A DNA stretch of 64,000 bases from Leifsonia xyli (GTDB taxonomy: Bacteria; Actinomycetota; Actinomycetes; Actinomycetales; Microbacteriaceae). Under the pieces are notes generated by a model. The model searched no databases. It saw only the letters and a list, made by a program, of their open reading frames with translations, and was not told the origin of the DNA. The translations under genes were made by a program, and so were the position numbers. How positions within the stretch are numbered: position 1 is the first letter of the stretch; each line of letters opens with the position of its first letter. Below are positions 1-64,000 of this stretch, piece by piece. The stretch is from the NCBI GenBank assembly GCA_001647635.1, contig CP014761.1:1984001-2048000 (forward strand). The letters run 5' to 3'.

Positions 1-653
1 GTCTGCTCGGCCCGGGTGGTGATCGACTGCTCCAGTGCGGTCACCGTTCCCGGCGACGCGGAGGGTGTTCCGCCGGTTCCGCCCGCGTTGCCGACACCCG
101 TCACCGCCTCGCCGACCGCCGTGTCGCCTGCGGTGTCGAGGTGCGCGGTCTGGAGGCCGGACGCACCGGTCAGCTGCAGGACTGCGACATCATCGGTCGC
201 GTCGGTGCCGACCACGGCGGCGGTGTAGACCGCGCCGGTGGAGACGACGGTGACGCTGATGCTGGTCGCGCCCTCCACGACGTGGTTGTTCGTCAGGATC
301 TCCCCGCTCGACGTGAGCACGATGCCCGTCCCGGCGCTCTCCGCCTGGTCGTAGGTCAGCTGGGAGGTGATGTCCACGACGCCGATCTCCTGCGCGGCGC
401 TGGCCGAGCCGAGGGTGCTGGTCGCGGTGGAGCCGGAGGACGACCCGCCGGACCCGTAGCCGTATCCCGACCCGTAGCCTCCGAGTCCCAGCGCTGTGTG
501 GATGTCGGGCGACGCGCTCACGGACGCCACAGCCGAGGAACCGGCCGCGGAGGCGGAGACCGCCACACCGAACGCCGATCCGGCGACGACCGTCGCCGCG
601 ACGGCTGCGGACAGGCCGATCCGGAGACGGCGGCGATTCGTGGTGGCGTTCAT
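1..653 (-). CDS. Secreted trypsin-like (HtrA/S1C-type) serine protease, C-terminus cut by window edge
   Basis: About 217 residues are visible and the rest lies left of the window. An N-terminal signal peptide (basic residues then an Ala/Val-rich stretch to about residue 37) is followed by a Gly/Ser/Tyr-rich low-complexity linker at 57-80. The protease fold then starts: the catalytic His is H124 in TNNHVVEGA and the catalytic Asp is D155 in DATDDVAVLQL. The catalytic Ser would be beyond the edge, so activity cannot be confirmed. The family cleaves misfolded or specific extracytoplasmic proteins. The ATG at 653 has a GAGAGGA ribosome site just upstream. The presence or absence of a PDZ domain cannot be judged. 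Confidence 0.85.
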   Translation of the reverse strand, partial: MNATTNRRRLRIGLSAAVAATVVAGSAFGVAVSASAAGSSAVASVSASPDIHTALGLGGYGSGYGYGSGGSSSGSTATSTLGSASAAQEIGVVDITSQLTYDQAESAGTGIVLTSSGEILTNNHVVEGATSISVTVVSTGAVYTAAVVGTDATDDVAVLQLTGASGLQTAHLDTAGDTAVGEAVTGVGNAGGTGGTPSASPGTVTALEQSITTRAEQ

Positions 654-753
654 GGCGGTCCTCTCGCTGGGGTGGATGAGGACAGCACACCGCGGGCGGT
701 TCGGAGGCCGGCAAGCGAGGGTTATGTCCCAGCCGTGAGAACGCCAGAGACTC

Positions 754-1179
754 CTATGAGAACTCCGAGCGATTGCTCCGAGCAGGTACGTCAGACGACG
801 TTCCCCGCCGCAGCGGCACCGGGTCGAGCCGCACCCACACGACGCTGACCAGCCCGCCGACCAGGTCGACGGCGATCGACGCGGTCCGGCGGCCGTCACG
901 CGAGAGGAGCAGGCCGGGGCTGCCGTTCACCGGGCGCTCGGCCACCTCGAGCCCGCGCTGCGCGCCGAGGCCGTGCGCAAGGAGGAGGGACGCATCCTCC
1001 ACTCCCCGCACCACGCGCACCTTCGCGCGCTCGGGCTCGCCGGAGTCGACGACGACCGACACGTCCGGGTCGAGCAGCGCGCGGACGCGTCGCAGATCGC
1101 GGGCGGACGCGGCGGCGCGCAGCGCGGAGACGGCGCGGCGGCCGGACCGCAGCTGCGGGAGCCGACGGGTGTCGGACAT
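754..1179 (-). CDS. Stand-alone SnoaL-like (NTF2-fold) protein
   Basis: This 141-residue protein has no catalytic motif that I recognise. It resembles the protein at 8353-8754 and the C-terminal domain of the ECF41 sigma factor at 4465-5355. It shares the order of an acidic helix, a VVVDSGEP turn in place of DGGG, and a closing VWVRLDPVPL in place of the NPxKL motif. SnoaL-like domains fused to ECF41 sigma factors tune sigma activity, so a regulatory role acting in trans is possible, but this is inference. The gene lies 137 bp downstream of the NmrA-like gene on the same strand and carries no copy of the local sigma promoter of its own. Confidence 0.65.
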   Translation of the reverse strand: MSDTRRLPQLRSGRRAVSALRAAASARDLRRVRALLDPDVSVVVDSGEPERAKVRVVRGVEDASLLLAHGLGAQRGLEVAERPVNGSPGLLLSRDGRRTASIAVDLVGGLVSVVWVRLDPVPLRRGTSSDVPARSNRSEFS

Positions 1180-1316
1180 GACGATCTCCTGTCGTGAAGG
1201 GGGTCCGGCGGCGGATGGGACCAGCCGTGGTCTGCTTGGCGTCTGTCCCCGGGGAGAGGGACCGCCTGAAACCCGGTGTTTCCGCTCTTACCTCACGGCT
1301 GGGCCGGACCCACGGC

Positions 1317-2075
1317 TCAGTGCGTGACCGCCGCCTGCGCGTCCAGCCACTGCTCGAACGTGGTCGGGAACACCTCCGCGTCCGGCCCGGGCAGCAGCTC
1401 CCGGTCGGTCAGGTGCGCGCCGAAGTACCGGGCGTCGTGGTCCGCGACGACATGGCGCCCGTCACCACGCGCTGCGAGCCCGCGCTCGATCAGGTCGGTG
1501 AGCAGGAACTCCTCCGGGCCGCTCACCTCGAGCACGCCGTTCAGCGGGTCGCGCGCGGCCGTGCGCGCGACGGCGGTCGCGACGTCCTCGGCGGCGATCG
1601 GCTTGATCGACACCGGCGCGAGGCGCACGATCTCACCGTCCGTCGCGGCATCGGCGATCGACGTGACGAACTCGTAGAACTGGGTGGCGTGCACCAGCGA
1701 GAACGGGATGCCGGACTCGCGGATCAACTGCTCCTGCGCGACCTTCGCCCGCATGTAGCCGCTGTCCGTCATCCGCTCCGTCCCGACGACCGAGAGCGCG
1801 ACATGGTGGTGGACGCCCGCCGCGTGCTCCGCGGCGAGCAGCGTGTTGGTGGAGGTGACGAAGAAGTCCATCACGGCCTTCTCCTCGAATGATGGCGAGT
1901 TGGAGACGTCGACGACGACATCGGCGCCGGCGAGCGCCGCATCCACTCCTTCACCGGTGAGCGTGTTCACGCCCGAGTTCGGCGAGGCGGCGACCGCCTC
2001 GTGGCCGTGGGCGGTCAGCTTCGCGACCACCTTCGATCCGATCAGGCCGGTTCCGCCGATGACGACGATCTTCAT
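1317..2075 (-). CDS. NmrA-like NAD(P)-binding atypical SDR
   Basis: This protein of about 252 residues begins with a Rossmann fold (IVVIGGTGLIGSKV), the NAD(P) site of the atypical SDR/NmrA family. The family includes NAD(P)H-dependent reductases and redox sensors. It is paralogous to 3694-4455, with shared YMRAKVAQE and ATQF[YF]EF blocks. I chose the ATG at 2075 because an AGGAGA ribosome site lies just upstream and the glycine motif then starts at residue 7. A longer in-frame start at 2123 would add a non-homologous tail. The promoter at 2131-2157 matches the ECF41 sigma element, which fits the frequent pairing of such reductases or epimerases with ECF41 genes. Confidence 0.85.
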   Translation of the reverse strand: MKIVVIGGTGLIGSKVVAKLTAHGHEAVAASPNSGVNTLTGEGVDAALAGADVVVDVSNSPSFEEKAVMDFFVTSTNTLLAAEHAAGVHHHVALSVVGTERMTDSGYMRAKVAQEQLIRESGIPFSLVHATQFYEFVTSIADAATDGEIVRLAPVSIKPIAAEDVATAVARTAARDPLNGVLEVSGPEEFLLTDLIERGLAARGDGRHVVADHDARYFGAHLTDRELLPGPDAEVFPTTFEQWLDAQAAVTH

Positions 2076-2130
2076 GTCCCTGTCTCCTTGGCTCTGGTGA
2101 CGTCGGCCGGTGCGGCCGTCCATGAGCTAG

Positions 2131-2157
2131 GACAGGGCACGGCCCGCGGATGTGACA
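2131..2157 (-). promoter_or_regulatory. ECF41-type promoter for the 1317-2075 gene
   Basis: Read on the minus strand, TGTCACA (2157-2151) is followed by 16 bases and then TGTC (2134-2131). The architecture is identical to four other sites in the window. The element agrees with the recalled ECF41 consensus of TGTCACA, about 16 bases, then CGTC. Confidence 0.75.
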
Positions 2158-2161
2158 CCCG

Positions 2162-2188
2162 TGTCACAGACCGCACCGCCGTCCGGTC
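2162..2188 (+). promoter_or_regulatory. ECF41-type promoter for the MFS gene
   Basis: TGTCACA (2162-2168), a 16-base spacer and GGTC (2185-2188) lie 52 bp upstream of the MFS start. Its -35 element is only 4 bp from the divergent one at 2151-2157, so the two -35 boxes are back to back. Confidence 0.75.
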
Positions 2189-2240
2189 TGAGTCTGCGCC
2201 GGTACACCCCGGCCTCGTAACCCCCACGGAGAGGGAATCC

Positions 2241-3656
2241 ATGGCTCGCTGGATCACCGCGCCAGAGCGCACGGTCTTGGCGGTGGCGGTGCTCGCCACC
2301 TTCATCGCCTTCCTCGACGGCAGCGTCGTCAACGTCGCGCTGCCGGCGATCGGCCGCGACCTCGGCGGGGGCCTGGCCGCACAGCAGTGGGTGGTGGATG
2401 CGTACCTTCTCACCCTGGGGTCGGTGATCCTGCTCGCCGGGTCGCTGTCGGACCTGTTCGGGCGCCGCCGCGTGCTGTTCTGGGGGCTGGTCGGGTTCGC
2501 CGTCGCGTCCGCGCTGTGCGCGCTGGCGCCGACCGCGGGTGTGCTGATCGTCGCTCGCGCGGCGCAGGGCGTCGCCGGGGCGCTGCTCGTCCCGAGCTCG
2601 CTCGCGCTCATCCTGAGCGGCTTCACGGGCGCGGCGCAGAGCCGGGCCATCGGCACCTGGACCGCGATCACGTCGCTCGCGAGCATCGCCGGGCCGGTGG
2701 TCGGCGGCGTGCTGGTCGACACGCTCTCGTGGCGGTGGGTGTTCGGCATCAACCTGCTGCCCATCACGGTCGCGCTCCTGCTTCTCCGCGGGCTGCCTGC
2801 CGATCCCGTGCGAGCGGCCGGGGCCCGCGTCGACTGGTTCGGCGCCGCCCTCGGAGTCGTCGGACTCGGACTGCCCGTGTTCGCCCTGATCGAGCACCCG
2901 CACTATGGATGGGGCTCTCCCGTGATCGTCGGGGCGCTCGCAGTCGGCGTGGTCGCCCTCGCCGCCTTCGTCGCCCGGGAGCGGCGGACCTCACAGCCGA
3001 TGCTGCCGCTGGGCATCTTCCGCGCACGCGACTTCTCGGTCGGCAATGTCTCGACCGCGTTCATCTACGGCGGCGTGGCGGTCGGCACGTTCGCGCTCGC
3101 ACTCTTCCTGCAGCAGGGCGCCGGGTACTCGGCGACGCTCGCCGGGTTCGCGATGGTGCCGTCCAGCATCCTGCTGATCGCGCTCTCCGCGTTCTTCGGC
3201 CGGCTCAGCGGACGGGTCGGGCCGCGGCTGCTCATGACCGTCGGACCGCTCGTCGCGGCGGCCGGCTTCCTGCTCATGCTGCGCATCGGCGACCGCGCCG
3301 ACTATCTCACCGAGGTGCTGCCCGCGGTCGCCGTGCTCGGCCTCGGGATGTCCATCACCGTGGCTCCGCTCACCGCGACGATCCTGGGCGCCGTCGACTC
3401 CGCGCGAGCCGGGATCGCGTCGGCCGTCAACAACGCGGTGTCGCGGGTCGCGGGGCTGGTCGCCGTCGCGCTGGCGGGATCGGCCGGCGGCGCGATGTCG
3501 GCGACGGCCGGGTTCCACGAGCTGGCAGCGGCGGCCGCGCTCGCGTTGATCGTGGGCGGTGTCGTGTCGGGGATCGGCATCCGGAATCCCCAGGCGGAGG
3601 GAGACGCCACGACGACACTGTCACAAAGCCACACCCTGTCCGGTCATAGCGCGTGA
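2241..3656 (+). CDS. DHA2-type MFS drug/proton antiporter
   Basis: This 471-residue polytopic membrane protein has an N-terminal FLDGSVVNVALPAI block, typical of the 14-helix DHA2 exporter family, and the cytoplasmic-loop motif GSLSDLFGRRR between helices 2 and 3. The GPVVGG motif of antiporters is also present. It is predicted to export toxic organic compounds using proton motive force; the substrate is unknown. The ATG at 2241 is preceded by GGAGAGGGA. It is driven by an ECF41-type promoter, and its last 40 bp contain the promoter for the next gene, so the two units overlap physically. Confidence 0.85.
   Translation: MARWITAPERTVLAVAVLATFIAFLDGSVVNVALPAIGRDLGGGLAAQQWVVDAYLLTLGSVILLAGSLSDLFGRRRVLFWGLVGFAVASALCALAPTAGVLIVARAAQGVAGALLVPSSLALILSGFTGAAQSRAIGTWTAITSLASIAGPVVGGVLVDTLSWRWVFGINLLPITVALLLLRGLPADPVRAAGARVDWFGAALGVVGLGLPVFALIEHPHYGWGSPVIVGALAVGVVALAAFVARERRTSQPMLPLGIFRARDFSVGNVSTAFIYGGVAVGTFALALFLQQGAGYSATLAGFAMVPSSILLIALSAFFGRLSGRVGPRLLMTVGPLVAAAGFLLMLRIGDRADYLTEVLPAVAVLGLGMSITVAPLTATILGAVDSARAGIASAVNNAVSRVAGLVAVALAGSAGGAMSATAGFHELAAAAALALIVGGVVSGIGIRNPQAEGDATTTLSQSHTLSGHSA
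3619..3645 (+). promoter_or_regulatory. ECF41-type promoter inside the MFS 3' end
   Basis: TGTCACA (3619-3625), a 16-base spacer and GGTC (3642-3645) lie inside the last codons of the MFS gene and 48 bp upstream of the NmrA-like start at 3694. Confidence 0.75.
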
Positions 3657-3693
3657 GCCCGTGGACGGACCGCGGGCCGGAACGGAGAACGTC

Positions 3694-4455
3694 ATGAGGA
3701 TCGTCGTCGTCGGAGGCACGGGGCTGGTCGGCCGCCAGGTCGTGGAGCTGCTGCGCGAGCGCGGACACGATGCCGTCGCCGCCTCCCCCTCCACCGGCGT
3801 GGACACGGTCACCGGTGTCGGGCTCGCGGAGGCGCTGCAGGGCGCCGACGTGGTCGTGGACACCCCGAACGCGCCGTCGTTCGAAGACGGGCCCGTGCTC
3901 GAGTTCTTCGAGCGGTCGACCGGCAACCTGACCGCGGCCGCGAAGGATGCGGGCGTGCGCCACCACGTCGTCCTCTCCATCGTCGGCGCCGACCGCCTGC
4001 CCGACATCGGGTACATGCGGGCGAAGGTCGCGCAGGAGCGGATCGTGCGCGAGAGCGGAATCCCGTTCACCATCGTGCGGGCGACGCAGTTCTTCGAGTT
4101 CATCGGCGCGCTGACCGACGGCGCCACGCAGGGCGACACGGCGGTGCTCTCGGATGTGCTGATGCAGCCGATCGCGGCGGCGGACGTCTCGGCCGCGCTG
4201 GCGGAGGTCGCCACGGCCGAGCCGACGGACGCCGTGATCGAGCTGGCCGGCCCCGAGCCGCTGCGCCTCGACGATCTCGCACGCCGACTGCTCGCCGCCC
4301 AGGGCGACCACCGCACGATCTTCACCGACCCCGCCGCGGGCTACTTCGGCGGCACGGTCGACGACCGCTCCCTCGTCCCCGGGAATGACCCCTCGATCAC
4401 CGACCAGCGCTTCGGGAGCACGACGTACTCCCGCTGGCTGGAGGGTGCTCGCTAG
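3694..4455 (+). CDS. NmrA-like NAD(P)-binding atypical SDR, paralogue of 1317-2075
   Basis: This 253-residue protein has the Rossmann start IVVVGGTGLVGRQV and the conserved GYMRAKVAQERIVRESGIPF segment. It is probably a reductase or redox-sensing protein. An ATG at 3694 with GGAG upstream was chosen; upstream in-frame codons lie in the promoter. The sigma factor gene starts 9 bp downstream, the usual ECF41 gene pairing, and the ECF41-type promoter upstream suggests that the sigma factor drives this gene and, by read-through, itself. Confidence 0.87.
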   Translation: MRIVVVGGTGLVGRQVVELLRERGHDAVAASPSTGVDTVTGVGLAEALQGADVVVDTPNAPSFEDGPVLEFFERSTGNLTAAAKDAGVRHHVVLSIVGADRLPDIGYMRAKVAQERIVRESGIPFTIVRATQFFEFIGALTDGATQGDTAVLSDVLMQPIAAADVSAALAEVATAEPTDAVIELAGPEPLRLDDLARRLLAAQGDHRTIFTDPAAGYFGGTVDDRSLVPGNDPSITDQRFGSTTYSRWLEGAR

Positions 4456-4464
4456 CATTCGGCC

Positions 4465-5355
4465 ATGCCCGGGGAGACAACGGCAGACGACCTGACCGCC
4501 GCAGCGGAGACGTTCGCGGCGGTCCGGCCACGCCTGTTCGGCATCGCGTACCGGATGCTCGGCACGGTGGCCGACGCCGAGGACATCGTCCAGGACACCT
4601 GGGAGCGGTGGCAGGGCACTGACCGGTCCGCGGTGCGCGAGCCCGCCGCGTTCCTGGCGACCACGACCACACGGCTCGCGATCAACCAGGCGCAGTCGGC
4701 GCGCGTGCGGCGGGAGACCTACATCGGCCCGTGGCTGCCGGAGCCGGTGGACACGAGCGCCGATCCGCTGCTCGGCGCCGAGCGGGGAGAGGCGCTGGAG
4801 TTCGCCGTGCTCGTGCTGCTCGAATCGCTGTCGCCGACCGAGCGCGCGGCGTACGTGCTGCGGGAGGCGTTCGACTACCCGTACGCGCAGATCGCCGACA
4901 TCATCCAGGGGTCGGAGGCGTCGGCGCGGCAGCTCGTCAGCCGCGCGCGCAAGCACCTCGCCGAGCAGCGGCACGTCCGCGAAGCGGGGCTGCAGGAGCA
5001 GCGCCGGATGCTGGAGGCGTTCCTCGAGGCGGCCCAGTCCGGCGACATCGGCGAGCTGGAGCGCATCTTCACCGCCGACATCGTCAGCTACTCCGACGGC
5101 GGCGGCCTGGCGCGCGCGTCCCGCATCCCCGTGTTCACGCGCGAGACCGTCGCCATGTACGTGCACGCGTTCCACACCCGGTTCTGGGATGGGACCGTGC
5201 ACGTCGTCGAGGCGAACGGCGGACCCGCGGCGGTGCTCGTGCGCGACGGCGCCGTCGTCGCCTTCGTCGCGCTCGACGTGACGGAGGACGGCATCCGCCG
5301 CCTGCAGTGGGTCCTCAACCCGCAGAAGCTCGAGCGCCTGCCCGTCCCCGCCTGA
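4465..5355 (+). CDS. sigJ: ECF41 (SigJ-type) RNA polymerase sigma factor with C-terminal SnoaL-like domain
   Basis: In this 296-residue protein, region 2 (about 14-80) contains DAEDIVQDTWERW and region 4 (about 112-165) contains SPTERAAYVLREAFDYPYAQ. The linker carries the WLPEP motif (90-94). The C-terminal NTF2-like domain has DGGG (211-214) and NPQKL (285-289). These three motifs define ECF41, in which the C-terminal extension replaces an anti-sigma factor and both supports and restrains activity. A TAGCAT -10-like element (4453-4458) sits 6 bp before the ATG, so leaderless expression is likely in addition to read-through from 3694-4455. Five matching promoters within 9 kb indicate a local regulon. 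Confidence 0.93.
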   Translation: MPGETTADDLTAAAETFAAVRPRLFGIAYRMLGTVADAEDIVQDTWERWQGTDRSAVREPAAFLATTTTRLAINQAQSARVRRETYIGPWLPEPVDTSADPLLGAERGEALEFAVLVLLESLSPTERAAYVLREAFDYPYAQIADIIQGSEASARQLVSRARKHLAEQRHVREAGLQEQRRMLEAFLEAAQSGDIGELERIFTADIVSYSDGGGLARASRIPVFTRETVAMYVHAFHTRFWDGTVHVVEANGGPAAVLVRDGAVVAFVALDVTEDGIRRLQWVLNPQKLERLPVPA

Positions 5356-5357
5356 CC

Positions 5358-5384
5358 TGTCACAGATCGCGACCCTGTCTTGTC
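5358..5384 (+). promoter_or_regulatory. ECF41-type promoter for NDH-2/QcrB-like operon
   Basis: TGTCACA (5358-5364), a 16-base spacer and TGTC (5381-5384) start 3 bp after the sigma factor stop codon. Downstream bases TTAGCTCATG match those after the 2131-2157 promoter, CTAGCTCATG, so the similarity extends past the -10. Confidence 0.75.
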
Positions 5385-5424
5385 TTAGCTCATGAAGGAA
5401 TCGAGCTGAGACAGGGAGGCTGCG

Positions 5425-6762
5425 ATGCGTCGGATCCTGGTGGTCGGCGGCGGATACGCCGGTTTCTACACCGCATGGAAGCTGGAGAAGAAGCTCCGGC
5501 GCGACGAGGCCGAGATCGTGGTGATCGACCCGCGGCCGTACATGACCTACCAGCCGTTCCTGCCGGAGGTCGCGGCCGGGTCGATCGAGGCGCGGCACGC
5601 GGCCATCCCGCTGCGCAGCCACCTGACGCGCACGCGCCTCATCCACGCAACGGTCACGCGCATCTCCCACGCGTCCAAGACGGTCTCGGTGCGCCCGGTG
5701 GACGGCGAACCGTTCGAGCTCGGCTACGACATCATCGTGGTCACGGCGGGCGCGGTGACGCGGACATTCCCCATCCCGGGCGTGGTCGAGAACGCCATCG
5801 GCATGAAGCACGTGGAGGAGGCGGTCGCCATCCGCGACCGGCTGCTGGACGCGTTCGATCGGGCCGCCGTGCTGCCTCCCGGGCCCGAGCGGTCACGGCT
5901 GCTGACCGTCGCGTTCGTCGGCGGCGGCTTCTCGGGCGTCGAGGGCTTCGGCGAGACGCTTTCGCTCGCGACGGCACTGCTGAAGTCGTATCCCGAGCTG
6001 CGGTTCTCCGACCTGTCGTTCCACCTGGTGGAGGCGCGGGACCGCATCCTGCCCGAGGTGACCGACGAGCCGGGACGCTGGGTGGTGCGCTCGCTGGAGC
6101 AGCGCGGGGCGCGCATCCACCTCGGCGCTCAGCTGGTGTCGGCGGACGGCGGCCACCTGGTGCTGTCGACCGGCGAGGAGTTCGACGCGCACACGATCGT
6201 CTGGACGGCCGGAAACGGCGCGAACCCCGTGGTCGCGAACAACACCGACCTGCCGGTGACCGCGCGCGGCTCCGTCATGGTGCGCGCGGACCTGCGGGTC
6301 GCGACGCCCGACGGCATCGTCTCTGACGCCTGGGCCGCGGGCGACGACGCGGCCGTGCCGGACCTCGCCTCGCCGATCGCAGGCGCGATCACCGTCCCGA
6401 ACGCGCAGCACGCCGTGCGTCAGGCGAAGCGGCTGGCGAAGAACATCGTCGCGACGCTCCATGGCGAGGAGCCGAAGGACTACGTGCACCACAGCCTCGG
6501 CGTCGTCGCGACACTGGGACTCGGTAAGGGGATCTTCCAGTGGCGCGGCATCGTGATCACCGGGTTCCTCGCCTGGGTGATGCACCGCGGCTACCACGTT
6601 CTCGCCATCCCGACCTGGGAGCGGAAAGTGCGCGTACTGCTGGTCTGGGCGAGCGCCGTGGTGTTCGGCCGCGACATCGTCTCGCTGCTGTCGGTGCAGC
6701 ATCCGCGCCGGGCGTTCACCGGCGGCGACCCCACCGAGCGCGAGCTCGCCGGGAGCCTCTGA
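5425..6762 (+). CDS. Type II NADH dehydrogenase-like FAD oxidoreductase (NDH-2 family)
   Basis: This 445-residue protein has an N-terminal FAD dinucleotide motif (VVGGGYAGFYTAW), a second nucleotide site for NAD(P)H (FVGGGFSGVEGFGE, about 164-177) and the C-terminal FAD segment AWAAGDDAAVPD. NDH-2 enzymes pass electrons from NADH to quinone at the membrane without pumping protons. The C-terminal 80 residues are hydrophobic or amphipathic and could anchor it. It overlaps the cytochrome b-like gene by one base and probably forms a quinone-linked module with it. A paralogue lies at 50922-52271. Expression should depend on the ECF41 promoter at 5358. Confidence 0.88.
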   Translation: MRRILVVGGGYAGFYTAWKLEKKLRRDEAEIVVIDPRPYMTYQPFLPEVAAGSIEARHAAIPLRSHLTRTRLIHATVTRISHASKTVSVRPVDGEPFELGYDIIVVTAGAVTRTFPIPGVVENAIGMKHVEEAVAIRDRLLDAFDRAAVLPPGPERSRLLTVAFVGGGFSGVEGFGETLSLATALLKSYPELRFSDLSFHLVEARDRILPEVTDEPGRWVVRSLEQRGARIHLGAQLVSADGGHLVLSTGEEFDAHTIVWTAGNGANPVVANNTDLPVTARGSVMVRADLRVATPDGIVSDAWAAGDDAAVPDLASPIAGAITVPNAQHAVRQAKRLAKNIVATLHGEEPKDYVHHSLGVVATLGLGKGIFQWRGIVITGFLAWVMHRGYHVLAIPTWERKVRVLLVWASAVVFGRDIVSLLSVQHPRRAFTGGDPTERELAGSL

Positions 6763-8402
6763 TGCCCGTCGATCGCAGGGTCCGCCCGGCCGTCACCGCG
6801 CGCCTCTCCCGCCTCGTCTCGGGTACCTCCGTCGGCCGCCGCACCGCCGCGCTGCGCGACGAGCTCAGGAGGCGGCGAGCGCCGCTCCACTGGACGAACC
6901 TCTTCGGGGTGGTCGCCCTCGCCTGCGTGGTCGTGCTGTTCGTGACCGGCTTCATCCTGATGTTCGTGTACACGCCATCGAGCGAGCGCGTGACCTACGA
7001 CGGGCCGTACCTGCCGCTGGCGGGCGCGGAGATGTCGAAGGCGCTGCAGTCGACGCTCGCGATCTCGTTCGAGCTTCCGGGCGGCCTTCTGGTGCGGCAG
7101 GCGCACCACTGGGCGGCGCTGCTCCTTCCGGCTGCCCTCATCCTTCAGCTTGCGGTGACGTTCTTCACCGGCGCGTTCCGGCGGCCGCGACGCCTCTCCT
7201 GGCTGCTGCTGTTCGGTCTGCTGATCACGGCGCTCGCGGGCGGCTGGAGCGGCTACGCGCTGCCCGACGACATGCTCTCGGGCACCGGCCTGCGGATCGT
7301 CGAGGGGATCGTGCTCGGCATCCCGGTCGTCGGCACCTGGCTGTCGGCGCTGCTGTTCGGCGGCGAGTTCCCGGGGCGGATCATCGAGAACCTGTATCCG
7401 ATCCACGTAGCCGTCGTCCCGGCGCTGCTGGTAGTGCTGATCGCGGCCCGGGCCCGCAGCGCGTACGTGAACGGGCCGGTGCAGTTCGCGGGACCGGGAC
7501 GCACCGAGGACCGCGTGGTCGGGCTTCCGGTGTGGCCGAACCTGGCCGTGCGTGCTGGAGGTCTGTTCGCCGTCGTGACGGGCTGCCTGCTGCTGGTCGC
7601 CGCGACCGTCACCATCAGCCCGGTCTGGCTCTACGGTCCGTCGTCGCCCGGCGACGCGTCCGCGGGCAGCCAGCCCGACTGGTACACCGGCTTCCTCGAC
7701 GGGGCGCTGCGCCTCGTCCCGCCCGGCTGGGAAGTGGAGTGGCTGGGGCGCACCTGGACGCTCGCGGTCCTGGTCCCGCTCGCCGTCGTCGGGCTGTTCC
7801 TCCTCACCGTGGCGGTCTACCCGTTCGTCGAGGAGTGGGTGACCGGCGACCACAGCGAGCACCGCATCCTGGACCGGCCGCGCAACGAGCCGACGCGCAC
7901 CGGGCTCGGCGTCGCCGCCCTCGTCTTCTACGGGGCCCTGTGGGGAGCCGGGAGCGCCGACCTCGTCGCCACGCACTTCCACGTCACGGTCGAGTCGGTC
8001 GTCGCCTTGTACCAGGGGATCGTGGTGGCCGGCCCGATCATCGCCTTCCTGCTCACCCGGCGCATCTGCCTGGCGCTGCAGAAGCGCGACCGCGACATCC
8101 TGCTGCACGGCTACGAGACGGGGCGGATTGTCCGGCTGCCCGGCGGCGAGTACGTCGAGGTGCACGCGCGGGTGGATGCGGCCGAGCGGTACCGCCTGGC
8201 CGGACCAGTCGCCGCACGGCCGGAGGAGGCGCATCCGGACGAGGACGGACGGCTGCGGATCGGCGGCCGGGTTCGGGCAGCGCTGGCGCGGGTCTTCTTC
8301 GAAGAGAGGCTGCAACCCGTGGACGACGGCGACCCCGGTGGAGGACGAACGGATGAGGCGATCGAACGCGGTGAGGCGACGCGGCAGGCGGGCGCGGCGT
8401 GA
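6762..8402 (+). CDS. QcrB-like cytochrome b with heme bH ligands missing
   Basis: This 546-residue membrane protein resembles actinobacterial QcrB (cytochrome b of the bc1 complex) along its whole length. Shared segments include RQAHHW, FFTGAFRRPR, ALPDDMLSGTGLRI and the Qo-site motif PDWY (305-308). No Rieske or cytochrome c subunit gene is nearby, so it is not the housekeeping copy. The first His of helix B (H115) and of helix D (H215), which ligate heme bL, are present. The second ligands, for heme bH, are replaced by Q129 and R230. It may bind one heme only and could link the neighbouring NDH-2 to quinone. The ATG at 6762 overlaps the upstream stop. Confidence 0.85.
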   Translation: MPVDRRVRPAVTARLSRLVSGTSVGRRTAALRDELRRRRAPLHWTNLFGVVALACVVVLFVTGFILMFVYTPSSERVTYDGPYLPLAGAEMSKALQSTLAISFELPGGLLVRQAHHWAALLLPAALILQLAVTFFTGAFRRPRRLSWLLLFGLLITALAGGWSGYALPDDMLSGTGLRIVEGIVLGIPVVGTWLSALLFGGEFPGRIIENLYPIHVAVVPALLVVLIAARARSAYVNGPVQFAGPGRTEDRVVGLPVWPNLAVRAGGLFAVVTGCLLLVAATVTISPVWLYGPSSPGDASAGSQPDWYTGFLDGALRLVPPGWEVEWLGRTWTLAVLVPLAVVGLFLLTVAVYPFVEEWVTGDHSEHRILDRPRNEPTRTGLGVAALVFYGALWGAGSADLVATHFHVTVESVVALYQGIVVAGPIIAFLLTRRICLALQKRDRDILLHGYETGRIVRLPGGEYVEVHARVDAAERYRLAGPVAARPEEAHPDEDGRLRIGGRVRAALARVFFEERLQPVDDGDPGGGRTDEAIERGEATRQAGAA

Positions 8403-8754
8403 CGCCGGGGCCGAACGCGCGGCCGCCTTCCGCGACGCCTACCGGGCGGACGACCCGATCGCGCTCGCGCGGCTCCTCGCTCCCGACGTCTGCGTCGTCG
8501 TCGACACCGGCGGGGTGGCCGGAGCCGCCCAGGGACCGGCGGTCGGCACGACGGCCGCGCTGACGCTCCTCCGCGTCGCGCTGGGCGCGCCCGGCGCACT
8601 CCGCCTCGACATCCGGTCGGTCAACGGACGCGCGGGCGTGCTGGCCACGCGCGCCGGCCGGCCGGTTGCCGTCCTCGCGTTCGACGGCGATGCCGACGGG
8701 ATCGGGCACGTGTGGGTCGTGACGAACCCGGTGAAGCTCGACCGGTGGTCTTAG
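8353..8754 (+). CDS. Stand-alone SnoaL-like protein resembling the ECF41 C-terminal domain
   Basis: This 133-residue protein starts inside the last 50 bp of the QcrB-like gene. After a basic N-terminus it has an NTF2-like pattern: ADDPIALARLLAPDV, then DTGG (51-54) where the sigma factor has DGGG, and NPVKLDRW (125-132) where it has NPQKLERL. It looks like a detached ECF41 regulatory domain rather than an enzyme, although SnoaL folds also serve as cyclases and isomerases. Co-transcription with the NDH-2/QcrB-like pair from an ECF41 promoter makes feedback on the sigma factor a reasonable hypothesis. It is a paralogue of 754-1179. Confidence 0.65.
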   Translation: MRRSNAVRRRGRRARRDAGAERAAAFRDAYRADDPIALARLLAPDVCVVVDTGGVAGAAQGPAVGTTAALTLLRVALGAPGALRLDIRSVNGRAGVLATRAGRPVAVLAFDGDADGIGHVWVVTNPVKLDRWS

Positions 8755-8780
8755 CCGGGACTGCCCCGGACGGCAAGCCT

Positions 8781-8807
8781 TGTCACGAACCGCCCGGCTG
8801 TGCGGTC
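8781..8807 (+). promoter_or_regulatory. ECF41-type promoter for alpha/beta hydrolase
   Basis: TGTCACG (8781-8787), a 16-base spacer and GGTC (8804-8807) lie 48 bp before the start at 8856. The single change from the other copies is the last base of the -35 element. Confidence 0.7.
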
Positions 8808-8855
8808 ATCGCTGTAGCGCCAGGTCGGCGCCCCACGATCCGAAGGGACACCACC

Positions 8856-9575
8856 ATGACCGATCAGAAGCCCACCGTCGTGCTCGTGCACGGTGCGTTC
8901 GCCGAATCCAGCAGCTGGAACGGCGTCATCGAACGCCTGCAGGCGCAGTCCGTCTCCGTCGTCGCCGCCGCGAACCCGCTCCGGAGCCTTTCGGGCGACG
9001 CCGCGTACGTGCGCGACGTTGTCGCGAGCATCGACGGTCCCGTCGTCCTCGTCGGCCACTCCTACGGCGGGATGGTCATCACCGAGGCGGGCGCGAAGAA
9101 CGACGCCGTGGTCGGCCTCGTCTACGTCGACGCGTTCGTGCCCGACCATGGCCAGAGCGCGCTGGACCTGTCCGGCGAGTTCCCCGGAAGTACCCTCGGC
9201 GACACGCTCGCCTCCTACCCGCTCGCCGACGGCGGCGTGGACCTGGCGATCCGGCCCGATGCCTTCCATCACCAGTTCGCGGCGGACGTCGACGACCGCA
9301 CGGCGGCCCTCATGGCCGTGACGCAGCGCCCGGTCGCGCAGGCGGCACTCGCGGAGGGTCTCCCGACGGACGCGCCGGCGTGGAAGACCGTGCCCAGCTG
9401 GTGCGTGTTCAGCGACGCGGACCTCAACATCCCGGTGGCGGAGCACCGTGCCGGCGCCGAGCGGGCCGGCGCCCGCGGCGTGCGGGAGGTGCCGGGCGGA
9501 TCCCACGCGCTGAGCGTCTCGCAGCCCGGGCCGGTGGCCGAAACCATCCTGGAGGCACTCGCAGCCCTGCGCTGA
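8856..9575 (+). CDS. Alpha/beta hydrolase (esterase EstC-like)
   Basis: This 239-residue cytosolic enzyme opens with TVVLVHGAFAESSSWNG (oxyanion-hole HG). It has the nucleophile elbow GHSYGG and the C-terminal catalytic His in GGSHALS. The family hydrolyses small esters or related substrates; the substrate is not predictable. The ATG at 8856 lies behind GAAGGG. It is a single-gene unit behind an ECF41-type promoter and is followed by a strong hairpin at 9603-9637. Confidence 0.87.
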   Translation: MTDQKPTVVLVHGAFAESSSWNGVIERLQAQSVSVVAAANPLRSLSGDAAYVRDVVASIDGPVVLVGHSYGGMVITEAGAKNDAVVGLVYVDAFVPDHGQSALDLSGEFPGSTLGDTLASYPLADGGVDLAIRPDAFHHQFAADVDDRTAALMAVTQRPVAQAALAEGLPTDAPAWKTVPSWCVFSDADLNIPVAEHRAGAERAGARGVREVPGGSHALSVSQPGPVAETILEALAALR

Positions 9576-9602
9576 GCGCGGCGCCGCGCGGCGCATGCCT
9601 CC

Positions 9603-9637
9603 CGGCCGGCCCGGCGGATTCCCAGCCGGGCCGGCCG
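9603..9637 (+). terminator. GC-rich hairpin terminator after the alpha/beta hydrolase
   Basis: Perfect 13-bp arms (9603-9615 and 9625-9637, CGGCCGGCCCGGC and its complement) enclose a 9-base loop. There is no U-tract, as is common for actinobacterial terminators. It separates the hydrolase from the riboswitch. Confidence 0.65.
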
Positions 9638-9660
9638 CCCCGCCGGTACAGTGGAGGCAT

Positions 9661-9765
9661 CAAGGGGAGTACTCCCGCTTGCAGTGAGTCCGTCATTACG
9701 GATGCGCCATCGCATCCCGGGCCGCTGGTCCTGCAGCCGAGTCGGCCGGGGCGGAGGAGACCTTG
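9661..9765 (+). promoter_or_regulatory. yybP-ykoY manganese riboswitch upstream of terC
   Basis: The leader carries the landmarks of this Mn2+-sensing class: CAAGGGGAGTA at 9661-9671, CCGTCATTACGG at 9690-9701, a CCCGG segment, and the closing GAGACCTTG (9757-9765). The first CAAGG pairs with the final CCTTG to form P1. The class typically controls Mn exporters and TerC-type proteins, which fits the gene behind it. Confidence 0.75.
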
Positions 9766-9798
9766 GCGAGTCGCTACGCCTATCCCCTTGGAGTCCCG

Positions 9799-10818
9799 GT
9801 GCAGGTCACCCCGCTCATCTGGATCATCACGATCGCCGTCACGATCGCGTTCTTCGTCTACGAGTTCTTCGCGCACGTCCGCAAGCCGCACGAGCCGACC
9901 ATCGGCGAGTCGGCGCGCTGGTCCGCCTTCTACATCGGCCTCGCGCTGCTGTTCGGCGTCGGCGTCGGCCTCGTCTCGGGCTGGAACTACGGCGGCGAGT
10001 ACTTCGCCGGCTACCTCACCGAGAAGGTGCTGTCGGTCGACAACCTGTTCGTGTTCCTGCTGCTGATGTCGGCGTTCGCCGTGCCGAAGGCGTACCAGCA
10101 GAAGGTGCTGATGATCGGCATCATCATCGCCCTCGTGCTGCGCGGCATCTTCATCGCGGTGGGCGCGACGCTGATCGAGAACTACTCGTGGATCTTCTAC
10201 CTCTTCGGCGCGCTGCTCCTGTTCCTGGCCTGGCGTCAGGCGTTCGCCTCGCACGATTCCGACCCCTCCGACAACCGCGCTATGCGGTTCCTGCGCCGAC
10301 ACCTCCCGGTGACCGACGAGTACCACCGCGACCGGCTCACGGTGAAGAAGGACGGCCGCCGCTTCGTCACGCCGATGCTGCTCACCATCGTCGCGATCAG
10401 CCTCATCGACGTCGTCTTCGCGGTGGACTCCATCCCCGCCATCTACGGACTCACCAGTGAGGCGTACATCGTGTTCACCGCGAACGCGTTCGCGCTGATG
10501 GGTCTCCGCCAGCTGTTCTTCCTCATCGGCGGCCTGCTCGAGCGGCTGGTCTACCTGTCGCAGGGCCTCGCGGTCATCCTCGGCTTCATCGGCGTGAAAC
10601 TGGTCTTCCACGCACTGCACGTCAACGAGCTGCCGTTCATCAACGGCGGCGAGCCGGTGAAGTGGATCCCCGAGATCCCGATCTGGTTCTCGCTGACGTT
10701 CATCGGCCTGGTCATCGCCGTCGCGGCGGTGCTCAGCCTCCGGAAGACGCGGAAGGCGCCGGAGGGACGCGACGACCGAGAGACCGGCTCACTGACCGAC
10801 GCCCGCACCACCGACTGA
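9799..10818 (+). CDS. TerC/Alx family integral membrane protein (probable Mn2+ efflux)
   Basis: This protein of about 339 residues has some eight membrane segments. It has both conserved acidic TerC motifs, EKVLSVDNLFVF and DVVFAVDSIPAI, which line the metal path. TerC/Alx proteins export manganese and help metallate secreted proteins. I prefer the GTG at 9799, which has TTGGAG upstream and gives the usual short N-terminus. An in-frame TTG at 9763 lies inside the P1 stem of the riboswitch and would be unavailable in one state. The 3' end overlaps the convergent tetR gene by 30 bp. Confidence 0.87.
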   Translation: MQVTPLIWIITIAVTIAFFVYEFFAHVRKPHEPTIGESARWSAFYIGLALLFGVGVGLVSGWNYGGEYFAGYLTEKVLSVDNLFVFLLLMSAFAVPKAYQQKVLMIGIIIALVLRGIFIAVGATLIENYSWIFYLFGALLLFLAWRQAFASHDSDPSDNRAMRFLRRHLPVTDEYHRDRLTVKKDGRRFVTPMLLTIVAISLIDVVFAVDSIPAIYGLTSEAYIVFTANAFALMGLRQLFFLIGGLLERLVYLSQGLAVILGFIGVKLVFHALHVNELPFINGGEPVKWIPEIPIWFSLTFIGLVIAVAAVLSLRKTRKAPEGRDDRETGSLTDARTTD

Positions 10819-11400
10819 GCCACCGGCGTCGCGCCGGGCGAGCTGCTCCCGCACGCGCGGGAGCAGCATCGCCACGGCCTCGTCGACGACCGCGTTCACG
10901 CGCTCCGGCGCCAGCCGGCCCGCGACCACGAGCGCGCCGATCCCTTCGAGCGTCCCCGCCAGGAGGTACGGCATGGCTCCGACCGGCTCACCCGGCACCT
11001 CGCCGAGCAGCTCGGCGCCCAGGGCGTAGAAGCGGGCGGCGGCCTCCGCATCGGGTTCGCCGGGGAGCGGCTTCCGGGCGAACATGAGCGCGACGAGCGG
11101 TCCGTTCTCGATCGCGAAGCGGACGTGGGCGTGCGCGTACGCGGTCAGCCGCTCGTCGAGGTCCTCGTCGCCGGCGGAGCGGCGCAGGTCGGCGGTCAGC
11201 TCGTCGAACCCTTCCGCGGCGAGCGCCGCCAGCAGCGCGTCGCGGTCGGCGAAGTGCCTGCTCGGAGCGGCGTGGCTGACCCCGGTGCGGCGGGCGAGCT
11301 CTCGGAGCGTCACTGCGTCCGGCCCGTCCTCCACCAGAAGGCGGCGACCTTCGGCCAGCAGCGCCTCGCGCAGCGAGCCGTGATGGTAGGTCGAATCCAC
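10789..11400 (-). CDS. TetR/AcrR family repressor
   Basis: This 203-residue protein has an N-terminal HTH with TLRELARRTGVSHAAPSRHF (about 30-49), followed by a helical ligand-binding domain. It is divergent from the SDR gene at 11463 and probably represses both. The GTG start at 11400 lies 6 bp after a TAGGAT -10-like element (11412-11407), so the mRNA is probably leaderless. A perfect palindrome at 11434-11456 in the shared intergenic region is the likely operator. The ligand is unknown. Confidence 0.87.
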   Translation of the reverse strand: MDSTYHHGSLREALLAEGRRLLVEDGPDAVTLRELARRTGVSHAAPSRHFADRDALLAALAAEGFDELTADLRRSAGDEDLDERLTAYAHAHVRFAIENGPLVALMFARKPLPGEPDAEAAARFYALGAELLGEVPGEPVGAMPYLLAGTLEGIGALVVAGRLAPERVNAVVDEAVAMLLPRVREQLARRDAGGSVGGAGVGQ

Positions 11401-11426
11401 CCGTCGATCCTACCCGGATGTAGTCA

Positions 11427-11456
11427 TTGACAACAATGTAGTCGGTGTCTACATTG
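11427..11456. promoter_or_regulatory. SDR promoter overlapped by probable TetR operator
   Basis: TTGACA (11427-11432), a 17-base spacer and TACATT (11450-11455) give a near-consensus promoter for the SDR gene. The inverted repeat CAATGTAG-N7-CTACATTG (11434-11456, perfect 8-bp arms) covers the spacer and -10, ideal for repression. ATGTAGTC also occurs as a direct repeat at 11419 and 11436. Confidence 0.7.
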
Positions 11457-11462
11457 GCATAC

Positions 11463-12338
11463 ATGGCCGATTACAGCGCATCCTCCCTCCCCGATCTCAC
11501 GGACCGGACCGCGATCGTCACGGGTGCCTCCAGCGGAATCGGACGCGCAACCGCCCGCGCTCTCGCCGCAGCCGGCGCGCACGTGGTGCTCGCCGTCCGC
11601 GACGAGGCGAAGGGCCGAGCCGTCGCGGACGGCATCCCGGGATCGACGGAGGTGCGCCCGCTCGACCTCGGCGACCTGTCATCGGTCCAACGGTTCGCCG
11701 CGGACTGGACCGGACCTATCCACGTGCTGATCAACAACGCCGGTGTCTACGCCCGCGCGCTCACCCGGACGGCGGACGGGTTCGAGCTGGACCTCGGGAC
11801 CAATCACCTCGGGCACTTCGCGCTGACCACACTGCTGCTCCCGCACGTCACCGGCCGCGTCGTCACGCTCGCCTCCCAGGCGGAGCGGATGGGGCGTCTG
11901 GACCTCGGCGACCTGAACTGGGAGCGGCGGCCCTACGATCCGGCGCGTGCGTACAACGACTCCAAGCTCGCCAACCTGCTGTTCACCGCCGAACTGGACC
12001 GCCGCCTCCGCGGACGCGGGTCGGCCGTGCGGGCCGTGGCGGCGCATCCCGGCCTGGTGACGACGGCGATCTACGACGCTCCCGCAGGGAGCCGCCGCAA
12101 CCTGTTCGACCGCCTGCTCCCCCACCTGGGTCAGGACGCGGAGCACGGCGCCCTGCCGGCGCTGTACGCGGCAACCGAGGAGGTGCCGGGCGGCGCGTTC
12201 GTCGGGCCGCAGCACCTCCTGCACATGCGCGGCGGCGCTCAGCCCATCTCGCGTTCGGCTCGCGCGTCCGACCCCGACCTGGCCGGCCGCCTCTGGCAGG
12301 CGTCGGAGGTCATGACGGGCGTGGCTCTGCGGAGCTGA
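11463..12338 (+). CDS. Short-chain dehydrogenase/reductase (retinol-dehydrogenase-like)
   Basis: This 291-residue classical SDR has the cofactor motif TGASSGIG, NNAG in the fold core and the catalytic YNDSK. It is predicted to oxidise or reduce an alcohol or carbonyl with NAD(P). The ATG at 11463 lies 7 bp after the -10, so the transcript is leaderless; a GTG at 11445 would lie upstream of the transcription start. Control by the divergent TetR is likely. Its last 29 bp overlap the convergent ltrA-like gene. Confidence 0.88.
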   Translation: MADYSASSLPDLTDRTAIVTGASSGIGRATARALAAAGAHVVLAVRDEAKGRAVADGIPGSTEVRPLDLGDLSSVQRFAADWTGPIHVLINNAGVYARALTRTADGFELDLGTNHLGHFALTTLLLPHVTGRVVTLASQAERMGRLDLGDLNWERRPYDPARAYNDSKLANLLFTAELDRRLRGRGSAVRAVAAHPGLVTTAIYDAPAGSRRNLFDRLLPHLGQDAEHGALPALYAATEEVPGGAFVGPQHLLHMRGGAQPISRSARASDPDLAGRLWQASEVMTGVALRS

Positions 12339-13644
12339 GCGGCCGCCCGGACCGGTCGTTGCGCCACGCCCGCAAGGTGTGGCGGTAGCCAACGAGCTCG
12401 TGGCCGACGACCTCGACCACGGCGCCGAGGGCGACCAGTCCGATGACGACGCTGAGCGCGGTCAGCTCGCCCGGCTGGTCCAGGTCGATTCCCTCGCCGG
12501 GATGGGTCAGCGCGCCGACGACGACGGCTGCGGCGAGCGGCGCCAGGGTCACCAGCAGCAGCGGCAAGTGGGTGAGATCGAAGGAGTGGAGCAGAACGCT
12601 CCACGTCAGGAAGATCAGCACGATGGTGAGAGCCAGCGGCACCGCCAGGGCCAGCGCCACACCGAGCAGGGAGACGCTTCCGCTCTCCATCGCGATCGTG
12701 GTCAGGTGCAGCCCGGCGCCGATCGCCGCGATGGAGCCGAACAGGGCGAGGTGCGCATAGCGCCAGCCGAACGCCCGCTCCGGTCGCCGCTCCAGTACGA
12801 GTCGCGACGGGACGAGGAAGTACGTCCACCACACGGCCGCCGCCATCACCAGACCCGAGGAGGCGATCAGCACCGCCTCCGGCGACCACCCGGCCGTCGC
12901 GATGAGCGTTCCCACGGCCGAGGTCGTCCCGGCGATCACCTCGCCGATGGTGATGATGGTGAGCAGCGCGAACCGCTCGGCCAGATGTCCCGCGTTCCAC
13001 GGCGAGAAGCCGTAGAGCCGGGTCGCGACGACGGGAGCGATCATCTCGAACAGCGCCACCACGATCAGGGCCGCGACCGTGACGGCGGTCGGCAGCGGGA
13101 CGATCGCGGTGAGCAACCAGCAGACCTGGGCGATCGAGATGATCACCACATACGACAGCGCGTTGCGCCGATGCTCCGGGTCCTCGCGAGAGGCGCGCAG
13201 CCACAGGAGGATCTGCGGAACACGCATGATGATGTAGCCGAGCACCATGAGCAGATTGTTCGGACTCTCGCCGTGCGCCGCCCGCTCGAAGCTCACCGGG
13301 AGCCCGTAGGTGAGCACGATGACGCCGATCATCTGCACGATGGTCGCCAGCCGGAAGAGCACGTCGTCATTGCCGTACGCCGAGGCGAACCAGGTGAAGT
13401 TGAGCCACGCCCAGCTGACCGCCCAGACCGCGAATGCGTACGCGCCGATCGCAGGCCAGATGTCGCCGTGGGCGAGCTGCTCGGCCAGCTGGTCGGAGGC
13501 GGCGGCGAAGGCGACGACGTAGGTCAGGTCGTACAGCAGCTCCAGCGGGGTGGTGGTGCGACCGCGCTCGCGCGGGTCGCGTCCCCGCATCGGACGCATC
13601 CGGTGCCGGAGCTCGAGCTGCAGTTCGTCGTCGAAATCCGCCAT
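12310..13644 (-). CDS. LtrA family (low temperature requirement A-like) membrane protein
   Basis: This protein of about 444 residues has the LtrA-family opening TTPLELLYDLTYVVAFAAAS, followed by around ten membrane spans and the conserved FTWFASAYGNDD and HLAERFALLTIITIGE segments. The family's biochemical role is not established; the name comes from a Listeria cold-growth phenotype. Two ATGs occur, at 13650 and 13644. The latter is better spaced from GGGGAGGGG and was chosen. It is convergent with the SDR gene. Confidence 0.85.
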   Translation of the reverse strand: MADFDDELQLELRHRMRPMRGRDPRERGRTTTPLELLYDLTYVVAFAAASDQLAEQLAHGDIWPAIGAYAFAVWAVSWAWLNFTWFASAYGNDDVLFRLATIVQMIGVIVLTYGLPVSFERAAHGESPNNLLMVLGYIIMRVPQILLWLRASREDPEHRRNALSYVVIISIAQVCWLLTAIVPLPTAVTVAALIVVALFEMIAPVVATRLYGFSPWNAGHLAERFALLTIITIGEVIAGTTSAVGTLIATAGWSPEAVLIASSGLVMAAAVWWTYFLVPSRLVLERRPERAFGWRYAHLALFGSIAAIGAGLHLTTIAMESGSVSLLGVALALAVPLALTIVLIFLTWSVLLHSFDLTHLPLLLVTLAPLAAAVVVGALTHPGEGIDLDQPGELTALSVVIGLVALGAVVEVVGHELVGYRHTLRAWRNDRSGRPLSSAEPRPS

Positions 13645-13708
13645 GCGCATCCCCTCCCCGTCCGCGCCGAGTCTCGCGCATCCGCACGCGCGGGGGAAGA
13701 GCAGCGGG

Positions 13709-14584
13709 TCAGGCGCCGGCGATGCGGTCCTCGAGCAAGGCGAGCAGGGCCTCGGCGGCGCGGCCCGGACGCTGCCGCGCGATGGCGTTCAGCCGCCAGT
13801 CGACCTTCTCGCGCAGCGGGCGCACGACCGCGCCGGGAGCGGGGATGATGGTCAGCTCGGGCAGCGCGGCGACCCCGAGTCCGGCGGCCACGAAGCGCGG
13901 GATCTCGCCCAGGTCGGCCAGCTCCGTCGGGACGCGGCGGGTCAGCCCGAGCCCGGCGAACGCGCGGTCCAGCGACACCCGGTTGCCGAAGCCGGCACGC
14001 GCGTCCACCCACGGCTCGTCGGCCAGATCTCCCAGCGACACCGCGCGCTTCCGGGCGAGTGGATGCGCCTCCGGCAGCACCGCGCGGAACGGCGAGTCGG
14101 CGAGCGGCCGCGTCAGCAGGTCGGGCACCGCGTCGGGCAGGCCGTGGAACGCGATGTCGAGCCTGCCCTGGCGCACGTCCTCGATGAGACCGGTCGACCC
14201 GCTCGGCGACGGCCCGAGCCGGAGGTCGACGGCGGGGTGGCGGCGGTGGAACTCGCCCATGATCCCAGGCAGGTCGACGGTCGTCAGGTTGGTGAAGATG
14301 CCGACGCGGACCGTCCCGCGCAGCGGCCCGTCGCGGTCGGCGAGCTCCCGCATCCGGTCGACGCTGCGGAGCGCCGCGCGCGCCTCAGCGAGCACCGACT
14401 CCCCAGCGTCGGTGAGGCGGACGCCGTGCGCGTCCCGCTCGAACAGCGGCGTGCCGAGTTCGCGCTCCAGGCTCTGGATGCCGGCCGACACCGTCGACTG
14501 GGCCGCGAACACCCGCTCCGCAGCGCGCGTGAAGCTCTGCTCGTCGGCGACCGCGACGAGGTACTCGAGCTGGCGCGTGTCCAT
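13709..14584 (-). CDS. LysR-type transcriptional regulator
   Basis: This protein of about 291 residues has an N-terminal winged HTH (MDTRQLEYLVAVADEQSFTR, AQSTVSAGIQSLERELG) and a two-lobed effector domain (VRVGIFTNLTTVDLPGIM). It is divergent from the MFS gene at 14664 with a 79-bp gap and probably activates or represses it. The ATG at 14584 gives the standard LysR N-terminus; one at 14593 adds three residues. The effector is unknown. Confidence 0.87.
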   Translation of the reverse strand: MDTRQLEYLVAVADEQSFTRAAERVFAAQSTVSAGIQSLERELGTPLFERDAHGVRLTDAGESVLAEARAALRSVDRMRELADRDGPLRGTVRVGIFTNLTTVDLPGIMGEFHRRHPAVDLRLGPSPSGSTGLIEDVRQGRLDIAFHGLPDAVPDLLTRPLADSPFRAVLPEAHPLARKRAVSLGDLADEPWVDARAGFGNRVSLDRAFAGLGLTRRVPTELADLGEIPRFVAAGLGVAALPELTIIPAPGAVVRPLREKVDWRLNAIARQRPGRAAEALLALLEDRIAGA

Positions 14585-14602
14585 GGCTTTCATCGTATCC
14601 GT

Positions 14603-14617
14603 CGATGCTCAGCATCG
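14603..14617. promoter_or_regulatory. Probable LysR binding palindrome
   Basis: CGATGCT-C-AGCATCG is a perfect 15-bp palindrome in the 79-bp space between the divergent lysR and MFS genes. Its position and symmetry fit a LysR recognition site. Confidence 0.5.
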
Positions 14618-14663
14618 TCTATTTCCGTTGGACTCGATGGAAGCGCTGGAGCATCATCGAAGC

Positions 14664-15887
14664 ATGACCGCCCTCCTCGACACCCCAGCAGACGTCCGCC
14701 GGCCGTTCCACCTCCGCCACGGAGCCGGCTTCTGGGTCATCGCCGCGGCGTTCTTCGCGGTGATGGCGTTCTCCACCATCCCGACCCCGCTGTACGCGCT
14801 GTACCAGGCGCGGGACGGGTTCCCGACCTGGGTGGTGACCGTCATCTTCGCCGCCTACGCGGTCGGCGTCATCGCGAGCCTCTTCCTCATCGGCCACCTG
14901 AGCGACTGGGCGGGACGCCGCCGGATGGTGCTGATCGCCGTGCTGATCGAGATCGTCGCCGCCGCGCTGTTCCTGGTCTGGAACGACGTGGCCGGGCTCA
15001 TCGTCGCGCGCACGCTGTCCGGGATCGGCGTCGGGGCGCTCACCGCGAGCGCCACCGCGCACCTCAGCGAGCTGCGGGCGGTGGCCAAGCCCGAGGAGGG
15101 GCCGCGGCTCGCCGGGACGGTGTCGACCGTCGTCAACACCGGCGGCCTCGCCCTCGGGCCACTGATCGGCGGCGCGTTCGCGCAGTTCCTTCCCGCACCG
15201 CTGCTGCTTCCGTACGCGGTCTTCCTCGTCCTGCTCGCGGTCGCCGCGGTCGCCGTCGCCCTCGTGCCCGAGACGGTGGAGCGCGCGGAGGAGCGCCCGG
15301 CCTACCGCCCCCAGCGCATCTCGCTTCCGGCCGAGGCGCGCGGCGCCTTCTCCGCTGCCGCGGTCGCCGCGTTCGCCGGGTTCGCGGTCTTCGGACTATT
15401 CACCTCCCTCGCGCCGAGCGTGCTCGCGGGGACGCTGCACCAGACCTCTCACCTGCTAGCCGGCGCCGTCCCCTTCGCCGTGTTCGCCGCCTCCGCCGTA
15501 TCGCAGATCGTGTTCGCCCGACTCTCCGGACGGGCGCAGCTCGTGCTCGCGCTCGTGCTGATGCTGCTCGGCCTCGGCAGTCTGGCGGCCGGCGTGCTGC
15601 TGGAGTCGCTCGCGGTGTTCGTCGTCAGCGGGGTGCTCGCCGGCGCGGGCGTCGGCCTGCAGTTCCGCTCGGCGATCGCGGCGGCCGCCTCACTCGCGGC
15701 GCCGGAGCGTCGTGGTGAGGTGCTGGCCGCGATCTTCCTGATCGCCTACATCGGCCTGGCGCTGCCGGTGCTGCTGGTGGGTGTCGCACTCATCCTCTGG
15801 CCGCTGGACCCGGTGCTCGTGGTCTTCGTGACCGCGATCGCGGTGCTGTCGGTGCCCGCCGGGCTCCGGATGCTGCGCCGGGCCTGA
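14664..15887 (+). CDS. MFS transporter (12-helix)
   Basis: This 407-residue protein has 12 predicted membrane helices and the loop motif GHLSDWAGRRRM between helices 2 and 3. The segment STIPTPLYALYQ in helix 1 resembles sugar or drug efflux MFS proteins. The substrate is unknown. The start at 14664 matches the beginning of homology; the ribosome site is weak. It is probably controlled by the divergent LysR regulator. Confidence 0.85.
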   Translation: MTALLDTPADVRRPFHLRHGAGFWVIAAAFFAVMAFSTIPTPLYALYQARDGFPTWVVTVIFAAYAVGVIASLFLIGHLSDWAGRRRMVLIAVLIEIVAAALFLVWNDVAGLIVARTLSGIGVGALTASATAHLSELRAVAKPEEGPRLAGTVSTVVNTGGLALGPLIGGAFAQFLPAPLLLPYAVFLVLLAVAAVAVALVPETVERAEERPAYRPQRISLPAEARGAFSAAAVAAFAGFAVFGLFTSLAPSVLAGTLHQTSHLLAGAVPFAVFAASAVSQIVFARLSGRAQLVLALVLMLLGLGSLAAGVLLESLAVFVVSGVLAGAGVGLQFRSAIAAAASLAAPERRGEVLAAIFLIAYIGLALPVLLVGVALILWPLDPVLVVFVTAIAVLSVPAGLRMLRRA

Positions 15888-15904
15888 GCCGGGCTGCAGC
15901 TTCC

Positions 15905-15992
15905 GAAACGGAGGAGTCTCCCGCCCCGACGGACCGGACCACCTCCGTTTCACTGCACTCAGCGGTGTGTCCCCGCCGATCTCCTCCGTTTC
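15905..15992. repeat. Triple GAAACGGAGG intergenic repeat
   Basis: The 10-mer GAAACGGAGG occurs at 15905-15914, and its exact complement at 15942-15951 and 15983-15992. The first two form an inverted repeat with a 27-base loop, and so can act as a terminator after the MFS gene. The third copy lies just upstream of the leaderless SDR promoter. Confidence 0.7.
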
Positions 15993-16021
15993 GAACACGA
16001 CCGAACGTCTAGGGTCGGAAC

Positions 16022-16726
16022 ATGCCGAGCACCGACACCGACCGCCCGATCGCCCTCATCACCGGAGCCTCGCGCGGCATCGGCCGCGCCATCGCCGTCG
16101 AGCTGGGGCGCACGCACCACATCCTGGTCGGCGGGCGGGATGCGGACGCGGTGGCCGCCGTCGTGGCTGGGCTGCCGTCGGCCGAGCCGTACGTCGCGGA
16201 TCTCGTGGCCGACCTGAGCGGCACCTCGCTGCCTGCGCTCCCCGACCGGCTGGACGTGCTCGTCCACTCCGCGGGCGTCGAGGACGGCGGGACGGTCGAA
16301 GCAACGGATGCGGAGACCTGGCAGCACGTCTTCGAGGTCAACGTGTTCGCCGTGGCCGCGTTGACGCGGCGAGCCCTCCCTGCGCTCCGCGCCGCGCGCG
16401 GCCTGGTCGTCGCGATCAACAGCGGCTCGGGCCTCACGAGCGGCCCGGGCGGCGGGGTCTACGCCGGGTCGAAGTTCGCCCTCCGGGCCCTCACCGACGC
16501 ACTGCGGGAGGAGGAGCGGCCGCACGGCGTGCGCGTGACGAGCATCCATCCCGGACGCGTCGACACGGACATGCAGCGCGCGCTCGTCGCCCGGGAGGGC
16601 CACGAGTACGACCCAATTTATACGATGACGCCCGAGATGGTGGCCGCGACCGTGCGCGTCGCCGTCGACCTCCCGCCTTCCGGAACGGTCGAATCCCTGA
16701 GCGTGCGCCCCTTCAACCGCCGCTGA
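16022..16726 (+). CDS. Short-chain dehydrogenase/reductase
   Basis: This 234-residue classical SDR has the motif TGASRGIG, an NVFAVAAL helix and the catalytic YAGSK. It is probably an NADP-dependent carbonyl reductase; the substrate is unknown. A TAGGGT -10-like element (16010-16015) sits 6 bp before the ATG, so the mRNA is leaderless. Confidence 0.87.
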   Translation: MPSTDTDRPIALITGASRGIGRAIAVELGRTHHILVGGRDADAVAAVVAGLPSAEPYVADLVADLSGTSLPALPDRLDVLVHSAGVEDGGTVEATDAETWQHVFEVNVFAVAALTRRALPALRAARGLVVAINSGSGLTSGPGGGVYAGSKFALRALTDALREEERPHGVRVTSIHPGRVDTDMQRALVAREGHEYDPIYTMTPEMVAATVRVAVDLPPSGTVESLSVRPFNRR

Positions 16727-16732
16727 CGCGCC

Positions 16733-16861
16733 TCAGGCGCCTTTGTGCTCCTCGGGCCCGCCGCCCGAGGTCGTGTCCTCGCCGGGCTCGGACTGGCTGC
16801 CGTCGGAGTTTGAGCCGTCGGGCAGCTCGTCGGCGTCGGGGCGCTGGTTCTCGTCGCTCAT
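16733..16861 (-). CDS. Small acidic hydrophilic protein (42 aa)
   Basis: The protein starts MSDENQRPDADELPDG and ends with a Gly-rich acidic tail, GGGPEEHKGA. It is almost entirely charged or small residues and is likely disordered. GGAAGGAAC lies at good spacing before the ATG at 16861. The function is unknown. It is convergent with the SDR gene 7 bp away. Confidence 0.6.
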   Translation of the reverse strand: MSDENQRPDADELPDGSNSDGSQSEPGEDTTSGGGPEEHKGA

Positions 16862-17004
16862 CGCGTTCCTTCCGTTGGTATCCTGACCGCGCGACCGTAC
16901 CCCGGTCGCGCGGCGCCCGCTAGGAGAGACCCGTACCCGCGCCGCTACACGTTCGTCACGGCCCTCCCCTACACTGCCACCGTGACGACGGAGGGACCGA
17001 AGAG

Positions 17005-17358
17005 ATGAGCGAGACCGGCATCGACCCCGCGGTGCCGCCGAGCGGGCCCGGATGCGTCGAGTGCACGCAGAACGGCGACTGGTGGGTGCACCTGCGGCGC
17101 TGCGCGGAGTGCGGGCACATCGGCTGCTGCGACGACTCGCTCAACACGCACGCGAGCAAGCACGCGGCGAGCACCGGGCATCCGGTCATCCAGAGCTTCG
17201 AGCCCGGGGAGGACTGGTTCTGGGACTACCGGCGCCAGACCTTCCTGAGCGGCCCCGAACTCGCGCCGCCGGTCAGCCGCCCGGAGAACCAGACCGTCCC
17301 CGGCCCGGCCGACCGCGTCCCGCACGACTGGCAGCGCCTGCTCGAGCAGCGCCACTAG
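17005..17358 (+). CDS. UBP-type zinc finger protein
   Basis: This 117-residue protein is a single ZnF-UBP domain. The Cys/His ligands lie in GCVECTQNGDWW, RRCAECGHIGCCDDS and THASKHAASTGHP. The eukaryotic fold binds the ubiquitin C-terminus; in bacteria the role is unknown, and it often stands alone. An 8-codon leaderless reading frame (GTG at 16982, preceded by TACACT) ends in the ATGA that starts this gene, so translational coupling is possible. A bidirectional hairpin follows. Confidence 0.87.
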   Translation: MSETGIDPAVPPSGPGCVECTQNGDWWVHLRRCAECGHIGCCDDSLNTHASKHAASTGHPVIQSFEPGEDWFWDYRRQTFLSGPELAPPVSRPENQTVPGPADRVPHDWQRLLEQRH

Positions 17359-17362
17359 CCGT

Positions 17363-17419
17363 CGAGCACAGGAAAAACGTCGCGATTCGCTTACGACGGC
17401 GGCGTTTTTCCTGTGCTCG
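17363..17419. terminator. Bidirectional terminator between convergent genes
   Basis: Perfect 17-bp arms (17363-17379 and 17403-17419, CGAGCACAGGAAAAACG and its complement) enclose a 23-base loop. They lie between the convergent UBP and LLM genes. A/T runs inside the stem give both strands a U-rich stretch. Confidence 0.75.
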
Positions 17420-17438
17420 GGGGCTGCCGTCCGGCGGG

Positions 17439-18800
17439 TCAGTGGCGGTACTGCGCGGCGGGGTGGCGGTCGGGCAGGCGGCTGTTGCCCGCGCCGAACA
17501 GGCGCTCGCGCAGCGTGACGGGCGCGTCGCCCTCGGCCGGCATCCGGCCGCGGCGCCGCAGCTCCGGGATGACCAGCTCGGCGAAGTCGCGGGCGGTGTC
17601 GAACGAGTGGTACTGGCGCAGGTTGATGCCGTCCAGGCCGTCCTCGTCCAGCCAGCGCTCGATCTCGTCGGCGACCGTCTTCACGTCCCCGACGACGAGG
17701 AAGCGCTCATCGCGTCCGTACTTCACGAAGTCGAGCGCCTGCCCGACCGTGCGGTCGAGCGGCAGGAACGGCACGCGCTCGGCCGGGAACTCCGCCCGCT
17801 CCAGCGCCTCGCGCACCGTGATGTCGCGCGGGAACGCCGTCAGGTCGATCGGCAGGCTGCTGTGCGCGAGCATCCCGTCGAGGCTGACGTTCTCGCGGTA
17901 GAGGCGCCACTTGTCCTCCGCCTCCTCCTGCGTCCGGCCGACGATGACGCCGGCCATCGCGATGAAGCGCAGGTCGTCGCGGTCGCGGCCCTGCTGCTCG
18001 GCGGCGTCCCGCATCCCCTCGGTGTTGCGGCGGAACTCCTCGCTCGTGCGGCCGCCGGTGAAGACGACCTCGGCGTGGCGTCCGGCGAACGCGATCCCCG
18101 CCGGTGACCCGGTCGCCTGGAACAGCAGCGGCGTGCGCTGCGGCGACGGATGCACAAGGTGCGGCCCGGCGACCCGGTGCCGCTCGCCGACGTGGTCGAT
18201 GTAGCGGACCTTGGACGGGTCGGTGAAGACGCCCGTCGCACGGTCGGCGACCACCGCATCGTCGTCCCAGGATCCCTCCCACAGCTTGTAGAGCACCTCC
18301 AGGTACTCGTCGGCATAGCGGTAGCGGAGGTCGTGCGGGATCTCGGCGTCGAGGCCGAAGTTGCGGGCCGCGTTCGGCAGGTAGGAGGTGACGATGTTCC
18401 AGCCGATGCGTCCCTTCGTCAGGTGGTCGAGCGTCGACATGCGGCGGGCGAAGGCGAACGGCGGCTCGTACGTGGTCGAGAAGGTGACACCGAAGCCGAG
18501 CCGGTCGGTCACCGCCGCCATCGCCGGAACGAGCAGCAGCGGGTCGAGGTTCGGGATCTGCAGTCCCTCCCGCAGAGCGGTCTCCGGGCCGTCGCGGAAC
18601 ACGTCGTACGCGCCGACGACGTCCGCCAGGAAGAGCCCGTCGAATCCACCGTGCTCCAGCAGCTGCGCCAGCTCCACCCAGTAATCGAGGTCGGCGAAAC
18701 GCTCGCGGTTGTTGCCGGGGAGCGGCCAGAGCCCGTGCGTGATGTGGCTGGGCGTCGCCATCTCGAACAGGTTGACGAACAGCTGCTTGGGCTCGGTCAC
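17439..18800 (-). CDS. LLM-class flavin-dependent monooxygenase (NtaA/SnaA/DszA family)
   Basis: This 453-residue TIM-barrel protein has family blocks ITHGLWPLPGNN, GRIGWNIVTSYLPNAARNFG and TPLLFQATGSPAG. The family uses FMNH2 from a separate reductase to hydroxylate aminocarboxylates, sulfonates or thio-compounds; the substrate is unknown. The GTG at 18800 matches the usual family start. The next gene upstream on this strand starts at 19794 and may be co-transcribed. No flavin reductase gene is adjacent. Confidence 0.87.
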   Translation of the reverse strand: MTEPKQLFVNLFEMATPSHITHGLWPLPGNNRERFADLDYWVELAQLLEHGGFDGLFLADVVGAYDVFRDGPETALREGLQIPNLDPLLLVPAMAAVTDRLGFGVTFSTTYEPPFAFARRMSTLDHLTKGRIGWNIVTSYLPNAARNFGLDAEIPHDLRYRYADEYLEVLYKLWEGSWDDDAVVADRATGVFTDPSKVRYIDHVGERHRVAGPHLVHPSPQRTPLLFQATGSPAGIAFAGRHAEVVFTGGRTSEEFRRNTEGMRDAAEQQGRDRDDLRFIAMAGVIVGRTQEEAEDKWRLYRENVSLDGMLAHSSLPIDLTAFPRDITVREALERAEFPAERVPFLPLDRTVGQALDFVKYGRDERFLVVGDVKTVADEIERWLDEDGLDGINLRQYHSFDTARDFAELVIPELRRRGRMPAEGDAPVTLRERLFGAGNSRLPDRHPAAQYRH

Positions 18801-18849
18801 GCGATCTCGCTTTCGGGGAGGGGACACCGCGAGTGTACGCAGCCGGCGC

Positions 18850-19794
18850 TCACTCGCCGTCCGGGACGACGACCACCTTGCCACGGAGCTCGCCCGACGC
18901 CGCCTCGGCGTGCAGCGCGGCGACCTCGCTGAGCGGGATGCGGCGGTCGACCTGCACCCGCAGCTCACCGCGGTCCACGCGCGCGACCAGCTCGGCCAGC
19001 TGCTCCACGTCGCTGCGGACGAAGACATTCACCGCGCGCACGCCGCGCGCGTCGTCACCGGGGGCGGGCATCCACGCGGTACTGCTCACGACGACCCCGC
19101 CGTCCCGGACGCGGCCCACCAGGGCGCGGAACTCGTCGGGCGAGATGGGCGCCAGGTTGAGCAGCACATCCACCGGCTCCGCGACAGCGTCGACGACATC
19201 GGTGCTGGTGTGGTCGATCACCTCGTCGGCACCGGCGGCGATCACCGCGACGCGGCTGCGCGGGCTGGCCGTCGCGATCACGACGGCCCCGGCCTGCTTC
19301 GCGAGCTGCACCGCGTAACCGCCGACCGCGCCTCCCGCGCCGCTGATCAGCACCCGCTGGGCCGCCTCGAGCCCGGCGTCGTCGAACAGCGCCTGCCAGG
19401 CGGTCAGGCCCACCGACGGCAGGGCCGCCGCGTCGGCGAGCGGGATGCTCGTCGGGGCTGCGGCGAGCGCGTCGGCCGGTGCGATGACGTACTCGGCGTC
19501 CGCTCCGTCGGCGACCATCGGCAGGAATCCGATGACCGCATCGCCCACGGCGAGTCCTTCGACGCCGGGGCCGACCGCGTCGACCGTTCCCGACACGTCG
19601 TAGCCGGGAGTGTGCGGAAGCGCCACCGGGATCACCTCGCGCAGGTTGCCACTCCGGATGCCGTTGTCGGCCGGGTTGAACGCCGCGCCGGCCACGCGGA
19701 TGCGGACTTCGCCGCGGCCGGGGACCGGCACGTCGACGTCTTCGTAGCGCAGCTCGTCGGGGCCGCCGTACTGGTGGAAGCGCACTGCCTTCAT
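18850..19794 (-). CDS. Zinc-independent NADP quinone oxidoreductase (MDR family)
   Basis: This 314-residue protein has a GroES-like N-terminus (VRFHQYGGPDELRYEDV, FNPADNGIRSG) and a nucleotide motif GAGGAVGGYAVQLAK. There are no structural or catalytic zinc ligands. It is predicted to reduce quinones or enones with NADPH. It is divergent from marR at 19891. One of two perfect operators lies just upstream (19822-19839), so MarR repression relieved by a reactive compound is plausible. Confidence 0.87.
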   Translation of the reverse strand: MKAVRFHQYGGPDELRYEDVDVPVPGRGEVRIRVAGAAFNPADNGIRSGNLREVIPVALPHTPGYDVSGTVDAVGPGVEGLAVGDAVIGFLPMVADGADAEYVIAPADALAAAPTSIPLADAAALPSVGLTAWQALFDDAGLEAAQRVLISGAGGAVGGYAVQLAKQAGAVVIATASPRSRVAVIAAGADEVIDHTSTDVVDAVAEPVDVLLNLAPISPDEFRALVGRVRDGGVVVSSTAWMPAPGDDARGVRAVNVFVRSDVEQLAELVARVDRGELRVQVDRRIPLSEVAALHAEAASGELRGKVVVVPDGE

Positions 19795-19821
19795 GATCTT
19801 CTTCTCTCGCGTTGTTCGTTT

Positions 19822-19884
19822 TGCTTCGAATTCGAAGCACATGAGCGACGATAACACTGCTTCGAATTCGAAGCAACGTATAAT
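19822..19884. promoter_or_regulatory. Two MarR operators and marR -10 element
   Basis: The perfect 18-bp palindrome TGCTTCGAATTCGAAGCA occurs twice, at 19822-19839 and 19858-19875, with centres 36 bp apart on similar helix faces. TATAAT at 19879-19884 is a consensus -10 for marR, 6 bp from its ATG. The arrangement fits autorepression and control of the divergent oxidoreductase. Confidence 0.85.
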
Positions 19885-19890
19885 TTTCTC

Positions 19891-20391
19891 ATGCCCGACA
19901 CGCCTCCCGCCCTCGACCCGGCTCAGCTCGGCGCGTACTTCGCGTTGATCGAGACCGCGAGCCTCCTGCGTCACGCGGTCGAGCAGCAGCTGCGTGAGGC
20001 GGGCGATCTCAGCTACGTGCAGTTCCAGCTCCTGGCTCGGCTCGGGGACGCGCCGGACGGCAGCTGCGGGATGACGGAGCTCGCCGACGGCGTCGTCTAC
20101 AGCCGCAGCGGCCTCACCTACCAGGCGAGCCTGCTCGAGAAGGCGGGCCTGGTCACGCGCGGTCCGGCGGCCGAGGACGAGCGCGCCACCACCGTCACCA
20201 TCACCGCTGCGGGCCGGGCAAGGCTGGCCGCGGTGTTCCCGGGGCACATCGAGATCCTCAATCGGATGCTGTTCGACTCCCTCTCGCCCGACGGGACGGT
20301 CGAACTGCAGCAGCTGCTCGCCCCGGTGGTCCGCCACATGCGCTCGCTGCCGCCGCGCTCCGCATCCACGCGGCGCGGCCGGCGCGGCTGA
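19891..20391 (+). CDS. MarR family transcriptional regulator
   Basis: This 166-residue winged-helix protein has GMTELADGVVYSRSGLTYQASLLEKAG as helix-turn-helix and wing entry (split here as GMTELADGVVYSRSG and LTYQASLLEKAG) and the basic wing ATTVTITAAGRARL. It is predicted to repress itself and the divergent quinone oxidoreductase through the two palindromes upstream. The leaderless start is set by TATAAT 6 bp before the ATG. The C-terminal 12 residues are Arg-rich. Confidence 0.88.
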   Translation: MPDTPPALDPAQLGAYFALIETASLLRHAVEQQLREAGDLSYVQFQLLARLGDAPDGSCGMTELADGVVYSRSGLTYQASLLEKAGLVTRGPAAEDERATTVTITAAGRARLAAVFPGHIEILNRMLFDSLSPDGTVELQQLLAPVVRHMRSLPPRSASTRRGRRG

Positions 20392-20440
20392 GCGCTCGAA
20401 GGCCTGGCCGCCCGCGCCCTCCCCGGTTAGCGTGGGCGGC

Positions 20441-21685
20441 ATGAGCCCCTCGTCGAAGTCGGAGACCTTCCTGGATGTGGACGGCGAGGAGGTGCGCATC
20501 TCCAGCCCCGAGAAGGTCGTCTTCCCGGAGCCCGGCCTGACCAAGCTCGATCTCGCGCGCTACTACATCGCCGTCTCGGAGGGTGCGCTGCGCGGCGCCG
20601 GCGGGCGTCCGATGGTGCTGAAGCGGTTCGTGAAGGGCCTGTCGCAGGAGCCGTTCTTCCAGAAGCGGGTGCCCGAGGGCCACCCGCCGTACATCGACAC
20701 CGCCACCCTCCACTACGCCCGCGGCACCTCTGCCGAGGAGGCCGTCGTCCGGAACGCGGCCGGGCTGGCGTGGGTGTCGAATCTCGGATGCCTCGACCTC
20801 AACCCGCACCCCGTCCGGGCCGAGGACCTCGACCATCCCGACGAGCTCCGCGTGGACCTGGACCCCATGCCGGGCGTCGACTGGTCGCAGATCGTGGATG
20901 TGGCGTTCATCGCGCAGGACGTCCTCACCGATCACGGACTCGTCGGCTGGCCGAAGACGAGCGGATCGCGCGGACTGCACATCCTGGTCCGCATCGCACC
21001 GCAATGGACGTTCGCCGACCTGCGTCTCGCGGCCGAGACGCTGGCCCGCGAGGTGGAGAACCGCGCGCCGGGGCTGGCCACGGCGCGCTGGTGGAAGGAG
21101 GAGCGGGGAGAGAGCGTCTTCGTCGACTTCAACCAGAACGCGAAGGACCGGACAGTCGCGTCGGCGTACTCGATCCGCCCCCTCCCGGACGCGCGCGTCT
21201 CTACGCCGCTCGATTGGGACGAGGTGCGCTCACGGCGCCCCGAGGAATTCACGGTGCGGACCGTGCTGGAGCGTTTCGCCGAGCGCGGCGACGCGCACGC
21301 CGGCATCGACGAGACCGTCGGGTCGCTGGACGGCCTGCTCGCTCTCGCGCGCGAACTCGGTCCGGCGGAGAAGCCGCCCCGCTCGGGCGACGGCGAGGGC
21401 CGCCGGGTCTCCCAGATGCCGCTGATCGAGGTCGCCCGCACCAAGACGAAGCCGGAGGCGCTGGAGGCGCTCGACCGCTGGAAGGCGGAGAATCCGGACG
21501 CCGCGGGCAAACTCCATCCCGCGGACGAACTGGTCGACGGCATGCGCGGCTCGAGCTCGCTCTGGTACCGCGTGCGGATCAACCTGCAGCACGTGCCGGA
21601 GGCGGAGCGCCCGGAGCAGGGCGCGCTGCTGGCCGACTACGACCCGTGGGCCGGGCGCGGTCCGGCAGGCGCCGGGCAGGGCTGA
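20441..21685 (+). CDS. LigD-type polymerase domain (PolDom/primase-polymerase) protein
   Basis: This 414-residue protein corresponds to the stand-alone polymerase domain of bacterial NHEJ ligase LigD. The metal-binding DLDP motif is in RVDLDPMPG, and KTSGSRGLHI and SVFVDFNQNAKDRTVASAYS carry conserved nucleotide-binding residues. Such proteins fill gaps during Ku-dependent end joining; neither Ku nor the ligase domain is in the window. TAGCGT (20428-20433) lies 7 bp before the ATG, suggesting a leaderless mRNA. The last 90 residues extend past the core domain. Confidence 0.88.
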   Translation: MSPSSKSETFLDVDGEEVRISSPEKVVFPEPGLTKLDLARYYIAVSEGALRGAGGRPMVLKRFVKGLSQEPFFQKRVPEGHPPYIDTATLHYARGTSAEEAVVRNAAGLAWVSNLGCLDLNPHPVRAEDLDHPDELRVDLDPMPGVDWSQIVDVAFIAQDVLTDHGLVGWPKTSGSRGLHILVRIAPQWTFADLRLAAETLAREVENRAPGLATARWWKEERGESVFVDFNQNAKDRTVASAYSIRPLPDARVSTPLDWDEVRSRRPEEFTVRTVLERFAERGDAHAGIDETVGSLDGLLALARELGPAEKPPRSGDGEGRRVSQMPLIEVARTKTKPEALEALDRWKAENPDAAGKLHPADELVDGMRGSSSLWYRVRINLQHVPEAERPEQGALLADYDPWAGRGPAGAGQG

Positions 21686-21714
21686 TGACCCACAGTGTCG
21701 AGCCGCTTCGTAAT

Positions 21715-21919
21715 GACGCGCGGGCGTGCGCGACGCGTAGAGCTGGGCGAGGAACGCGTTGTGCTCGGCCTGGCGCTCGTAGCCGACGCTGTCCCGCGTG
21801 CAGTCCGGACACCAGTGGCCGCCGGTGAGGATCAGGAACGGGCTGGCGGCGAAGATGTGGCCGAACGCGCAGCTCCAGATCAGCGGCTCGCGGCGGGACC
21901 CGGCCGTTCGCTGGATCAA
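21715..21919 (-). pseudogene. Remnant of a zinc-ribbon protein
   Basis: The minus strand encodes PLIWSCAFGHIFAASP followed by GGHWCPDC and YERQAEHNAFLAQLYA. This has the CxxGH...WCPxC pattern of a zinc ribbon seen at the end of larger actinobacterial proteins. No matching N-terminal part is found upstream, and downstream the frame runs antisense into the LigD-like gene. I read it as a truncated fragment; the exact limits are uncertain. Confidence 0.4.
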
Positions 21920-24414
21920 CCGGAGTAGGCGCCGCTCATCGCATTCGCCAACGGCGTCACGGTCAGCAGGACGAGCCCGGCCGTCCCGCCGCTCCCGGTG
22001 AGGGCCACTCCGTTGCTGCCCGCCGCGGGGAACACCAGATCCGTGAGGGAGGCCCGGCCGCCCTGGGCGAACGCCTCGAGCGAGGTCTTGTCCAGATACA
22101 GCTCCAGCCGCAGCAGGCCGTGATCGAGCGGGACGACCGTCCCATCCACGCTCGGGAACGCGCTGTTGAACCCGACGTCGCCCGCGTGCGTCCGGTCCAC
22201 GCTCAGCGTCTTGGTCGCGGTGTCATACGACACACCGAGGTACTGCGACCCGTCGGCCGACCGGAGCAGCTGGAGTCCGAAGCTCTTCGCCGAGCCGGCG
22301 GCGAGCACCGCATCCACGCGCACGGCGTTGGCAGGCGTCGTGACCTTCAGCGGCTTCGTACCGGCCGGGATGGCGGTGGGCGGCGCGATCTGGACCTTGC
22401 CCAGCTGCGCCAGCGCGCTCACCTGCGGGACGACCGCCTGGACGATCCGTGGCTGCCCGTCGATCGTGCGCAACGACAGCAACCGGGGGACGGATTGGGA
22501 GCCACGCCAGCCGTCGGACGGGATGGTGTTGGCGTAATCCCAGTTGTTCATCCATCCCAGCATGATCCGCTTGTTCGAGGGGGCGTCGTTGAAGGTGACG
22601 GCCGCGTAGAAATCGCGCCCCTCGTCGATCCAGTGGGCCCGCTTCACGGAGCTCAGCGCGGGCTGGTCGGAGAGCGTGAACTGGTCGGCGATGAGGTGGC
22701 CCCACCCGCCGGTGCTGAGATCGACGAGCTGGAGCTGCGCCTGCTGACCCTGGAGGTCGCTCAGGTCCCAACTCGCCCAGTCGAGGGTGCCGCTGTCGTT
22801 GCCCGTCGCGGTGCGGACGACCTTCCCGTTGACGATCAGATTGGCGCCGGTCTCGGTGTTCCAGGGGCGCGCGATGGAGTCCGAGAAGACGACGTTGTCG
22901 ACCATCAGGTGCCCCCAACCGGCGCTTCCGTCGTTCTGGTCGACGACCTGCAGGGTGGCCTGGCGGCCGAGGTAGGCGGACGCATCCAGGTAGACCCAGT
23001 CCATGCTGCCGGAGTCGTTGCCCGTGACGCTCGCGACGACCGCGCCGTCGACGACGAGGTTCACGGCGGTCGGGCCGGCCTGGCCCCACGGGTGCTTGCC
23101 GCCCGCGGTGAGCAGGTCGATGTACGGGTGGGTGATGGTGAAGGCGGGGGAGGTGATAGTGCCCTGCGCGCTGTCGCAGCCCGCCTGGCAGGTGTCTAGC
23201 ACGCCGTTTCCGAGCTGTCCGCTCAGGTTCTCCTTCGACGGCGCGATGCCGGCGAAGTCGCCCGTGCCGGTCCAGCCCGGGAGGGAGTCGCCCTCGAAGT
23301 CCTGGAACGTGTCACCGGCCGGTGCCGCGATCGACCCTCCCTCGACGTAGGGATGCTTCCCGCCCGCGATGAGGAAGTTGAGGTTCTTCTTGTCGATGGT
23401 GAACGCGGGCGAGGTCAGCGTCCCCGTCTCGGCGTCCGAGTGGTGGAAGGTGTCCACGTACCCCGTGCCGAGGGCGCCCGAGACGCCGGTGTCGTGTGCG
23501 GGGCCGTCGCCGAACGCGGTCCCCGTCGTCGTCCATCCGGCCCCGTAGGTCGGGGACTCGAAGTCGTTGATGACCGTGCCGGCCGGTGCCGTGTACGGAG
23601 GCTCGCCGTTCGTGAATGTCGTCCCGTCGAAGGAGCCGACGAAGTACTCCGCCTTCCCCGCCACGTTGACCGTGAGCACCCACTTCGTGGCGTCCGCCTT
23701 GCCGTCCAGCTGCATCGGGAACAGGTCGGGGCACTCCCACACCGCAGACGTCACGCCGTCCGGGCCGAACTCGCTCTTCTCCGTCCAGTTCTTGAGGTCG
23801 GTGGAGCCGTAGATCGCGACCTTGTGCTGGTCGGACAGCACGACCACCATCCGCCACTCCTTCGCCGGGGCGTACCAGAACACCTTCGGGTCACGGAAGT
23901 TGTGGGAGCCGATGTCGATGACGGGGTTGTCCGCGTACTTGGTCCAGGTGGTTCCGCCGTCGTTGCTGTACGCGATCGACTGCCGCTGGACGCCGGTTGC
24001 GCGGACCGCGCTGGTGTAGACGGCCACCAGCGGGCCGGTCGTGCCGGTGCCGAGCCCGCTGGTGTTCGTGCTGTCGTTCACGACACTGCCCGACCACACC
24101 TCCTCGTCCGCATCGGACGGGATGGCGATCGGCAGCTGCTTCCAATGGGTGAGGTCCGTGCTGACGGCGTGCCCCCAGGAGGCGTTGCCGCCCGTGTTCC
24201 CGGTCGCGTTGTACTGGTAGAAGAGGTGGTACTTTCCGCCGTAGTAGATGAGTCCGTTGGGGTCGTTCATCCAGTTCTGCTGTGGCGTGTAGTGGTAGTA
24301 GGGCCGGCTGTCGGAGGGGGTGGCCGCGAGGGCGGGCGTCGTACCTCCGGCGATACCGCCCACAGCGACGACCGCCGCGATCGCGATCGTGGTGAACCGT
24401 TGTGATGTCTTCAT
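21916..24414 (-). CDS. Secreted GH32 fructan hydrolase (levanase/inulinase type) with nested inserted domains
   Basis: This 832-residue protein has a signal peptide ending near PALAA (27-31). The GH32 five-bladed propeller carries nucleophile D51 in WMNDPNG, stabiliser D175 in FRDP and acid/base E227 in WECPD. Between about residues 283 and 583 the catalytic domain is interrupted by two copies of a beta-rich module. Copy 1 is split (283-360 and 517-583) and copy 2 (371-512) sits inside it. GH32 then resumes at KRAHWIDEGRDFYAAVTF. It should release fructose from levan or inulin outside the cell. It is the last gene of the frc-like operon, 16 bp after the kinase. Confidence 0.9.
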   Translation of the reverse strand: MKTSQRFTTIAIAAVVAVGGIAGGTTPALAATPSDSRPYYHYTPQQNWMNDPNGLIYYGGKYHLFYQYNATGNTGGNASWGHAVSTDLTHWKQLPIAIPSDADEEVWSGSVVNDSTNTSGLGTGTTGPLVAVYTSAVRATGVQRQSIAYSNDGGTTWTKYADNPVIDIGSHNFRDPKVFWYAPAKEWRMVVVLSDQHKVAIYGSTDLKNWTEKSEFGPDGVTSAVWECPDLFPMQLDGKADATKWVLTVNVAGKAEYFVGSFDGTTFTNGEPPYTAPAGTVINDFESPTYGAGWTTTGTAFGDGPAHDTGVSGALGTGYVDTFHHSDAETGTLTSPAFTIDKKNLNFLIAGGKHPYVEGGSIAAPAGDTFQDFEGDSLPGWTGTGDFAGIAPSKENLSGQLGNGVLDTCQAGCDSAQGTITSPAFTITHPYIDLLTAGGKHPWGQAGPTAVNLVVDGAVVASVTGNDSGSMDWVYLDASAYLGRQATLQVVDQNDGSAGWGHLMVDNVVFSDSIARPWNTETGANLIVNGKVVRTATGNDSGTLDWASWDLSDLQGQQAQLQLVDLSTGGWGHLIADQFTLSDQPALSSVKRAHWIDEGRDFYAAVTFNDAPSNKRIMLGWMNNWDYANTIPSDGWRGSQSVPRLLSLRTIDGQPRIVQAVVPQVSALAQLGKVQIAPPTAIPAGTKPLKVTTPANAVRVDAVLAAGSAKSFGLQLLRSADGSQYLGVSYDTATKTLSVDRTHAGDVGFNSAFPSVDGTVVPLDHGLLRLELYLDKTSLEAFAQGGRASLTDLVFPAAGSNGVALTGSGGTAGLVLLTVTPLANAMSGAYSG

Positions 24415-24430
24415 CGACTCGACTTTCGTT

Positions 24431-25372
24431 CTAGGTGGTGAGGTGCAGGCTCCGTGATCTGGCGAGAGCCTCTACTTCGGGGAGGGTGGGCGGCATCGCT
24501 CCCGCCCGGGCGACGGTGAGCGCGGCGACGGCGGAGGCCGTCTCGCCGATGGTCCGCAGAGACGCCTCGGAGACGTGGCCCGCGAGCAGCTCGGCGCGCG
24601 CGCCGGTGTGCGCCACGCCGGCGAGCAGTCCGGCCATGTAGGCGTCGCCCGCGCCGATCGTGTCGACGACCGTGGTCGGGATGGCCGGAAGCTCCACCTC
24701 GGCGTGACTGCCACGGAGGATGCTCCCGTGTGCGCCGCGCGTGAGGACCGCCACGCGGGTCCCCTGTTCCAGCACCCAGTCGAGCACGGCGCGGTGCGCC
24801 CAGCCCGGGAACAGCCAGGCGGCGTCCTCGTCGCTGAGCTTGGCGAGGTGGGCGTGACGGCAGTACCACCCGACCAGGTCCCGTAGCTGCGCCGCGTCGC
24901 CCATCAGCGCCGGGCGGATGTTCGGATCGAAGCTCACGAGGGTCCCCGGAGCCACTGCCTCCACCAGCTGCCGGACCGCGCCGGATCCGGGCTCGCGGAG
25001 GGCGCCGATCGAGCCGGTGTGGAAGAGCTCGGCCGGCGGCACCGCGGGAGCCCGCAACTCCCAGGTCAGCGAGAAGTCGTACCCGGCCGCGCCGTCCGCA
25101 TCGATGCGCGCCGTGGCGACCGACGTCGCCTTGCCTTCCGGCCGGTTGATCGTCTCCACGCCTGCCGAGCGGAGGTGGCCGGCGAGCAGCTCACCGTACG
25201 CGTCGTCGCCGAACTCCGTGACGAACGTGACCGGGACCCCCAGCCGGGCGAGCCCGAACGCCACGTTCAGCGGACTCCCGCCGGGATGCGCGCTGGAGGA
25301 CGACCCGCGCTCGACCACATCCACCAGCGACTCTCCGACGACGAGCGCGCGGGGGGCGGTGGCCGGGTTCAC
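24431..25372 (-). CDS. PfkB-family carbohydrate kinase (probable fructokinase)
   Basis: This 313-residue ribokinase-fold enzyme has the substrate motif GGSPLNVAFGLARLG near the N-terminus and the ATP/anion-hole motif DTIGAGDAYMAG, with catalytic base D243. It would phosphorylate imported fructose. The ATG overlaps the stop of the preceding 99-residue gene (ATGA), so the two are translationally coupled within the fructan operon. Other ketoses or deoxy-sugars cannot be excluded from sequence. Confidence 0.88.
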   Translation of the reverse strand: MNPATAPRALVVGESLVDVVERGSSSSAHPGGSPLNVAFGLARLGVPVTFVTEFGDDAYGELLAGHLRSAGVETINRPEGKATSVATARIDADGAAGYDFSLTWELRAPAVPPAELFHTGSIGALREPGSGAVRQLVEAVAPGTLVSFDPNIRPALMGDAAQLRDLVGWYCRHAHLAKLSDEDAAWLFPGWAHRAVLDWVLEQGTRVAVLTRGAHGSILRGSHAEVELPAIPTTVVDTIGAGDAYMAGLLAGVAHTGARAELLAGHVSEASLRTIGETASAVAALTVARAGAMPPTLPEVEALARSRSLHLTT

Positions 25373-25668
25373 GTCAGGGGTTCCAGCAACGTCAGGCGGG
25401 ACGCGCCGCCGACGACGAGCGGAGCGAGGACTTCGTTGAACCGCTCGCAGTAGTCGGCGCTCTTGTGATCCTCGAAGGCGTCCTCGGACTCGTACTCCTC
25501 GTAGATGAAGAACTTCGCGGGGTCGCCGTCCGGGTTGAACGCCTCGAACCGCCGGTTTCCCGGCTCTTCGCGCACGCGGAGTCCGTAGCCGGTGAGCAGG
25601 GCGGCGACCTCGTCCTCGTTCCCCGGCAGCGCGTCCATCTCGGCGTAGAGGAATCGGCGGCCGCTCAT
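25369..25668 (-). CDS. Dimeric alpha/beta-barrel (ABM/putative quinol monooxygenase-like) protein
   Basis: This 99-residue protein has the ABM-fold pattern MDALPGNEDEVAALL, FFIYEEYESEDAFEDHKSAD and a final LLEPL strand. ABM proteins are cofactor-free monooxygenases, but the same fold includes sugar mutarotases. Its position between sugar transport ATPase and sugar kinase, coupled by 4-bp overlaps on both sides, favours a role in sugar handling. That reading is inference. Confidence 0.75.
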   Translation of the reverse strand: MSGRRFLYAEMDALPGNEDEVAALLTGYGLRVREEPGNRRFEAFNPDGDPAKFFIYEEYESEDAFEDHKSADYCERFNEVLAPLVVGGASRLTLLEPLT

Positions 25669-26441
25669 TCCTTCTGGGCCCCCGTCATGATCGCGACGGC
25701 CTCGGTCATGGAGTGGGACTCCGGCGTGATCGTCGCCGCACGCTTGCCGAGACGCTGGATGTGGATGCGGTCGGCCACCTCGAACACGTGCGGCATGTTG
25801 TGGCTGATCAGGATGACGGGGACGCCCTTGTCGCGGAGGCGCTTGATCAGGTCCAGGACCTGGTTGGACTCGCGGACGCCCAGCGCGGCCGTCGGTTCAT
25901 CGAGGACGACCACCTTGGAGCCGAACGCGGCGGCGCGCGCCACGGCGACGGCCTGGCGCTGGCCTCCGGAGAGGTTCTCGATCGGGACGGCGACGTCCTG
26001 CAGGGTCGAGATGCCGAGCTCCGTCAACTCCGCCTTCGCGCGCTGACGCATCGTCTTCGTGTCGACCATCCGCAGCACGGAGCCCAGGAATCCCGGGCGG
26101 CGGAGCTCGCGTCCGAGGTACATGTTCGCGGCCACATCCAGAGCGGGGGACACGGCGAGCGACTGGTAGACGGTCTCGATGCCCGCTTCGCGCGCATCCT
26201 GCGGCCGGCGGAAGTGGACGAGCTCGCCGTCGAGCCGGATCTCGCCCTCATCCGGGATCTCGGCGCCGGTGAGGCACTTGATCAGCGTCGTCTTGCCTGC
26301 GCCGTTGTCGCCGATGATCGCGAGAACCTCCCCCGCGTAGAGCTCGAGGCTGACGCCGTCCAGTCCCACGACGTGTCCGTAGGTCTTCACCAGCCGGCGG
26401 GCGGCCAGGACCGGGGTGCGGGTTTCGGTGATGGTGTTCAC
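25665..26441 (-). CDS. frcA: Sugar ABC transporter ATP-binding protein (FrcA-like)
   Basis: This 258-residue protein is a single nucleotide-binding domain: Walker A GDNGAGKT (44-51), Q-loop VYQ (91-93), signature LSGGQ (157-161), Walker B VVVLDE with E182. Ribose-type ATPases usually have two fused domains. A single domain ending HVFEVADRIHI matches the fructose importer ATPase FrcA. The GTG at 26441 overlaps the permease stop (GTGA). It energises fructose uptake with the permease and binding protein upstream. Confidence 0.87.
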   Translation of the reverse strand: MNTITETRTPVLAARRLVKTYGHVVGLDGVSLELYAGEVLAIIGDNGAGKTTLIKCLTGAEIPDEGEIRLDGELVHFRRPQDAREAGIETVYQSLAVSPALDVAANMYLGRELRRPGFLGSVLRMVDTKTMRQRAKAELTELGISTLQDVAVPIENLSGGQRQAVAVARAAAFGSKVVVLDEPTAALGVRESNQVLDLIKRLRDKGVPVILISHNMPHVFEVADRIHIQRLGKRAATITPESHSMTEAVAIMTGAQKE

Positions 26442-27484
26442 TTTCGGACCTTTCGAATCCACTGGTCGATGGAGACCGCGACGATGACGAGGACGCCGAC
26501 CGCGAGGGTCTGGTAGAGAACGTCGAGTCCGGCGAGCGCGAGACCGTTGCGGAACACGCCGACGATGAGAGCACCGAGCAGGGTGCCCCAGATGTTGCCG
26601 CGACCGCCGAACAGGCTGGTCCCGCCGATGACCACGGCGGTGATCGCGTTGAGGTTGGCGTCGACCGCGGCGTTCGGGCTGGAGCCGAAGTCGCGGCCGA
26701 TCTGGATCCAGGCCGTCAGCGCGACCACGGCGCCGGCGACGATGTAGACGCTGAGGAGGACGCGGCTGACGCGGATACCCGTCAGGCGTGCCGCCTCCTT
26801 GTCGTCGCCGACCGCGTAGACATGGCGGCCCCACGACGTGCGCCCGAGGACGAAGGACATCACGAGGTAGAGCAGGACCATGAGCAGTACGCCGAACGTG
26901 ATGTCGACTCCGAAGATCTTGAGGGTCAGACCGGTCCAGGTGAGGATGGCGGGCATCGTGTTGCCCTGGACGGTCGCGCCGCTGGAGATCAGGAGGGTCA
27001 GGGCGGTGAAGATGCTCAGCGTCCCGAGCGTGACGATGAACGGCGGAAGGTTCAGCCGGGTGACGAGGAGGCCGTTGATGACCCCGGTGGCAAGGCCCGT
27101 GACGAGGCCGAGGAGCAGTGCGACGATACCCGGGAGGCCGAAGCTCACCGCCGCGTTGCCCATGACGATCGAGCTGAGGACCATCGCCGCGCCGACCGAG
27201 AGGTCGATGCCGGCGGTGAGGATCACCAGGGTCTCTGCGACACCCAGGGTGCCGATGACGGCGACCTGCTGCGTGATCAGCGACAAGTTCGTCGGCGCGA
27301 GGAACCGCGGGTTGATCGCGCCGAAGACGATGATGGACAGCACCAGGACGATCGCCGGGCTGATGGCGGGGTAGCGGTGGAGGACAGCGCGGACGCGCAT
27401 CATCGGCGTCTGGCGGTTGATGAACTCGCTGGCGAGATTCAGCGATGACGTGGGAGGCGAAGACGTCGCGTTGGTGTTTGACAT
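26438..27484 (-). CDS. frcC: Sugar ABC transporter permease (FrcC/RbsC family)
   Basis: This 348-residue membrane protein has about ten helices and the family segments TAGIDLSVGA and AVVIGGTSLFGGRGNIWGT. It forms the homodimeric channel for sugar import with the ATPase downstream. The N-terminal 35 residues are cytosolic and Ser/Asn/Thr-rich. It is separated from the binding-protein gene by a strong hairpin, so it is likely expressed at lower level than the latter. Confidence 0.88.
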   Translation of the reverse strand: MSNTNATSSPPTSSLNLASEFINRQTPMMRVRAVLHRYPAISPAIVLVLSIIVFGAINPRFLAPTNLSLITQQVAVIGTLGVAETLVILTAGIDLSVGAAMVLSSIVMGNAAVSFGLPGIVALLLGLVTGLATGVINGLLVTRLNLPPFIVTLGTLSIFTALTLLISSGATVQGNTMPAILTWTGLTLKIFGVDITFGVLLMVLLYLVMSFVLGRTSWGRHVYAVGDDKEAARLTGIRVSRVLLSVYIVAGAVVALTAWIQIGRDFGSSPNAAVDANLNAITAVVIGGTSLFGGRGNIWGTLLGALIVGVFRNGLALAGLDVLYQTLAVGVLVIVAVSIDQWIRKVRK

Positions 27485-27513
27485 GGGTGCTCCAGAGATA
27501 GTTGCGTTGCTTC

Positions 27514-27545
27514 GAGAGGGGCGCCCGACGGCGGGCGCCCCTCTC
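27514..27545 (-). terminator. Intra-operon hairpin between binding-protein and permease genes
   Basis: Perfect 14-bp arms (27514-27527 and 27532-27545, GAGAGGGGCGCCCG and complement) enclose a 4-base loop, 6 bp after the binding-protein stop. It probably acts as a partial terminator or mRNA stabiliser giving excess binding protein. Confidence 0.75.
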
Positions 27546-27551
27546 AGCGGG

Positions 27552-28658
27552 TCAGTTGGCCCAGCAGGTGGTCGCGCCCTTGGTCGCGTCCACGCTGTCC
27601 AGCCCGTCCACCGGCTTGTTCGTGATCAGGGTCGACCCCGTGTTGAAGAAGTCGAGGCCGTCGGAGGTCTTCGGCTTCTCGCCGCCGCGGGCGATCTTCG
27701 CGATCGCCTCCATTCCGAGCGACGCCATCTTCGAGGGGTACTGCTGCGCAGTCGCGCCCAGGATGCCATCCTTCACGTAGCCGACGCCGGTGCAGCCGCC
27801 GTCGATGCTGACGATGGTGACGCTGTCCTGCTTGCCTGCGGCCTTCAGCGCCTGGTACGCGCCGTAGGCGGCGGGCTCGTTGATCGTGTAGACGACGTTG
27901 ATGTCGGGGTTCTTCGACAGCAGCGTCTCCATCGCGGTGCGGCCGCCGTCCTCGGCGCCCTGCGAGGGCTGGTGGCCGACGATCTCGTACTCGCCGCCGG
28001 TGCCGCCGGTGTACTTCCCGGAGGATTTCTCGCCGCCGTTCTTCTTCTTGTCGCCGACGTCGATGCCCATCCCGTTGAGGAAGCCGTGGTCGCGGTCGAC
28101 GTCGACCGAGACGACCTGGTCGGAGAAGAGGTCGATCATCGCGATGACGGCCTTCTTGCCGTCGAGCGTCCCGGCCATCCACTTGCCGATGGACTGGCCG
28201 GCGGCGTAGTTGTCGGTGGCGTACGTGATGTCGACGGTATCGGGCGGGGTGGGCACCGTGTCGAGCGCGATGACGTAGAGGCCCGCGTGCCGGGCCTTCG
28301 CGATCTCGTTGTTCACCGCGGGGCCGGCCGGAGTGATCAGGATGCCCTTGTCGCCGCGAGAGATGGCGTTCTCGATCGCCTGGATCTGGGTGTCGGTGTC
28401 GCCGTCCTTCTTGCCTGCGGCGAGGGTCAGCTTGACGTTGTTCTTCTTCGCGTCGGCCTTGGCGGCTGTCTCCATCGCGACGAAGTACGGGTTGCTCGTG
28501 GTCTTCACGATGAGCGAGACGCCGACCTCGTCGTTCGGGCCGGCCGTGGAGCCCGCTCCTCCGGAGGAGCACGCCGTCATGGTGGCGGCGACGGCCGCAG
28601 CCATCGCGAGGGATGCGAACACGACCGTACGAGGTCGACGCGGGAATCGGGTGGGCAT
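27552..28658 (-). CDS. frcB: Sugar-binding lipoprotein of ABC transporter (FrcB-like)
   Basis: This 368-residue protein has a lipoprotein signal sequence with the lipobox cysteine in TMTACSSGG. A periplasmic-binding type I fold follows: VSLIVKTTSNPYFVAME, the hinge region, and TINEPAAYGAYQALK. It captures fructose or short fructans for the permease. The ATG at 28658 has GAAAGGGG upstream. It is the first gene of a six-gene operon on the minus strand, divergent from the lacI-type gene, with operator-like sequence between them. Confidence 0.88.
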   Translation of the reverse strand: MPTRFPRRPRTVVFASLAMAAAVAATMTACSSGGAGSTAGPNDEVGVSLIVKTTSNPYFVAMETAAKADAKKNNVKLTLAAGKKDGDTDTQIQAIENAISRGDKGILITPAGPAVNNEIAKARHAGLYVIALDTVPTPPDTVDITYATDNYAAGQSIGKWMAGTLDGKKAVIAMIDLFSDQVVSVDVDRDHGFLNGMGIDVGDKKKNGGEKSSGKYTGGTGGEYEIVGHQPSQGAEDGGRTAMETLLSKNPDINVVYTINEPAAYGAYQALKAAGKQDSVTIVSIDGGCTGVGYVKDGILGATAQQYPSKMASLGMEAIAKIARGGEKPKTSDGLDFFNTGSTLITNKPVDGLDSVDATKGATTCWAN

Positions 28659-28694
28659 CTTTGCGGCCCCTTTCTCTCCGAGGGCCTTGAGCCC

Positions 28695-28708
28695 TGACAA
28701 CGGTGTCA
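28695..28708. promoter_or_regulatory. Probable LacI-family operator
   Basis: TGACAACGGTGTCA has 5-bp arms TGACA/TGTCA around a 4-bp centre. It lies between the divergent frcB and lacI starts, with another TGACA at 28719-28723. Position and symmetry fit the local LacI regulator. Confidence 0.55.
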
Positions 28709-28772
28709 TCAGGGATAATGACACACGGCGAGGAGTTTCGCCACCTATTCGTGAAATCCGGGAGCCCGCGTC

Positions 28773-29831
28773 ATGACATCGTTGTCGGATTCAGCCTCGA
28801 CAAGCCCCGGTCGAGTGACGATCCGCGACGTTGCCCGGCAGGCCGGAGTCGGCATCAAGACGGTATCGCGCGTGATCAACGACGAGCCGAACGTCGCGGC
28901 GACCACCGCGGCGCGGGTCCGGGCGGCCATCGCCGAGCTGCACTGGGAGCCGGACAGCCACGCCAGCAACCTGCGGCGCGTCCACACCCGGACCAAGTCG
29001 ATCGGACTCCTCCTGGGAAGCGTCGACAACCCGTTCGCGGCCGCCATCCATCGCGCCATAGAGGACGTGGCGGCCCACCACGGTGTCGCCGTGCTGGCCT
29101 CCAGCCTCGACGAGGATCCGGTGCGCGAGGTCGCCGCCGTGGAGAACTTCCTCCGCCGGAAGGTGGATGGCCTCATCCTCACCTGCTCGACCGGCAGCCA
29201 GGCGTACCTCGCGGACATCGTCCCCAAGAAGGTCCCGGTGGTGTTCATCGACCGCGAGCCCGCGGACTACACGGCGGACGTCGTCCGCTCGGACAACGTC
29301 GGCGGAGCGGCGATGGCGGCCCGCCACCTGCTGAGCCGGGGTCACCGCCGGATCGCCGGACTCTTCGACAAACCGCGCATCTGGACGGCGGGCCAGCGCA
29401 AGGCCGGCTTCGTGAGCGCGATGGACGACTTCGGTCTCTCCGAGGACGACTACCTGGTGGTCGAAGATGTGGCGACGTCGGCGATCGCCGAGAGCACGGT
29501 GCTGCGCCTCCTCAGCTCAGCTCATCCCCCGACGGCGATCTTCAGCAGCCAGAACCTCATCACCATCGGAGCCGTGCGCGCCCTCCGCAAGCTCTCGCTC
29601 CAGCACCGGGTCGCCCTGGTGGGATTCGACGACATCGAGCTCGGCGACCTGCTCGACCCCGGCGTCACCGTGATCGCCCAGCACCCGAACGAGATCGGCA
29701 CCACCGCGGCGGAGCGCATCTTCGAGCAGCTGGAGAAGCACTCGAACGACGTACCGCTGCCGAGTGGGGATTTCGTGCTGGGGGTGGACCTGGTCGTGCG
29801 CGGGTCGGGAGAGATCCAGGCGGAGGACTAA
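28773..29831 (+). CDS. LacI family transcriptional regulator of the fructan operon
   Basis: In this 352-residue protein the HTH (about 15-34) is VTIRDVARQAGVGIKTVSRV, followed by the hinge and a periplasmic-binding-like effector domain (SIGLLLGSVDNPFAAAI, VALVGFDDIELGDLL). It is divergent from frcB and is likely to repress the operon until fructose or a phosphate ester binds. Its stop overlaps the convergent arsC gene by 4 bp. Confidence 0.88.
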   Translation: MTSLSDSASTSPGRVTIRDVARQAGVGIKTVSRVINDEPNVAATTAARVRAAIAELHWEPDSHASNLRRVHTRTKSIGLLLGSVDNPFAAAIHRAIEDVAAHHGVAVLASSLDEDPVREVAAVENFLRRKVDGLILTCSTGSQAYLADIVPKKVPVVFIDREPADYTADVVRSDNVGGAAMAARHLLSRGHRRIAGLFDKPRIWTAGQRKAGFVSAMDDFGLSEDDYLVVEDVATSAIAESTVLRLLSSAHPPTAIFSSQNLITIGAVRALRKLSLQHRVALVGFDDIELGDLLDPGVTVIAQHPNEIGTTAAERIFEQLEKHSNDVPLPSGDFVLGVDLVVRGSGEIQAED

Positions 29832-30307
29832 GAGCGGTCGGCAGATCCGACGCCCGCCCGGCCGAGTACCCGGGACGGGAGGTTACGGACGGGGCGCGGG
29901 ATGGTCAGCAGGTCAGCCAGGAGCCCTTCGACACGCAGCTTGATCTCGTCGCGGATCGGGCGGACCTCGTCGATGGGGCGCCCGGCGGGGTCGGTGAGGT
30001 CCCAGTCCTCGTAGCGCTTGCCTGGGAAGATCGGGCAGGTGTCGCCGCAGCCCATTGTGATGACGACGTCCGAGTCCTTCACAGCCTCGGTGGTGAGGAC
30101 TTTCGGCTGCTCGCCGGCGATGTCGATGCCCTCCTCGGCCATCGCCTGGATCGCGATCGGGTTGATCTGGTCTTTCGGTTCCGAGCCGGCAGACAAAACC
30201 TCGACGCGACCCTGAGAGAGTTCGCGCATGAACCCTGCCGCCATCTGAGAGCGGCCGGCGTTGTGGACGCAGACGAACAGGACGGTGGGAGTGGTGGTGT
30301 CGGTCAT
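29828..30307 (-). CDS. arsC: Arsenate reductase, low-MW phosphatase-like ArsC
   Basis: This 159-residue protein has a CX5R(S) loop, C13 to R19 in CVHNAGRS, near the N-terminus. The conserved downstream segment is MGCGDTCPIFPGKRYEDWDL with a DPAGRP loop. It reduces arsenate to arsenite; in actinobacteria of this type the electron donor is usually mycothiol/mycoredoxin (known for Corynebacterium). TTGGAGACCG precedes the ATG. It lies downstream of a cysteine-rich peptide gene and an intercistronic hairpin, both under ArsR-type operators. No arsenite efflux gene is in the window. Confidence 0.9.
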   Translation of the reverse strand: MTDTTTPTVLFVCVHNAGRSQMAAGFMRELSQGRVEVLSAGSEPKDQINPIAIQAMAEEGIDIAGEQPKVLTTEAVKDSDVVITMGCGDTCPIFPGKRYEDWDLTDPAGRPIDEVRPIRDEIKLRVEGLLADLLTIPRPVRNLPSRVLGRAGVGSADRS

Positions 30308-30331
30308 CGGTCTCCAAGTGAAGTGGCGGTG

Positions 30332-30358
30332 GGGCCGCCGCTGCCTGCGGCGGCCCCG
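30332..30358 (-). terminator. Intercistronic hairpin between the Cys-rich peptide gene and arsC
   Basis: Perfect 11-bp arms (30332-30342 and 30348-30358, GGGGCCGCCGC and complement) enclose a 5-base loop in the 58-bp gap. It may attenuate arsC relative to the upstream peptide, as in other operons with a highly expressed first gene. Confidence 0.65.
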
Positions 30359-30365
30359 CGGCGCC

Positions 30366-30434
30366 TCAGCAGCAGTCGGGCGAGCACGAGCCGTCCGGCA
30401 GCACCTGGCAGTCGTCGGTGTCGCAGCATCCCAT
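30366..30434 (-). CDS. 22-residue cysteine-rich peptide in the ars operon
   Basis: This small open frame encodes 22 residues of which six are Cys, arranged as CC (3-4), C9, C17 and CC (21-22), with five Asp and no Lys or Arg. AGGGAGA lies at normal spacing before the ATG at 30434. The two ArsR-like palindromes lie upstream and arsC lies downstream on the same strand, so it is the first gene of the operon. Vicinal cysteines suggest trivalent arsenic or metal binding, as a chaperone, buffer or sensor. I do not recognise it as a described family; the function is inferred only from composition and position. Confidence 0.6.
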   Translation of the reverse strand: MGCCDTDDCQVLPDGSCSPDCC

Positions 30435-30449
30435 GATCATTCTCCCTTC

Positions 30450-30509
30450 TTCATCGACGGTTGTCGATGAACAAACGATGAACCTATACATTGACGTTTG
30501 TCAATGTAT
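30450..30509. promoter_or_regulatory. Two ArsR operators in the arsR-arsC intergenic region
   Basis: Two related inverted repeats with 4-bp centres occur. TTCATCGAC-N4-GTCGATGAA is at 30450-30471, next to the peptide gene. ATACATTGAC-N4-GTCAATGTAT is at 30486-30509, next to arsR. The shared core is AT[C/T]GAC-N4-GTC[G/A]AT. One site per divergent promoter is consistent with ArsR repression of both units. Confidence 0.8.
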
Positions 30510-30525
30510 GGCCCAGGATTGATGC

Positions 30526-30876
30526 ATGGCGCTGACCGAACTCCTGCCGCTGCGTGACCTCCAGGCTTGCTGTGCCCCCATCACGAGGGAAGTGATCAGC
30601 GAGGAGAACGCCATTTCTGTGGCCCGGGCGATGAAGGCTCTCGGCGACCCAGCCCGCCTCCGACTGCTCTCGATGGTGGCTGCGCACGACGACGGGGAGG
30701 CCTGCGTCTGCGACTTGACGGAACCGCTGGGGCTCTCCCAGCCAACGGTGTCGCACCACCTCAAGATCCTCGTGGAAGCGGGCTACTTGAGCCGCTCGAA
30801 GCGCGGCACGTGGGCGTACTACCGCATCGTGCCGGGTTCGCTGGACGCGGCCTCCTCGTTCTTGGCGTCCGTCTGA
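30526..30876 (+). CDS. arsR: ArsR-family arsenite-responsive repressor
   Basis: This 116-residue winged-helix protein has a recognition helix in LSQPTVSHHLKIL. Metal-site cysteines are visible as C15-C16 near the N-terminus and C60/C62 in ACVCDL. This resembles the Corynebacterium-type site, which uses an N-terminal CC pair plus a cysteine before the HTH, rather than the E. coli-type CxC only. Arsenite binding should release the two palindromic operators upstream. A hairpin terminator follows. Confidence 0.9.
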   Translation: MALTELLPLRDLQACCAPITREVISEENAISVARAMKALGDPARLRLLSMVAAHDDGEACVCDLTEPLGLSQPTVSHHLKILVEAGYLSRSKRGTWAYYRIVPGSLDAASSFLASV

Positions 30877-30898
30877 CATTCTTCGTCCGCCAACGCGA

Positions 30899-30931
30899 AA
30901 ACCCCCGAGATCACTGGGATTCCGGGGGTTT
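30899..30931. terminator. Hairpin terminator after arsR
   Basis: AAACCCCCG (30899-30907) and CGGGGGTTT (30923-30931) form a 9-bp stem with flanking A and T runs. It can serve arsR on the plus strand, and it originally served the tRNA gene on the minus strand. Confidence 0.7.
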
Positions 30932-30941
30932 CGATCGGATC

Positions 30942-30967
30942 GGCGGAGACGGAGGGATTTGAACCCT
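30942..30967 (-). pseudogene. 3' fragment of a tRNA-Ser gene (attachment-site remnant)
   Basis: The minus strand reads AGGGTTCAAATCCCT, a T-arm, then CCGTCTCCGCC, an acceptor 3' strand of serine tRNA type. The matching GGAGACG 5' strand and anticodon arm are absent, and the base before the T-stem (C) breaks the first pair. This is the sort of 3' stub left when an element integrates into a tRNA gene. The intact gene should lie at the other end of the island, outside the window. Confidence 0.65.
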
Positions 30968-31079
30968 GACGCAGCACCTCCAGTCGGTTAAGGTGCGTCT
31001 CAAACTCGCGAGATTTGGCGATTTTCCCATGACGTAATGAAGGGCTCGCTGACTTGAGTTGTGGGGTTTTTGTGGGGGC
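30946..31079 (+). repeat. att-like segment, copy 1
   Basis: It contains GATTTGAACCCTGACGC, then CACCTCCAGTCG, and ends with GTGGGGTTTTTGTGGGGGC at 31061-31079. A diverged copy lies at 33493-33623 with the same internal spacing (105 versus 104 bp between landmarks). Confidence 0.6.
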
Positions 31080-31126
31080 TTCTCTGTTTAGTTCCTCCTG
31101 CGCGCTCGGATCGGCGGCTGTCTCGT

Positions 31127-32080
31127 ATGCTTCTGGGCGTGCCGAGTGGAAGCAATCGATCGACCTTCGCTCTAACGCACCGCGGAATTCAAGCGACGGT
31201 CGGGGTCATCCTGTTGGCGCTTGGCGCAATTCTGGCCTTCGATTACATCTGGCCCGCACAGTCCACTGCTCTCGCGCGTAGCGATTCGATCGAGATTCAG
31301 CTATCTCCGCGGCAATCGAACCCTGACTTTGCGTACGTAATAACTAGCCACCGCTTTGCTACAAACTGGGAAAGCCTCACGGTCCAATTCCCTAACAAGC
31401 CGCCGGTAGGGACTGGAATCACGATCTCGCGGACGCCAGGCTCATTCCAGCTGCCTTCGTGGCGCTGCAAGAGTGGGGCGAGCGCCAAGTCCCATGATCG
31501 CTCGGGGGTAATCCTGAATCGGGTGGCGGTCGTAAGGGTCGCAATCACCGATGAGCTCAAGTCATACCCGTATGCATCGACCGGAGCGCCTGGCGGCTAC
31601 GGCATCGCCTGCCAGCGAATTGGGAACCTTGTAACCGAAACCACCCGAGGTCTTCGGATTGTCTCGCCAGCCCGGGTGTCGGTCCGGCTGACCTCAGATG
31701 GCGAAGCATCGTGGACACAGTCAGACGAAATGGAGGTCCCAAGCACCTGGACCACTCAGGACTTCACGCCTACGTTTTCCACCACCACTGCCGGAACGGT
31801 GACTCAGGCGGGATCGACCACGACCTCGCCAGGTACCGCTGGAACCGACAGCTTGAAGCAAGGCTTCCAGATTCCCGGTGTTCATGTCTTTCAAGACTCG
31901 GGGGCCGTCACGGAAATCGAACGACGGGCATGGATCTCCGCGCTCTTCGCTGGCGCATCGTTAGGTCTCCTCGTAAGTCTGATAGGGAAGCGTCGTGTGG
32001 ACGCCGGCGCTGCGACTCGCAAGCCGGTAATCCGTGCAAGCCGCCAAATACGGATTCAGTCGCGCGTACGCCGGCGCTAG
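31127..32080 (+). CDS. Hypothetical two-helix membrane protein
   Basis: From the ATG at 31127 this is about 317 residues. One membrane segment lies near residue 30-45 (VGVILLALGAILAFDYIW) and a second near the C-terminus (ISALFAGASLGLLVSLIG), with a beta-rich, probably extracytoplasmic domain of about 200 residues between them and a Thr/Ser-rich stretch before helix 2. No family is recognised. The ribosome site is weak and a GTG at 31139 is possible. Base composition is less GC-biased than core genes, consistent with transferred DNA. Confidence 0.5.
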   Translation: MLLGVPSGSNRSTFALTHRGIQATVGVILLALGAILAFDYIWPAQSTALARSDSIEIQLSPRQSNPDFAYVITSHRFATNWESLTVQFPNKPPVGTGITISRTPGSFQLPSWRCKSGASAKSHDRSGVILNRVAVVRVAITDELKSYPYASTGAPGGYGIACQRIGNLVTETTRGLRIVSPARVSVRLTSDGEASWTQSDEMEVPSTWTTQDFTPTFSTTTAGTVTQAGSTTTSPGTAGTDSLKQGFQIPGVHVFQDSGAVTEIERRAWISALFAGASLGLLVSLIGKRRVDAGAATRKPVIRASRQIRIQSRVRRR

Positions 32081-32529
32081 GGCCGGACGACCTGTGCTGT
32101 GAGGTGCCATGTCGCCTGTAACTGCGTGTTCCCCTAAAGCGTTCAGAGAGCACTCAATAAGGGCGGAAGCCGAGACACCACGATTAGGTGCCGTTAGATT
32201 CGCTAGGGGCGCCCGTTAGCGTGCTCCGGTTGATGTTCCGCGGTTTTCGGTTGCGCAGAGCAATCCAGGGCTGCGGCGGATTGCGTTCAATGTGCGGAGT
32301 AAATGCGGGGCGCCAACCACTGCGATCTCGCCAAAATGCTTTGCGTTGTGAACCAGAAAACGCAATCGGTTGCCGCAACGCGAAGACTATCGTCAGCGAA
32401 TCCCCGACCCGGATGGCCCGCGAAGGAGCGGAATCGACCCCGCCGCCAGCAACACGAGCATCGTCGGGCTGAGCCGTGCGAATCCCCCGCGGTCTCGACG
32501 CCGCGGCCGTGTTCCTATAACTTTCACCC
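32081..32529. other. Intergenic stretch with a promoter at its end
   Basis: No coding frame is supported and the composition is less GC-rich than the flanks. The only structure seen is TATAAC (32515-32520), a -10-like hexamer 9 bp before the next gene. Confidence 0.5.
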
Positions 32530-33267
32530 ATGACTGCGATGGACTACGCGCAGGACGTGGGTGCCCTCGCCAGAGCGGCATCCTTCGCGCTCGAAGGCGT
32601 GACCGACTTCGACGCGCCTCATAGCGCTGGTGTCTATCTGCTTGAGCTTCACGTCCAGACATCACGAATCGGGCCGTTGGCGGCAGCCCAGGAAGCGCTC
32701 CGAATCGCGTTCGACGCTGCCTCAATCGCCGTACTCCATCCCGAGGCAGCGAACGATCCCGATGCAGTCGAGGTACTTCTAAAGGACCCGGACATAGTGC
32801 TCAACCTCATGTGGGCTGGGCCAGGGTCGCTGCGGCAGGTCTTCATTGCTGACCCGATCACCGCTGCAGGCCGCAACAACATACGCAGGATTTTCGCCGC
32901 CGGATTCATCGTCCTCGGCCTCATTCCGGGCGGCCAGATTTTTGCCGCCGCGTATTGGGGCGCATTGGAAGGAATCCTGCTCGTCGGCGAGCTGATCGAG
33001 CATCACCAGAGCGACCAGCCCCTAAAGATTCGAACGATCGACGATCAAGCCCTTGCAGCGTCCAGGCCAGAGGTACGGATTTATCCGCCGGGCACACCGT
33101 GGCGTCCACCCGCGCATGCGGCTCCAGACCCGAATGCCGAGGCCTTCGCCGATCTTCGCGACCGCATCGATGAACTCGAACGGAACGCGCAGCACGACCG
33201 CGCGACCATCGGTCAGCTCAATGCCAAGATCGCTGCGCTTACCCACGCGCCGAAGAACCCGGAATAG
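32530..33267 (+). CDS. Hypothetical protein with central hydrophobic segment and C-terminal coiled coil
   Basis: In this 245-residue protein residues about 122-155 are hydrophobic (IFAAGFIVLGLIPGGQIFAA), suggesting one or two membrane passes. The C-terminus (ADLRDRIDELERNAQHDR, IGQLNAKIAAL) has heptad-like coiled-coil character. No family is recognised. TATAAC lies 9 bp before the ATG, so the mRNA may be leaderless or nearly so. It lies between two att-like segments. Confidence 0.55.
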   Translation: MTAMDYAQDVGALARAASFALEGVTDFDAPHSAGVYLLELHVQTSRIGPLAAAQEALRIAFDAASIAVLHPEAANDPDAVEVLLKDPDIVLNLMWAGPGSLRQVFIADPITAAGRNNIRRIFAAGFIVLGLIPGGQIFAAAYWGALEGILLVGELIEHHQSDQPLKIRTIDDQALAASRPEVRIYPPGTPWRPPAHAAPDPNAEAFADLRDRIDELERNAQHDRATIGQLNAKIAALTHAPKNPE

Positions 33268-33492
33268 GAAAGGGCGGGCTAAGACGGATCGCGTCGAACG
33301 GCTGTGAGCTGTCGCCCGCTTCGCCGACAAACCCCGGCGCGCGGCTTTACTATCGGCATGCGTTTTTGCACGGTCGACCGTGTCGTCCGGAGAGCAAGCC
33401 AGCTTCCAGCGCTCAGAGTGCGAACTACCGACCGCACGGACGATGACTGGAACGCAAAACCGTACGTGCGTCACTTTGGCTGAGCATCGCGC

Positions 33493-33623
33493 GACGAAGA
33501 GATCTGAACACTGACGCCCCACCTCAAGTCGCCTCAAGAAGACCGCGAAAGTTCGGCACAGCGCGGCGCTCGATCACGTCGGCGGACGCCAGATGACTAC
33601 AGTCGTGGGGTCTTTGTGGGGGC
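33493..33623 (+). repeat. att-like segment, copy 2
   Basis: It contains GATCTGAACACTGACGC (33501 onward), CACCTCAAGTCG, and GTGGGGTCTTTGTGGGGGC at 33605-33623. It is a diverged duplicate of 30946-31079. The space 33268-33644 holds no supported gene apart from this. Confidence 0.6.
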
Positions 33624-33644
33624 CCGGGGAGGCCCCATCATCAA

Positions 33645-34457
33645 TCAGTAGGCAGTGAATCTCTCGTGGCGTCGGGTGGCAGCCTCAGGCTGACGGTCGC
33701 TGACGACGTAGCCGTGCTCGCGCAAAAGTTCCGCGGCGAGCTCCATATCGTCCGTGATGGCCGTCCGCAGCTGAGTGGTCCGCCACTCACTACGTCCCGC
33801 GTCGAGCACCGCCTGGTAGCGCTCCTGCGTGTCGATCCCAAACTCGACGATGAGCATCTGCAGTACGTCCTCGAGGCAAGGGCGGAACCGATGGCCACCA
33901 ACCGGAAAATGCAGCGCAGACAGCGTTGGCACCTGCGCTTTCTCGATCTGTTTGGCGCGGGCCTTCCCTTTGTGGCGCTTCCCAGCGAGCATCATCGCCG
34001 CGACGATTTCGTCCCGATGGGCGTGGACGTTGATGTGCGAGCACGGAATCAGGCTGCCCGGCTTTCGTAGATAGTCGTAGGTAAATAGCGGAGCTGAGGA
34101 AGACGCAGGCTGCACGGTGAACGACGAGTACTCCACGGCAAAGTACGCGCCTGCGGTGTTCCAGGTGCACCGATAGCGCACATCGAGACGCAGGATCGTA
34201 TGGCCTTCAACCTGCAGCGGGATACCCAGCCTGTCACTCTGGCGAATAGTGATCGCTTCGCCAGCGATGTTCACCTCGAACGGGATGGCGTAGGGAAGCA
34301 CACCGTTCGCGGTCTTGATTAACTGATTCGCGAAATCCTGGACGACCTCGACGAGCTGTTGATCGACATCAGTCGGCTGAACGAGTTGCGAGAAATTCGA
34401 GGTCTTCGAGCTCTCGGAGGACCGCTTGCGTCGACGGGTCCAGAGTGTAGTTCGCAT
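33645..34457 (-). CDS. Hypothetical protein overlapping a small upstream partner
   Basis: This is about 270 residues from the ATG at 34457; the start is uncertain because the frame stays open to 34478. Conserved-looking segments are YDYLRKPGSLIPCSHINVHAHRDEI and HFPVGGHRFRPCLEDVLQMLI (quoted in part: SHINVHAHRDEI, GGHRFRPCLEDVLQ), with several His residues. I do not recognise a family. The 63-residue gene at 34369-34560 lies upstream and overlaps it, a layout common for toxin-antitoxin or regulator-effector pairs; that is only a suggestion. It lies in the mobile island. Confidence 0.5.
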   Translation of the reverse strand: MRTTLWTRRRKRSSESSKTSNFSQLVQPTDVDQQLVEVVQDFANQLIKTANGVLPYAIPFEVNIAGEAITIRQSDRLGIPLQVEGHTILRLDVRYRCTWNTAGAYFAVEYSSFTVQPASSSAPLFTYDYLRKPGSLIPCSHINVHAHRDEIVAAMMLAGKRHKGKARAKQIEKAQVPTLSALHFPVGGHRFRPCLEDVLQMLIVEFGIDTQERYQAVLDAGRSEWRTTQLRTAITDDMELAAELLREHGYVVSDRQPEAATRRHERFTAY

Positions 34458-34560
34458 CGCGTGTGCGCAACTCCTCAATCGAGAGGCCGGCCTCCGCGAT
34501 CAACTCCGAGCGTCGCGCCTCGATCGTTTCGGGGTTCCAATAGAGGACGGTAGCAACCAT
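34369..34560 (-). CDS. Small hypothetical protein (63 aa), possible antitoxin-like partner
   Basis: The protein starts MVATVLYWNPETIEARRSEL and continues as predicted helix (IAEAGLSIEELRTRDANYTL). The sequence is compact, acidic and soluble. It overlaps the following 270-residue gene by about 89 bp. The ATG at 34560 has GGAGGT (from GGAGGTCTGAG) a few bases upstream. No family is recognised. Confidence 0.5.
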   Translation of the reverse strand: MVATVLYWNPETIEARRSELIAEAGLSIEELRTRDANYTLDPSTQAVLRELEDLEFLATRSAD

Positions 34561-34664
34561 CTCAGACCTCCGATGTTGTAGTGAACGCCATGATGGCACG
34601 AAATCGAGCACTTGTTCACGACCCCGCCTACCCAAATGTAGGGGGTGCCTCTGACACTGATGCT

Positions 34665-35411
34665 CTATCGCCTCATCAGGTAGGTGGGCCGCCAGAGCGC
34701 CCGCCTCCGACGAGCGCCGACCAAGAAAAGGGCAACCGCCACCAAGAAAAGCCACGCGCCAGCGAGCATCAGGAGCGCTTGAAGCAACCATTTCGAGGCG
34801 TTCGCCAGGATTAGAACCGTCATCCCGGCCCAAAGTACGACGAACATGCCTTGGACGGCCCAGTCAGCCCGGACGATTTCACCCTCTGGGCCTGTACCGG
34901 GGTTATACGGGATTCGTCGACGCTTGATGTCTGGAACGCCCCTGATGCGGCTGGTGACAGTTGGCACGGTCATCGGACCCTGACCTACTACCTGGAGCTC
35001 GAACATGTCGCCCGTGTTCAGGAGTGTCGGTTGGACCGAGACCGTCGAGCCGTCGAGCATTACCGCTGGCGATAGTGCGCGGGGGTTCACGGCAGACACG
35101 TGAGCACTGACTGGTTCGGACGCTCCCTCAAAGATGAGCTGGATTGGGGCTTCCCAATCGGCGGTTGCGAGCGATTGCCGCCCCGTGTTCGAGACTCGGA
35201 TTGTGAGAAGCCAGGCGTTCCGTACCGGTCGCCCGTCCACCACGACCTCAATGAGTGAGCCTTCCGGAAGTGCGACTAGCGAGGACGCCCTCCACAGCAC
35301 CCACTGGATCCGCGCCTTGGGGATTTGGCGAGGCAGCGCCCAGATGGCTAAGCCCAGGCCGATGCCGGCAATAATCACCGACGTCCAGCCGTCCCACCCG
35401 CCGATATCCAC
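34665..35411 (-). CDS. Hypothetical membrane protein
   Basis: This is about 248 residues from the GTG at 35411. One helix near the N-terminus (SVIIAGIGLGLAIWAL) precedes a soluble beta-rich domain. Two helices near the C-terminus (MFVVLWAGMTVLILA and LLMLAGAWLFLVAVALFLV) precede a basic tail. No family is recognised. An upstream TTG at 35495 would add a hydrophilic extension, so the start is uncertain. Confidence 0.45.
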   Translation of the reverse strand: MDIGGWDGWTSVIIAGIGLGLAIWALPRQIPKARIQWVLWRASSLVALPEGSLIEVVVDGRPVRNAWLLTIRVSNTGRQSLATADWEAPIQLIFEGASEPVSAHVSAVNPRALSPAVMLDGSTVSVQPTLLNTGDMFELQVVGQGPMTVPTVTSRIRGVPDIKRRRIPYNPGTGPEGEIVRADWAVQGMFVVLWAGMTVLILANASKWLLQALLMLAGAWLFLVAVALFLVGARRRRALWRPTYLMRR

Positions 35412-35609
35412 TGTCGAAGGATATCCACCCGCGGCCCGGCAAACGGAACCGTCCTCGGTGCCCTCTCGGTGTGTCGGGTTCCGAGCACTGATCAATCTAT
35501 CTGATAACCAGTCGGCGGCAATTGCCGGTCCGTGGCGAACCGCTCAAGCACCGCTAAGGGGTTAGGTAGATCGCGGTTCCCGTTCACCTCCACCGGCAGC
35601 GCAGACAAC

Positions 35610-35864
35610 TCAGTGGCGCTTGTCCGGCGCCGACGACTCGTTGTGGTGGCCGGAGATGCCGTCTCGGAACTGGCCGTTCCGACCCTGCACGCGGACCTCG
35701 CCCTTGCCCTCGCCTGAGTTATTCACGATTTCCTTGGCACGGTGGATCGCTTCCGCCTGGGTGTCGGTGTGCGCGGAGGCACGCTTGTGGTTCTCTTTCA
35801 CGACGTCCCAGCCGCCGCGCTTTTCGTTCTGGACGACGTAACGGTCCTCATCGTTCTTCGCCAT
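35610..35864 (-). CDS. DUF2188 domain protein
   Basis: This 84-residue protein has the DUF2188 pattern: YVVQNEKRGGWDVVKENHKRASAHTDTQAEAI (key parts VVQNEKRGGWDV and HTDTQAEAIHRAKEI), then GEVRVQGRNGQFRDG. Such small proteins are common in actinobacteria and phages and have no known function. A truncated C-terminal copy (GISGHHNE...APDKR) lies at 63189-63246, so the gene belongs to material repeated in the island. Confidence 0.85.
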   Translation of the reverse strand: MAKNDEDRYVVQNEKRGGWDVVKENHKRASAHTDTQAEAIHRAKEIVNNSGEGKGEVRVQGRNGQFRDGISGHHNESSAPDKRH

Positions 35865-35953
35865 GGTGCGCTCCCTTCCGAACGGAACGGTACGCCCGCA
35901 TATCCTCGCCCTGAACCCGTTGCCATCCGTGGCTCAGCCTGCACGAGCAGAGC

Positions 35954-36265
35954 TCACGGCCGGTCGAAGTGCTCTCGTAGAGCGGTCCATATTTCCAGCG
36001 GACTCTCTCCCGTCGCCTCCGACAGACGGGACGCGAGCCAGGTGATCGCCATCAGGGCCGGGGAGATCACGGCGGAGACGTCGATATCTATCCGGCCGGT
36101 TGTCTCATCCAGGCGCACGCTGATCGCATCGATGTCCCGCAGCCGTTCAAGCGCCAACTCGGTTGCTGCTTCCCTCTCCGCCAAGCTCGCGGTCTCATCC
36201 CTCGCACTGAGCGCGTCGATGAGCGTGTGACCGGCCAGCCGGCCGGTCTCGGGAATGCGAGACAT
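35954..36265 (-). CDS. Hypothetical protein (103 aa)
   Basis: It begins MSRIPETGRLAGHTLIDAL and is mostly helical and acidic; it ends ESPLEIWTALREHFDRP. The ATG at 36265 was preferred over a GTG 9 bp upstream. No family is recognised. It lies on the same strand as the LexA-box gene upstream of it. Confidence 0.5.
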   Translation of the reverse strand: MSRIPETGRLAGHTLIDALSARDETASLAEREAATELALERLRDIDAISVRLDETTGRIDIDVSAVISPALMAITWLASRLSEATGESPLEIWTALREHFDRP

Positions 36266-36323
36266 GCAAGTCACGATCGCACTCGAGCAGCTCCCTCGAA
36301 AGTCAGCTGTCCCGTCCGAGCGG

Positions 36324-36686
36324 CTACCCGCTACGCGGAAGCCCGGTGCGCGGATCCAGCCCCGCCTGCCACCGCTGCCGCTGCTCCGCCGGCGTCACCA
36401 CCGTCCCATCCGGCGCCCGCTCCGGCGTCAGAAAGGACGGCATTCCGAGTGCCGTTGCACAGGCGTCGGTCGCCTGGCGCAGTTCGTCGTAGAACCCGAG
36501 GGGCCATCGGTCGGATCGTCTCACGGTGAAGTGGTCGACCCGGTACATCATCAGCGTCTCGCGGGTGCGCTGATTCACGGCGGGACCGTACTCGATCACG
36601 AAACGGATCCGCAACGGGCGTTCCTCCAGCACCAGCCACACCCGCTCCCCCGCTTGCAGTACTCTCACCGATCCGGTCTCCGACAT
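36324..36686 (-). CDS. Hypothetical protein next to a LexA box
   Basis: This 120-residue protein starts MSETGSVRVLQAGERVWLVL and contains MYRVDHFTVRRSDRWPLG. It is soluble. The ATG lies immediately next to the LexA box at 36687-36702, so it should be SOS-induced. The function is unknown. It is divergent from 36750-37019. Confidence 0.6.
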   Translation of the reverse strand: MSETGSVRVLQAGERVWLVLEERPLRIRFVIEYGPAVNQRTRETLMMYRVDHFTVRRSDRWPLGFYDELRQATDACATALGMPSFLTPERAPDGTVVTPAEQRQRWQAGLDPRTGLPRSG

Positions 36687-36702
36687 TCGAACATATGTTC
36701 TA
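36687..36702. promoter_or_regulatory. LexA (SOS) box
   Basis: TCGAACATATGTTCTA matches the actinobacterial/Gram-positive LexA site, TCGAAC-N4-GTTC. It lies between divergent small genes and directly abuts the ATG at 36686. Confidence 0.75.
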
Positions 36703-36749
36703 TTGTGGGCTGCAGAACCCACACCGCAACCCGATCGGAGGAACCGGCC

Positions 36750-37019
36750 ATGAGCATCGCTCCCACCGCCGACATCGTCCACCTCTGGACCGACTCCGGA
36801 ACACCCACCCGCCTCGTCTGGCAGCAGCGGCGTTACCGCGTCGTTGCCGCCGAACCCATTCGCGCAACCGTCTCTCACGACGCCCTGACGCACCCCGCCG
36901 AACGGCTCATCGGTTGGTCGCTTGTCGTCGCGGCGGACCTGGACCATGCAGACGTACGAGTGATGCAGGTGCGACCTACCGGCCGCGAATGGCTCCTGGC
37001 CGACGTCGACCCAGCCTGA
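36750..37019 (+). CDS. Small protein with DUF6504-like core
   Basis: In this 89-residue protein the segment TPTRLVWQQRRYRVVAAEPI followed by a conserved Trp (GWSLVVAA) resembles DUF6504 proteins, which in actinobacteria often sit with SOS mutagenesis genes. CGGAGGAACC precedes the ATG. The LexA box 48 bp upstream supports damage-inducible expression. The family assignment is tentative. Confidence 0.6.
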   Translation: MSIAPTADIVHLWTDSGTPTRLVWQQRRYRVVAAEPIRATVSHDALTHPAERLIGWSLVVAADLDHADVRVMQVRPTGREWLLADVDPA

Positions 37020-37056
37020 ACCGGTGGGACAGAACCGTCGCTACCGCGGTGCGGGA

Positions 37057-37347
37057 ATGGACCGGGTCATCGAACAGATCGTCACACGACCCCGGCCAGT
37101 GTGGTTGACCGAGAAGGAAGTCGACCTCGAGCACGACCCGGCCGTTGTCCCGGAGACGCCGGCGCCGGCGACTGCGTTCGTCCGCTTCCATGAAGCTGTC
37201 GTGCAACCCGATGTTGAGGTGGTCGCCTGGAACGAGCACGCGGTGAGGATTCGATTCACTTCCCGTGATGGGCAGACCCATGAAGGGTGGGTGTGGAAAG
37301 ACGCTGTCCGCACCCGACCACGGCGTAGCATTCCACCCCGTCGCTGA
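37057..37347 (+). CDS. Small hypothetical protein in the SOS-linked cluster
   Basis: This is 96 residues from the ATG at 37057 (MDRVIEQIVTRPRPVWLTEK); a GTG at 37024 would extend it by 11. It has a strand-rich C-terminus HAVRIRFTSRDGQTHEGWVW and a basic tail. It follows 36750-37019 closely and is probably co-transcribed. The function is unknown. Confidence 0.5.
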   Translation: MDRVIEQIVTRPRPVWLTEKEVDLEHDPAVVPETPAPATAFVRFHEAVVQPDVEVVAWNEHAVRIRFTSRDGQTHEGWVWKDAVRTRPRRSIPPRR

Positions 37348-37545
37348 CCCGAGCACCGGCACTCAAACGCTTGCCTCCGCCGGCTGTGTGCGGTAAAGCC
37401 TTCGGCGATTATGCGGTCGCCCGCCCTGCCCGCAAGCCCCTCCGGGGCCGACTGAGGTCGCCCTACCGGGTGGCACTCCAGGCGCGACTCCCTGATCGGC
37501 ACTGCGTGCCTTCACGGCACACCAACCAGTACGGAGGAACCGATC

Positions 37546-37827
37546 ATGAGCACCCTCATCACCAACAGCGACGAGCTCACCCACTTCACCGCCGTCTTCA
37601 GCAAAAGGGATCTCGCCACCGACATCGCACCCCGGCTCAGCTGCACCGAAGTCGAAGCGCTCGCCGGCCTCCTCCGAGCCGTCGGCGAACCCGCCACCGC
37701 CGACACCTGGATCCAGGAACACGCCACCCAAGACGAAACCGGCGACGCCCACTACCTCGGCGACACCGTCGAGTATCTGGTCCCACTCGACCCGATGGAC
37801 GACCTCCACTGCGACAGCTGCCAGTAA
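37546..37827 (+). CDS. Small acidic plasmid-type hypothetical protein
   Basis: This 93-residue protein starts MSTLITNSDELTHFTAVFSK and ends DPMDDLHCDSCQ. It is strongly acidic and contains a helical segment ALAGLLRAVGEPATADTWIQ. A good ACGGAGGAACC ribosome site precedes the ATG. No domain is recognised. Its neighbours suggest an integrated-plasmid origin. Confidence 0.55.
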   Translation: MSTLITNSDELTHFTAVFSKRDLATDIAPRLSCTEVEALAGLLRAVGEPATADTWIQEHATQDETGDAHYLGDTVEYLVPLDPMDDLHCDSCQ

Positions 37828-37969
37828 TCAACTACGAGCCCACGCCGCGATGGCGCGGGCTCACCTCATGTAAAGCGAAGAACGTATGTGGATCCGCGGA
37901 GCGGCGCCCTGCCTGCTGGGGGTGTCCGTCTGCCTGGCCGTTGATCGTAGTTCGCTCCCGCGGCGACTG

Positions 37970-38025
37970 CGTGCCGGGCTTTCGCGGCATATCCTCACTC
38001 GCTTTCGCTCCCTCCGGTATTCCAC
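37970..38025 (+). repeat. Dispersed repeat module, copy A (upstream of ParB-like gene)
   Basis: The core runs CGTGCCGGGCTTTCGCGGC... to ...CGGTATTCCAC. An almost identical core lies inverted at 42012-42066, and weaker similarity extends about 80 bp on each side. It lies 86 bp upstream of the ParB-like ATG, in the leader. Confidence 0.8.
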
Positions 38026-38111
38026 AGACCCGGCACTACGCACCGCTCACGCTCACCCTCGATCCCCTTGCCAGACAGGCGAACAAGAACAGTTGAAGGG
38101 AAACAAGGACC

Positions 38112-39503
38112 ATGAGCGACACCACCGTTGCGGGCACCATCGAACACCTCGACCCCCACACCCTCACCGTCGAAAGCAACGTGCGACCCACCGCACCCAT
38201 CACCCCCGCCTTCGTCCAATCGATCAAAGAGAACGGCGTCCTCACCCCCGTCCTCGGGCACCGCGGCGACGACGGTTCGGTGACCGTCCGGGCCGGGCAA
38301 CGACGCGTCTTCGCCGCCCGCGAAGCCGGCCTGACCACCATCCCCGTCTACCTTGTCGACGCGGACGAGGAGACCACGGAGCGGATCGTGCAGCAGATGG
38401 TCGAGAACGACCAGCGCCAAGCCCTCACCGACCGTGACCGTGCTGCCGCCTTCCAACAACTCGCCTGCGAAGGCCTCTCCGTCACAGCGATCGCTCGTCG
38501 CACCGGCACCAGGCAGAAGGAAGTCAAGACCGCCCTCGCCGTCACCCAGAACCCGGTCACGGCGTCCGCGATCCAGGAACACCAACTCACCCTGGACCAG
38601 GCAGCCGTGTTGATCGAGTTCGACAGCGACGACGACATCCGCGCCGACCTCATCCAGGTCGCCACCACCGACCCGGCCCAGTTCGCGCACGCGGCCCAGC
38701 GGGCACGCGACGACAAAGCCCGCGCGCAGGTCAAAGCCGACGCGGAAGCCAAACTCTCCGAGCGCGGATACGTGATCCTCGAAAACGACCCGGGGTACTA
38801 CGACACCGAGTACACCCGCATCAGCGAGCTCCTCACCGCCGACGACCAACACGTCACCGTCGACCACATCGAGAGCATCGACGGTCGGGCTGCGTATGTT
38901 TGGGTCTACGCCGACGGGGACGCCAACGTCAGCTACTTCGTCCGGGACGCGAAAGCGGCCGGCTTCCACACCTATGGCGGCGGCCAGGCGAAGAGCGGAC
39001 CGATGACGGACGAGCAGAAGGCGGAACGCCGCACCCTGATCGCCAACAACAAAGCATGGGCGTCGGCCGAGATCGTCCGCCGAGAATGGCTCACCACCCT
39101 CCTCTCCCGCAAGACGCTGCCCAAGGACGCCCTCGTGGTGATCGCCCGAGGACTCACCGCCCACCGGCACGCGATCAGCGCCGCCACCCAGGGCGGCAAC
39201 GAGGTCGCCCACGATCTGCTCGGCCTCGAACCGACCGGGTACTTCGGGGCAGACAAGCTGACCGCGCTCATCGAGCACACCCCGGCCAAGGCGCAGCACG
39301 TCGCCCTCGCGATCGTGCTCGGAGCGTGCGAATCCGTCACCAGCAAGCAGACCTGGCGGACACCCTCCCCCACCGACGCCGCATACTTCACCCAACTCGG
39401 CGCCTGGGGCTACACCCTCAGCGACGTCGAGCAGATCGTCATCGGCGAGCAACAGCCGGACAGCGCAGCCGACGCCGACACCAGCGGGGAGGGCAACGAG
39501 TAA
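38112..39503 (+). CDS. ParB/Spo0J-type protein
   Basis: In this 463-residue protein the N-terminal ParB/Srx domain contains VRPTAPITPAFVQSIKENGV, VRAGQRRVFAARE and the ENDQRQALTDRDRAAAF region (ENDQRQALTDRD). An HTH-like segment follows (SVTAIARRTGTRQKEVKTAL). The C-terminal half (about 200-463) is longer than chromosomal ParB and of unknown role. It may partition an element or regulate transcription; no ParA gene is adjacent. A terminator follows at 39512. Confidence 0.85.
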   Translation: MSDTTVAGTIEHLDPHTLTVESNVRPTAPITPAFVQSIKENGVLTPVLGHRGDDGSVTVRAGQRRVFAAREAGLTTIPVYLVDADEETTERIVQQMVENDQRQALTDRDRAAAFQQLACEGLSVTAIARRTGTRQKEVKTALAVTQNPVTASAIQEHQLTLDQAAVLIEFDSDDDIRADLIQVATTDPAQFAHAAQRARDDKARAQVKADAEAKLSERGYVILENDPGYYDTEYTRISELLTADDQHVTVDHIESIDGRAAYVWVYADGDANVSYFVRDAKAAGFHTYGGGQAKSGPMTDEQKAERRTLIANNKAWASAEIVRREWLTTLLSRKTLPKDALVVIARGLTAHRHAISAATQGGNEVAHDLLGLEPTGYFGADKLTALIEHTPAKAQHVALAIVLGACESVTSKQTWRTPSPTDAAYFTQLGAWGYTLSDVEQIVIGEQQPDSAADADTSGEGNE

Positions 39504-39511
39504 ACCAACCA

Positions 39512-39546
39512 ACTGTGGGCCTCGTCATTGTGACGGGGCCCACAGT
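39512..39546 (+). terminator. Terminator after the ParB-like gene
   Basis: ACTGTGGGCC (39512-39521) and GGCCCACAGT (39537-39546) form a perfect 10-bp stem with a 15-base loop 8 bp after the stop codon. Confidence 0.7.
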
Positions 39547-39558
39547 CGTGCGCGCAGG

Positions 39559-39861
39559 TCAGCCGAGGGTCCGCACCGGCCCGGCGAGCGGCGCCGGCCC
39601 CACGGCTGGGCCACCATGCTGCGGCACCCGGTCGAACGCCAGAAACGGCACACACGCCGTTTCCGCCGTCAACGCCGCCAGCCGGCCGATCAGCGTGCGC
39701 GGGTCACCGGCAATCGCCCACCCGTCCGCCGCGTACCGGGCCACAGTGTCCACGCACTCCTTCTTTTCTTCCGCGGTCGGGAACATGGAGCCGACCACTC
39801 CGATCAGTCCGCCCTGCAGTTCCGGACCCATGTTGCTTGTATCGATGATGAATACCCGCAT
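39559..39861 (-). CDS. Hypothetical protein (100 aa)
   Basis: It starts MRVFIIDTSNMGPELQGGLI and contains MFPTAEEKKECVDTVARYAA. It ends in a Pro/Gly-rich tail. The ATG at 39861 has GGGGAG at suitable spacing. It may belong to small island proteins of unknown function. On the minus strand, the repeat module at 39971-40072 forms its leader. Confidence 0.5.
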   Translation of the reverse strand: MRVFIIDTSNMGPELQGGLIGVVGSMFPTAEEKKECVDTVARYAADGWAIAGDPRTLIGRLAALTAETACVPFLAFDRVPQHGGPAVGPAPLAGPVRTLG

Positions 39862-39970
39862 CACAATCACTCCCCTGTCGATCGACCCTTCTATGGGCCG
39901 GTGTCAAATTGGTCTGCCGGGCCGGCGTGACCAGGTGGGGCGTTAGTGCTGTCCTGTTCCTGATCGTTTT

Positions 39971-40072
39971 TCTTGCCGTTCCGGCACAAAGATCGAGAGC
40001 GGGCGGAGGCAGCGCAGTGCCCAGAGGGAGCGGTTGCTAAGCGCAGGGAGCGCAGCGAGTGGAGTCTGCAAA
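39971..40072 (-). repeat. Dispersed repeat module, copy C
   Basis: Read on the minus strand it runs from TTGCAGACTCCACTCGCTGCG through CGCTTAGCAACCGCTCC to TTTGTGCCGGAACGGCAAGA. The same order occurs at 63512-63612 on the plus strand. The space 39862-40297 holds nothing else that I can support. Confidence 0.75.
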
Positions 40073-40297
40073 AAGCGAGTGGAGGGAATGGAGCTGGTGG
40101 AGCTCGCTATGATCGGCTGCCGGATCGGAAAGAAACTCAGAGATGACAGCACGCCGCAGGCGTTCCATCGAGCAAAGGCTGCGCCGCCTCCGTGCGGCTC
40201 CGCTCTGCCAGGCCCTGCCGTCGGTTACTCGAGGGAGCAATTCCTTGAAGTTGTCAAGCGGAGGCGGTTGTTGGGGCTGCCGGTTATCGTTTGCGAC

Positions 40298-40609
40298 ATG
40301 AAGCTCGTCTGCTACGCGAACCACTCTGTGCTGATGGGCTCGGACGACGCTGACATTCTGATCGAGTATGCGCGGCTTCTCGGCGAGTACAGCCGGACCG
40401 ATGCGGTAAGAATGCGGGCACTGAGTGTGACGGGCACGGAGGTGGAGGTGAGCTTCCTTCTGAACGCTGCCACATCTCTGCTGACCGAGACTGCTCCCGA
40501 GGCGAACGGTGCGAGAACACCCGACAACGCGGATGCACGAATGGGATTACTCGATCGCATCTTCACCCTTACTCAAGATTTCGACCCTTCAAATGAGGAT
40601 TCTTGGTGA
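40298..40609 (+). CDS. Hypothetical protein (103 aa)
   Basis: It starts MKLVCYANHSVLMGSDDADI, has a helix ILIEYARLLGEYSRTDAVRM, then a beta segment LSVTGTEVEVSFLLNAA and an acidic C-terminus. No family is recognised. The ATG at 40298 is the first that gives a compact protein; upstream frame overlaps the repeat module. The IS110 gene lies convergent, 28 bp away. Confidence 0.5.
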   Translation: MKLVCYANHSVLMGSDDADILIEYARLLGEYSRTDAVRMRALSVTGTEVEVSFLLNAATSLLTETAPEANGARTPDNADARMGLLDRIFTLTQDFDPSNEDSW

Positions 40610-40611
40610 GC

Positions 40612-41885
40612 TAGGCCGGGCAACGGATTGGCAATATTCACGCCACCGCATCGCGGAGGCGACGGAACAACTGCCGGCCGATGTATCGCTTGAGACTCCG
40701 CCGGATCTCGCGTTTGCTCTTGCCTTCCGCCAACCGTCTGGCCAGATAGTCGCGGGTCGCGGGATCACAACTAAGCCGGACCCGGGCGATGACATCCAAG
40801 GCCCGGTTTAGTTGCCGGTCGCCGTGCCGGTTGAGCCGATGCCGGGTCGTGTTCCCGCTCGAGGCCTCCAACGGCGACGCGCCGGCCAAGGCGGCGAATG
40901 CTGCCTCGCTGCGGACCCGGCCTTGATGCGAGTAAGAGGTGACCAGGATGGCGCCGGTCACGGCGCCAACTCCGAGTAGCTGTTGCAGACCCGGTGCGAG
41001 TTCGTGGACGTGACGGGCGAGCGCAGCCTGATTCTCCACAAGCTGGATGGTGAGCGCTTGGACAGAGACGGCCAACCGTCGAGCCTCCTGACGGATGGTG
41101 GCCATCGCGACGTCATCCGCAGCGCGCTGACGCCAGCCGGCGACCTCGCGCACCTGGGTATCAGTGAGCGGCTTGCGGGCATCCATACCCAGGTCGAAGC
41201 TTCGGAGCAGAGCCGTCAACGCGTTCCGCCCCGCAGTTCGCCGACTGTCCATCGCCTGCCGTGCGACCAAGAGCACCCGCAGGGCAGCACGGAGTCCGTC
41301 CGATCGCGGAGTCGTCAGCCGTTCGACGTCAGAGGCAAGCGCGGTCCTGGCCGCGGCGATGGCGTCTATCTCGTCTGATTTGCCGCGACCCGCGCGAACG
41401 GCGCGCTTCGGCGGCCGGACGTCGCAGACATCCAGGCCGGCGGCGATCAAGGCTCGTCTGAGGCCCGAACCATAGGAACTCGCACCCTCGATAGCGACAA
41501 GGACGCGACCATGGGCGCGTCGCCGCATCCAAGCCAGTGCTCGGCCAAGGCCGTTCGCGGTCGTTGGAAACGTCGCCGAATCGAGGCGTCGTCCGGTGCC
41601 GGCTTCCAGCACGGCATAGGTATGTGTTCGTGCATGCGTGTCGACGCCGACGACGTGGTCATCGTGATCAGCCACGGAGCTCACTCCGATAGTCCCTTCC
41701 GATTGGCGAACAATACAGTTCGTCGGTCTGGAGAGGTTTCGAGGCGGAACTCTAATGAGTCACACGAGCCGGTCCCCCGGCCGCGGACGACCTTCTATCA
41801 AGCCATCGGAACAGACAAACCGACGCCCAGCTCGGCGCGCGGACAGATCGATCGAAAGGCACCCACGGGGCCATTTTTGTTTTGA
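40612..41885 (-). mobile_element. IS110-family insertion sequence, ends not determined
   Basis: The transposase occupies 40638-41684. The 200 bp after 41684, upstream of the gene on the minus strand, is non-coding and is where IS110 elements of this subgroup encode the bridge RNA. IS110 elements lack terminal inverted repeats, so the limits given are approximate. Confidence 0.35.
40638..41684 (-). CDS. IS110-family transposase (DEDD/serine recombinase type)
   Basis: In this 348-residue protein the N-terminal RuvC-like DEDD domain has GVDTHARTHTYAV, a Glu in AIEGASSYG and the pair in GKSDEIDAIAAART. The C-terminal Tnp domain contains GASPLEASSGNT, with the catalytic-type Ser, and HRLNRHGDRQLNRAL. 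IS110 enzymes move the element using a structured bridge RNA encoded in the non-coding end. The frame appears intact, so the element may be active. Confidence 0.92.
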   Translation of the reverse strand: MSSVADHDDHVVGVDTHARTHTYAVLEAGTGRRLDSATFPTTANGLGRALAWMRRRAHGRVLVAIEGASSYGSGLRRALIAAGLDVCDVRPPKRAVRAGRGKSDEIDAIAAARTALASDVERLTTPRSDGLRAALRVLLVARQAMDSRRTAGRNALTALLRSFDLGMDARKPLTDTQVREVAGWRQRAADDVAMATIRQEARRLAVSVQALTIQLVENQAALARHVHELAPGLQQLLGVGAVTGAILVTSYSHQGRVRSEAAFAALAGASPLEASSGNTTRHRLNRHGDRQLNRALDVIARVRLSCDPATRDYLARRLAEGKSKREIRRSLKRYIGRQLFRRLRDAVA

Positions 41886-42011
41886 GTCACGCGACACCGA
41901 GCCGGACGTCAGTCTGCCAGCCAGTCCCAGACCAACCAGTCTCATTAGAGTTTTTGTTTGCCTTCCGGCGGAGGATCGATGGCGAGTGGGAGGGGCGGGA
42001 GTGCCGGGACC

Positions 42012-42066
42012 GTGGAATACCGGAGGGAGCGCAGCGAGTGAGGATATGCCGCGAAAGCCCGGCACG
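42012..42066 (-). repeat. Dispersed repeat module, copy B
   Basis: This is an inverted copy of 37970-38025 with only a few differences in the core. It separates the IS110 element from the next gene. The stretch 42067-42789 contains no supported gene; its open frames have no ribosome sites and atypical composition. Confidence 0.8.
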
Positions 42067-42789
42067 GGAGAACCGGGAACGAGCTACGATCGGCCGGCGG
42101 AAAGACAAACAAAACAGGCAAGTCAGTGCCGCCGGAAGGCGGCTCCGCGAAGATCGCTCGGGCGCGCGCACGCAGACGGAGCAGACGGTCTCCGACGCCC
42201 TCGACCGTGGTATCTGCCACGAGACCGGCTGGGCCTGACACCGTCTATAAGCGCACCGCTACCGCCGGCCCCGGCCCGAAGCACCCCATGGCGACGGAAT
42301 CGGCAAGGGCTGCCACCCACCGCTGGTGTTGTTATTCGACCACGCCGCCTCGGGGAAGTATTGTGCGCTAGGTGGCTGACAAGGAGACCATGGTCCCTCA
42401 CGTCCCCTTGACTGAACGAGCCGATATTGACCAGCATCTCAACGGCCGCCCATTCCGGAAATGCGGCCGCCGCGATGAACCCCGTGCACTCGGCGGCAAC
42501 ACCTGCGCCGCCTCGTCATGAGGTCACTCTTCAGCTGGCGCTCCAGCCCAGGAGCGCGTCTGCCGGTCGAGCGAGTATCACACGCCCGCCGGGTAACGCG
42601 AGGAATCACTGCTCAGTTGGAGATCGACCACTCCCCCGGTCGAGGATCATCGGCTTCCCGGCGCAATCACCTCCCAGCAGGACTCATCGCGGCGCAGTTC
42701 GTGCTCGAGGCGCAGGCGGAGCGGAGACGCCGCCGGCCACGAGCGGCCCGTCTCCCGGAAGTCTGGCTGGTTCCGCGCATAGTTGAGGG

Positions 42790-43380
42790 ATGGACCACCT
42801 CGACGACTCCCCTGCGGCACCGCCGAGCCTGGTTCGAGTCGGCGGGCTCACCCGCGACAAACTGATTCGGACGCTGGGCGACCACGGCGTTGAGCTGAAC
42901 GCCCATGCCTCGACGTTGCTCGAGCACCCGATGTTCGAACGGCGCGAGCCGGAATCCGTTCACGTCGTCACGGTGACTCTCGACCAGATCGGGTTGCCAG
43001 ACGGCGGTACGTTGCCGGAGGTGTTCGAGGCGGCCGGCGAACGCGGCCTGGAGCTGTGCCCGCCAGACACCGCCCCGTACTTTCGGTTGGCATGGATGTC
43101 CCAGCCGAATGCACCAGATTCGGTCCTCTCCGCCGGACGGTCACCGGCCGGTGCTGTCAAGGTCGCGGCCGCACCGTTGAGGATCGAGGTCGAGTTTCCG
43201 AAAGGCTTCTACCTACGGGTCGTGGACCACCAGCGCTGGCTACGCGGATACCGGTGCGACGACGAGTACGCCTTCACTGCGGAGGACCGATTCGTCTTCC
43301 GCGCCGCGCCCAAACGGCACTCTCGGCCGATGGCGGAGTTGCGGCACAGACGCGGACAGTCGCCGATGAGTGCTATCTGA
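42790..43380 (+). CDS. Conserved hypothetical protein
   Basis: In this 196-residue protein the pattern VGGLTRDKLIRTLGDHGVELN, VTLDQIGLPDGGTLPEVFE, PYFRLAWM, then FPKGFYLRVVD and WLRGYRCDDEYAF is shared with a widespread uncharacterised bacterial family. No catalytic residues are evident. The function is unknown. It has normal GC bias and appears intact, and may mark re-entry into functional DNA after the island debris. Confidence 0.7.
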   Translation: MDHLDDSPAAPPSLVRVGGLTRDKLIRTLGDHGVELNAHASTLLEHPMFERREPESVHVVTVTLDQIGLPDGGTLPEVFEAAGERGLELCPPDTAPYFRLAWMSQPNAPDSVLSAGRSPAGAVKVAAAPLRIEVEFPKGFYLRVVDHQRWLRGYRCDDEYAFTAEDRFVFRAAPKRHSRPMAELRHRRGQSPMSAI

Positions 43381-43391
43381 GGGGTGTCCAG

Positions 43392-43484
43392 GTGCGGCCG
43401 TACGAACGAGTGGTCTACATCGTTCTGACGGTTGTCGCGATTTTAGTCGGGTTGAAAGTTGAAGGCGTCTGCGCATCCCTATAA
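43392..43484 (+). CDS. Possible 30-residue single-helix membrane peptide
   Basis: GTG at 43392 with GAGGGG 8-9 bp upstream encodes MRPYERVVYIVLTVVAILVG followed by LKVEGVCASL. There is one clear membrane helix after a basic start. It ends 3 bp before the operator at 43488. The call rests on ribosome site and composition alone. Confidence 0.4.
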   Translation: MRPYERVVYIVLTVVAILVGLKVEGVCASL

Positions 43485-43487
43485 CGC

Positions 43488-43501
43488 TTGCGGGATCGCA
43501 A
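43488..43501. promoter_or_regulatory. MarR-type operator TTGCG-N4-CGCAA, site 1
   Basis: TTGCGGGATCGCAA lies upstream of the cation antiporter gene (43620). It is flanked by extended symmetry, GCTTGC/GCAAGC. The same 14-bp design recurs at 45407, 47014 and 48298. Confidence 0.65.
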
Positions 43502-43619
43502 GCAATAAATGTACTCGCGCGGCGGGCTAGTGCAAGGACCTCCCGGACATCGCGATCAGCCGTAACGTTCACGACATGATGAGAGAGATGGGAATCGGCA
43601 TCGACTCAGGATCACCCGC

Positions 43620-44684
43620 GTGAACGCCTGGCCGATGTGGTTGCTAGTGCTGATATTCGTGGGCGCCGCAGCGGTGATATGGGTCGCTGGGATCCAACTC
43701 TCGCGCACCACAGACGTGCTCGACTCGCGCCTTCACATCGGAAGCGCCCTCGGCGGCCTGATCGTTCTCGCGGTGGCGACCAACCTCCCCGAAATCGCAA
43801 TCACGGTCAGCTCCGCGCTATCAGGCGACCTTTCCGTTGCGCTCGGCAACATCCTCGGCGGCATTGCGCTGCAGACCGTGGTCCTCGTGATCTTGGACGG
43901 CTTCGGCAAAAGAGGAAAGGGCGTCCGACCTCTCACTTACCGAGCAGCATCGCTCGTTCTGGTACTCGAGGCGGTGGTGGTTGTCGCGGTGCTGGCGATT
44001 GTGATGGCCGGCAGCCAGCTTCCGTCCCTGGTGTTCTTCCGTCTGACCCCCGACGTTATCCTGATCGCCGCGGTGTGGGTGATCGGGCTCCTGCTAGTCA
44101 AACGAGCGGGGCGAAATTTGCCTTGGGAGCAAAAGGGTAACGCGCCCGACGCCTCCCCGCACACGGCCGGGCACCGTCGCAGTAAGCCCGAGGCGCCTCA
44201 CCGAAACTGGAGCACCGGCCGGGTGTGGCTCGTGTTCGTGGTTTCGGCGCTTGCCACCCTCGCGGCCGGTGTCGCACTGGAGGTCAGCGGGGATGCCGCG
44301 TCGAAGCAGGTGGGGCTGTCGGGTGTCCTTTTCGGCGCCACTATCCTCGCGCTCGCGACCTCGCTCCCGGAGATCTCGACGGGCCTACAGGCAGTCAAGC
44401 AGGGCGACGACAACCTCGCGATGAGCGACATTTTCGGCGGAAACGCGTTCCTACCTGTTCTGTTCCTCGTCGCCACGGTGATCTCCGGGCGCGCTGTGCT
44501 GCCACACGCGAACGCCAGCGACATTTACCTGACCGCCCTGGCCGCACTGCTTACCCTCATCTACAGCGTTGGGCTCGTGTTCCGGCCCACGAAACGAATC
44601 CTCGGCATGGGCATCGACTCGGTGGCGGTATTGCTGGTCTATTTGCTCGGCATCGCAGGCCTCTTCACGGTCGCCACCAGTTGA
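43620..44684 (+). CDS. Calcium/sodium:proton antiporter family (CaCA, YrbG-like)
   Basis: This 354-residue membrane protein consists of two inverted repeats of five helices each. The alpha-motif occurs twice, as GGLIVLAVATNLPEIAITVSS (core ATNLPEIA) and GATILALATSLPEISTG, and the paired NILGG and DIFGGNAF segments follow. These glutamates bind the exchanged cation. A hydrophilic His/Lys-rich loop (about 180-200) joins the halves. It probably expels Ca2+ or Na+. The GTG start at 43620 has AGGA upstream. MarR operator site 1 lies 119 bp upstream. Confidence 0.85.
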   Translation: MNAWPMWLLVLIFVGAAAVIWVAGIQLSRTTDVLDSRLHIGSALGGLIVLAVATNLPEIAITVSSALSGDLSVALGNILGGIALQTVVLVILDGFGKRGKGVRPLTYRAASLVLVLEAVVVVAVLAIVMAGSQLPSLVFFRLTPDVILIAAVWVIGLLLVKRAGRNLPWEQKGNAPDASPHTAGHRRSKPEAPHRNWSTGRVWLVFVVSALATLAAGVALEVSGDAASKQVGLSGVLFGATILALATSLPEISTGLQAVKQGDDNLAMSDIFGGNAFLPVLFLVATVISGRAVLPHANASDIYLTALAALLTLIYSVGLVFRPTKRILGMGIDSVAVLLVYLLGIAGLFTVATS

Positions 44685-45110
44685 GAGAGCAGCACTAGCG
44701 AGCTCGGGAGGCGTGCGACGTGCCCGATCTCTCCTTCGCGGTCGTCGTCACACCGTAGGCCGTAATGGGTCATGGGAGTCGTTCGGCATTCCTGTAGGCG
44801 CCGTTGCCATACGCACACCTGTTGGCGCTCCTTTTCGGACCCATCGTGGAGGCCTTCCTGGTATTGCTGCCGGCCCGCCCCGCTACCAATGCGGTTTCGG
44901 TTGGACGCTCCGGCTTGTTACACCGCGCAGTTCATGGGCGTCCGACCGAACGATATCGGTCGGACTCTCTAACGATCGTTACCCACGTCGATGAGCCACG
45001 CCAGGAAAGTCTGATCCAGTGAGCTTGGACCAGGAATCGCACTTGGGACGCGACTAGACGCTTGGCACGGCCGGGCGAGCGACGGCCGCCCGGCCCCCCC
45101 CGATGTGCAC
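44685..45110. other. Gene remnant and palindromes, no intact gene
   Basis: GGGAGG at 44706 precedes a GTG that opens MPDLSFAVVVTP and then stops. Further on, one frame gives LALLFGPIVEAFLVLLP, so this may be a broken small membrane-protein gene. Two palindromes follow: TCCGACCG-N8-CGGTCGGA (44941-44964) and TAACGATCGTTA (44970-44981). Confidence 0.4.
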
Positions 45111-45389
45111 TTACTCGCGGTGCTCATGTTCCGCGCGAGGGTGCGTGCCGCGCTCGTGTGTCTCGTGCTCGGCCTTCGGGTAGTTGCCACTGCGAAGGTG
45201 CGAGCTGCGCACCAGGGGCTCTGAACCGTCCCGCTCTGAACCGACATAAGCTCCGACGATGTCCCCCTCGGGACCGGGATGCCCCTCCGACTCGGTGTAC
45301 TGCCCGTGCACATCGCGTGGTTCGGCAATCTCGGGCTCAGCCTGGGTATACCGGCCCTCGACCTGGTCACGCCCTTCTGCCTCGACCAT
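45111..45389 (-). CDS. Small acidic hydrophilic protein (92 aa)
   Basis: It starts MVEAEGRDQVEGRYTQAEPE and ends with His/Glu-rich HERGTHPRAEHEHRE. It is highly charged, with no hydrophobic core, and is likely disordered; the composition recalls stress hydrophilins. The strong GAGGAGG site fits the ATG at 45389 better than those at 45395 or 45398. It is divergent from marR with the operator at 45407-45420 between. Confidence 0.65.
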   Translation of the reverse strand: MVEAEGRDQVEGRYTQAEPEIAEPRDVHGQYTESEGHPGPEGDIVGAYVGSERDGSEPLVRSSHLRSGNYPKAEHETHERGTHPRAEHEHRE

Positions 45390-45406
45390 GACCATCACCT
45401 CCTCAA

Positions 45407-45420
45407 TTGCGATAGCGCAA
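45407..45420. promoter_or_regulatory. MarR-type operator TTGCG-N4-CGCAA, site 2
   Basis: TTGCGATAGCGCAA lies 18 bp from the acidic-protein start and upstream of marR. The palindrome extends one base each side (A/T). A near copy, TTGCTCGCTCGCAA, lies at 45491-45504, before the marR start. Confidence 0.7.
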
Positions 45421-45528
45421 TCATCCCACCGGCCAGCGAATCGCGGAAGATCGGTCGAGGTCGAAAAACAGGCTGCGGATCAAGCAAATGTTGCTCGCTC
45501 GCAAGCAATCCGCGATACAACTGAAAGT

Positions 45529-46023
45529 GTGGATGCTCGAAACGACTCGCGGCAGGGTGTGGATGCCGCACTCCTCGCGGCGGACGTGATGATGGGCGTT
45601 GCGGCGCGCTCCGTACTTGAGGTCGAGGACATCGTCACCTCTCCCCAGCTGCGTGTGCTTGTGACAATCGCCACCAGGGGCCCGCAGAACCTCGGTGAGA
45701 TCGCAGCGGAGCTCGGCGTCCACGCCTCTAATGCGACTCGCACCTGCGAGAAGCTCGTTGGCGCGGGCCTGATCGCCCGGTCAGAAGATCCCGCCGACCG
45801 ACGATTCGTCCAGTTATCGCTGACGCAGCAGGGTGAGGCGCTCGTCGACCGAGTAATCAGCCACCGGCGATCCGCCCTTGCTAATGTGCTCGCGGCGATG
45901 GAGCCCAACCAACGTGCAGCTGCGACCGATGCCTTCCGAGCGTTCGCCCAGGCGGCGGGTGAAGAGCACGGCGGTGATGGCCGGTTCACCCTGGTGCGCC
46001 CCCACGAATCGACGGATAGGTAG
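45529..46023 (+). CDS. MarR family transcriptional regulator
   Basis: This protein of about 164 residues has a dimer helix (VDAALLAADVMMGVAARSVL), HTH (NLGEIAAELGVHASNATRTC) and wing (DPADRRFVQLSLTQQG). The start is uncertain between GTG at 45529 and GTG at 45559. It lies among four exact copies of TTGCG-N4-CGCAA, two of which flank divergent promoters. The simplest reading is a local repressor of itself and the neighbouring units. The signal is unknown, and no conserved Cys is present in the core. Confidence 0.85.
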   Translation: MDARNDSRQGVDAALLAADVMMGVAARSVLEVEDIVTSPQLRVLVTIATRGPQNLGEIAAELGVHASNATRTCEKLVGAGLIARSEDPADRRFVQLSLTQQGEALVDRVISHRRSALANVLAAMEPNQRAAATDAFRAFAQAAGEEHGGDGRFTLVRPHESTDR

Positions 46024-46044
46024 CATCGCGTCGCCGCGACATCG

Positions 46045-46845
46045 CTAGGCCGCGCCGCACCGTGCACACGCGCCGGGAGTTTCCCGGCACCGTGCACACG
46101 CGCCGGGAGTTTCCCGCATCGCACCGCATTCGGGGCAGACGGATCCAAGCCAGCACGCCGCATCCCCACCCTCCGGCTCATCCACATGTGTCTGCCGGAC
46201 GGCCGCCGCGCGCAGTGCGGAGCCGCGAGCGCCGAGCGGCTCGCCGATCCCGAAGTAGTGGCGGAAGCTGTACACGATCGGCTGCCACGCCAGCGGGTCG
46301 ATATGATCGCCGTCGCGGACAATCCGTGGGTCGGCGTGCACCCGGAGGACCTCGGCCTCCGTGATCGCGTAATCGCCGGTCACGCCCGGCGTCACCCGCC
46401 GCACCTCTGCTTCCAGCTGCAGCAGGCACTCACTCACCCGCGGCGGGTCAACCAAGTCCGAAGGCTGAGGGGTCAATCCCGCAGCGGCGAACTTGTCAGA
46501 GCTATACGCATACCGGCTGGCCTTCGCCTCCGGCACATCGGCCCGTCCAGTCAGATCCGCGATCCGCTCGACAGCCGGCCACAGCGGCGGCGACGGAAAA
46601 TTGACCGTGAGCTGCGGGCGCTCACGAACGTTGGCGAGCGTGTGCCCATCGGTCTCGAGCCCGAGCGCGAGCATCCGGCCGAGCGCCCAGTACGAGGAGG
46701 CCGGCGCGAGATTCGCGCTGCCGTCCTCGTTGCGCGAGGCGAGCAGAAGCACCGGTGTGCCGACATAGAGGATCGCCGGGTGGACCACCCGGTGCACGCC
46801 GAACCCCCCGGCCGCACCCTCCCGTGCCGCATCAGTGTCGGCCAT
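46045..46845 (-). CDS. Flavin-reductase-like (FMN-binding split barrel) protein with C-terminal Cys repeats
   Basis: In this 266-residue protein the split-barrel domain has HPAILYVGTPVLLLASRNEDGS (core YVGTPVLLLASRNEDGS), ERPQLTVNFPSP and DYAITEAEVLRV. This fits flavin reductases or flavin-dependent oxidoreductases of the DIM6/NTAB type. The C-terminus adds CPEC followed by two identical RETPGACARC units, a likely zinc-binding tail. Those two units come from a 30-bp exact tandem duplication. It is divergent from aquaporin, with operator site 3 between. GGAGGGG precedes the ATG. Confidence 0.8.
   Translation of the reverse strand: MADTDAAREGAAGGFGVHRVVHPAILYVGTPVLLLASRNEDGSANLAPASSYWALGRMLALGLETDGHTLANVRERPQLTVNFPSPPLWPAVERIADLTGRADVPEAKASRYAYSSDKFAAAGLTPQPSDLVDPPRVSECLLQLEAEVRRVTPGVTGDYAITEAEVLRVHADPRIVRDGDHIDPLAWQPIVYSFRHYFGIGEPLGARGSALRAAAVRQTHVDEPEGGDAACWLGSVCPECGAMRETPGACARCRETPGACARCGAA
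46057..46116. repeat. 30-bp exact tandem duplication in the flavoprotein 3' end
   Basis: Two identical 30-bp units (46057-46086 and 46087-46116) each encode the ten residues RETPGACARC in frame. The duplication adds one CxxC pair and keeps the reading frame. Confidence 0.85.
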
Positions 46846-47013
46846 CTCGCGCCGACCCCTCCAGTGCAGCGAAGGCGTCAGCTGCCCCCGAGCGCGACAA
46901 CTTCCCAGCTGCCCCTCGAAGGACTGACCAGGTCTGCCCGTCCAAGCGACCCCGTCGACCTCCAGCACGCGTCACTGTCATCCCTTATCCTTTATCCATT
47001 GTCGGAGACTTCA

Positions 47014-47027
47014 TTGCGCAATCGCAA
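47014..47027. promoter_or_regulatory. MarR-type operator TTGCG-N4-CGCAA, site 3
   Basis: TTGCGCAATCGCAA lies 62 bp before the aquaporin ATG in the divergent flavoprotein/aquaporin space. A further TTGCG half-site follows at 47031-47035. Confidence 0.7.
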
Positions 47028-47088
47028 ACGTTGCGTAACACTTATCATATCGACGTGGTGACACGCCGCTTCCACTTGGAGGTGCGGA

Positions 47089-48069
47089 ATGTCCGATGAC
47101 ACGATCCCTGTCCTCGTCCGAGGCTGGGGGCTCAAACGCCGGAGCGGGCTGTGGGGCGAGTGCCTCGCGGAGTTCCTCGGAACCTTCGTCCTCATCGCGT
47201 TCGGCGACGGTGTCGTCGCGATGACCGTCGCCGCGCTCCCAGGATCCGGCCGCACCGAAGGTCCGACAACATTCTTCCTGAGCGCCGGCGACTGGCTGCT
47301 CATCACCTGGGGCTGGGCGATGGCGGTCGTGTTCGGCATCTACGTAGCCGGCGGCGTCAGCGGCGCCCACCTCAACCCGGCAGTGACTCTGGCGTTCGCG
47401 GTGCGGCGCCGCTTCGCTTGGGCGAAAGTGCTCCCGTACATGCTCTCGCAGGTGCTTGGAGCGTTCGTCGGCGCGGCACTGGTGCTCGGGGCGTACGCCG
47501 CGGCGATCGGCGCCTTCGACACGGCAAGCAAGGGCCCGAAGGTGAACGGACACACCCTCGCATCCTTCTCGATCTTCGCCACCTTCCCAGCGCCCTACTA
47601 CGACGGGAACATGTGGGGACCGCTGTTCGACCAGATCGTGGGGACGATGTTCCTCGTGCTCCTCGTGGTCGCAGCCATCGACCTGCGCAACACCGCCGTG
47701 CAATCAAACCTGGGACCGTTGATCATCGGCTTCGCGGTAGCCGCGATCGGCATGTCCTACGGCGCCAACGCGGGGTACGCGATCAACCCTGCCCGCGACC
47801 TCGGCCCGCGGCTCCTGGCCTGGATCGCAGGCTGGGGGAATCTTGCCGTTCCGGGCGACGGGCCATGGTTCAGCGGGTACATGTGGGTGCCCATCCTCGG
47901 GCCACTGATCGGTGGCGTGATCGGCGTCCTCGTCTACGACCTTTTCGTCGGCGACATCCTGCACGCCCGCCTACTGCGCGCCGGCCGACCCGCCCCCGAG
48001 GCGGCCGGACCTCCCTACCAGCCACCGGGACCAGACACCGAGGAACCCCAGGCGCGTCCCCCCGCCTGA
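47089..48069 (+). CDS. Aquaglyceroporin (MIP family, GlpF-like)
   Basis: This 326-residue protein has six helices. The two NPA boxes are at 96-98 (GAHLNPAVT) and 233-235 (GYAINPARD). The Asp after the second box (D238 region, NPARD) marks glyceroporins rather than water-only channels. It has a Pro-rich cytosolic C-terminal tail of about 30 residues. It facilitates glycerol or other small polyol diffusion and may help osmotic adjustment. GGAGG lies before the ATG at 47089. MarR operator site 3 lies upstream. Confidence 0.9.
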   Translation: MSDDTIPVLVRGWGLKRRSGLWGECLAEFLGTFVLIAFGDGVVAMTVAALPGSGRTEGPTTFFLSAGDWLLITWGWAMAVVFGIYVAGGVSGAHLNPAVTLAFAVRRRFAWAKVLPYMLSQVLGAFVGAALVLGAYAAAIGAFDTASKGPKVNGHTLASFSIFATFPAPYYDGNMWGPLFDQIVGTMFLVLLVVAAIDLRNTAVQSNLGPLIIGFAVAAIGMSYGANAGYAINPARDLGPRLLAWIAGWGNLAVPGDGPWFSGYMWVPILGPLIGGVIGVLVYDLFVGDILHARLLRAGRPAPEAAGPPYQPPGPDTEEPQARPPA

Positions 48070-48297
48070 GGCGCCGGTCGACGCTGACCGGCAGGACCCG
48101 ACAGGGAGGAGCAGTCCACGACTTCTCCCTGTTCGGCGTCCCTCGGCGAACGCGCTGGTCGTCAAACCAAACAGCGACACGGCGACGTCGCAGGCGAGGC
48201 CGACGCGGCCTCCATCCTCGGCAGTGCAAGCACCCCTCTCCCGTGACGCAAGCAGATGGTCCTTGTCACGGAAATCCGTGAGGAAACTCCAAAACGG

Positions 48298-48311
48298 TTG
48301 CGCACGCGCAA
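48298..48311. promoter_or_regulatory. MarR-type operator TTGCG-N4-CGCAA, site 4
   Basis: TTGCGCACGCGCAA lies 37 bp before the GTG of the SDR gene that opens the large oxidation operon. The rest of the 279-bp space after the aquaporin holds no gene that I can support. Confidence 0.7.
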
Positions 48312-48348
48312 ACAAGTGGTTCAGTGGGCAGCAGACGAGGAGGAATGT

Positions 48349-49116
48349 GTGGACCTGAAGAACATGAGCGTCGTGGTGACCGGGGGCAACAGTGGGATCG
48401 GGGCGGCCATCGTCCGCTGTCTGGCGTCGGCGGGAGCGGCGGTCGTCATCGACTATGTGGCGCGACCAGTCGACACCGCTGACCTCGTGAAGGACATCAC
48501 CGCACAGGGTGGGCGCGCCGTCGGCGTCGAAGCCGACGTGAGCACGGTCGCCGGGATCGACAAGCTGATCCAGACCGCCGTCGACGAGTTCGGCCGTCTG
48601 GACGCCTTCGTCAACAACGCCGGGATCGAGAACCGGCACGGCATCCTCGACGTCGATGAGAAGACGTTCGACGAGGTCATGGCCGTCAACCTCAAGAGCG
48701 CGGTGTTCGGCACTCAGCGGGCCGCCAAGCGCTTCATCGAGCAGGGCGGCGGAGGCGTCGTCGTCAACATCTCCTCCGTGCACGAGGACTGGCCCATGCC
48801 CGGCAACTTCACCTACTGCGTGTCGAAGGGCGGGATGCGGATGCTCACCCGGACCGCCGGCGTCGAACTCGGCCCCCACAAGATCCGGGTCGTGAACGTC
48901 GCGCCCGGCGCCGTGAACACGCCGATCAACGCCGACACCATGAAGGACGACGCGCTCCGGCAGAAACTGCAGAACAGCATCCCGCTGCGCGAGATCGCCG
49001 ATCCGTCCGAGATCGGGGGCGTAGTGGCGTTCGTCGTCTCGGACGCCGCCGCGTACATGACGGCGACCACGGTCTTCGTCGACGGCGGCATCATGCAGGG
49101 AAGTGTCGGGCTGTGA
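48349..49116 (+). CDS. SDR oxidoreductase (glucose 1-dehydrogenase-like)
   Basis: This 255-residue classical SDR has the cofactor motif TGGNSGIG, NNAG, catalytic Ser in NISSVHEDWPMPG and YCVSK. The PMPGNFTYCVSKGGMRMLT stretch is typical of glucose/ribitol dehydrogenase-type SDRs. The GTG at 48349 has GAGGAGG upstream; a longer frame to 48256 is not conserved. It is the first gene of a seven-gene coupled operon, and its stop overlaps the GH15 start. Confidence 0.87.
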   Translation: MDLKNMSVVVTGGNSGIGAAIVRCLASAGAAVVIDYVARPVDTADLVKDITAQGGRAVGVEADVSTVAGIDKLIQTAVDEFGRLDAFVNNAGIENRHGILDVDEKTFDEVMAVNLKSAVFGTQRAAKRFIEQGGGGVVVNISSVHEDWPMPGNFTYCVSKGGMRMLTRTAGVELGPHKIRVVNVAPGAVNTPINADTMKDDALRQKLQNSIPLREIADPSEIGGVVAFVVSDAAAYMTATTVFVDGGIMQGSVGL

Positions 49117-50918
49117 CGGGCAGCCGGATCGAGGACTACGCCATGATAGGCGACCTCCACACGGCCGCGATAGTCGCCGCCGACGGGTCGATCGACTGGC
49201 TGTGTCTGCCGCGGTTTGACTCCCCCGCCTGCTTCGCCGGGCTCGTGGGCACCGAGGACGCCGGACGGTGGCTGATGGCGCCCGTCGACGGCGGCCGATG
49301 CACGCGCCGACGTTACCGCGGCGACACGCTCGTCCTGGAGACGGAGTGGGAGACGGCGGACGGTCACGTCCGCGTCATCGACTTCATGCCCGTGCGCGAC
49401 GAGGTGGCCGACCTGGTGCGCATCGTCGAAGGCGTGTCGGGGACGGTTCCGATGCGCACGGAGCTGGTGCTCCGGTTCGACTACGGCCAGATCGTGCCCT
49501 GGGTGACCAAGACGGAGTCCGGCGTCCGCGCGGTGGCGGGACCGGACGCGGTGCTGGTGACCGCTGATGTGCCGCTCGAGGGGCGCGACCTGAGGACCGT
49601 GTCCGAGTTCACCGTCGAGCCGGGCGACCGCGTCGCCTTCGTACTGACCTGGTTCCCCAGCCACGACCCGGAGCCGACCCCGGCGGACGCGGAGGAGACC
49701 CTCGCGGCGACGGAGCTGTTCTGGAGCCGGTGGAGCGCGAAGAGCACCGCGTACGGCCCGCACAAGGACGCCATCCAGCGCTCGCTCGTCACGCTCAAGG
49801 CCCTGACCTACGCCCCAACGGGCGGCATCGTCGCCGCGCCGACCACTTCCCTTCCGGAGCAGCTCGGCGGCCCGCGCAACTGGGACTACCGCCTCTGCTG
49901 GCTGCGGGATGCGACGCTCGCCCTGCAGTCGCTGCTCACGGCCGGGTACACCGAGGAGGCCAGTGCCTGGCGCGACTGGCTCGTACGCGCGGTCGCCGGC
50001 GATCCGGCCGACCTGCGGATCATGTACGGGCTCGACGGACGCCGCCGCCTTCCAGAGGAGACGATCGACTGGCTCCCCGGCTACGAGGGGTCGCGACCCG
50101 TGCGCGTGGGCAACGCCGCTTCGGATCAGCTGCAACTGGATGTCTGGGGCGAGGTGCTCGACGGCCTCTCGCTCACGCGGTCCACGATCGGGTCCGGCGA
50201 CGACGACGCCTGGAACGTCCAGCTCAGCCTGATCGAGCACTTGGCCGAGCGGTGGAAGGAGCCCGACAACGGTCTCTGGGAGATGCGGGGCCCGCAGCGC
50301 CATTTCACGTACTCCAAGGTGATGGCGTGGGTCGCGGTGGACCGCATGATCGACGGCGCCCGCACGTACGACCTGCCGGGGCCGGTGCGGCGCTGGGAGC
50401 GGATGCGGGCCGAGATCCGTCGCGACATCCTCGCCAACGGCTACGACGCGAAGCGGAACACGTTCGTGCAGGCGTACGGCTCGGACGAGTTGGATGCGTC
50501 GCTGCTGCTGATCCCGCGGGTGGGCTTCCTACCGCCCGGCGACAAGCGGGTGATCGGGACCATCGACGCCATCCAGGAGGACCTCACCGAGAACGGGCTC
50601 GTCCTCCGCTATCGACCGCAGGCCAGCGACGACGGGCTTCCGGGCGGGGAGGGCGTGTTCATCGCCTGCTCGTTCTGGCTGGTGGACGCGCTCATCGGCG
50701 CCGGTCGACGCGAGGAGGCGGAGGCGCTGTTCACCCGACTGCTGGACCTCCGCAACGACGTGGGGCTGCTCAGCGAGGAGTGGGAACCGTCAAGCGCGCG
50801 GCAGCTGGGCAACATGCCGCAGGCGTTCAGCCATTTCGCGCTCATCCGGAGCGCCTTCCACCTGCTCTCGGGCGACGCCACCACGACGCATCAGACCATC
50901 CCGATCGGTGAGGAGTGA
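49113..50918 (+). CDS. Glycoside hydrolase family 15 protein (trehalase/glucoamylase-like)
   Basis: In this 601-residue protein the N-terminal beta-sandwich begins IEDYAMIGDLHTAAIVAADG. The (alpha/alpha)6 barrel has GGPRNWDYRLCWLRDA, PDNGLWEMRG (general acid Glu) and LLSEEWEPSSARQLGNMPQAFSH (core SEEWEP, catalytic base Glu). Actinobacterial members include trehalases, so it may release glucose from trehalose or a storage glucan. No signal peptide is seen, so it should act in the cytosol. The GTG overlaps the SDR stop (GTGA). Confidence 0.88.
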   Translation: MTGSRIEDYAMIGDLHTAAIVAADGSIDWLCLPRFDSPACFAGLVGTEDAGRWLMAPVDGGRCTRRRYRGDTLVLETEWETADGHVRVIDFMPVRDEVADLVRIVEGVSGTVPMRTELVLRFDYGQIVPWVTKTESGVRAVAGPDAVLVTADVPLEGRDLRTVSEFTVEPGDRVAFVLTWFPSHDPEPTPADAEETLAATELFWSRWSAKSTAYGPHKDAIQRSLVTLKALTYAPTGGIVAAPTTSLPEQLGGPRNWDYRLCWLRDATLALQSLLTAGYTEEASAWRDWLVRAVAGDPADLRIMYGLDGRRRLPEETIDWLPGYEGSRPVRVGNAASDQLQLDVWGEVLDGLSLTRSTIGSGDDDAWNVQLSLIEHLAERWKEPDNGLWEMRGPQRHFTYSKVMAWVAVDRMIDGARTYDLPGPVRRWERMRAEIRRDILANGYDAKRNTFVQAYGSDELDASLLLIPRVGFLPPGDKRVIGTIDAIQEDLTENGLVLRYRPQASDDGLPGGEGVFIACSFWLVDALIGAGRREEAEALFTRLLDLRNDVGLLSEEWEPSSARQLGNMPQAFSHFALIRSAFHLLSGDATTTHQTIPIGEE

Positions 50919-50921
50919 TCG

Positions 50922-52271
50922 ATGAGCGTGCCGCACATCCTCGTCCTCGGCGCCGGCTTCGCCGGGTTCACCGTGGCACGCGAGCTTCGCCGGGATGCCG
51001 CCTCCCACCGCATCCGGCTGACGGTGGTCGATCCGCAGCCCTTCCTGACCTACAAGCCGCTGCTGCCCGAGGTCGCCGGCGGTGAGACGCAGGCGCGCGA
51101 CAGCGTCGTGCCGTTGCGCCGGCCGCTCCGGGACGCCGACCTGGTGTCCGGATCCCTCGCGTCGCTGGACCCGGACGCGCGCATCGCGGTGGTCCGCTTC
51201 CTCGACGGCACCGAGCGCGCCGTCCACTACGACCATGTCGTCCTCGCCGTCGGCGCGGTGACGAAGACCCTGCCGATCCCGGGGCTGGCGGAGAACGCGA
51301 TCGGCTTCTCGAGCGTCGGCGAGGCGGCCTACCTCCGCGACCATGTCCTGGGCCGCATCCGCTTCGCCGCTGCGACCGGCGACCGCGCCGAGCGCCGCCG
51401 CGCGCTCACCTTCGTCTTCGTCGGCGGCGGCTACACCGGCGTCGAGGCGATCGCCGAGCTGCAGCGATCGGCCGCCGGGGAGCTCGACCGATACCCGGAG
51501 CTCGACGGCGAGGCGATGGAGTGGCTCCTGGTCGAAGCCGCAGACCGCATCGCCGCCGAGCTCACCGAACCGCTCTCCGCCTGGACCCTCCGCCTGCTGC
51601 GGCGCCGGGGCATCCGGGTGCTGCTCGAGACCGAGATGACGAGCTGCGAGAACGGGATCGTCGCTTTGAACAACGGCGAGATGCATCCCGCAGACACGAT
51701 CGTCTGGGTCGCCGGCGTCACGCCCAACCCGGTGCTCGACCGCACGGACCTGCCGCGGGGACCGAGGGGGCACGTGCGGTGCGACACCTGTCTCCGGGTC
51801 GTGCGCGACGACGACACCCCGGTGGCGGGGGCGTGGGCGCTCGGCGACGTCGCGCAGGTGCCCGACCTGACGGCATCGAAGCAGCCGGCCTACTACCCGC
51901 CGAATGCGCAGAACGCGATCCGGCAGGCCCGTGTCCTCGCCCGGAACCTGAGGCTGGCGCTCGACGGCCGCGCGCCGGAGGAGTACCGGCACCGGTCGCT
52001 CGGCACGCTGGCCAGCTATGGCGGCATGCGCGGAGCCGCGGTGCTTCGAGGCGTCCCCCTTCGCGGGCTTCCGGCGTGGGCTGTCGACAAGGTGTACCAC
52101 GCACTGGCCCTGCCGAGCCCAGGCAGGCGGGTGCGACTGATCCTCGGCTGGATCGGCAACGGGCTGACCCGGCGGGATCCGGCGCCCGTCGACGTCTTCG
52201 CCGACCCGGCGGAGCCGTTCCGCAGCGCGGCGCAGGCGCAGGCGCAGAAGAAAAAGGAGGACGACGGATGA
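50922..52271 (+). CDS. Type II NADH dehydrogenase-like FAD oxidoreductase, second copy
   Basis: This 449-residue protein has an N-terminal FAD motif VLGAGFAGFTVARELRRD, NAD(P) motif FVGGGYTGVEAIAEL and FAD C-terminal segment AWALGDVAQVPD. It is paralogous to 5425-6762. It probably passes electrons from NAD(P)H to quinone; the C-terminus is amphipathic with a Lys/Gln tail. It would connect dehydrogenases of the operon to respiration. It is coupled to the next gene by ATGA. Confidence 0.88.
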   Translation: MSVPHILVLGAGFAGFTVARELRRDAASHRIRLTVVDPQPFLTYKPLLPEVAGGETQARDSVVPLRRPLRDADLVSGSLASLDPDARIAVVRFLDGTERAVHYDHVVLAVGAVTKTLPIPGLAENAIGFSSVGEAAYLRDHVLGRIRFAAATGDRAERRRALTFVFVGGGYTGVEAIAELQRSAAGELDRYPELDGEAMEWLLVEAADRIAAELTEPLSAWTLRLLRRRGIRVLLETEMTSCENGIVALNNGEMHPADTIVWVAGVTPNPVLDRTDLPRGPRGHVRCDTCLRVVRDDDTPVAGAWALGDVAQVPDLTASKQPAYYPPNAQNAIRQARVLARNLRLALDGRAPEEYRHRSLGTLASYGGMRGAAVLRGVPLRGLPAWAVDKVYHALALPSPGRRVRLILGWIGNGLTRRDPAPVDVFADPAEPFRSAAQAQAQKKKEDDG

Positions 52272-52726
52272 GGACGCGCACTCCCGCGCGCACCACGGTC
52301 CACGGGATCGACCGGATGGTGCGCAACGTCGAGACCGGCCGCTTCGAACGGTCCCTCTCGGCTCTGACGGCGGCGGGGTCGCTGGTGACGGCGGCCGAGA
52401 TCTACTTCGAGCACGACAAGGCGAGCTTCGGCAACCCGTGGATGTGGGCTCCGGTCGTCCTCGGCCCGGTGGGCGCCATCGCGGGCGTCGCCGGCGTGTT
52501 CAGCAAGCGCGCCGCCAAGACGCTGCTCCCCGTCGCCGCGGCGACCATCGTCGCGAACGGCCTGCAGGGGACCTACCTGCACGCCCGCGGGATCGGCCAG
52601 AAGCCCGGCGGGTGGCGCAACCTCCGCTACAACATCGAGATGGGACCGCCCCTGCTGGCTCCGCTCCTGGTGACGATGGTCGGCGGAATGGGGCTGCTCG
52701 CCGCGATCCTGAGGCGCGAGAAGTGA
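52268..52726 (+). CDS. Small membrane protein of the oxidation operon
   Basis: This 152-residue protein has three or four predicted helices (LTAAGSLVTAAEIYF, WAPVVLGPVGAIAGVAGVFS, LLAPLLVTMVGGMGLLAAI). The soluble N-terminus carries GIDRMVRNVETGRFERSL. No enzyme motif is seen. Position between NDH-2 and the dehydrogenase subunits suggests a membrane anchor or quinone-side partner. It overlaps both neighbours by 4 bp. Confidence 0.75.
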   Translation: MRTRTPARTTVHGIDRMVRNVETGRFERSLSALTAAGSLVTAAEIYFEHDKASFGNPWMWAPVVLGPVGAIAGVAGVFSKRAAKTLLPVAAATIVANGLQGTYLHARGIGQKPGGWRNLRYNIEMGPPLLAPLLVTMVGGMGLLAAILRREK

Positions 52727-53366
52727 GCACGCCGCCCGTCGAGCGCGGGACGTCCGTGCCCGTCCGCTTCCCCGGGTTCCGCGTGCTCGATCAGGCGGAT
52801 CACTGGGACGACGCCACCCGCGCGGTCGTGCTCGCCCGCGTCGGCCGCCCCTCCGACATCCGCTTCTTCGACGTCGCCGAGCAGGCTGCGGCGACCGCGC
52901 TGTTCGACGAGCTGCTCGACCAGGAGGGCAACGGCCGCGTCCCGATCACCGCACTGGTGGACGCGCGGCTCGCCGAGAGCCAGACCGACGGCTGGCACTA
53001 CGACAGCATGCCCACCGACGGGGATGCGTGGCATCTCACCCTCGCCGCGCTCGACGACGACGCACGCGAGGCCCACGGCTGCACCTTCGCCGAATGCGAC
53101 CGCGGCGCGCGCCGCGCCCTGCTCGAGACGATCCGCACCGGGGACGGCGACTGGCGCGGCTTCCACCGCGGCCAGGTCTGGAGCCTGTGGACGCGCTACG
53201 CGTGCACCGCCTTCTACAGCCACCCGGACGCCTGGGACGAGATCGGCTTCGACGGTCCGGCGTACCCGCGCGGCTACAAGAACCTCGGCGTCGGCAAGCG
53301 CGAGCCCTTCGAGGTCGCCGACGCGCATCCCGCCGAGCTGCCCGCCACCCGGGTCGGGGGAGGATC

Positions 53367-53370
<4 letters not shown>
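52723..53370 (+). CDS. Gluconate 2-dehydrogenase subunit 3-like protein
   Basis: This 215-residue protein resembles the small subunit of membrane-bound GMC-type dehydrogenases (FDEL...DQEGNGRVPITALVDARL, YKNLGVGKREPFE). It pairs with the GMC gene that follows with a 4-bp overlap. The usual twin-arginine signal of periplasmic members is absent, so the complex may be cytosolic. It is likely needed for assembly or maturation of the large subunit. Confidence 0.8.
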
Positions 53371-55006
<1,636 letters not shown>

Positions 55007-55022
<16 letters not shown>

Positions 55023-56841
55023 GCGAATTCGTGATCGGCCGGCTCCGGGAGTGGGGCGTGCGACGCGTCTTCGGCTACCCGGGCGACGGGATCGGGGAAT
55101 TCGACGGGATGCTCGGCAAGGCGGAGCGCGCGGGTGAGGGCCTCGAGTACATCCGTCCGACGCACGAGGAGATCTGCGCCTTCATGGCCACTGCGCACGC
55201 CAAGTTCACCGGAGAGGTCGGCGTCTGCATCGCCACCTCCTCCCCGGGCGGCTTCCACCTGATGAACGGCCTCTACGACGCGAAGATGGACAACCAACCG
55301 GTTGTCGCGATCGTCGGCCAGCAGGGCCTGAACGCGTTCGGCACGTTCAACCAGCAGGAGAGCAACCTGGAGCAGGCGTTCTCCGACGTCGCCGAGTACG
55401 TCCAGACCATCGTCTCGCCCGAGCAGGCGCAGGCGGTCGTCGACACCGCGTTCCGCACCGCGATCACGCGCAAGCAGCCATGCGTCATCATCCTGCCGCA
55501 CGACGTGCAGAGCATGAAAATGGCCGAGCCCGGCGCCGAGATGTGGGTCTCGCGCTCGAGCGCGGTCGCGCCCTCCACCGCCATCGCCCCGCCCGCCGAG
55601 CAGCTGCAGGCGGCGGCCGAGATCATCAACGCCGGGTCCCGCGTGACATTCCTCGTCGGAGCGGGCGCGGTCGGCGCCACCGAGGAAGTGCTGCAGGCGG
55701 CGCGGCTTGCCGGCGCCGGCGTCATCACCAGTCTGCGCGGCAAGCAGGTCGTGCCCGCCGACGTCCCGTTCCACACCCAGCAGGTGGGCCTGCTCGGGTC
55801 GCGCCCGAGCTACGACCAGATGCAGGACTGCGACACCCTGGTGCTGCTCGGCACGAACTACCCCTACGGGCAGTTCCTGCCGAAGACCGGCCAGGCGCGC
55901 GCGGTCCAGATCGACATCCGGCCCGAGCAGCTCGGCCTCCGCTACCCGACGGAGGTGAGCATCTGGGCGGACGTGAAGACCGCCCTGGCCGGCCTCCTCC
56001 CCTCCTCCGCCAGAAGGACGACCTGTCCTGGCAGGAGAAGGTCGCCGACAACATGCGGGACTGGGACGCGGAACTCGCCGCCCAGGCGGAGAACCACTTC
56101 GACGACGGGGTCAACCCGCGCAAGGTGTACGCCGAGCTGAACAAGCGCCTCCCCGCCGGTGCGATCGTCACGTGCGATGCCGGCACCACTGCCGACTGGT
56201 ACGGCCACTACATCCGCTTGCGCGACGGGATGCGCGGCGACCTCTCCGGCCGCCTCGCCTCCATGCTCGCGGCGATGCCCTACGCGGAGGCGGCGAAGTT
56301 CGCGTATCCCGACCGGACGGTGGTGTGCACGATCGGCGACGGCGCCTTCCAGATGCTCGGGATGAACGAGCTAATCACACTGAAGAAGTACCTGTCGAAA
56401 TGGGACGACCCCACCTTCGTCGTGGTCGTGCTCCACAACGACGACCTGACCCAGGTGTCGTGGGAGATGCGCACCGAGGACGCCAACCCGGTCTGGCCGA
56501 CCTCGCAGGACGTGGAGTCCGTCGACTACGCCGGATGGGCGCGGCTGCTCGGCTTCCAGGGGATCACCGTCACCTCCGACGACCAGATCGAGGCCGCCTG
56601 GGACACGGCGCTCGCGCACCGCGGCGTGACCGTGATCGACGCGCACACGGGGAAGAACATCCCACCGCTTCCACCGCACATCACGTACGAGTTCGCGAAG
56701 AACACCGGACTCGCGCTGCTGAAGGGCGACCCGAACGGCATCGGCGCGATCAAGGACTCCGCCGCATCGCTCATCACCGAGGGGGTGGAGCGGGCGAAGG
56801 ACGCGCTGCACATCGACCACGACCACGACCATGGGAACTGA
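55007..56841 (+). pseudogene. Thiamine-pyrophosphate enzyme (pyruvate oxidase/acetolactate synthase-like), frameshifted
   Basis: The N-terminal part (VFGYPGDGIGEFDGML, Glu in RPTHEE) reads from the ATG at 55007. The C-terminal TPP-binding part (TIGDGAFQMLGMNELI with GDG, VVLHNDDLTQVSWEMR) reads in another frame. Adding one C in the run at 55991-56010 joins the frames into a continuous product of about 611 residues ending DHDHDHGN. The gene is therefore either recently inactivated or affected by a sequencing error. The His/Asp-rich tail could bind metal. It overlaps GMC and is the last gene of the operon. Confidence 0.8.
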
Positions 56842-58024
56842 TGACGGGGCGCGGCTCCGCGCCATCACGACGGATGCATTCGACGTCCCCACTGCTACCG
56901 GTGGGCGCGAACGGCCTGAAAGCGACGGCACAATCACCTGGAACTCGACCGGCCTGATCGTTGTGAGGCTGTCCGCAGGCGACGAAACCGGGCTCGGTTT
57001 CACCCACGCCCCTACCGCCGCTCTCGGAATTATCCGCGACGTCCTCTGGCCGATCATCGACGGGATGGACACCCGCGACACCGAACGTCTCTTCTGGGCG
57101 ATGGCTCGCGCCGTCCGCAACATCGGGTGGCGTGGCCTGTGCGCGAGCGCAATCGCGGCCGTCGACATCGCCGCGCACGATCTGGCCGCTCGGCTCGCCG
57201 GAGTACCGCTGAGGTCTTACCTTGGCGGAGCGCGCGACTCCATCGCCGCCTACGGCAGCGGAGGCTTCACCGACTACACCGACCGAGAACTGACCGAACA
57301 GCTGAGCTCCTGGGCCGAGCACGGACTCCGCGCCGTGAAGATGAAAGTCGGCTCCCAGCCGGACGACGACCCGCGCCGCGTCGCCCTCGCCCGCGAAGCC
57401 ATCGGCCCCGACGTCGAACTCTTCGTCGACGCGAACGGCGCCTACGAGCGCAAGCAAGCCCTCCACCTCGCTGATCGATTCGCAGACCTCGGCGTCACCT
57501 GGTTCGAAGAGCCCGTGTCCAGCGACGACCGCACCGGTCTGCGCCTGCTCCGAGACAGGATGCCCGCACCGATCCGAGTCGCCGCCGGCGAGTACGGGTA
57601 CACGCCCGCCGACTTCCGCGACCTCGTCACGCCAGGATGCGTCGACGTACTGCAAGCCGACGCCACCCGATGTGGCATCACCGGGTTCCGCGTCGCCGCC
57701 ACGCTCGCGCGCACGTACGGCATCCCGCTCAGCGCCCACACAGCTCCCGCCTTACACGCCTCCGTGGCCGCCGCGTTCGAGGGCGCGATCAACGTCGAAT
57801 ACTTTCACGATCACGCCCGCATCGCCGGAGCCTTCTTCGACGGGGTCCCGGCCCTACGCGATGGCGACCTGGTACCCGACCGGGCAGCCCCCGGACACGG
57901 GCTCGAGCTCAAAGAAGCCGATGCCCGCCCGTATCGGGTCGCATCCTTCACCCGCGCAACTGACCCGAGCGCGCCCGGCGAAGCGCTCGACAACCCGAAA
58001 CAACAACGAGGAGGAACGAGATGA
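56831..58024 (+). CDS. Enolase-superfamily enzyme (mandelate racemase/muconate lactonising family)
   Basis: In this 397-residue protein the barrel carries the acid/base pair K170/K172 in VKMKVG, metal ligands D200 (VDANGAY), E226/E227 (FEEP) and E254 (AGEYGY), D277 (QADATR) and H303 (SAHTAPALHA). The KxK plus His arrangement favours a dehydratase or racemase acting on a sugar acid or related carboxylate. It starts within the last 11 bp of the TPP enzyme and overlaps the next gene by ATGA. Confidence 0.87.
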   Translation: MGTDDGARLRAITTDAFDVPTATGGRERPESDGTITWNSTGLIVVRLSAGDETGLGFTHAPTAALGIIRDVLWPIIDGMDTRDTERLFWAMARAVRNIGWRGLCASAIAAVDIAAHDLAARLAGVPLRSYLGGARDSIAAYGSGGFTDYTDRELTEQLSSWAEHGLRAVKMKVGSQPDDDPRRVALAREAIGPDVELFVDANGAYERKQALHLADRFADLGVTWFEEPVSSDDRTGLRLLRDRMPAPIRVAAGEYGYTPADFRDLVTPGCVDVLQADATRCGITGFRVAATLARTYGIPLSAHTAPALHASVAAAFEGAINVEYFHDHARIAGAFFDGVPALRDGDLVPDRAAPGHGLELKEADARPYRVASFTRATDPSAPGEALDNPKQQRGGTR

Positions 58025-58794
58025 CGTACCGGCTGGTTCAGCTTCCCAGCGGCCGAGAAGTGGGCATGACCGGTCTCGGCGACCCCGCCGGTGAACGCCT
58101 AGCAGTGCTCCTCCACCCGACACCCGGCGCGTCCGGCTTCGACCCTGCACCCGATGTCACGGCGCGCTCTGGCCTCCACCTGCTGACCTTCGAACGTCCC
58201 GGCTACGGGGCAACCGAACAAGAAATCATCAGCGTCACCCAATGGGTGGACGACCTCGCCGGGTACCTGCGCGAAGCTGAGGCAAGCGCACGAGAGCGGC
58301 CAGCGCAGACCAACTACGGCGGAATCGGCGTCATCGGCTGGAGGGAAGGTGGAATCTACGCAGCCGCACTTGCCGCCCGTCACCCACGCCTGGTCAATCG
58401 GCTTGTCCTAGTGGCGGCGCCCGCCCCGTCGCGAGCGGCGAACGCGCACGCCTTTCAGGCCGAATTGACACTTACCCGCGCGTCCGACGGGCCGCTCGGT
58501 TACCCCGACCGCGTGCAGCGGATGCTCGAAACCGCGTTCACACAAGGGGACGCCGGAACCATCGCCGATCATCACGCGTTCGAAGAGCCCATTCCGGCGC
58601 CGCTGCAGGTCAGAGCCGAGACTCTCATCCTGTACGGGACCACGGACGCCTACGCGACCGTGCACGACGCACAGTGGTACGCTCACGTCGCCTCCCGCGC
58701 ACGAGTCGAACGGGTTACCGGTGCGGCAGATATCATCGGGCGACATTGGCAGCGCATCACCGACTTCCTCAACCCTGAACCTACCTCCGAATGA
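58021..58794 (+). CDS. Alpha/beta-hydrolase-fold protein without nucleophile
   Basis: This 257-residue protein keeps the fold landmarks (VLLHPTPGASGF, FERPGYG, LILYGTTDAYATV). In the nucleophile elbow, however, GxSxG reads GWREG, with R108 where Ser, Cys or Asp is expected. The usual His segment is ADIIG near 236-240. It is therefore probably not a classical hydrolase and may be a binding or regulatory protein. It is coupled to the enolase-superfamily gene by a 4-bp overlap. Confidence 0.8.
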   Translation: MTYRLVQLPSGREVGMTGLGDPAGERLAVLLHPTPGASGFDPAPDVTARSGLHLLTFERPGYGATEQEIISVTQWVDDLAGYLREAEASARERPAQTNYGGIGVIGWREGGIYAAALAARHPRLVNRLVLVAAPAPSRAANAHAFQAELTLTRASDGPLGYPDRVQRMLETAFTQGDAGTIADHHAFEEPIPAPLQVRAETLILYGTTDAYATVHDAQWYAHVASRARVERVTGAADIIGRHWQRITDFLNPEPTSE

Positions 58795-58863
58795 AGGAAG
58801 CGCTTCACCCCGGGCGTCTACGGGCAGCGGACGACGCGGCTGACGGTCTTCACCGGATAGGCC

Positions 58864-59523
58864 TCACTCCCTCAGGCCGGATGGCCCGACCCGCACGCAG
58901 CATCCCCCCGTCGCGGGTTCCAGCCACACCGGCCTCCTGTCCGGCGACTCGTCGCTGATCGCACCGACCAAGGCGACGTTCGCCGAGCAGATCAGGTCGG
59001 TGTGTCGCGCGGCCAGTCGGTGGAACGGGCAGTTGGTGAGGCGGTAGCCTCCGTCGTCGTCCGCGACCGGTTCGTAGCCCACGGCGTCCAGCGTCTCGGC
59101 GAGCTCCCGCCCGGGGTCTCCACAGGCATGGCCGTGCTCGGCCGCGACCGCGAGGAGGCATTCGCGGACGGGTGCGCCCGTCTCATCCGCCCGCTCGACG
59201 GCCCGGGCGAGCAGTTCCCCGGCGAGGTCGTAGCGGCGCGGCGGGACGGCCGCGATCAGCTCGTCGTGGGCGAGTGCGTAGAACTTCGCGGGGCGGCCGG
59301 AGCCCGGGCCGCGTCGATCGCCGCGGTGGGCGAAATCGGTGACGAGGACTCCGGCATCCACGAGCTTCTCAAGGTGGAAGGCGACGGTCGCACGCGGGAC
59401 CCCGGTGCGCTCGGCGAGTTCGTCGCGCCCGAGGGGCCGGCCCTCGGCTTCGATCAGCCGATACAGCTCGAGCCGCACCGGGTCGGCGAGCGCAGCCAGC
59501 GCGGAGAGCGCGTCGGGAGTCAT
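58864..59523 (-). CDS. HTH regulator with C-terminal cysteine cluster (SufR-like)
   Basis: In this 219-residue protein the N-terminal winged HTH (ARPVRLELYRLIE-like, here ADPVRLELYRLIE; RDELAERTGVPRATVAFHLE) is followed by a C-terminal domain with C165 (NCPFHRL), C179 (DLICSAN) and C208-C209 (GGCC). This spacing recalls SufR-type regulators that carry an iron-sulfur cluster. It is divergent from folE; the palindrome at 59548-59568 covers the shared promoter region. It probably controls folE-tal in response to iron-sulfur or redox state; the signal is inferred. Confidence 0.8.
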   Translation of the reverse strand: MTPDALSALAALADPVRLELYRLIEAEGRPLGRDELAERTGVPRATVAFHLEKLVDAGVLVTDFAHRGDRRGPGSGRPAKFYALAHDELIAAVPPRRYDLAGELLARAVERADETGAPVRECLLAVAAEHGHACGDPGRELAETLDAVGYEPVADDDGGYRLTNCPFHRLAARHTDLICSANVALVGAISDESPDRRPVWLEPATGGCCVRVGPSGLRE

Positions 59524-59547
59524 TTCCGCATCCTAACTCTAAAAAAG

Positions 59548-59568
59548 CGATTCTTGACAAAAGAATCG
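59548..59568. promoter_or_regulatory. Operator overlapping the folE promoter
   Basis: CGATTCTT-N5-AAGAATCG has perfect 8-bp arms. TTGACA at 59554-59559 lies inside it and TACAGT at 59578-59583 follows 18 bp later, a plausible folE promoter. Binding here would block RNA polymerase. Confidence 0.7.
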
Positions 59569-59606
59569 ACACATCCTTACAGTCAGCACATACCGAGGAG
59601 GCGATC

Positions 59607-60221
59607 ATGTCACTGGCGACGGATACCGAGGAGGAGGACGCGGCCCTGGAGCCGGTCCCGGGTCCCTGGGCGGGTGCGATCGACCGGCACAGAGCGGAGG
59701 CGGCGATCGTCGAACTGCTCTCGGCGCTCGGCCGAGACACGGCCGGCCCGCAAGTGGCCGACACCCCGCGGCGCGTCGCAGCCGCCTACGCCGAGATGCT
59801 CGACGCCACGCCGCTCCGGATGACGACGTTCCCGAACGACGAGGGCTACGACGACCTCGTCCTGGTGCGCGACATCCCGTTCACCTCGCTCTGCGCCCAC
59901 CATCTGCTGCCCTTCCGCGGCGTGGCCCACGTCGGCTACCTGCCGGCGGGCAGGCTCCTCGGGCTCTCCAAGCTGGCGCGCGTCGTGGAGCACTTCTCCC
60001 GTGACCTGCAGCTGCAAGAGAGGCTCACCATGCAGGTGGCCGACTTCCTCGACGAACAGCTCGAGCCGCGCGGCGTCGGGGTCGTGCTCGAAGCCGAGCA
60101 CCTCTGCATGTCGGCCCGTGGCGTCAGGGCGGCCGGCACGCTCACACGCACCTCCCGGTTCACCGGCGAGCTCGCCGGCCCGGGACGGGAGCTCTTCACA
60201 GAAAGGACGGCAGGACGATGA
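59607..60221 (+). CDS. folE: GTP cyclohydrolase I (FolE)
   Basis: In this 204-residue protein the zinc ligands are C96 and H98/H99 in SLCAHHLLPF and C167 in EHLCMSARG. GYLPAGRLLGLSKLARVVEHF is the substrate-pocket segment. It converts GTP to dihydroneopterin triphosphate, the entry to folate or pterin cofactors. Its place with transaldolase and a cysteine-containing regulator suggests a second, conditional copy rather than the housekeeping one. CGAGGAGG precedes the ATG. Confidence 0.92.
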   Translation: MSLATDTEEEDAALEPVPGPWAGAIDRHRAEAAIVELLSALGRDTAGPQVADTPRRVAAAYAEMLDATPLRMTTFPNDEGYDDLVLVRDIPFTSLCAHHLLPFRGVAHVGYLPAGRLLGLSKLARVVEHFSRDLQLQERLTMQVADFLDEQLEPRGVGVVLEAEHLCMSARGVRAAGTLTRTSRFTGELAGPGRELFTERTAGR

Positions 60222-61306
60222 ACGCCATCCACGAACTCCGCGCCGCAGGGGTCAGCATCTGGCTGGACGACCTCTCCCGCGACGACATCGTCTCCGGGCG
60301 GCTCGCCGACCTCGTCGACGCGCACGGCGTGACCGGCATCACCACCAACCCGACCATCTTCGCAACCGCGCTGGAGAAGCACCCGGAGGCGTACGCCGAT
60401 CAACTCGCCTCCCTCCGCGCGAGCGGCGCGGGCGCCCGCGAGGCGGCGCTCGCCCTCGTCACGGACGATGTGGGCGCCGCGTGCGACATCCTGCGGCCCG
60501 TCCACGAGAGCACGGGAGGCGCGGAGGGCTTCGTCTCGATCGAGGTGACCCCGGACACCGCGCACGACGTCGAGGCGACCCTGGCCGAGGTGCGTGAGCT
60601 GAGCGGCCTGGTCGATCGACCGAACCTGTTCGTCAAGATTCCGTCGACCGACGCCGGCATCCTGGCGCTGGAGGAGGCGACCGCCGAGGGCTTCAGCATC
60701 AACATGACCCTGTTGTTCGGCATCCCCCGCTACCGCCAGGTCATCGCCGCCTACCGGCGCGGGCTCGAGCGTGCGCGTGCCGCGGGCGCAACGCTCGCGG
60801 GCATCCACTCCGTCGCCTCGTTCTTCGTCTCCCGGGTCGACGTCGAGGTCGACACCCGGCTGGACGCGCTGGGGACGCCGGACGCGAACGCGCTGCACGG
60901 CCGCGCCGCCGTCGCCAACGCCCGGCTGGCCTACGCCGAGTTCGCCGCATCACAGGAGGACCCGGTCTGGCGGGCGCTCGCTGAGGCCGGTGCCAACCCG
61001 CAGCGGCCGCTGTGGGCGTCGACGGGCGTGAAGGATCCGGGGATGCGCGACACACGCTACATCGAGGACCTCGTCGCCCCGCTCGTCGTTGACACGATGC
61101 CTGCGAAGACGCTGCAGGCGGTCGAGGACCACGGGCGGATCGTCCCGGACAGCGTCAGCGCGGGGATGGCCGACGCGCGCGAGGTCGTCGACGCGCTCGC
61201 GTGGGCCGGCGTCGCGTTGGACGACGTGTCCGCGCACCTGGAGCAGAAGGGAATCATATCGTTCGGCGACTCGTGGGAACGCCTCGTCGCGGCCGTCACC
61301 CCATGA
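60218..61306 (+). CDS. tal: Transaldolase
   Basis: This 362-residue protein is typical of actinobacterial transaldolases. It has GVTGITTNPTIFA near the N-terminus, the Schiff-base lysine in NLFVKIPST and SVASFFVSRVDVEVD. It moves a dihydroxyacetone unit between sugar phosphates of the pentose phosphate pathway. The ATG overlaps the folE stop (ATGA), so the two are translationally coupled, an unusual partnership. Confidence 0.9.
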   Translation: MNAIHELRAAGVSIWLDDLSRDDIVSGRLADLVDAHGVTGITTNPTIFATALEKHPEAYADQLASLRASGAGAREAALALVTDDVGAACDILRPVHESTGGAEGFVSIEVTPDTAHDVEATLAEVRELSGLVDRPNLFVKIPSTDAGILALEEATAEGFSINMTLLFGIPRYRQVIAAYRRGLERARAAGATLAGIHSVASFFVSRVDVEVDTRLDALGTPDANALHGRAAVANARLAYAEFAASQEDPVWRALAEAGANPQRPLWASTGVKDPGMRDTRYIEDLVAPLVVDTMPAKTLQAVEDHGRIVPDSVSAGMADAREVVDALAWAGVALDDVSAHLEQKGIISFGDSWERLVAAVTP

Positions 61307-61460
61307 ACGCGCCGGCGCCGGTGTCGGCAACGCGCTGCCCTGTGCTCACTGCGCGGTGTGCGAACCGCGCTAGCCCAGCCACCGTCGCTATCCCTCCCTA
61401 CCGCGACGGGTCTGTTCGCAGGCCGGCTCACCGGGCGACGCGACCGCGCAGACAGCGATC
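61307..61460. other. Intergenic, no supported gene
   Basis: I see no coding frame or structure that I can support here. It leads into the broken lipoprotein-like remnant. Confidence 0.4.
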
Positions 61461-61654
61461 GCGTGCTGGAACAGCTCAACTGGGGATGCAGCCCATACGC
61501 CAGCGGCATGTGGTGCCTGACGAACGACTCCCACACCGGCCGATCCATCGGCGAATCGCGATACTTCGGGCACGGCGATTGGATCGCCTCCGACTGGAAC
61601 AACGCCTGACCCGAGACCTACACGCCGAGGCTGCTGCAGACCCTCTTCGGCTGA
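61461..61654 (+). pseudogene. Decayed C-terminal copy of the 61939-62577 lipoprotein
   Basis: The frame reads MWCLTNDSHTGRSIGESRYF, then DWIASDWNNA, a TGA stop at 61607-61609, and then PETYTPRLLQTLFG before a second stop. The intact neighbour reads QWCVTNDSSTGRSIGESHW and PQTYTPELLKRLFG. No N-terminal part remains. After it (61655-61938) only another membrane-helix scrap (IVLLILGSLSGWINVAFGAL) is seen. Confidence 0.75.
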
Positions 61655-61938
61655 ACCAGGGCGGGTCCCGCGAACCTCGCATGGTGGTTCGCCGCCATGC
61701 CTCCGCAACGAGTGACCGCGGCATAGTGCTGCTCATTCTCGGCAGCCTCAGCGGGTGGATCAACGTGGCATTCGGGGCTCTCATCGGACTTGGAAGCGTC
61801 GCCTACTCCTGGCCCTGCCGGTGCTCGCCTCTTCGCCGAAGATATCGGCCGCGTGCTCTTGTCCGGCCACGAGGGCGGCGACAGCGGCGACCTCACCCTG
61901 CCGTCAAGGCAGGCAGCCTTGTCCGGTAGGGTTGCGCC

Positions 61939-62577
61939 GTGAAGCTCGCAAAGCCCGCCGTCATCGGTCTCATCGTGCTCTCACTCGCTGGCTGCACCGC
62001 GGCGACGACAAGGGCGCCCACCGGATCCGCGGGCCCCAACAGTTCGAGCGCGCCTACCCGATCTGCAGCCCCCGACAGTTCGAGCGCGGACGTCTCGGCG
62101 ATGCCTGCAACCGTGGATAAGCTGCCGACCAGCTGCGAAGCGCTCTACTCAGGTTTGAACGAGTTCATGTCCGACGGCGGTTCGCTGGTCCTCAACCCGG
62201 CGTGGAGGTCCGGGTCGGGCGCGCCAAGAACCGACTATGGCACCTACGACGCAGATCTCGCAGGCATGTTGGCGAAGAATCCCGAACTCATCTGCGACTG
62301 GGCACCGGCGACAGGCCCGAGCGACACGTTCCTCACCACGCAAATGCGCCACGTCAATGTGGCGACTGGGCAGGCGGCGACTGCCAGGATGAGAGCTAAG
62401 GGCTGGTTCTGCGGCCAGGCGTACAACGGCCAATGGTGCGTGACCAACGACTCCAGCACCGGCCGGTCGATCGGCGAATCACACTGGGTCGGCCAGGGCT
62501 ACTGGATCGCCTCCAATTGGAACAACGCCGGTCCGCAGACATACACACCCGAACTCCTGAAGAGGCTGTTCGGATGA
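61939..62577 (+). CDS. Hypothetical lipoprotein
   Basis: In this 212-residue protein the signal peptide ends in LSLAGC, a lipobox, followed by an Ala/Ser/Pro/Thr-rich linker to about residue 55. The C-terminal domain contains two close Cys pairs (WFCGQAYNGQWCVTND). No family is recognised. TAGGGT (61927-61932) lies 6 bp before the GTG, so the mRNA is leaderless. A broken copy of its C-terminal domain lies upstream, a sign of local duplication. Confidence 0.65.
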   Translation: MKLAKPAVIGLIVLSLAGCTAATTRAPTGSAGPNSSSAPTRSAAPDSSSADVSAMPATVDKLPTSCEALYSGLNEFMSDGGSLVLNPAWRSGSGAPRTDYGTYDADLAGMLAKNPELICDWAPATGPSDTFLTTQMRHVNVATGQAATARMRAKGWFCGQAYNGQWCVTNDSSTGRSIGESHWVGQGYWIASNWNNAGPQTYTPELLKRLFG

Positions 62578-62951
62578 CTGGGGCAGCGCCGACCCATCGC
62601 AGTCGGGGAACACTGACCCAACCACGCCGACCAGTCCGCCCTACAACTTCTGACCTAGGACCGCCTGAGTCCGGTGCTCAGCCGATGGTTGGCGCCCGCG
62701 GCTCGCTGCGTTGCGTCCCGCGCCGCGCCTGCGGTCGATCGCACGTCAGTGGCAGATCTTGATAGAGGCCGGTTCCATCATGCGGGTGATGTGCGCAAGA
62801 CTCCCGTTCCAGCCGATCGTCGTTCCCCGAGCGCCAGCCAACTAACTCCGCCGGCGGAAGCATCGGCGGTGCATCATTCCGTCGTGGCTGAGCCGGTTGC
62901 TTGATCAAACGCTGCGTCGAGTCGGCCGGCCTGCTGGTAGTCGACCAACGA
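62578..62951. other. Intergenic, no supported gene
   Basis: Open frames here lack ribosome sites and have no recognisable content. I see no strong repeat or hairpin. Confidence 0.4.
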
Positions 62952-63089
62952 TTACTGCGGCATTCTGACCTCGCCGCGGTACAGCACGGTTCGTAATGTT
63001 CCCCGGTCAATCGCCGCGTGGATTTCCAGCTCGGAAACGCCCAGCCGTAGCGCGGCAGCCGCAGGCAGGGAATAATCCGGGTCGTTCAT
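62952..63089 (-). CDS. Small excisionase-like (Xis/HTH_17-type) protein
   Basis: This 45-residue protein starts MNDPDYSLPAAAALRLGVSE and contains LEIHAAIDRGTLRTV. The pattern of helix-turn-helix followed by LYRGEVRMP matches small MerR-like excisionases that bind element ends. It may be the last trace of the integration module of the island. The ribosome site is weak. No integrase gene is visible in the window. Confidence 0.55.
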   Translation of the reverse strand: MNDPDYSLPAAAALRLGVSELEIHAAIDRGTLRTVLYRGEVRMPQ

Positions 63090-63188
63090 GCCCGCAACCT
63101 ATCAGTTCAACCTGCGACGACTGATCCCAAATTCGGTTGCTCAACCGGCTCGCAGCCCGCTACAAGGCTGCTCCATGGGTCAATTCTC

Positions 63189-63246
63189 CGAGTGGCGCGC
63201 TTGTCGGGCGCCGCCAACTCGTTGTGATGACCGGAGATGCCGTCGC
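63189..63246 (-). pseudogene. C-terminal fragment of a DUF2188 gene
   Basis: The minus strand encodes DGISGHHNELAAPDKRATR, matching the C-terminus of the intact gene at 35610-35864 (DGISGHHNESSAPDKRH). No upstream part remains. The rest of 63090-63511 holds no gene that I can support. Confidence 0.75.
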
Positions 63247-63511
63247 CCGTCGCCGCCGGCTCTATCGCGGCCCTGCCAACCACTCAACGCCGGCCCATAA
63301 GCCCAGCAACGCTCCATGCATCATCGCCATCGAGGTCGCGCGGGTCGGCGGTGCGGACCGCGTTCTCCGTCGACGATCAACTGCACAGCCATCGAACTAG
63401 CAACGAGCTTCGCGCGCGGAGCCGACTACGTCGGCACCGTCTTGTGTGTTCTCCCCGCTCCGGCCTGCGATCGTAACGGCCTCCGGCTGCTCCGTTCCCG
63501 ACCCTCGCTAA

Positions 63512-63612
63512 TTGCAGACTCCGTCGCTGCGCTCCTCCGCTTAGCAACCGCTCCTCCCGGTCGCTGCTCTGCCTCCACCCGTTCTTGATCTTCGTGCCGG
63601 AACGGCGAGAAA
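63512..63612 (+). repeat. Dispersed repeat module, copy D
   Basis: It matches copy C (39971-40072, opposite strand) along about 100 bp: TTGCAGACTCC, CGCTTAGCAACCGCTCC, and TTCGTGCCGGAACGGCGAGA. It forms the leader of the ArdC-like gene. Confidence 0.75.
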
Positions 63613-64000
63613 GACGAGTGGACAAAGGAGCAAGCAGATCTGGCCAACAGGACCATCACCCGAACCAAGGCGGACCGACAGGCGGAAGCGGAGGCACTGC
63701 ACGCGTCGATCCTGAAGCAAGTCCAGCAGCTCACCGACAGCGGCCAGTGGCGGGCATTCCTGGAGTTCGCCCGCTCCTTCCACACCTACAGCCTGAACAA
63801 CCTTCTGTTGATCCTCGCCCAGAAACCGGAAGCGACCATGGTCGCCGGTTTCCGGCAATGGCAGGCCAAGGGGACGACAGGTCCGCAAAGGCGAAAAGTC
63901 CATCAAGATCTTCGGATACCGCGAGAAGAAAACCGAGACCGCTGCCGACGATGACACCCCATCCGACGGAGGGCGTCTGGTTCGGTACTTTCCGACCCTG
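63589..64000 (+). pseudogene. ArdC-like (ssDNA-binding/antirestriction) gene, frameshifted and cut by window edge
   Basis: The first part reads LTDSGQWRAFLEFARSFHTY, then SLNNLLLILAQKPEATMVAG and FRQWQAKG, the N-terminal domain of ArdC-like proteins of conjugative elements. At about 63871-63875 the frame shifts by one base. The other frame continues RQVRKGEKSIKIFGYREKK, exactly as the family does. No standard start codon follows the in-frame stop at 63586. It is probably a degraded plasmid or ICE gene; sequencing error is possible. Confidence 0.7.

Follow-up and report, generated by a model that had tools for sequence, protein, structure and literature searches.

Among described members of the MarR family, E. 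coli MarR has TTGC half-sites, and operators of the E. coli MarR/SlyA type resemble the sites described here in being inverted repeats with T-T near the ends; they differ in spacing and targets, the SlyA site being given as TTAGCAAGCTAA. The closest solved relative of the regulator discussed below is Rv1404 of Mycobacterium tuberculosis (PDB 2nyx; residues 11-160, E 2.8e-24), whose recognition-helix stretch reads VQPSATGR, compared to VHASNATR in our protein; Rv1404 is described as regulating acid tolerance and as being of MarR type (PMC6536590). Two further MarR-type proteins invite comparison. PA3458 of Pseudomonas aeruginosa, linked to osmoadaptation, likewise has sites that often lie directly downstream of the -10 box, but its motif, TTHGNASDSRAARDA, is no strict palindrome (PMC8070244). 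CrtR of Corynebacterium glutamicum is similar in being autoregulated and in having a divergent promoter, and homologues are reported in Leifsonia; its targets, however, are carotenoid genes, and its binding motif, TTAA, rules out that the regulator studied here is CrtR (PMC6739363). Literature searches of open-licence papers with the motif string returned nothing on point, and none of the papers found described a MarR regulon of such kind in Leifsonia or Microbacteriaceae.

The window, that is, the whole 64-kb stretch of DNA that we analysed, encodes a MarR-family regulator of 164 aa (45529..46023, plus strand) whose winged-helix domain and alignment place it in PF01047 (60.3 bits against a curated cut-off of 24.6), with PF12802 likewise above cut-off. 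Twelve named NCBIfam MarR equivalogs (Rv0880, MprA, HpaR, MarR, SlyA and others) matched, none above its cut-off, the best being Rv0880 with 45.4 against 220. MarR proteins of the OhrR thiol-switch type carry a conserved N-terminal reactive cysteine. The window protein has none there, which rules out this type; its sole cysteine is residue 73 in the recognition helix, a position taken by C, S, A, G or other residues in its relatives. Putative palindromic operators, a further mark of the family, lie near its own gene and at neighbouring promoters.

Indeed, a pattern scan for TTGCG-N4-CGCAA, TTGCGNNNNCGCAA, found four exact copies (43488..43501, 45407..45420, 47014..47027 and 48298..48311; no strand assigned), each ahead of genes, and a one-mismatch copy at 45491..45504 (also without strand), with no further exact copy in the rest of the 64 kb, all as an earlier note on this DNA had reported. 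The first lies 118 bp upstream of the start of an Na+/Ca2+-exchanger-family antiporter of 354 aa (43620..44684, plus strand; PF01699, E 1.2e-21, above cut-off), and the second 17 bp upstream of the ATG of a small acidic protein gene. The one-mismatch copy is found 24 bp upstream of the chosen, and uncertain, GTG start of marR. The third exact copy sits between the genes of a flavin-reductase-like protein (46045..46968, minus strand; PF01613, E 8.9e-14; start uncertain, 46048-46845 being the span scanned) and an aquaporin/MIP-family channel of 326 aa (47089..48069, plus strand; PF00230, E 3e-51; TIGR00861 above cut-off), 61 bp upstream of the aquaporin start. The fourth lies 37 bp upstream of a short-chain dehydrogenase (SDR) gene, at the head of an oxidation operon.

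Additional one-mismatch copies at 34457, 53382 and 57139 bring the window total to eight sites with at most one mismatch, against 2.9 expected, a number reached by 1 of 100 shuffles. At the genome-wide rate, four exact sites per 4.8 kb would have P ~1e-9, for a stretch picked after the sites had been seen. The raw number does not mark TTGCG out, since GC-rich 5-N4-5 palindromes are equally or more frequent in the window (CGCCG 7, CGACG 6, CGGCG 6, TTGCG 4); it is distinguished by placement and conservation. Neither an Rfam scan at gathering thresholds nor a tRNA scan of the 64 kb gave a match.

All genes of the oxidation operon are on the plus strand. The SDR (48349..49116; PF13561) is glucose-1-dehydrogenase-like, with NCBIfam PRK07231 'glucose 1-dehydrogenase' above cut-off. 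It is followed by a GH15 hydrolase with a trehalase-like N-terminal domain (49113..50918; PF00723 and PF19291 above cut-off), for which no solved relative was found at E<=1e-10, and by an NDH2-like pyridine-nucleotide-disulphide oxidoreductase (50922..52271; PF07992, E 6.8e-40); the name NDH2 is that of the earlier note and is carried by none of the models above cut-off. A gluconate 2-dehydrogenase subunit 3-like protein (52438..53370; PF13618, E 9e-15) precedes a GMC oxidoreductase (53367..55022; PF05199, PF00732) that matches the solved FAD-glucose dehydrogenase 6a2u (E 1.8e-49) and is likely its dehydrogenase partner. The next gene, for a thiamine-diphosphate (TPP) enzyme of the PoxB type (55007..56841), has a frameshift near 56,000, and is followed by genes for an enolase-superfamily enzyme of the mandelate racemase/muconate lactonizing type (56831..58024; PF13378, PF02746; matching 3cyj, E 2.1e-95) and an alpha/beta-hydrolase-like protein (58021..58794) whose match to PF00561 is weak (E 1.1e-4; 22.4 bits against a cut-off of 25.8). 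What had been described as a seven-gene operon thus comprises eight ORFs, the TPP gene being broken.

In the whole genome of this soil-type bacterium, a Leifsonia judging from its relatives (3,596,761 bp), the count that the earlier note had proposed as a check gave 10 exact copies, compared with 3.6 expected from an independent-base estimate and four for the reversed-pattern control. Eight of the 10 fall into two paralogous clusters: the four in the window and four in a diverged copy of the window cluster, copy b, which lies 0.6 Mb away and has its own MarR (80% identity to that of the window). The other two, at 1577249 (at the extreme ORF edge) and 2997308, were left aside because both lie within predicted ORFs, as judged by a crude codon-position GC score. 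A third MarR elsewhere in the genome (68% identity) has a one-mismatch site upstream. The operators persist although silent sites of the two clusters agree at only ~50-60% (~50% for the antiporter and marR genes). Copy b also has a one-mismatch site 39 bp upstream of its SDR gene, and its TPP enzyme is intact (611 aa), with full-length similarity to E. coli PoxB (3ey9; E 7.1e-79, residues 1-578); it scored 357 bits against the cut-off of 792 of the curated PoxB model PRK09124, and 757 against 724 for PRK08273 'TPP-requiring protein'. The regulon is thus duplicated: the second cluster has a MarR of its own, and a further MarR lies elsewhere. The earlier description of the regulon as compact and built around one regulator fails at the genome level.

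The placement of the sites recurs in relatives. In copy b and at G008a and G012a, the antiporter gene has an exact site 113-137 bp upstream, and five of the seven aquaporin genes found in 40 genomes have one upstream; in copy b and G024a, one-mismatch sites lie at the same distance from marR as the 45491 site. The small acidic protein (92 aa; 45111..45389, minus strand; preferred start ATG at 45389) has conserved G-x-Y modules whose G/Y positions are invariant among 31 sequences; a Pfam scan matched it to no family, and 47 homologues were found at E<=1e-3. Among 21 copies of its gene, 17 have an exact site 14-20 bp upstream of the start and three a one-mismatch site; the single copy without a site belongs to a genome that lacks the MarR. 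The position of the 45407 operator is matched in 16 other same-genus copies. On promoter boxes called by eye, a -10-like GATGAT leads into the 45407 operator from the acidic-gene side, and all 17 exact acidic-gene sites are entered by a -10-like GA(T/C)(A/G)(A/C)T, the last T of which is the operator's.

Over 31 MarR loci, we counted 56 exact sites against two for the reversed pattern. Of these loci, 27 have an exact site no more than 9 kb from the MarR and 23 have one in the 450 bp upstream; among palindromes in the 300 bp ahead of marR, TTGCG/N4 is the most frequent (22/31). No exact site within 9 kb was found in the remaining four loci (G000c, G016, G029 and G418), of which G000c and G016 have one-mismatch sites upstream of marR. 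Neither an exact nor a one-mismatch site was found within 400 bp of the SDR genes of G008b, G016 and G020, where a MarR orthologue is present.

These loci, together with site numbers that track the regulator and decayed-looking operators in two genomes without it, strongly support the earlier proposal that the MarR at 45529-46023 has the palindromes as its operators and that they join their targets into one regulon. That the palindromes belong to another regulator encoded elsewhere, with the MarR gene merely one further target, we regard as improbable. Such a reading would accommodate G013, a counter-example in which an exact operator is kept at the acidic gene although the MarRs present are only 37-39% identical. 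Against it, site number follows this MarR over 25 genus genomes, with a mean of 4.8 sites where it is present (n=15) and 1.3 where it is not (n=10; P 3.5e-5), whereas the reversed-pattern control gives 7.4 and 8.1. In addition, sites adjoin the MarR gene despite differing gene neighbourhoods. In G003 and G018, both without the MarR, the matching gene has a decayed-looking site. In Leifsonia, relatives having the MarR thus tend to keep the predicted operators. Sites with up to one mismatch also precede same-helix MarRs of Micrococcales relatives: a near-match site lies upstream in 5/8 related MarRs that share the recognition helix and in 0/10 that have another, although two loci with the shared helix lack a site (L103) or have only a distant one (L106). 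MarR relatives at E<=1e-15 numbered 301, of which the best 120 were taken; two of the scans scored at most nine candidates per genome in samples of a larger group, their match counts being lower bounds.

As one explanation of the whole, we favour, with considerable confidence, a MarR acting as a dimeric repressor of the four TTGCG-N4-CGCAA units, with a possible role in quinone-linked oxidation. One half-site would be read per subunit, the AT-rich centre remaining unread, and binding at the promoters of the antiporter, acidic-protein/marR, flavoprotein/aquaporin and SDR-GH15-NDH2-GMC-PoxB units would block RNA polymerase; an effector lowering MarR affinity would switch on all units together, and marR would be autoregulated via the site immediately upstream. 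Repression is the likely mode of action, since the sites abut likely promoters. Activation at some sites, or both modes according to position, might be read from the varying distances to the acidic ATG (17 bp), the aquaporin (61) and the antiporter (118), but seems improbable: at the acidic gene, with its visible promoter box, the site covers the region after the -10, a repressing position. An origin by chance, the eye having read too much into a frequent palindrome, is very improbable: 3.6 copies per genome are expected from base composition, two of the 10 lie in predicted ORFs and GC-rich palindromes outnumber TTGCG in the MarR loci (CGGCG 62, CGCCG 57, TTGCG 56), but clustering in two paralogous regions and recurrence at matching promoters of relatives with fixed spacing rule it out for the set as a whole, even if individual weak sites could be accidental.

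For the repressor model, the set of target genes points to quinone-linked oxidation of sugars and pyruvate along with water and cation transport, possibly an alternative energy programme that would oxidise these substrates directly into the quinone pool. The earlier label of a stress or osmotic-redox system does not stand, being a guess from gene content; any inducing signal or stress role is conjectural. The same operator code also marks the long-diverged second cluster with its own MarR, and, with a near-match site at the third MarR gene, the three regulators probably cross-bind. More tentatively, and as less likely than not, we envisage two long-diverged 15-kb regulon copies and a third repressor that share one operator code, with interchangeable MarRs and the acidic G-x-Y protein as hallmark output. 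If true, MarR paralogues would jointly govern the change to oxidising sugars and pyruvate in a direct, quinone-linked way. Regulator, operator and gene set can be put to the test together at this locus, which is also a natural case of how duplicated regulators and operators stay matched, or decay once the regulator is lost.

It also links an unnamed protein family to a putative MarR switch: the uncharacterised small acidic G-x-Y family has the operator in 20/21 close copies, one mismatch permitted. Loci L120 and L126 likewise have exact sites. Three of 20 distal sites from relatives lie upstream of acidic-gene copies, the remaining 17 being divided between predicted ORFs (nine) and intergenic positions (eight).

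A pattern scan of the 64-kb window placed exact copies of the palindrome TTGCG-N4-CGCAA at 43488, 45407, 47014 and 48298 and a one-mismatch copy at 45491, just as the earlier note had read them, and likewise returned no further exact copy. The surrounding genes are annotated, in order, as an Na+/Ca2+-exchanger-family antiporter, a small acidic protein, a MarR-family regulator (45529-46023), a flavin-reductase-like protein, an aquaporin and eight ORFs, where a seven-gene operon had been proposed. These ORFs encode an SDR (glucose-1-dehydrogenase-like), a GH15 (trehalase-like), an NDH2-like, a gluconate-2-dehydrogenase-subunit-3-like and a GMC protein, a TPP enzyme, an enolase-superfamily enzyme and an alpha/beta-hydrolase-like protein. 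Among 14 proteins scanned for 42790-58794 (13 from the window plus, for the TPP gene, the version from the second cluster described below), MarR was indeed the sole protein with a DNA-binding domain. A direct repeat of ~30 bp, in two head-to-tail copies (~46057-46116), lies just behind marR.

In a scan of the full genome, a check put forward with the original reading, the single contig of 3,596,761 bp carries 10 exact copies, as compared to 4 for a reversed-pattern control and 3.6 expected from base composition; four lie in the window, four at 2643964, 2655235, 2656822 and 2660235, and two fall inside predicted ORFs. With up to one mismatch there are 87 places versus 217 for the control, and one-mismatch sites were therefore accepted only with support from position or conservation.

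The second group of exact sites proved to be a whole paralogous cluster in inverted orientation (copy b), and the genome holds further MarRs, so the claim of one cluster around one regulator did not stand. Protein identity between window and copy b is 90% for the antiporter, 79% for MarR, 93% for the aquaporin, 82% for SDR, 80% for GH15, 76% for NDH2, 90% for GMC and 95% for the enolase-type enzyme. In copy b, the acidic gene (57%) lies at the opposite cluster end, where an exact site again precedes it. Ahead of a third MarR (68%; G000:C1:1768905-1769357, loci L050 and L059), a one-mismatch site ends 42 bp from the aligned start; cluster genes are absent within about 9 kb of this MarR.

Comparison with relatives strongly supports the pairing of site and regulator. 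MarR relatives occur in 19 of 40 relatives examined (E≤1e-20), in at least 14 of 398 sampled family genomes (E≤1e-35) and in at least 9 of 396 sampled order genomes (E≤1e-30); six named records encode one, four from Leifsonia and two from Subtercola. We collected 31 MarR loci (563,506 bp), comprising every place at E≤1e-35 in the 40 relatives and the family sample plus one Subtercola locus. They contain 56 exact sites versus 2 control sites, or 48 versus 2 in the 28 loci outside the own genome. An exact site lies within 450 bp upstream of marR in 23 of 31 loci and within 9 kb, or to the end of the fetched piece, in 27; over that extent none was found for the third own copy, G016, G029 and G418. 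Ranked by raw count, TTGCG is the third 5-N4-5 palindrome of the 31 loci (56, after CGGCG with 62 and CGCCG with 57). It moves to first place (22/31 loci) in the 300 bp upstream of marR; the runner-up there, ATTGC-N6-GCAAT (8 loci), is partly the same element. The 56 sites have 31 different N4 centers, which are 68% A+T in DNA of 69% G+C. Site and gene are also co-conserved, a check that the earlier note had proposed: genus genomes with an orthologue (n = 15) average 4.8 exact sites versus 1.3 in those without (n = 10; P 3.5e-5, or 4.7e-5 with the own genome left out), the reversed control averaging 7.4 and 8.1, respectively.

The recognition helix reads H(A/P)SNATR in 30 of 31 loci; the exception, G029 (HPSNAAR), lacks the site within 9 kb. 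A further 18 comparisons covered 17 MarRs of greater distance plus G029 once more. With a SNATR, SNASR or SNAAR helix, 5/8 had a site, exact or with one mismatch, close upstream, leaving out a one-mismatch match 379 bp upstream in L106, versus 0/10 with other helices (Fisher P 0.0065, a value flattered by the relatedness of the sequences). MarR most likely acts by repression through occlusion, with autoregulation: it would occlude its target promoters and hold its own gene under the same control. A thiol switch is unlikely because the sole cysteine, residue 73, is a non-conserved position within the recognition helix.

A predicted target is the acidic gene (45111-45389; family loci L125-L154), whose product repeats G-x-Y modules and matches no Pfam family; its named homologues, among 47 in all, come from Leifsonia. 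The genus has 21 matches at E≤4e-13, counting the own two: an exact site precedes the start by 14-20 bp in 17, three have a one-mismatch site and one has none. The last is from G003, a genome where neither a MarR at E≤1e-20 nor an exact site occurs, and the DNA ahead of the gene resembles a decayed operator. GA(T/C)(A/G)(A/C)T leads into each of the 17 exact sites and, in the examples displayed, a GGAGG-like sequence follows, so a bound dimer would occupy the transcription start region. A counterexample is G013, with an exact acidic-gene site yet MarRs only 37-39% identical. Weaker matches (n = 18, E 4e-10 to 6e-7) represent a second acidic-type family, with the operator absent in all nine examined with loci.

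Aquaporin genes (n = 7) have an exact site in five cases, a one-mismatch site in one and none in G029. For SDR genes (n = 11) the figures are two, five and four; of the last, that of G018 comes from a genome without MarR and its upstream DNA looks like a decayed site, while G008b, G016 and G020 lack the site though MarR is present. Sites in relatives also occur near genes for nitronate monooxygenase, alpha/beta hydrolase, ATP-synthase a subunit, chlorite-dismutase-like, cytochrome-oxidase subunit I and GGDEF proteins, not all of which need be targets. Solved relatives of the TPP enzyme (E. coli PoxB, E 7.1e-79), GMC (FAD-glucose dehydrogenase, E 1.8e-49) and the enolase-type enzyme (3cyj) point to quinone-linked oxidation. 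Judging from families, these enzymes would feed quinones, with GH15 as a putative glucose supplier, and aquaporin and antiporter would serve osmotic balance.

In the literature, mostly outside subscription journals, we found no description of the motif or a MarR regulon of Leifsonia or Microbacteriaceae, of a MarR with aquaporin and glucoamylase, or of Leifsonia with trehalase and aquaporin. The predicted system is a MarR regulon and thus of an already known type; no earlier account seems to exist of its operator, gene set or duplicated wiring.

Comparing window 43620-58794 with L011 and L012 of copy b, third-codon-base agreement at identical residues is 50% for the antiporter, 49% for marR and 58-60% for aquaporin, SDR, GH15 and NDH2, so the regulator-bearing half has lost much silent similarity. 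Even so, both copies carry an exact site ahead of the antiporter, the acidic and the aquaporin/flavoprotein genes. Ahead of SDR, the window has an exact site; in copy b, the site at equal distance has one mismatch, and an exact copy lies 396 bp upstream. Over the remainder of the operon, beginning with the subunit-3 gene, agreement climbs to 70-86% and is highest for the enolase-type gene, a pattern that would fit recombination between the copies in the 3′ part. A tree of the MarR proteins groups the copy b protein with those of G008a and G012a and places the window protein as sister to this group (support 99/94 and 99/95): the split predates these two lineages, or one copy derived from a relative.

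The copy b subunit-3-like gene (G000:C1:2649844-2650713; L011 9845-10714) has an in-frame stop ~40 codons into the compared stretch, and the window's TPP (PoxB-type) gene (55007-56841), compared with its copy b counterpart, has a frameshift near 56,000; each copy may thus lack a different gene, albeit with a sequencing error possible at the TPP gene because its frameshift sits at a run of C. Genes for GTP cyclohydrolase I and transaldolase (59607-61306) lie 3′ of the operon.
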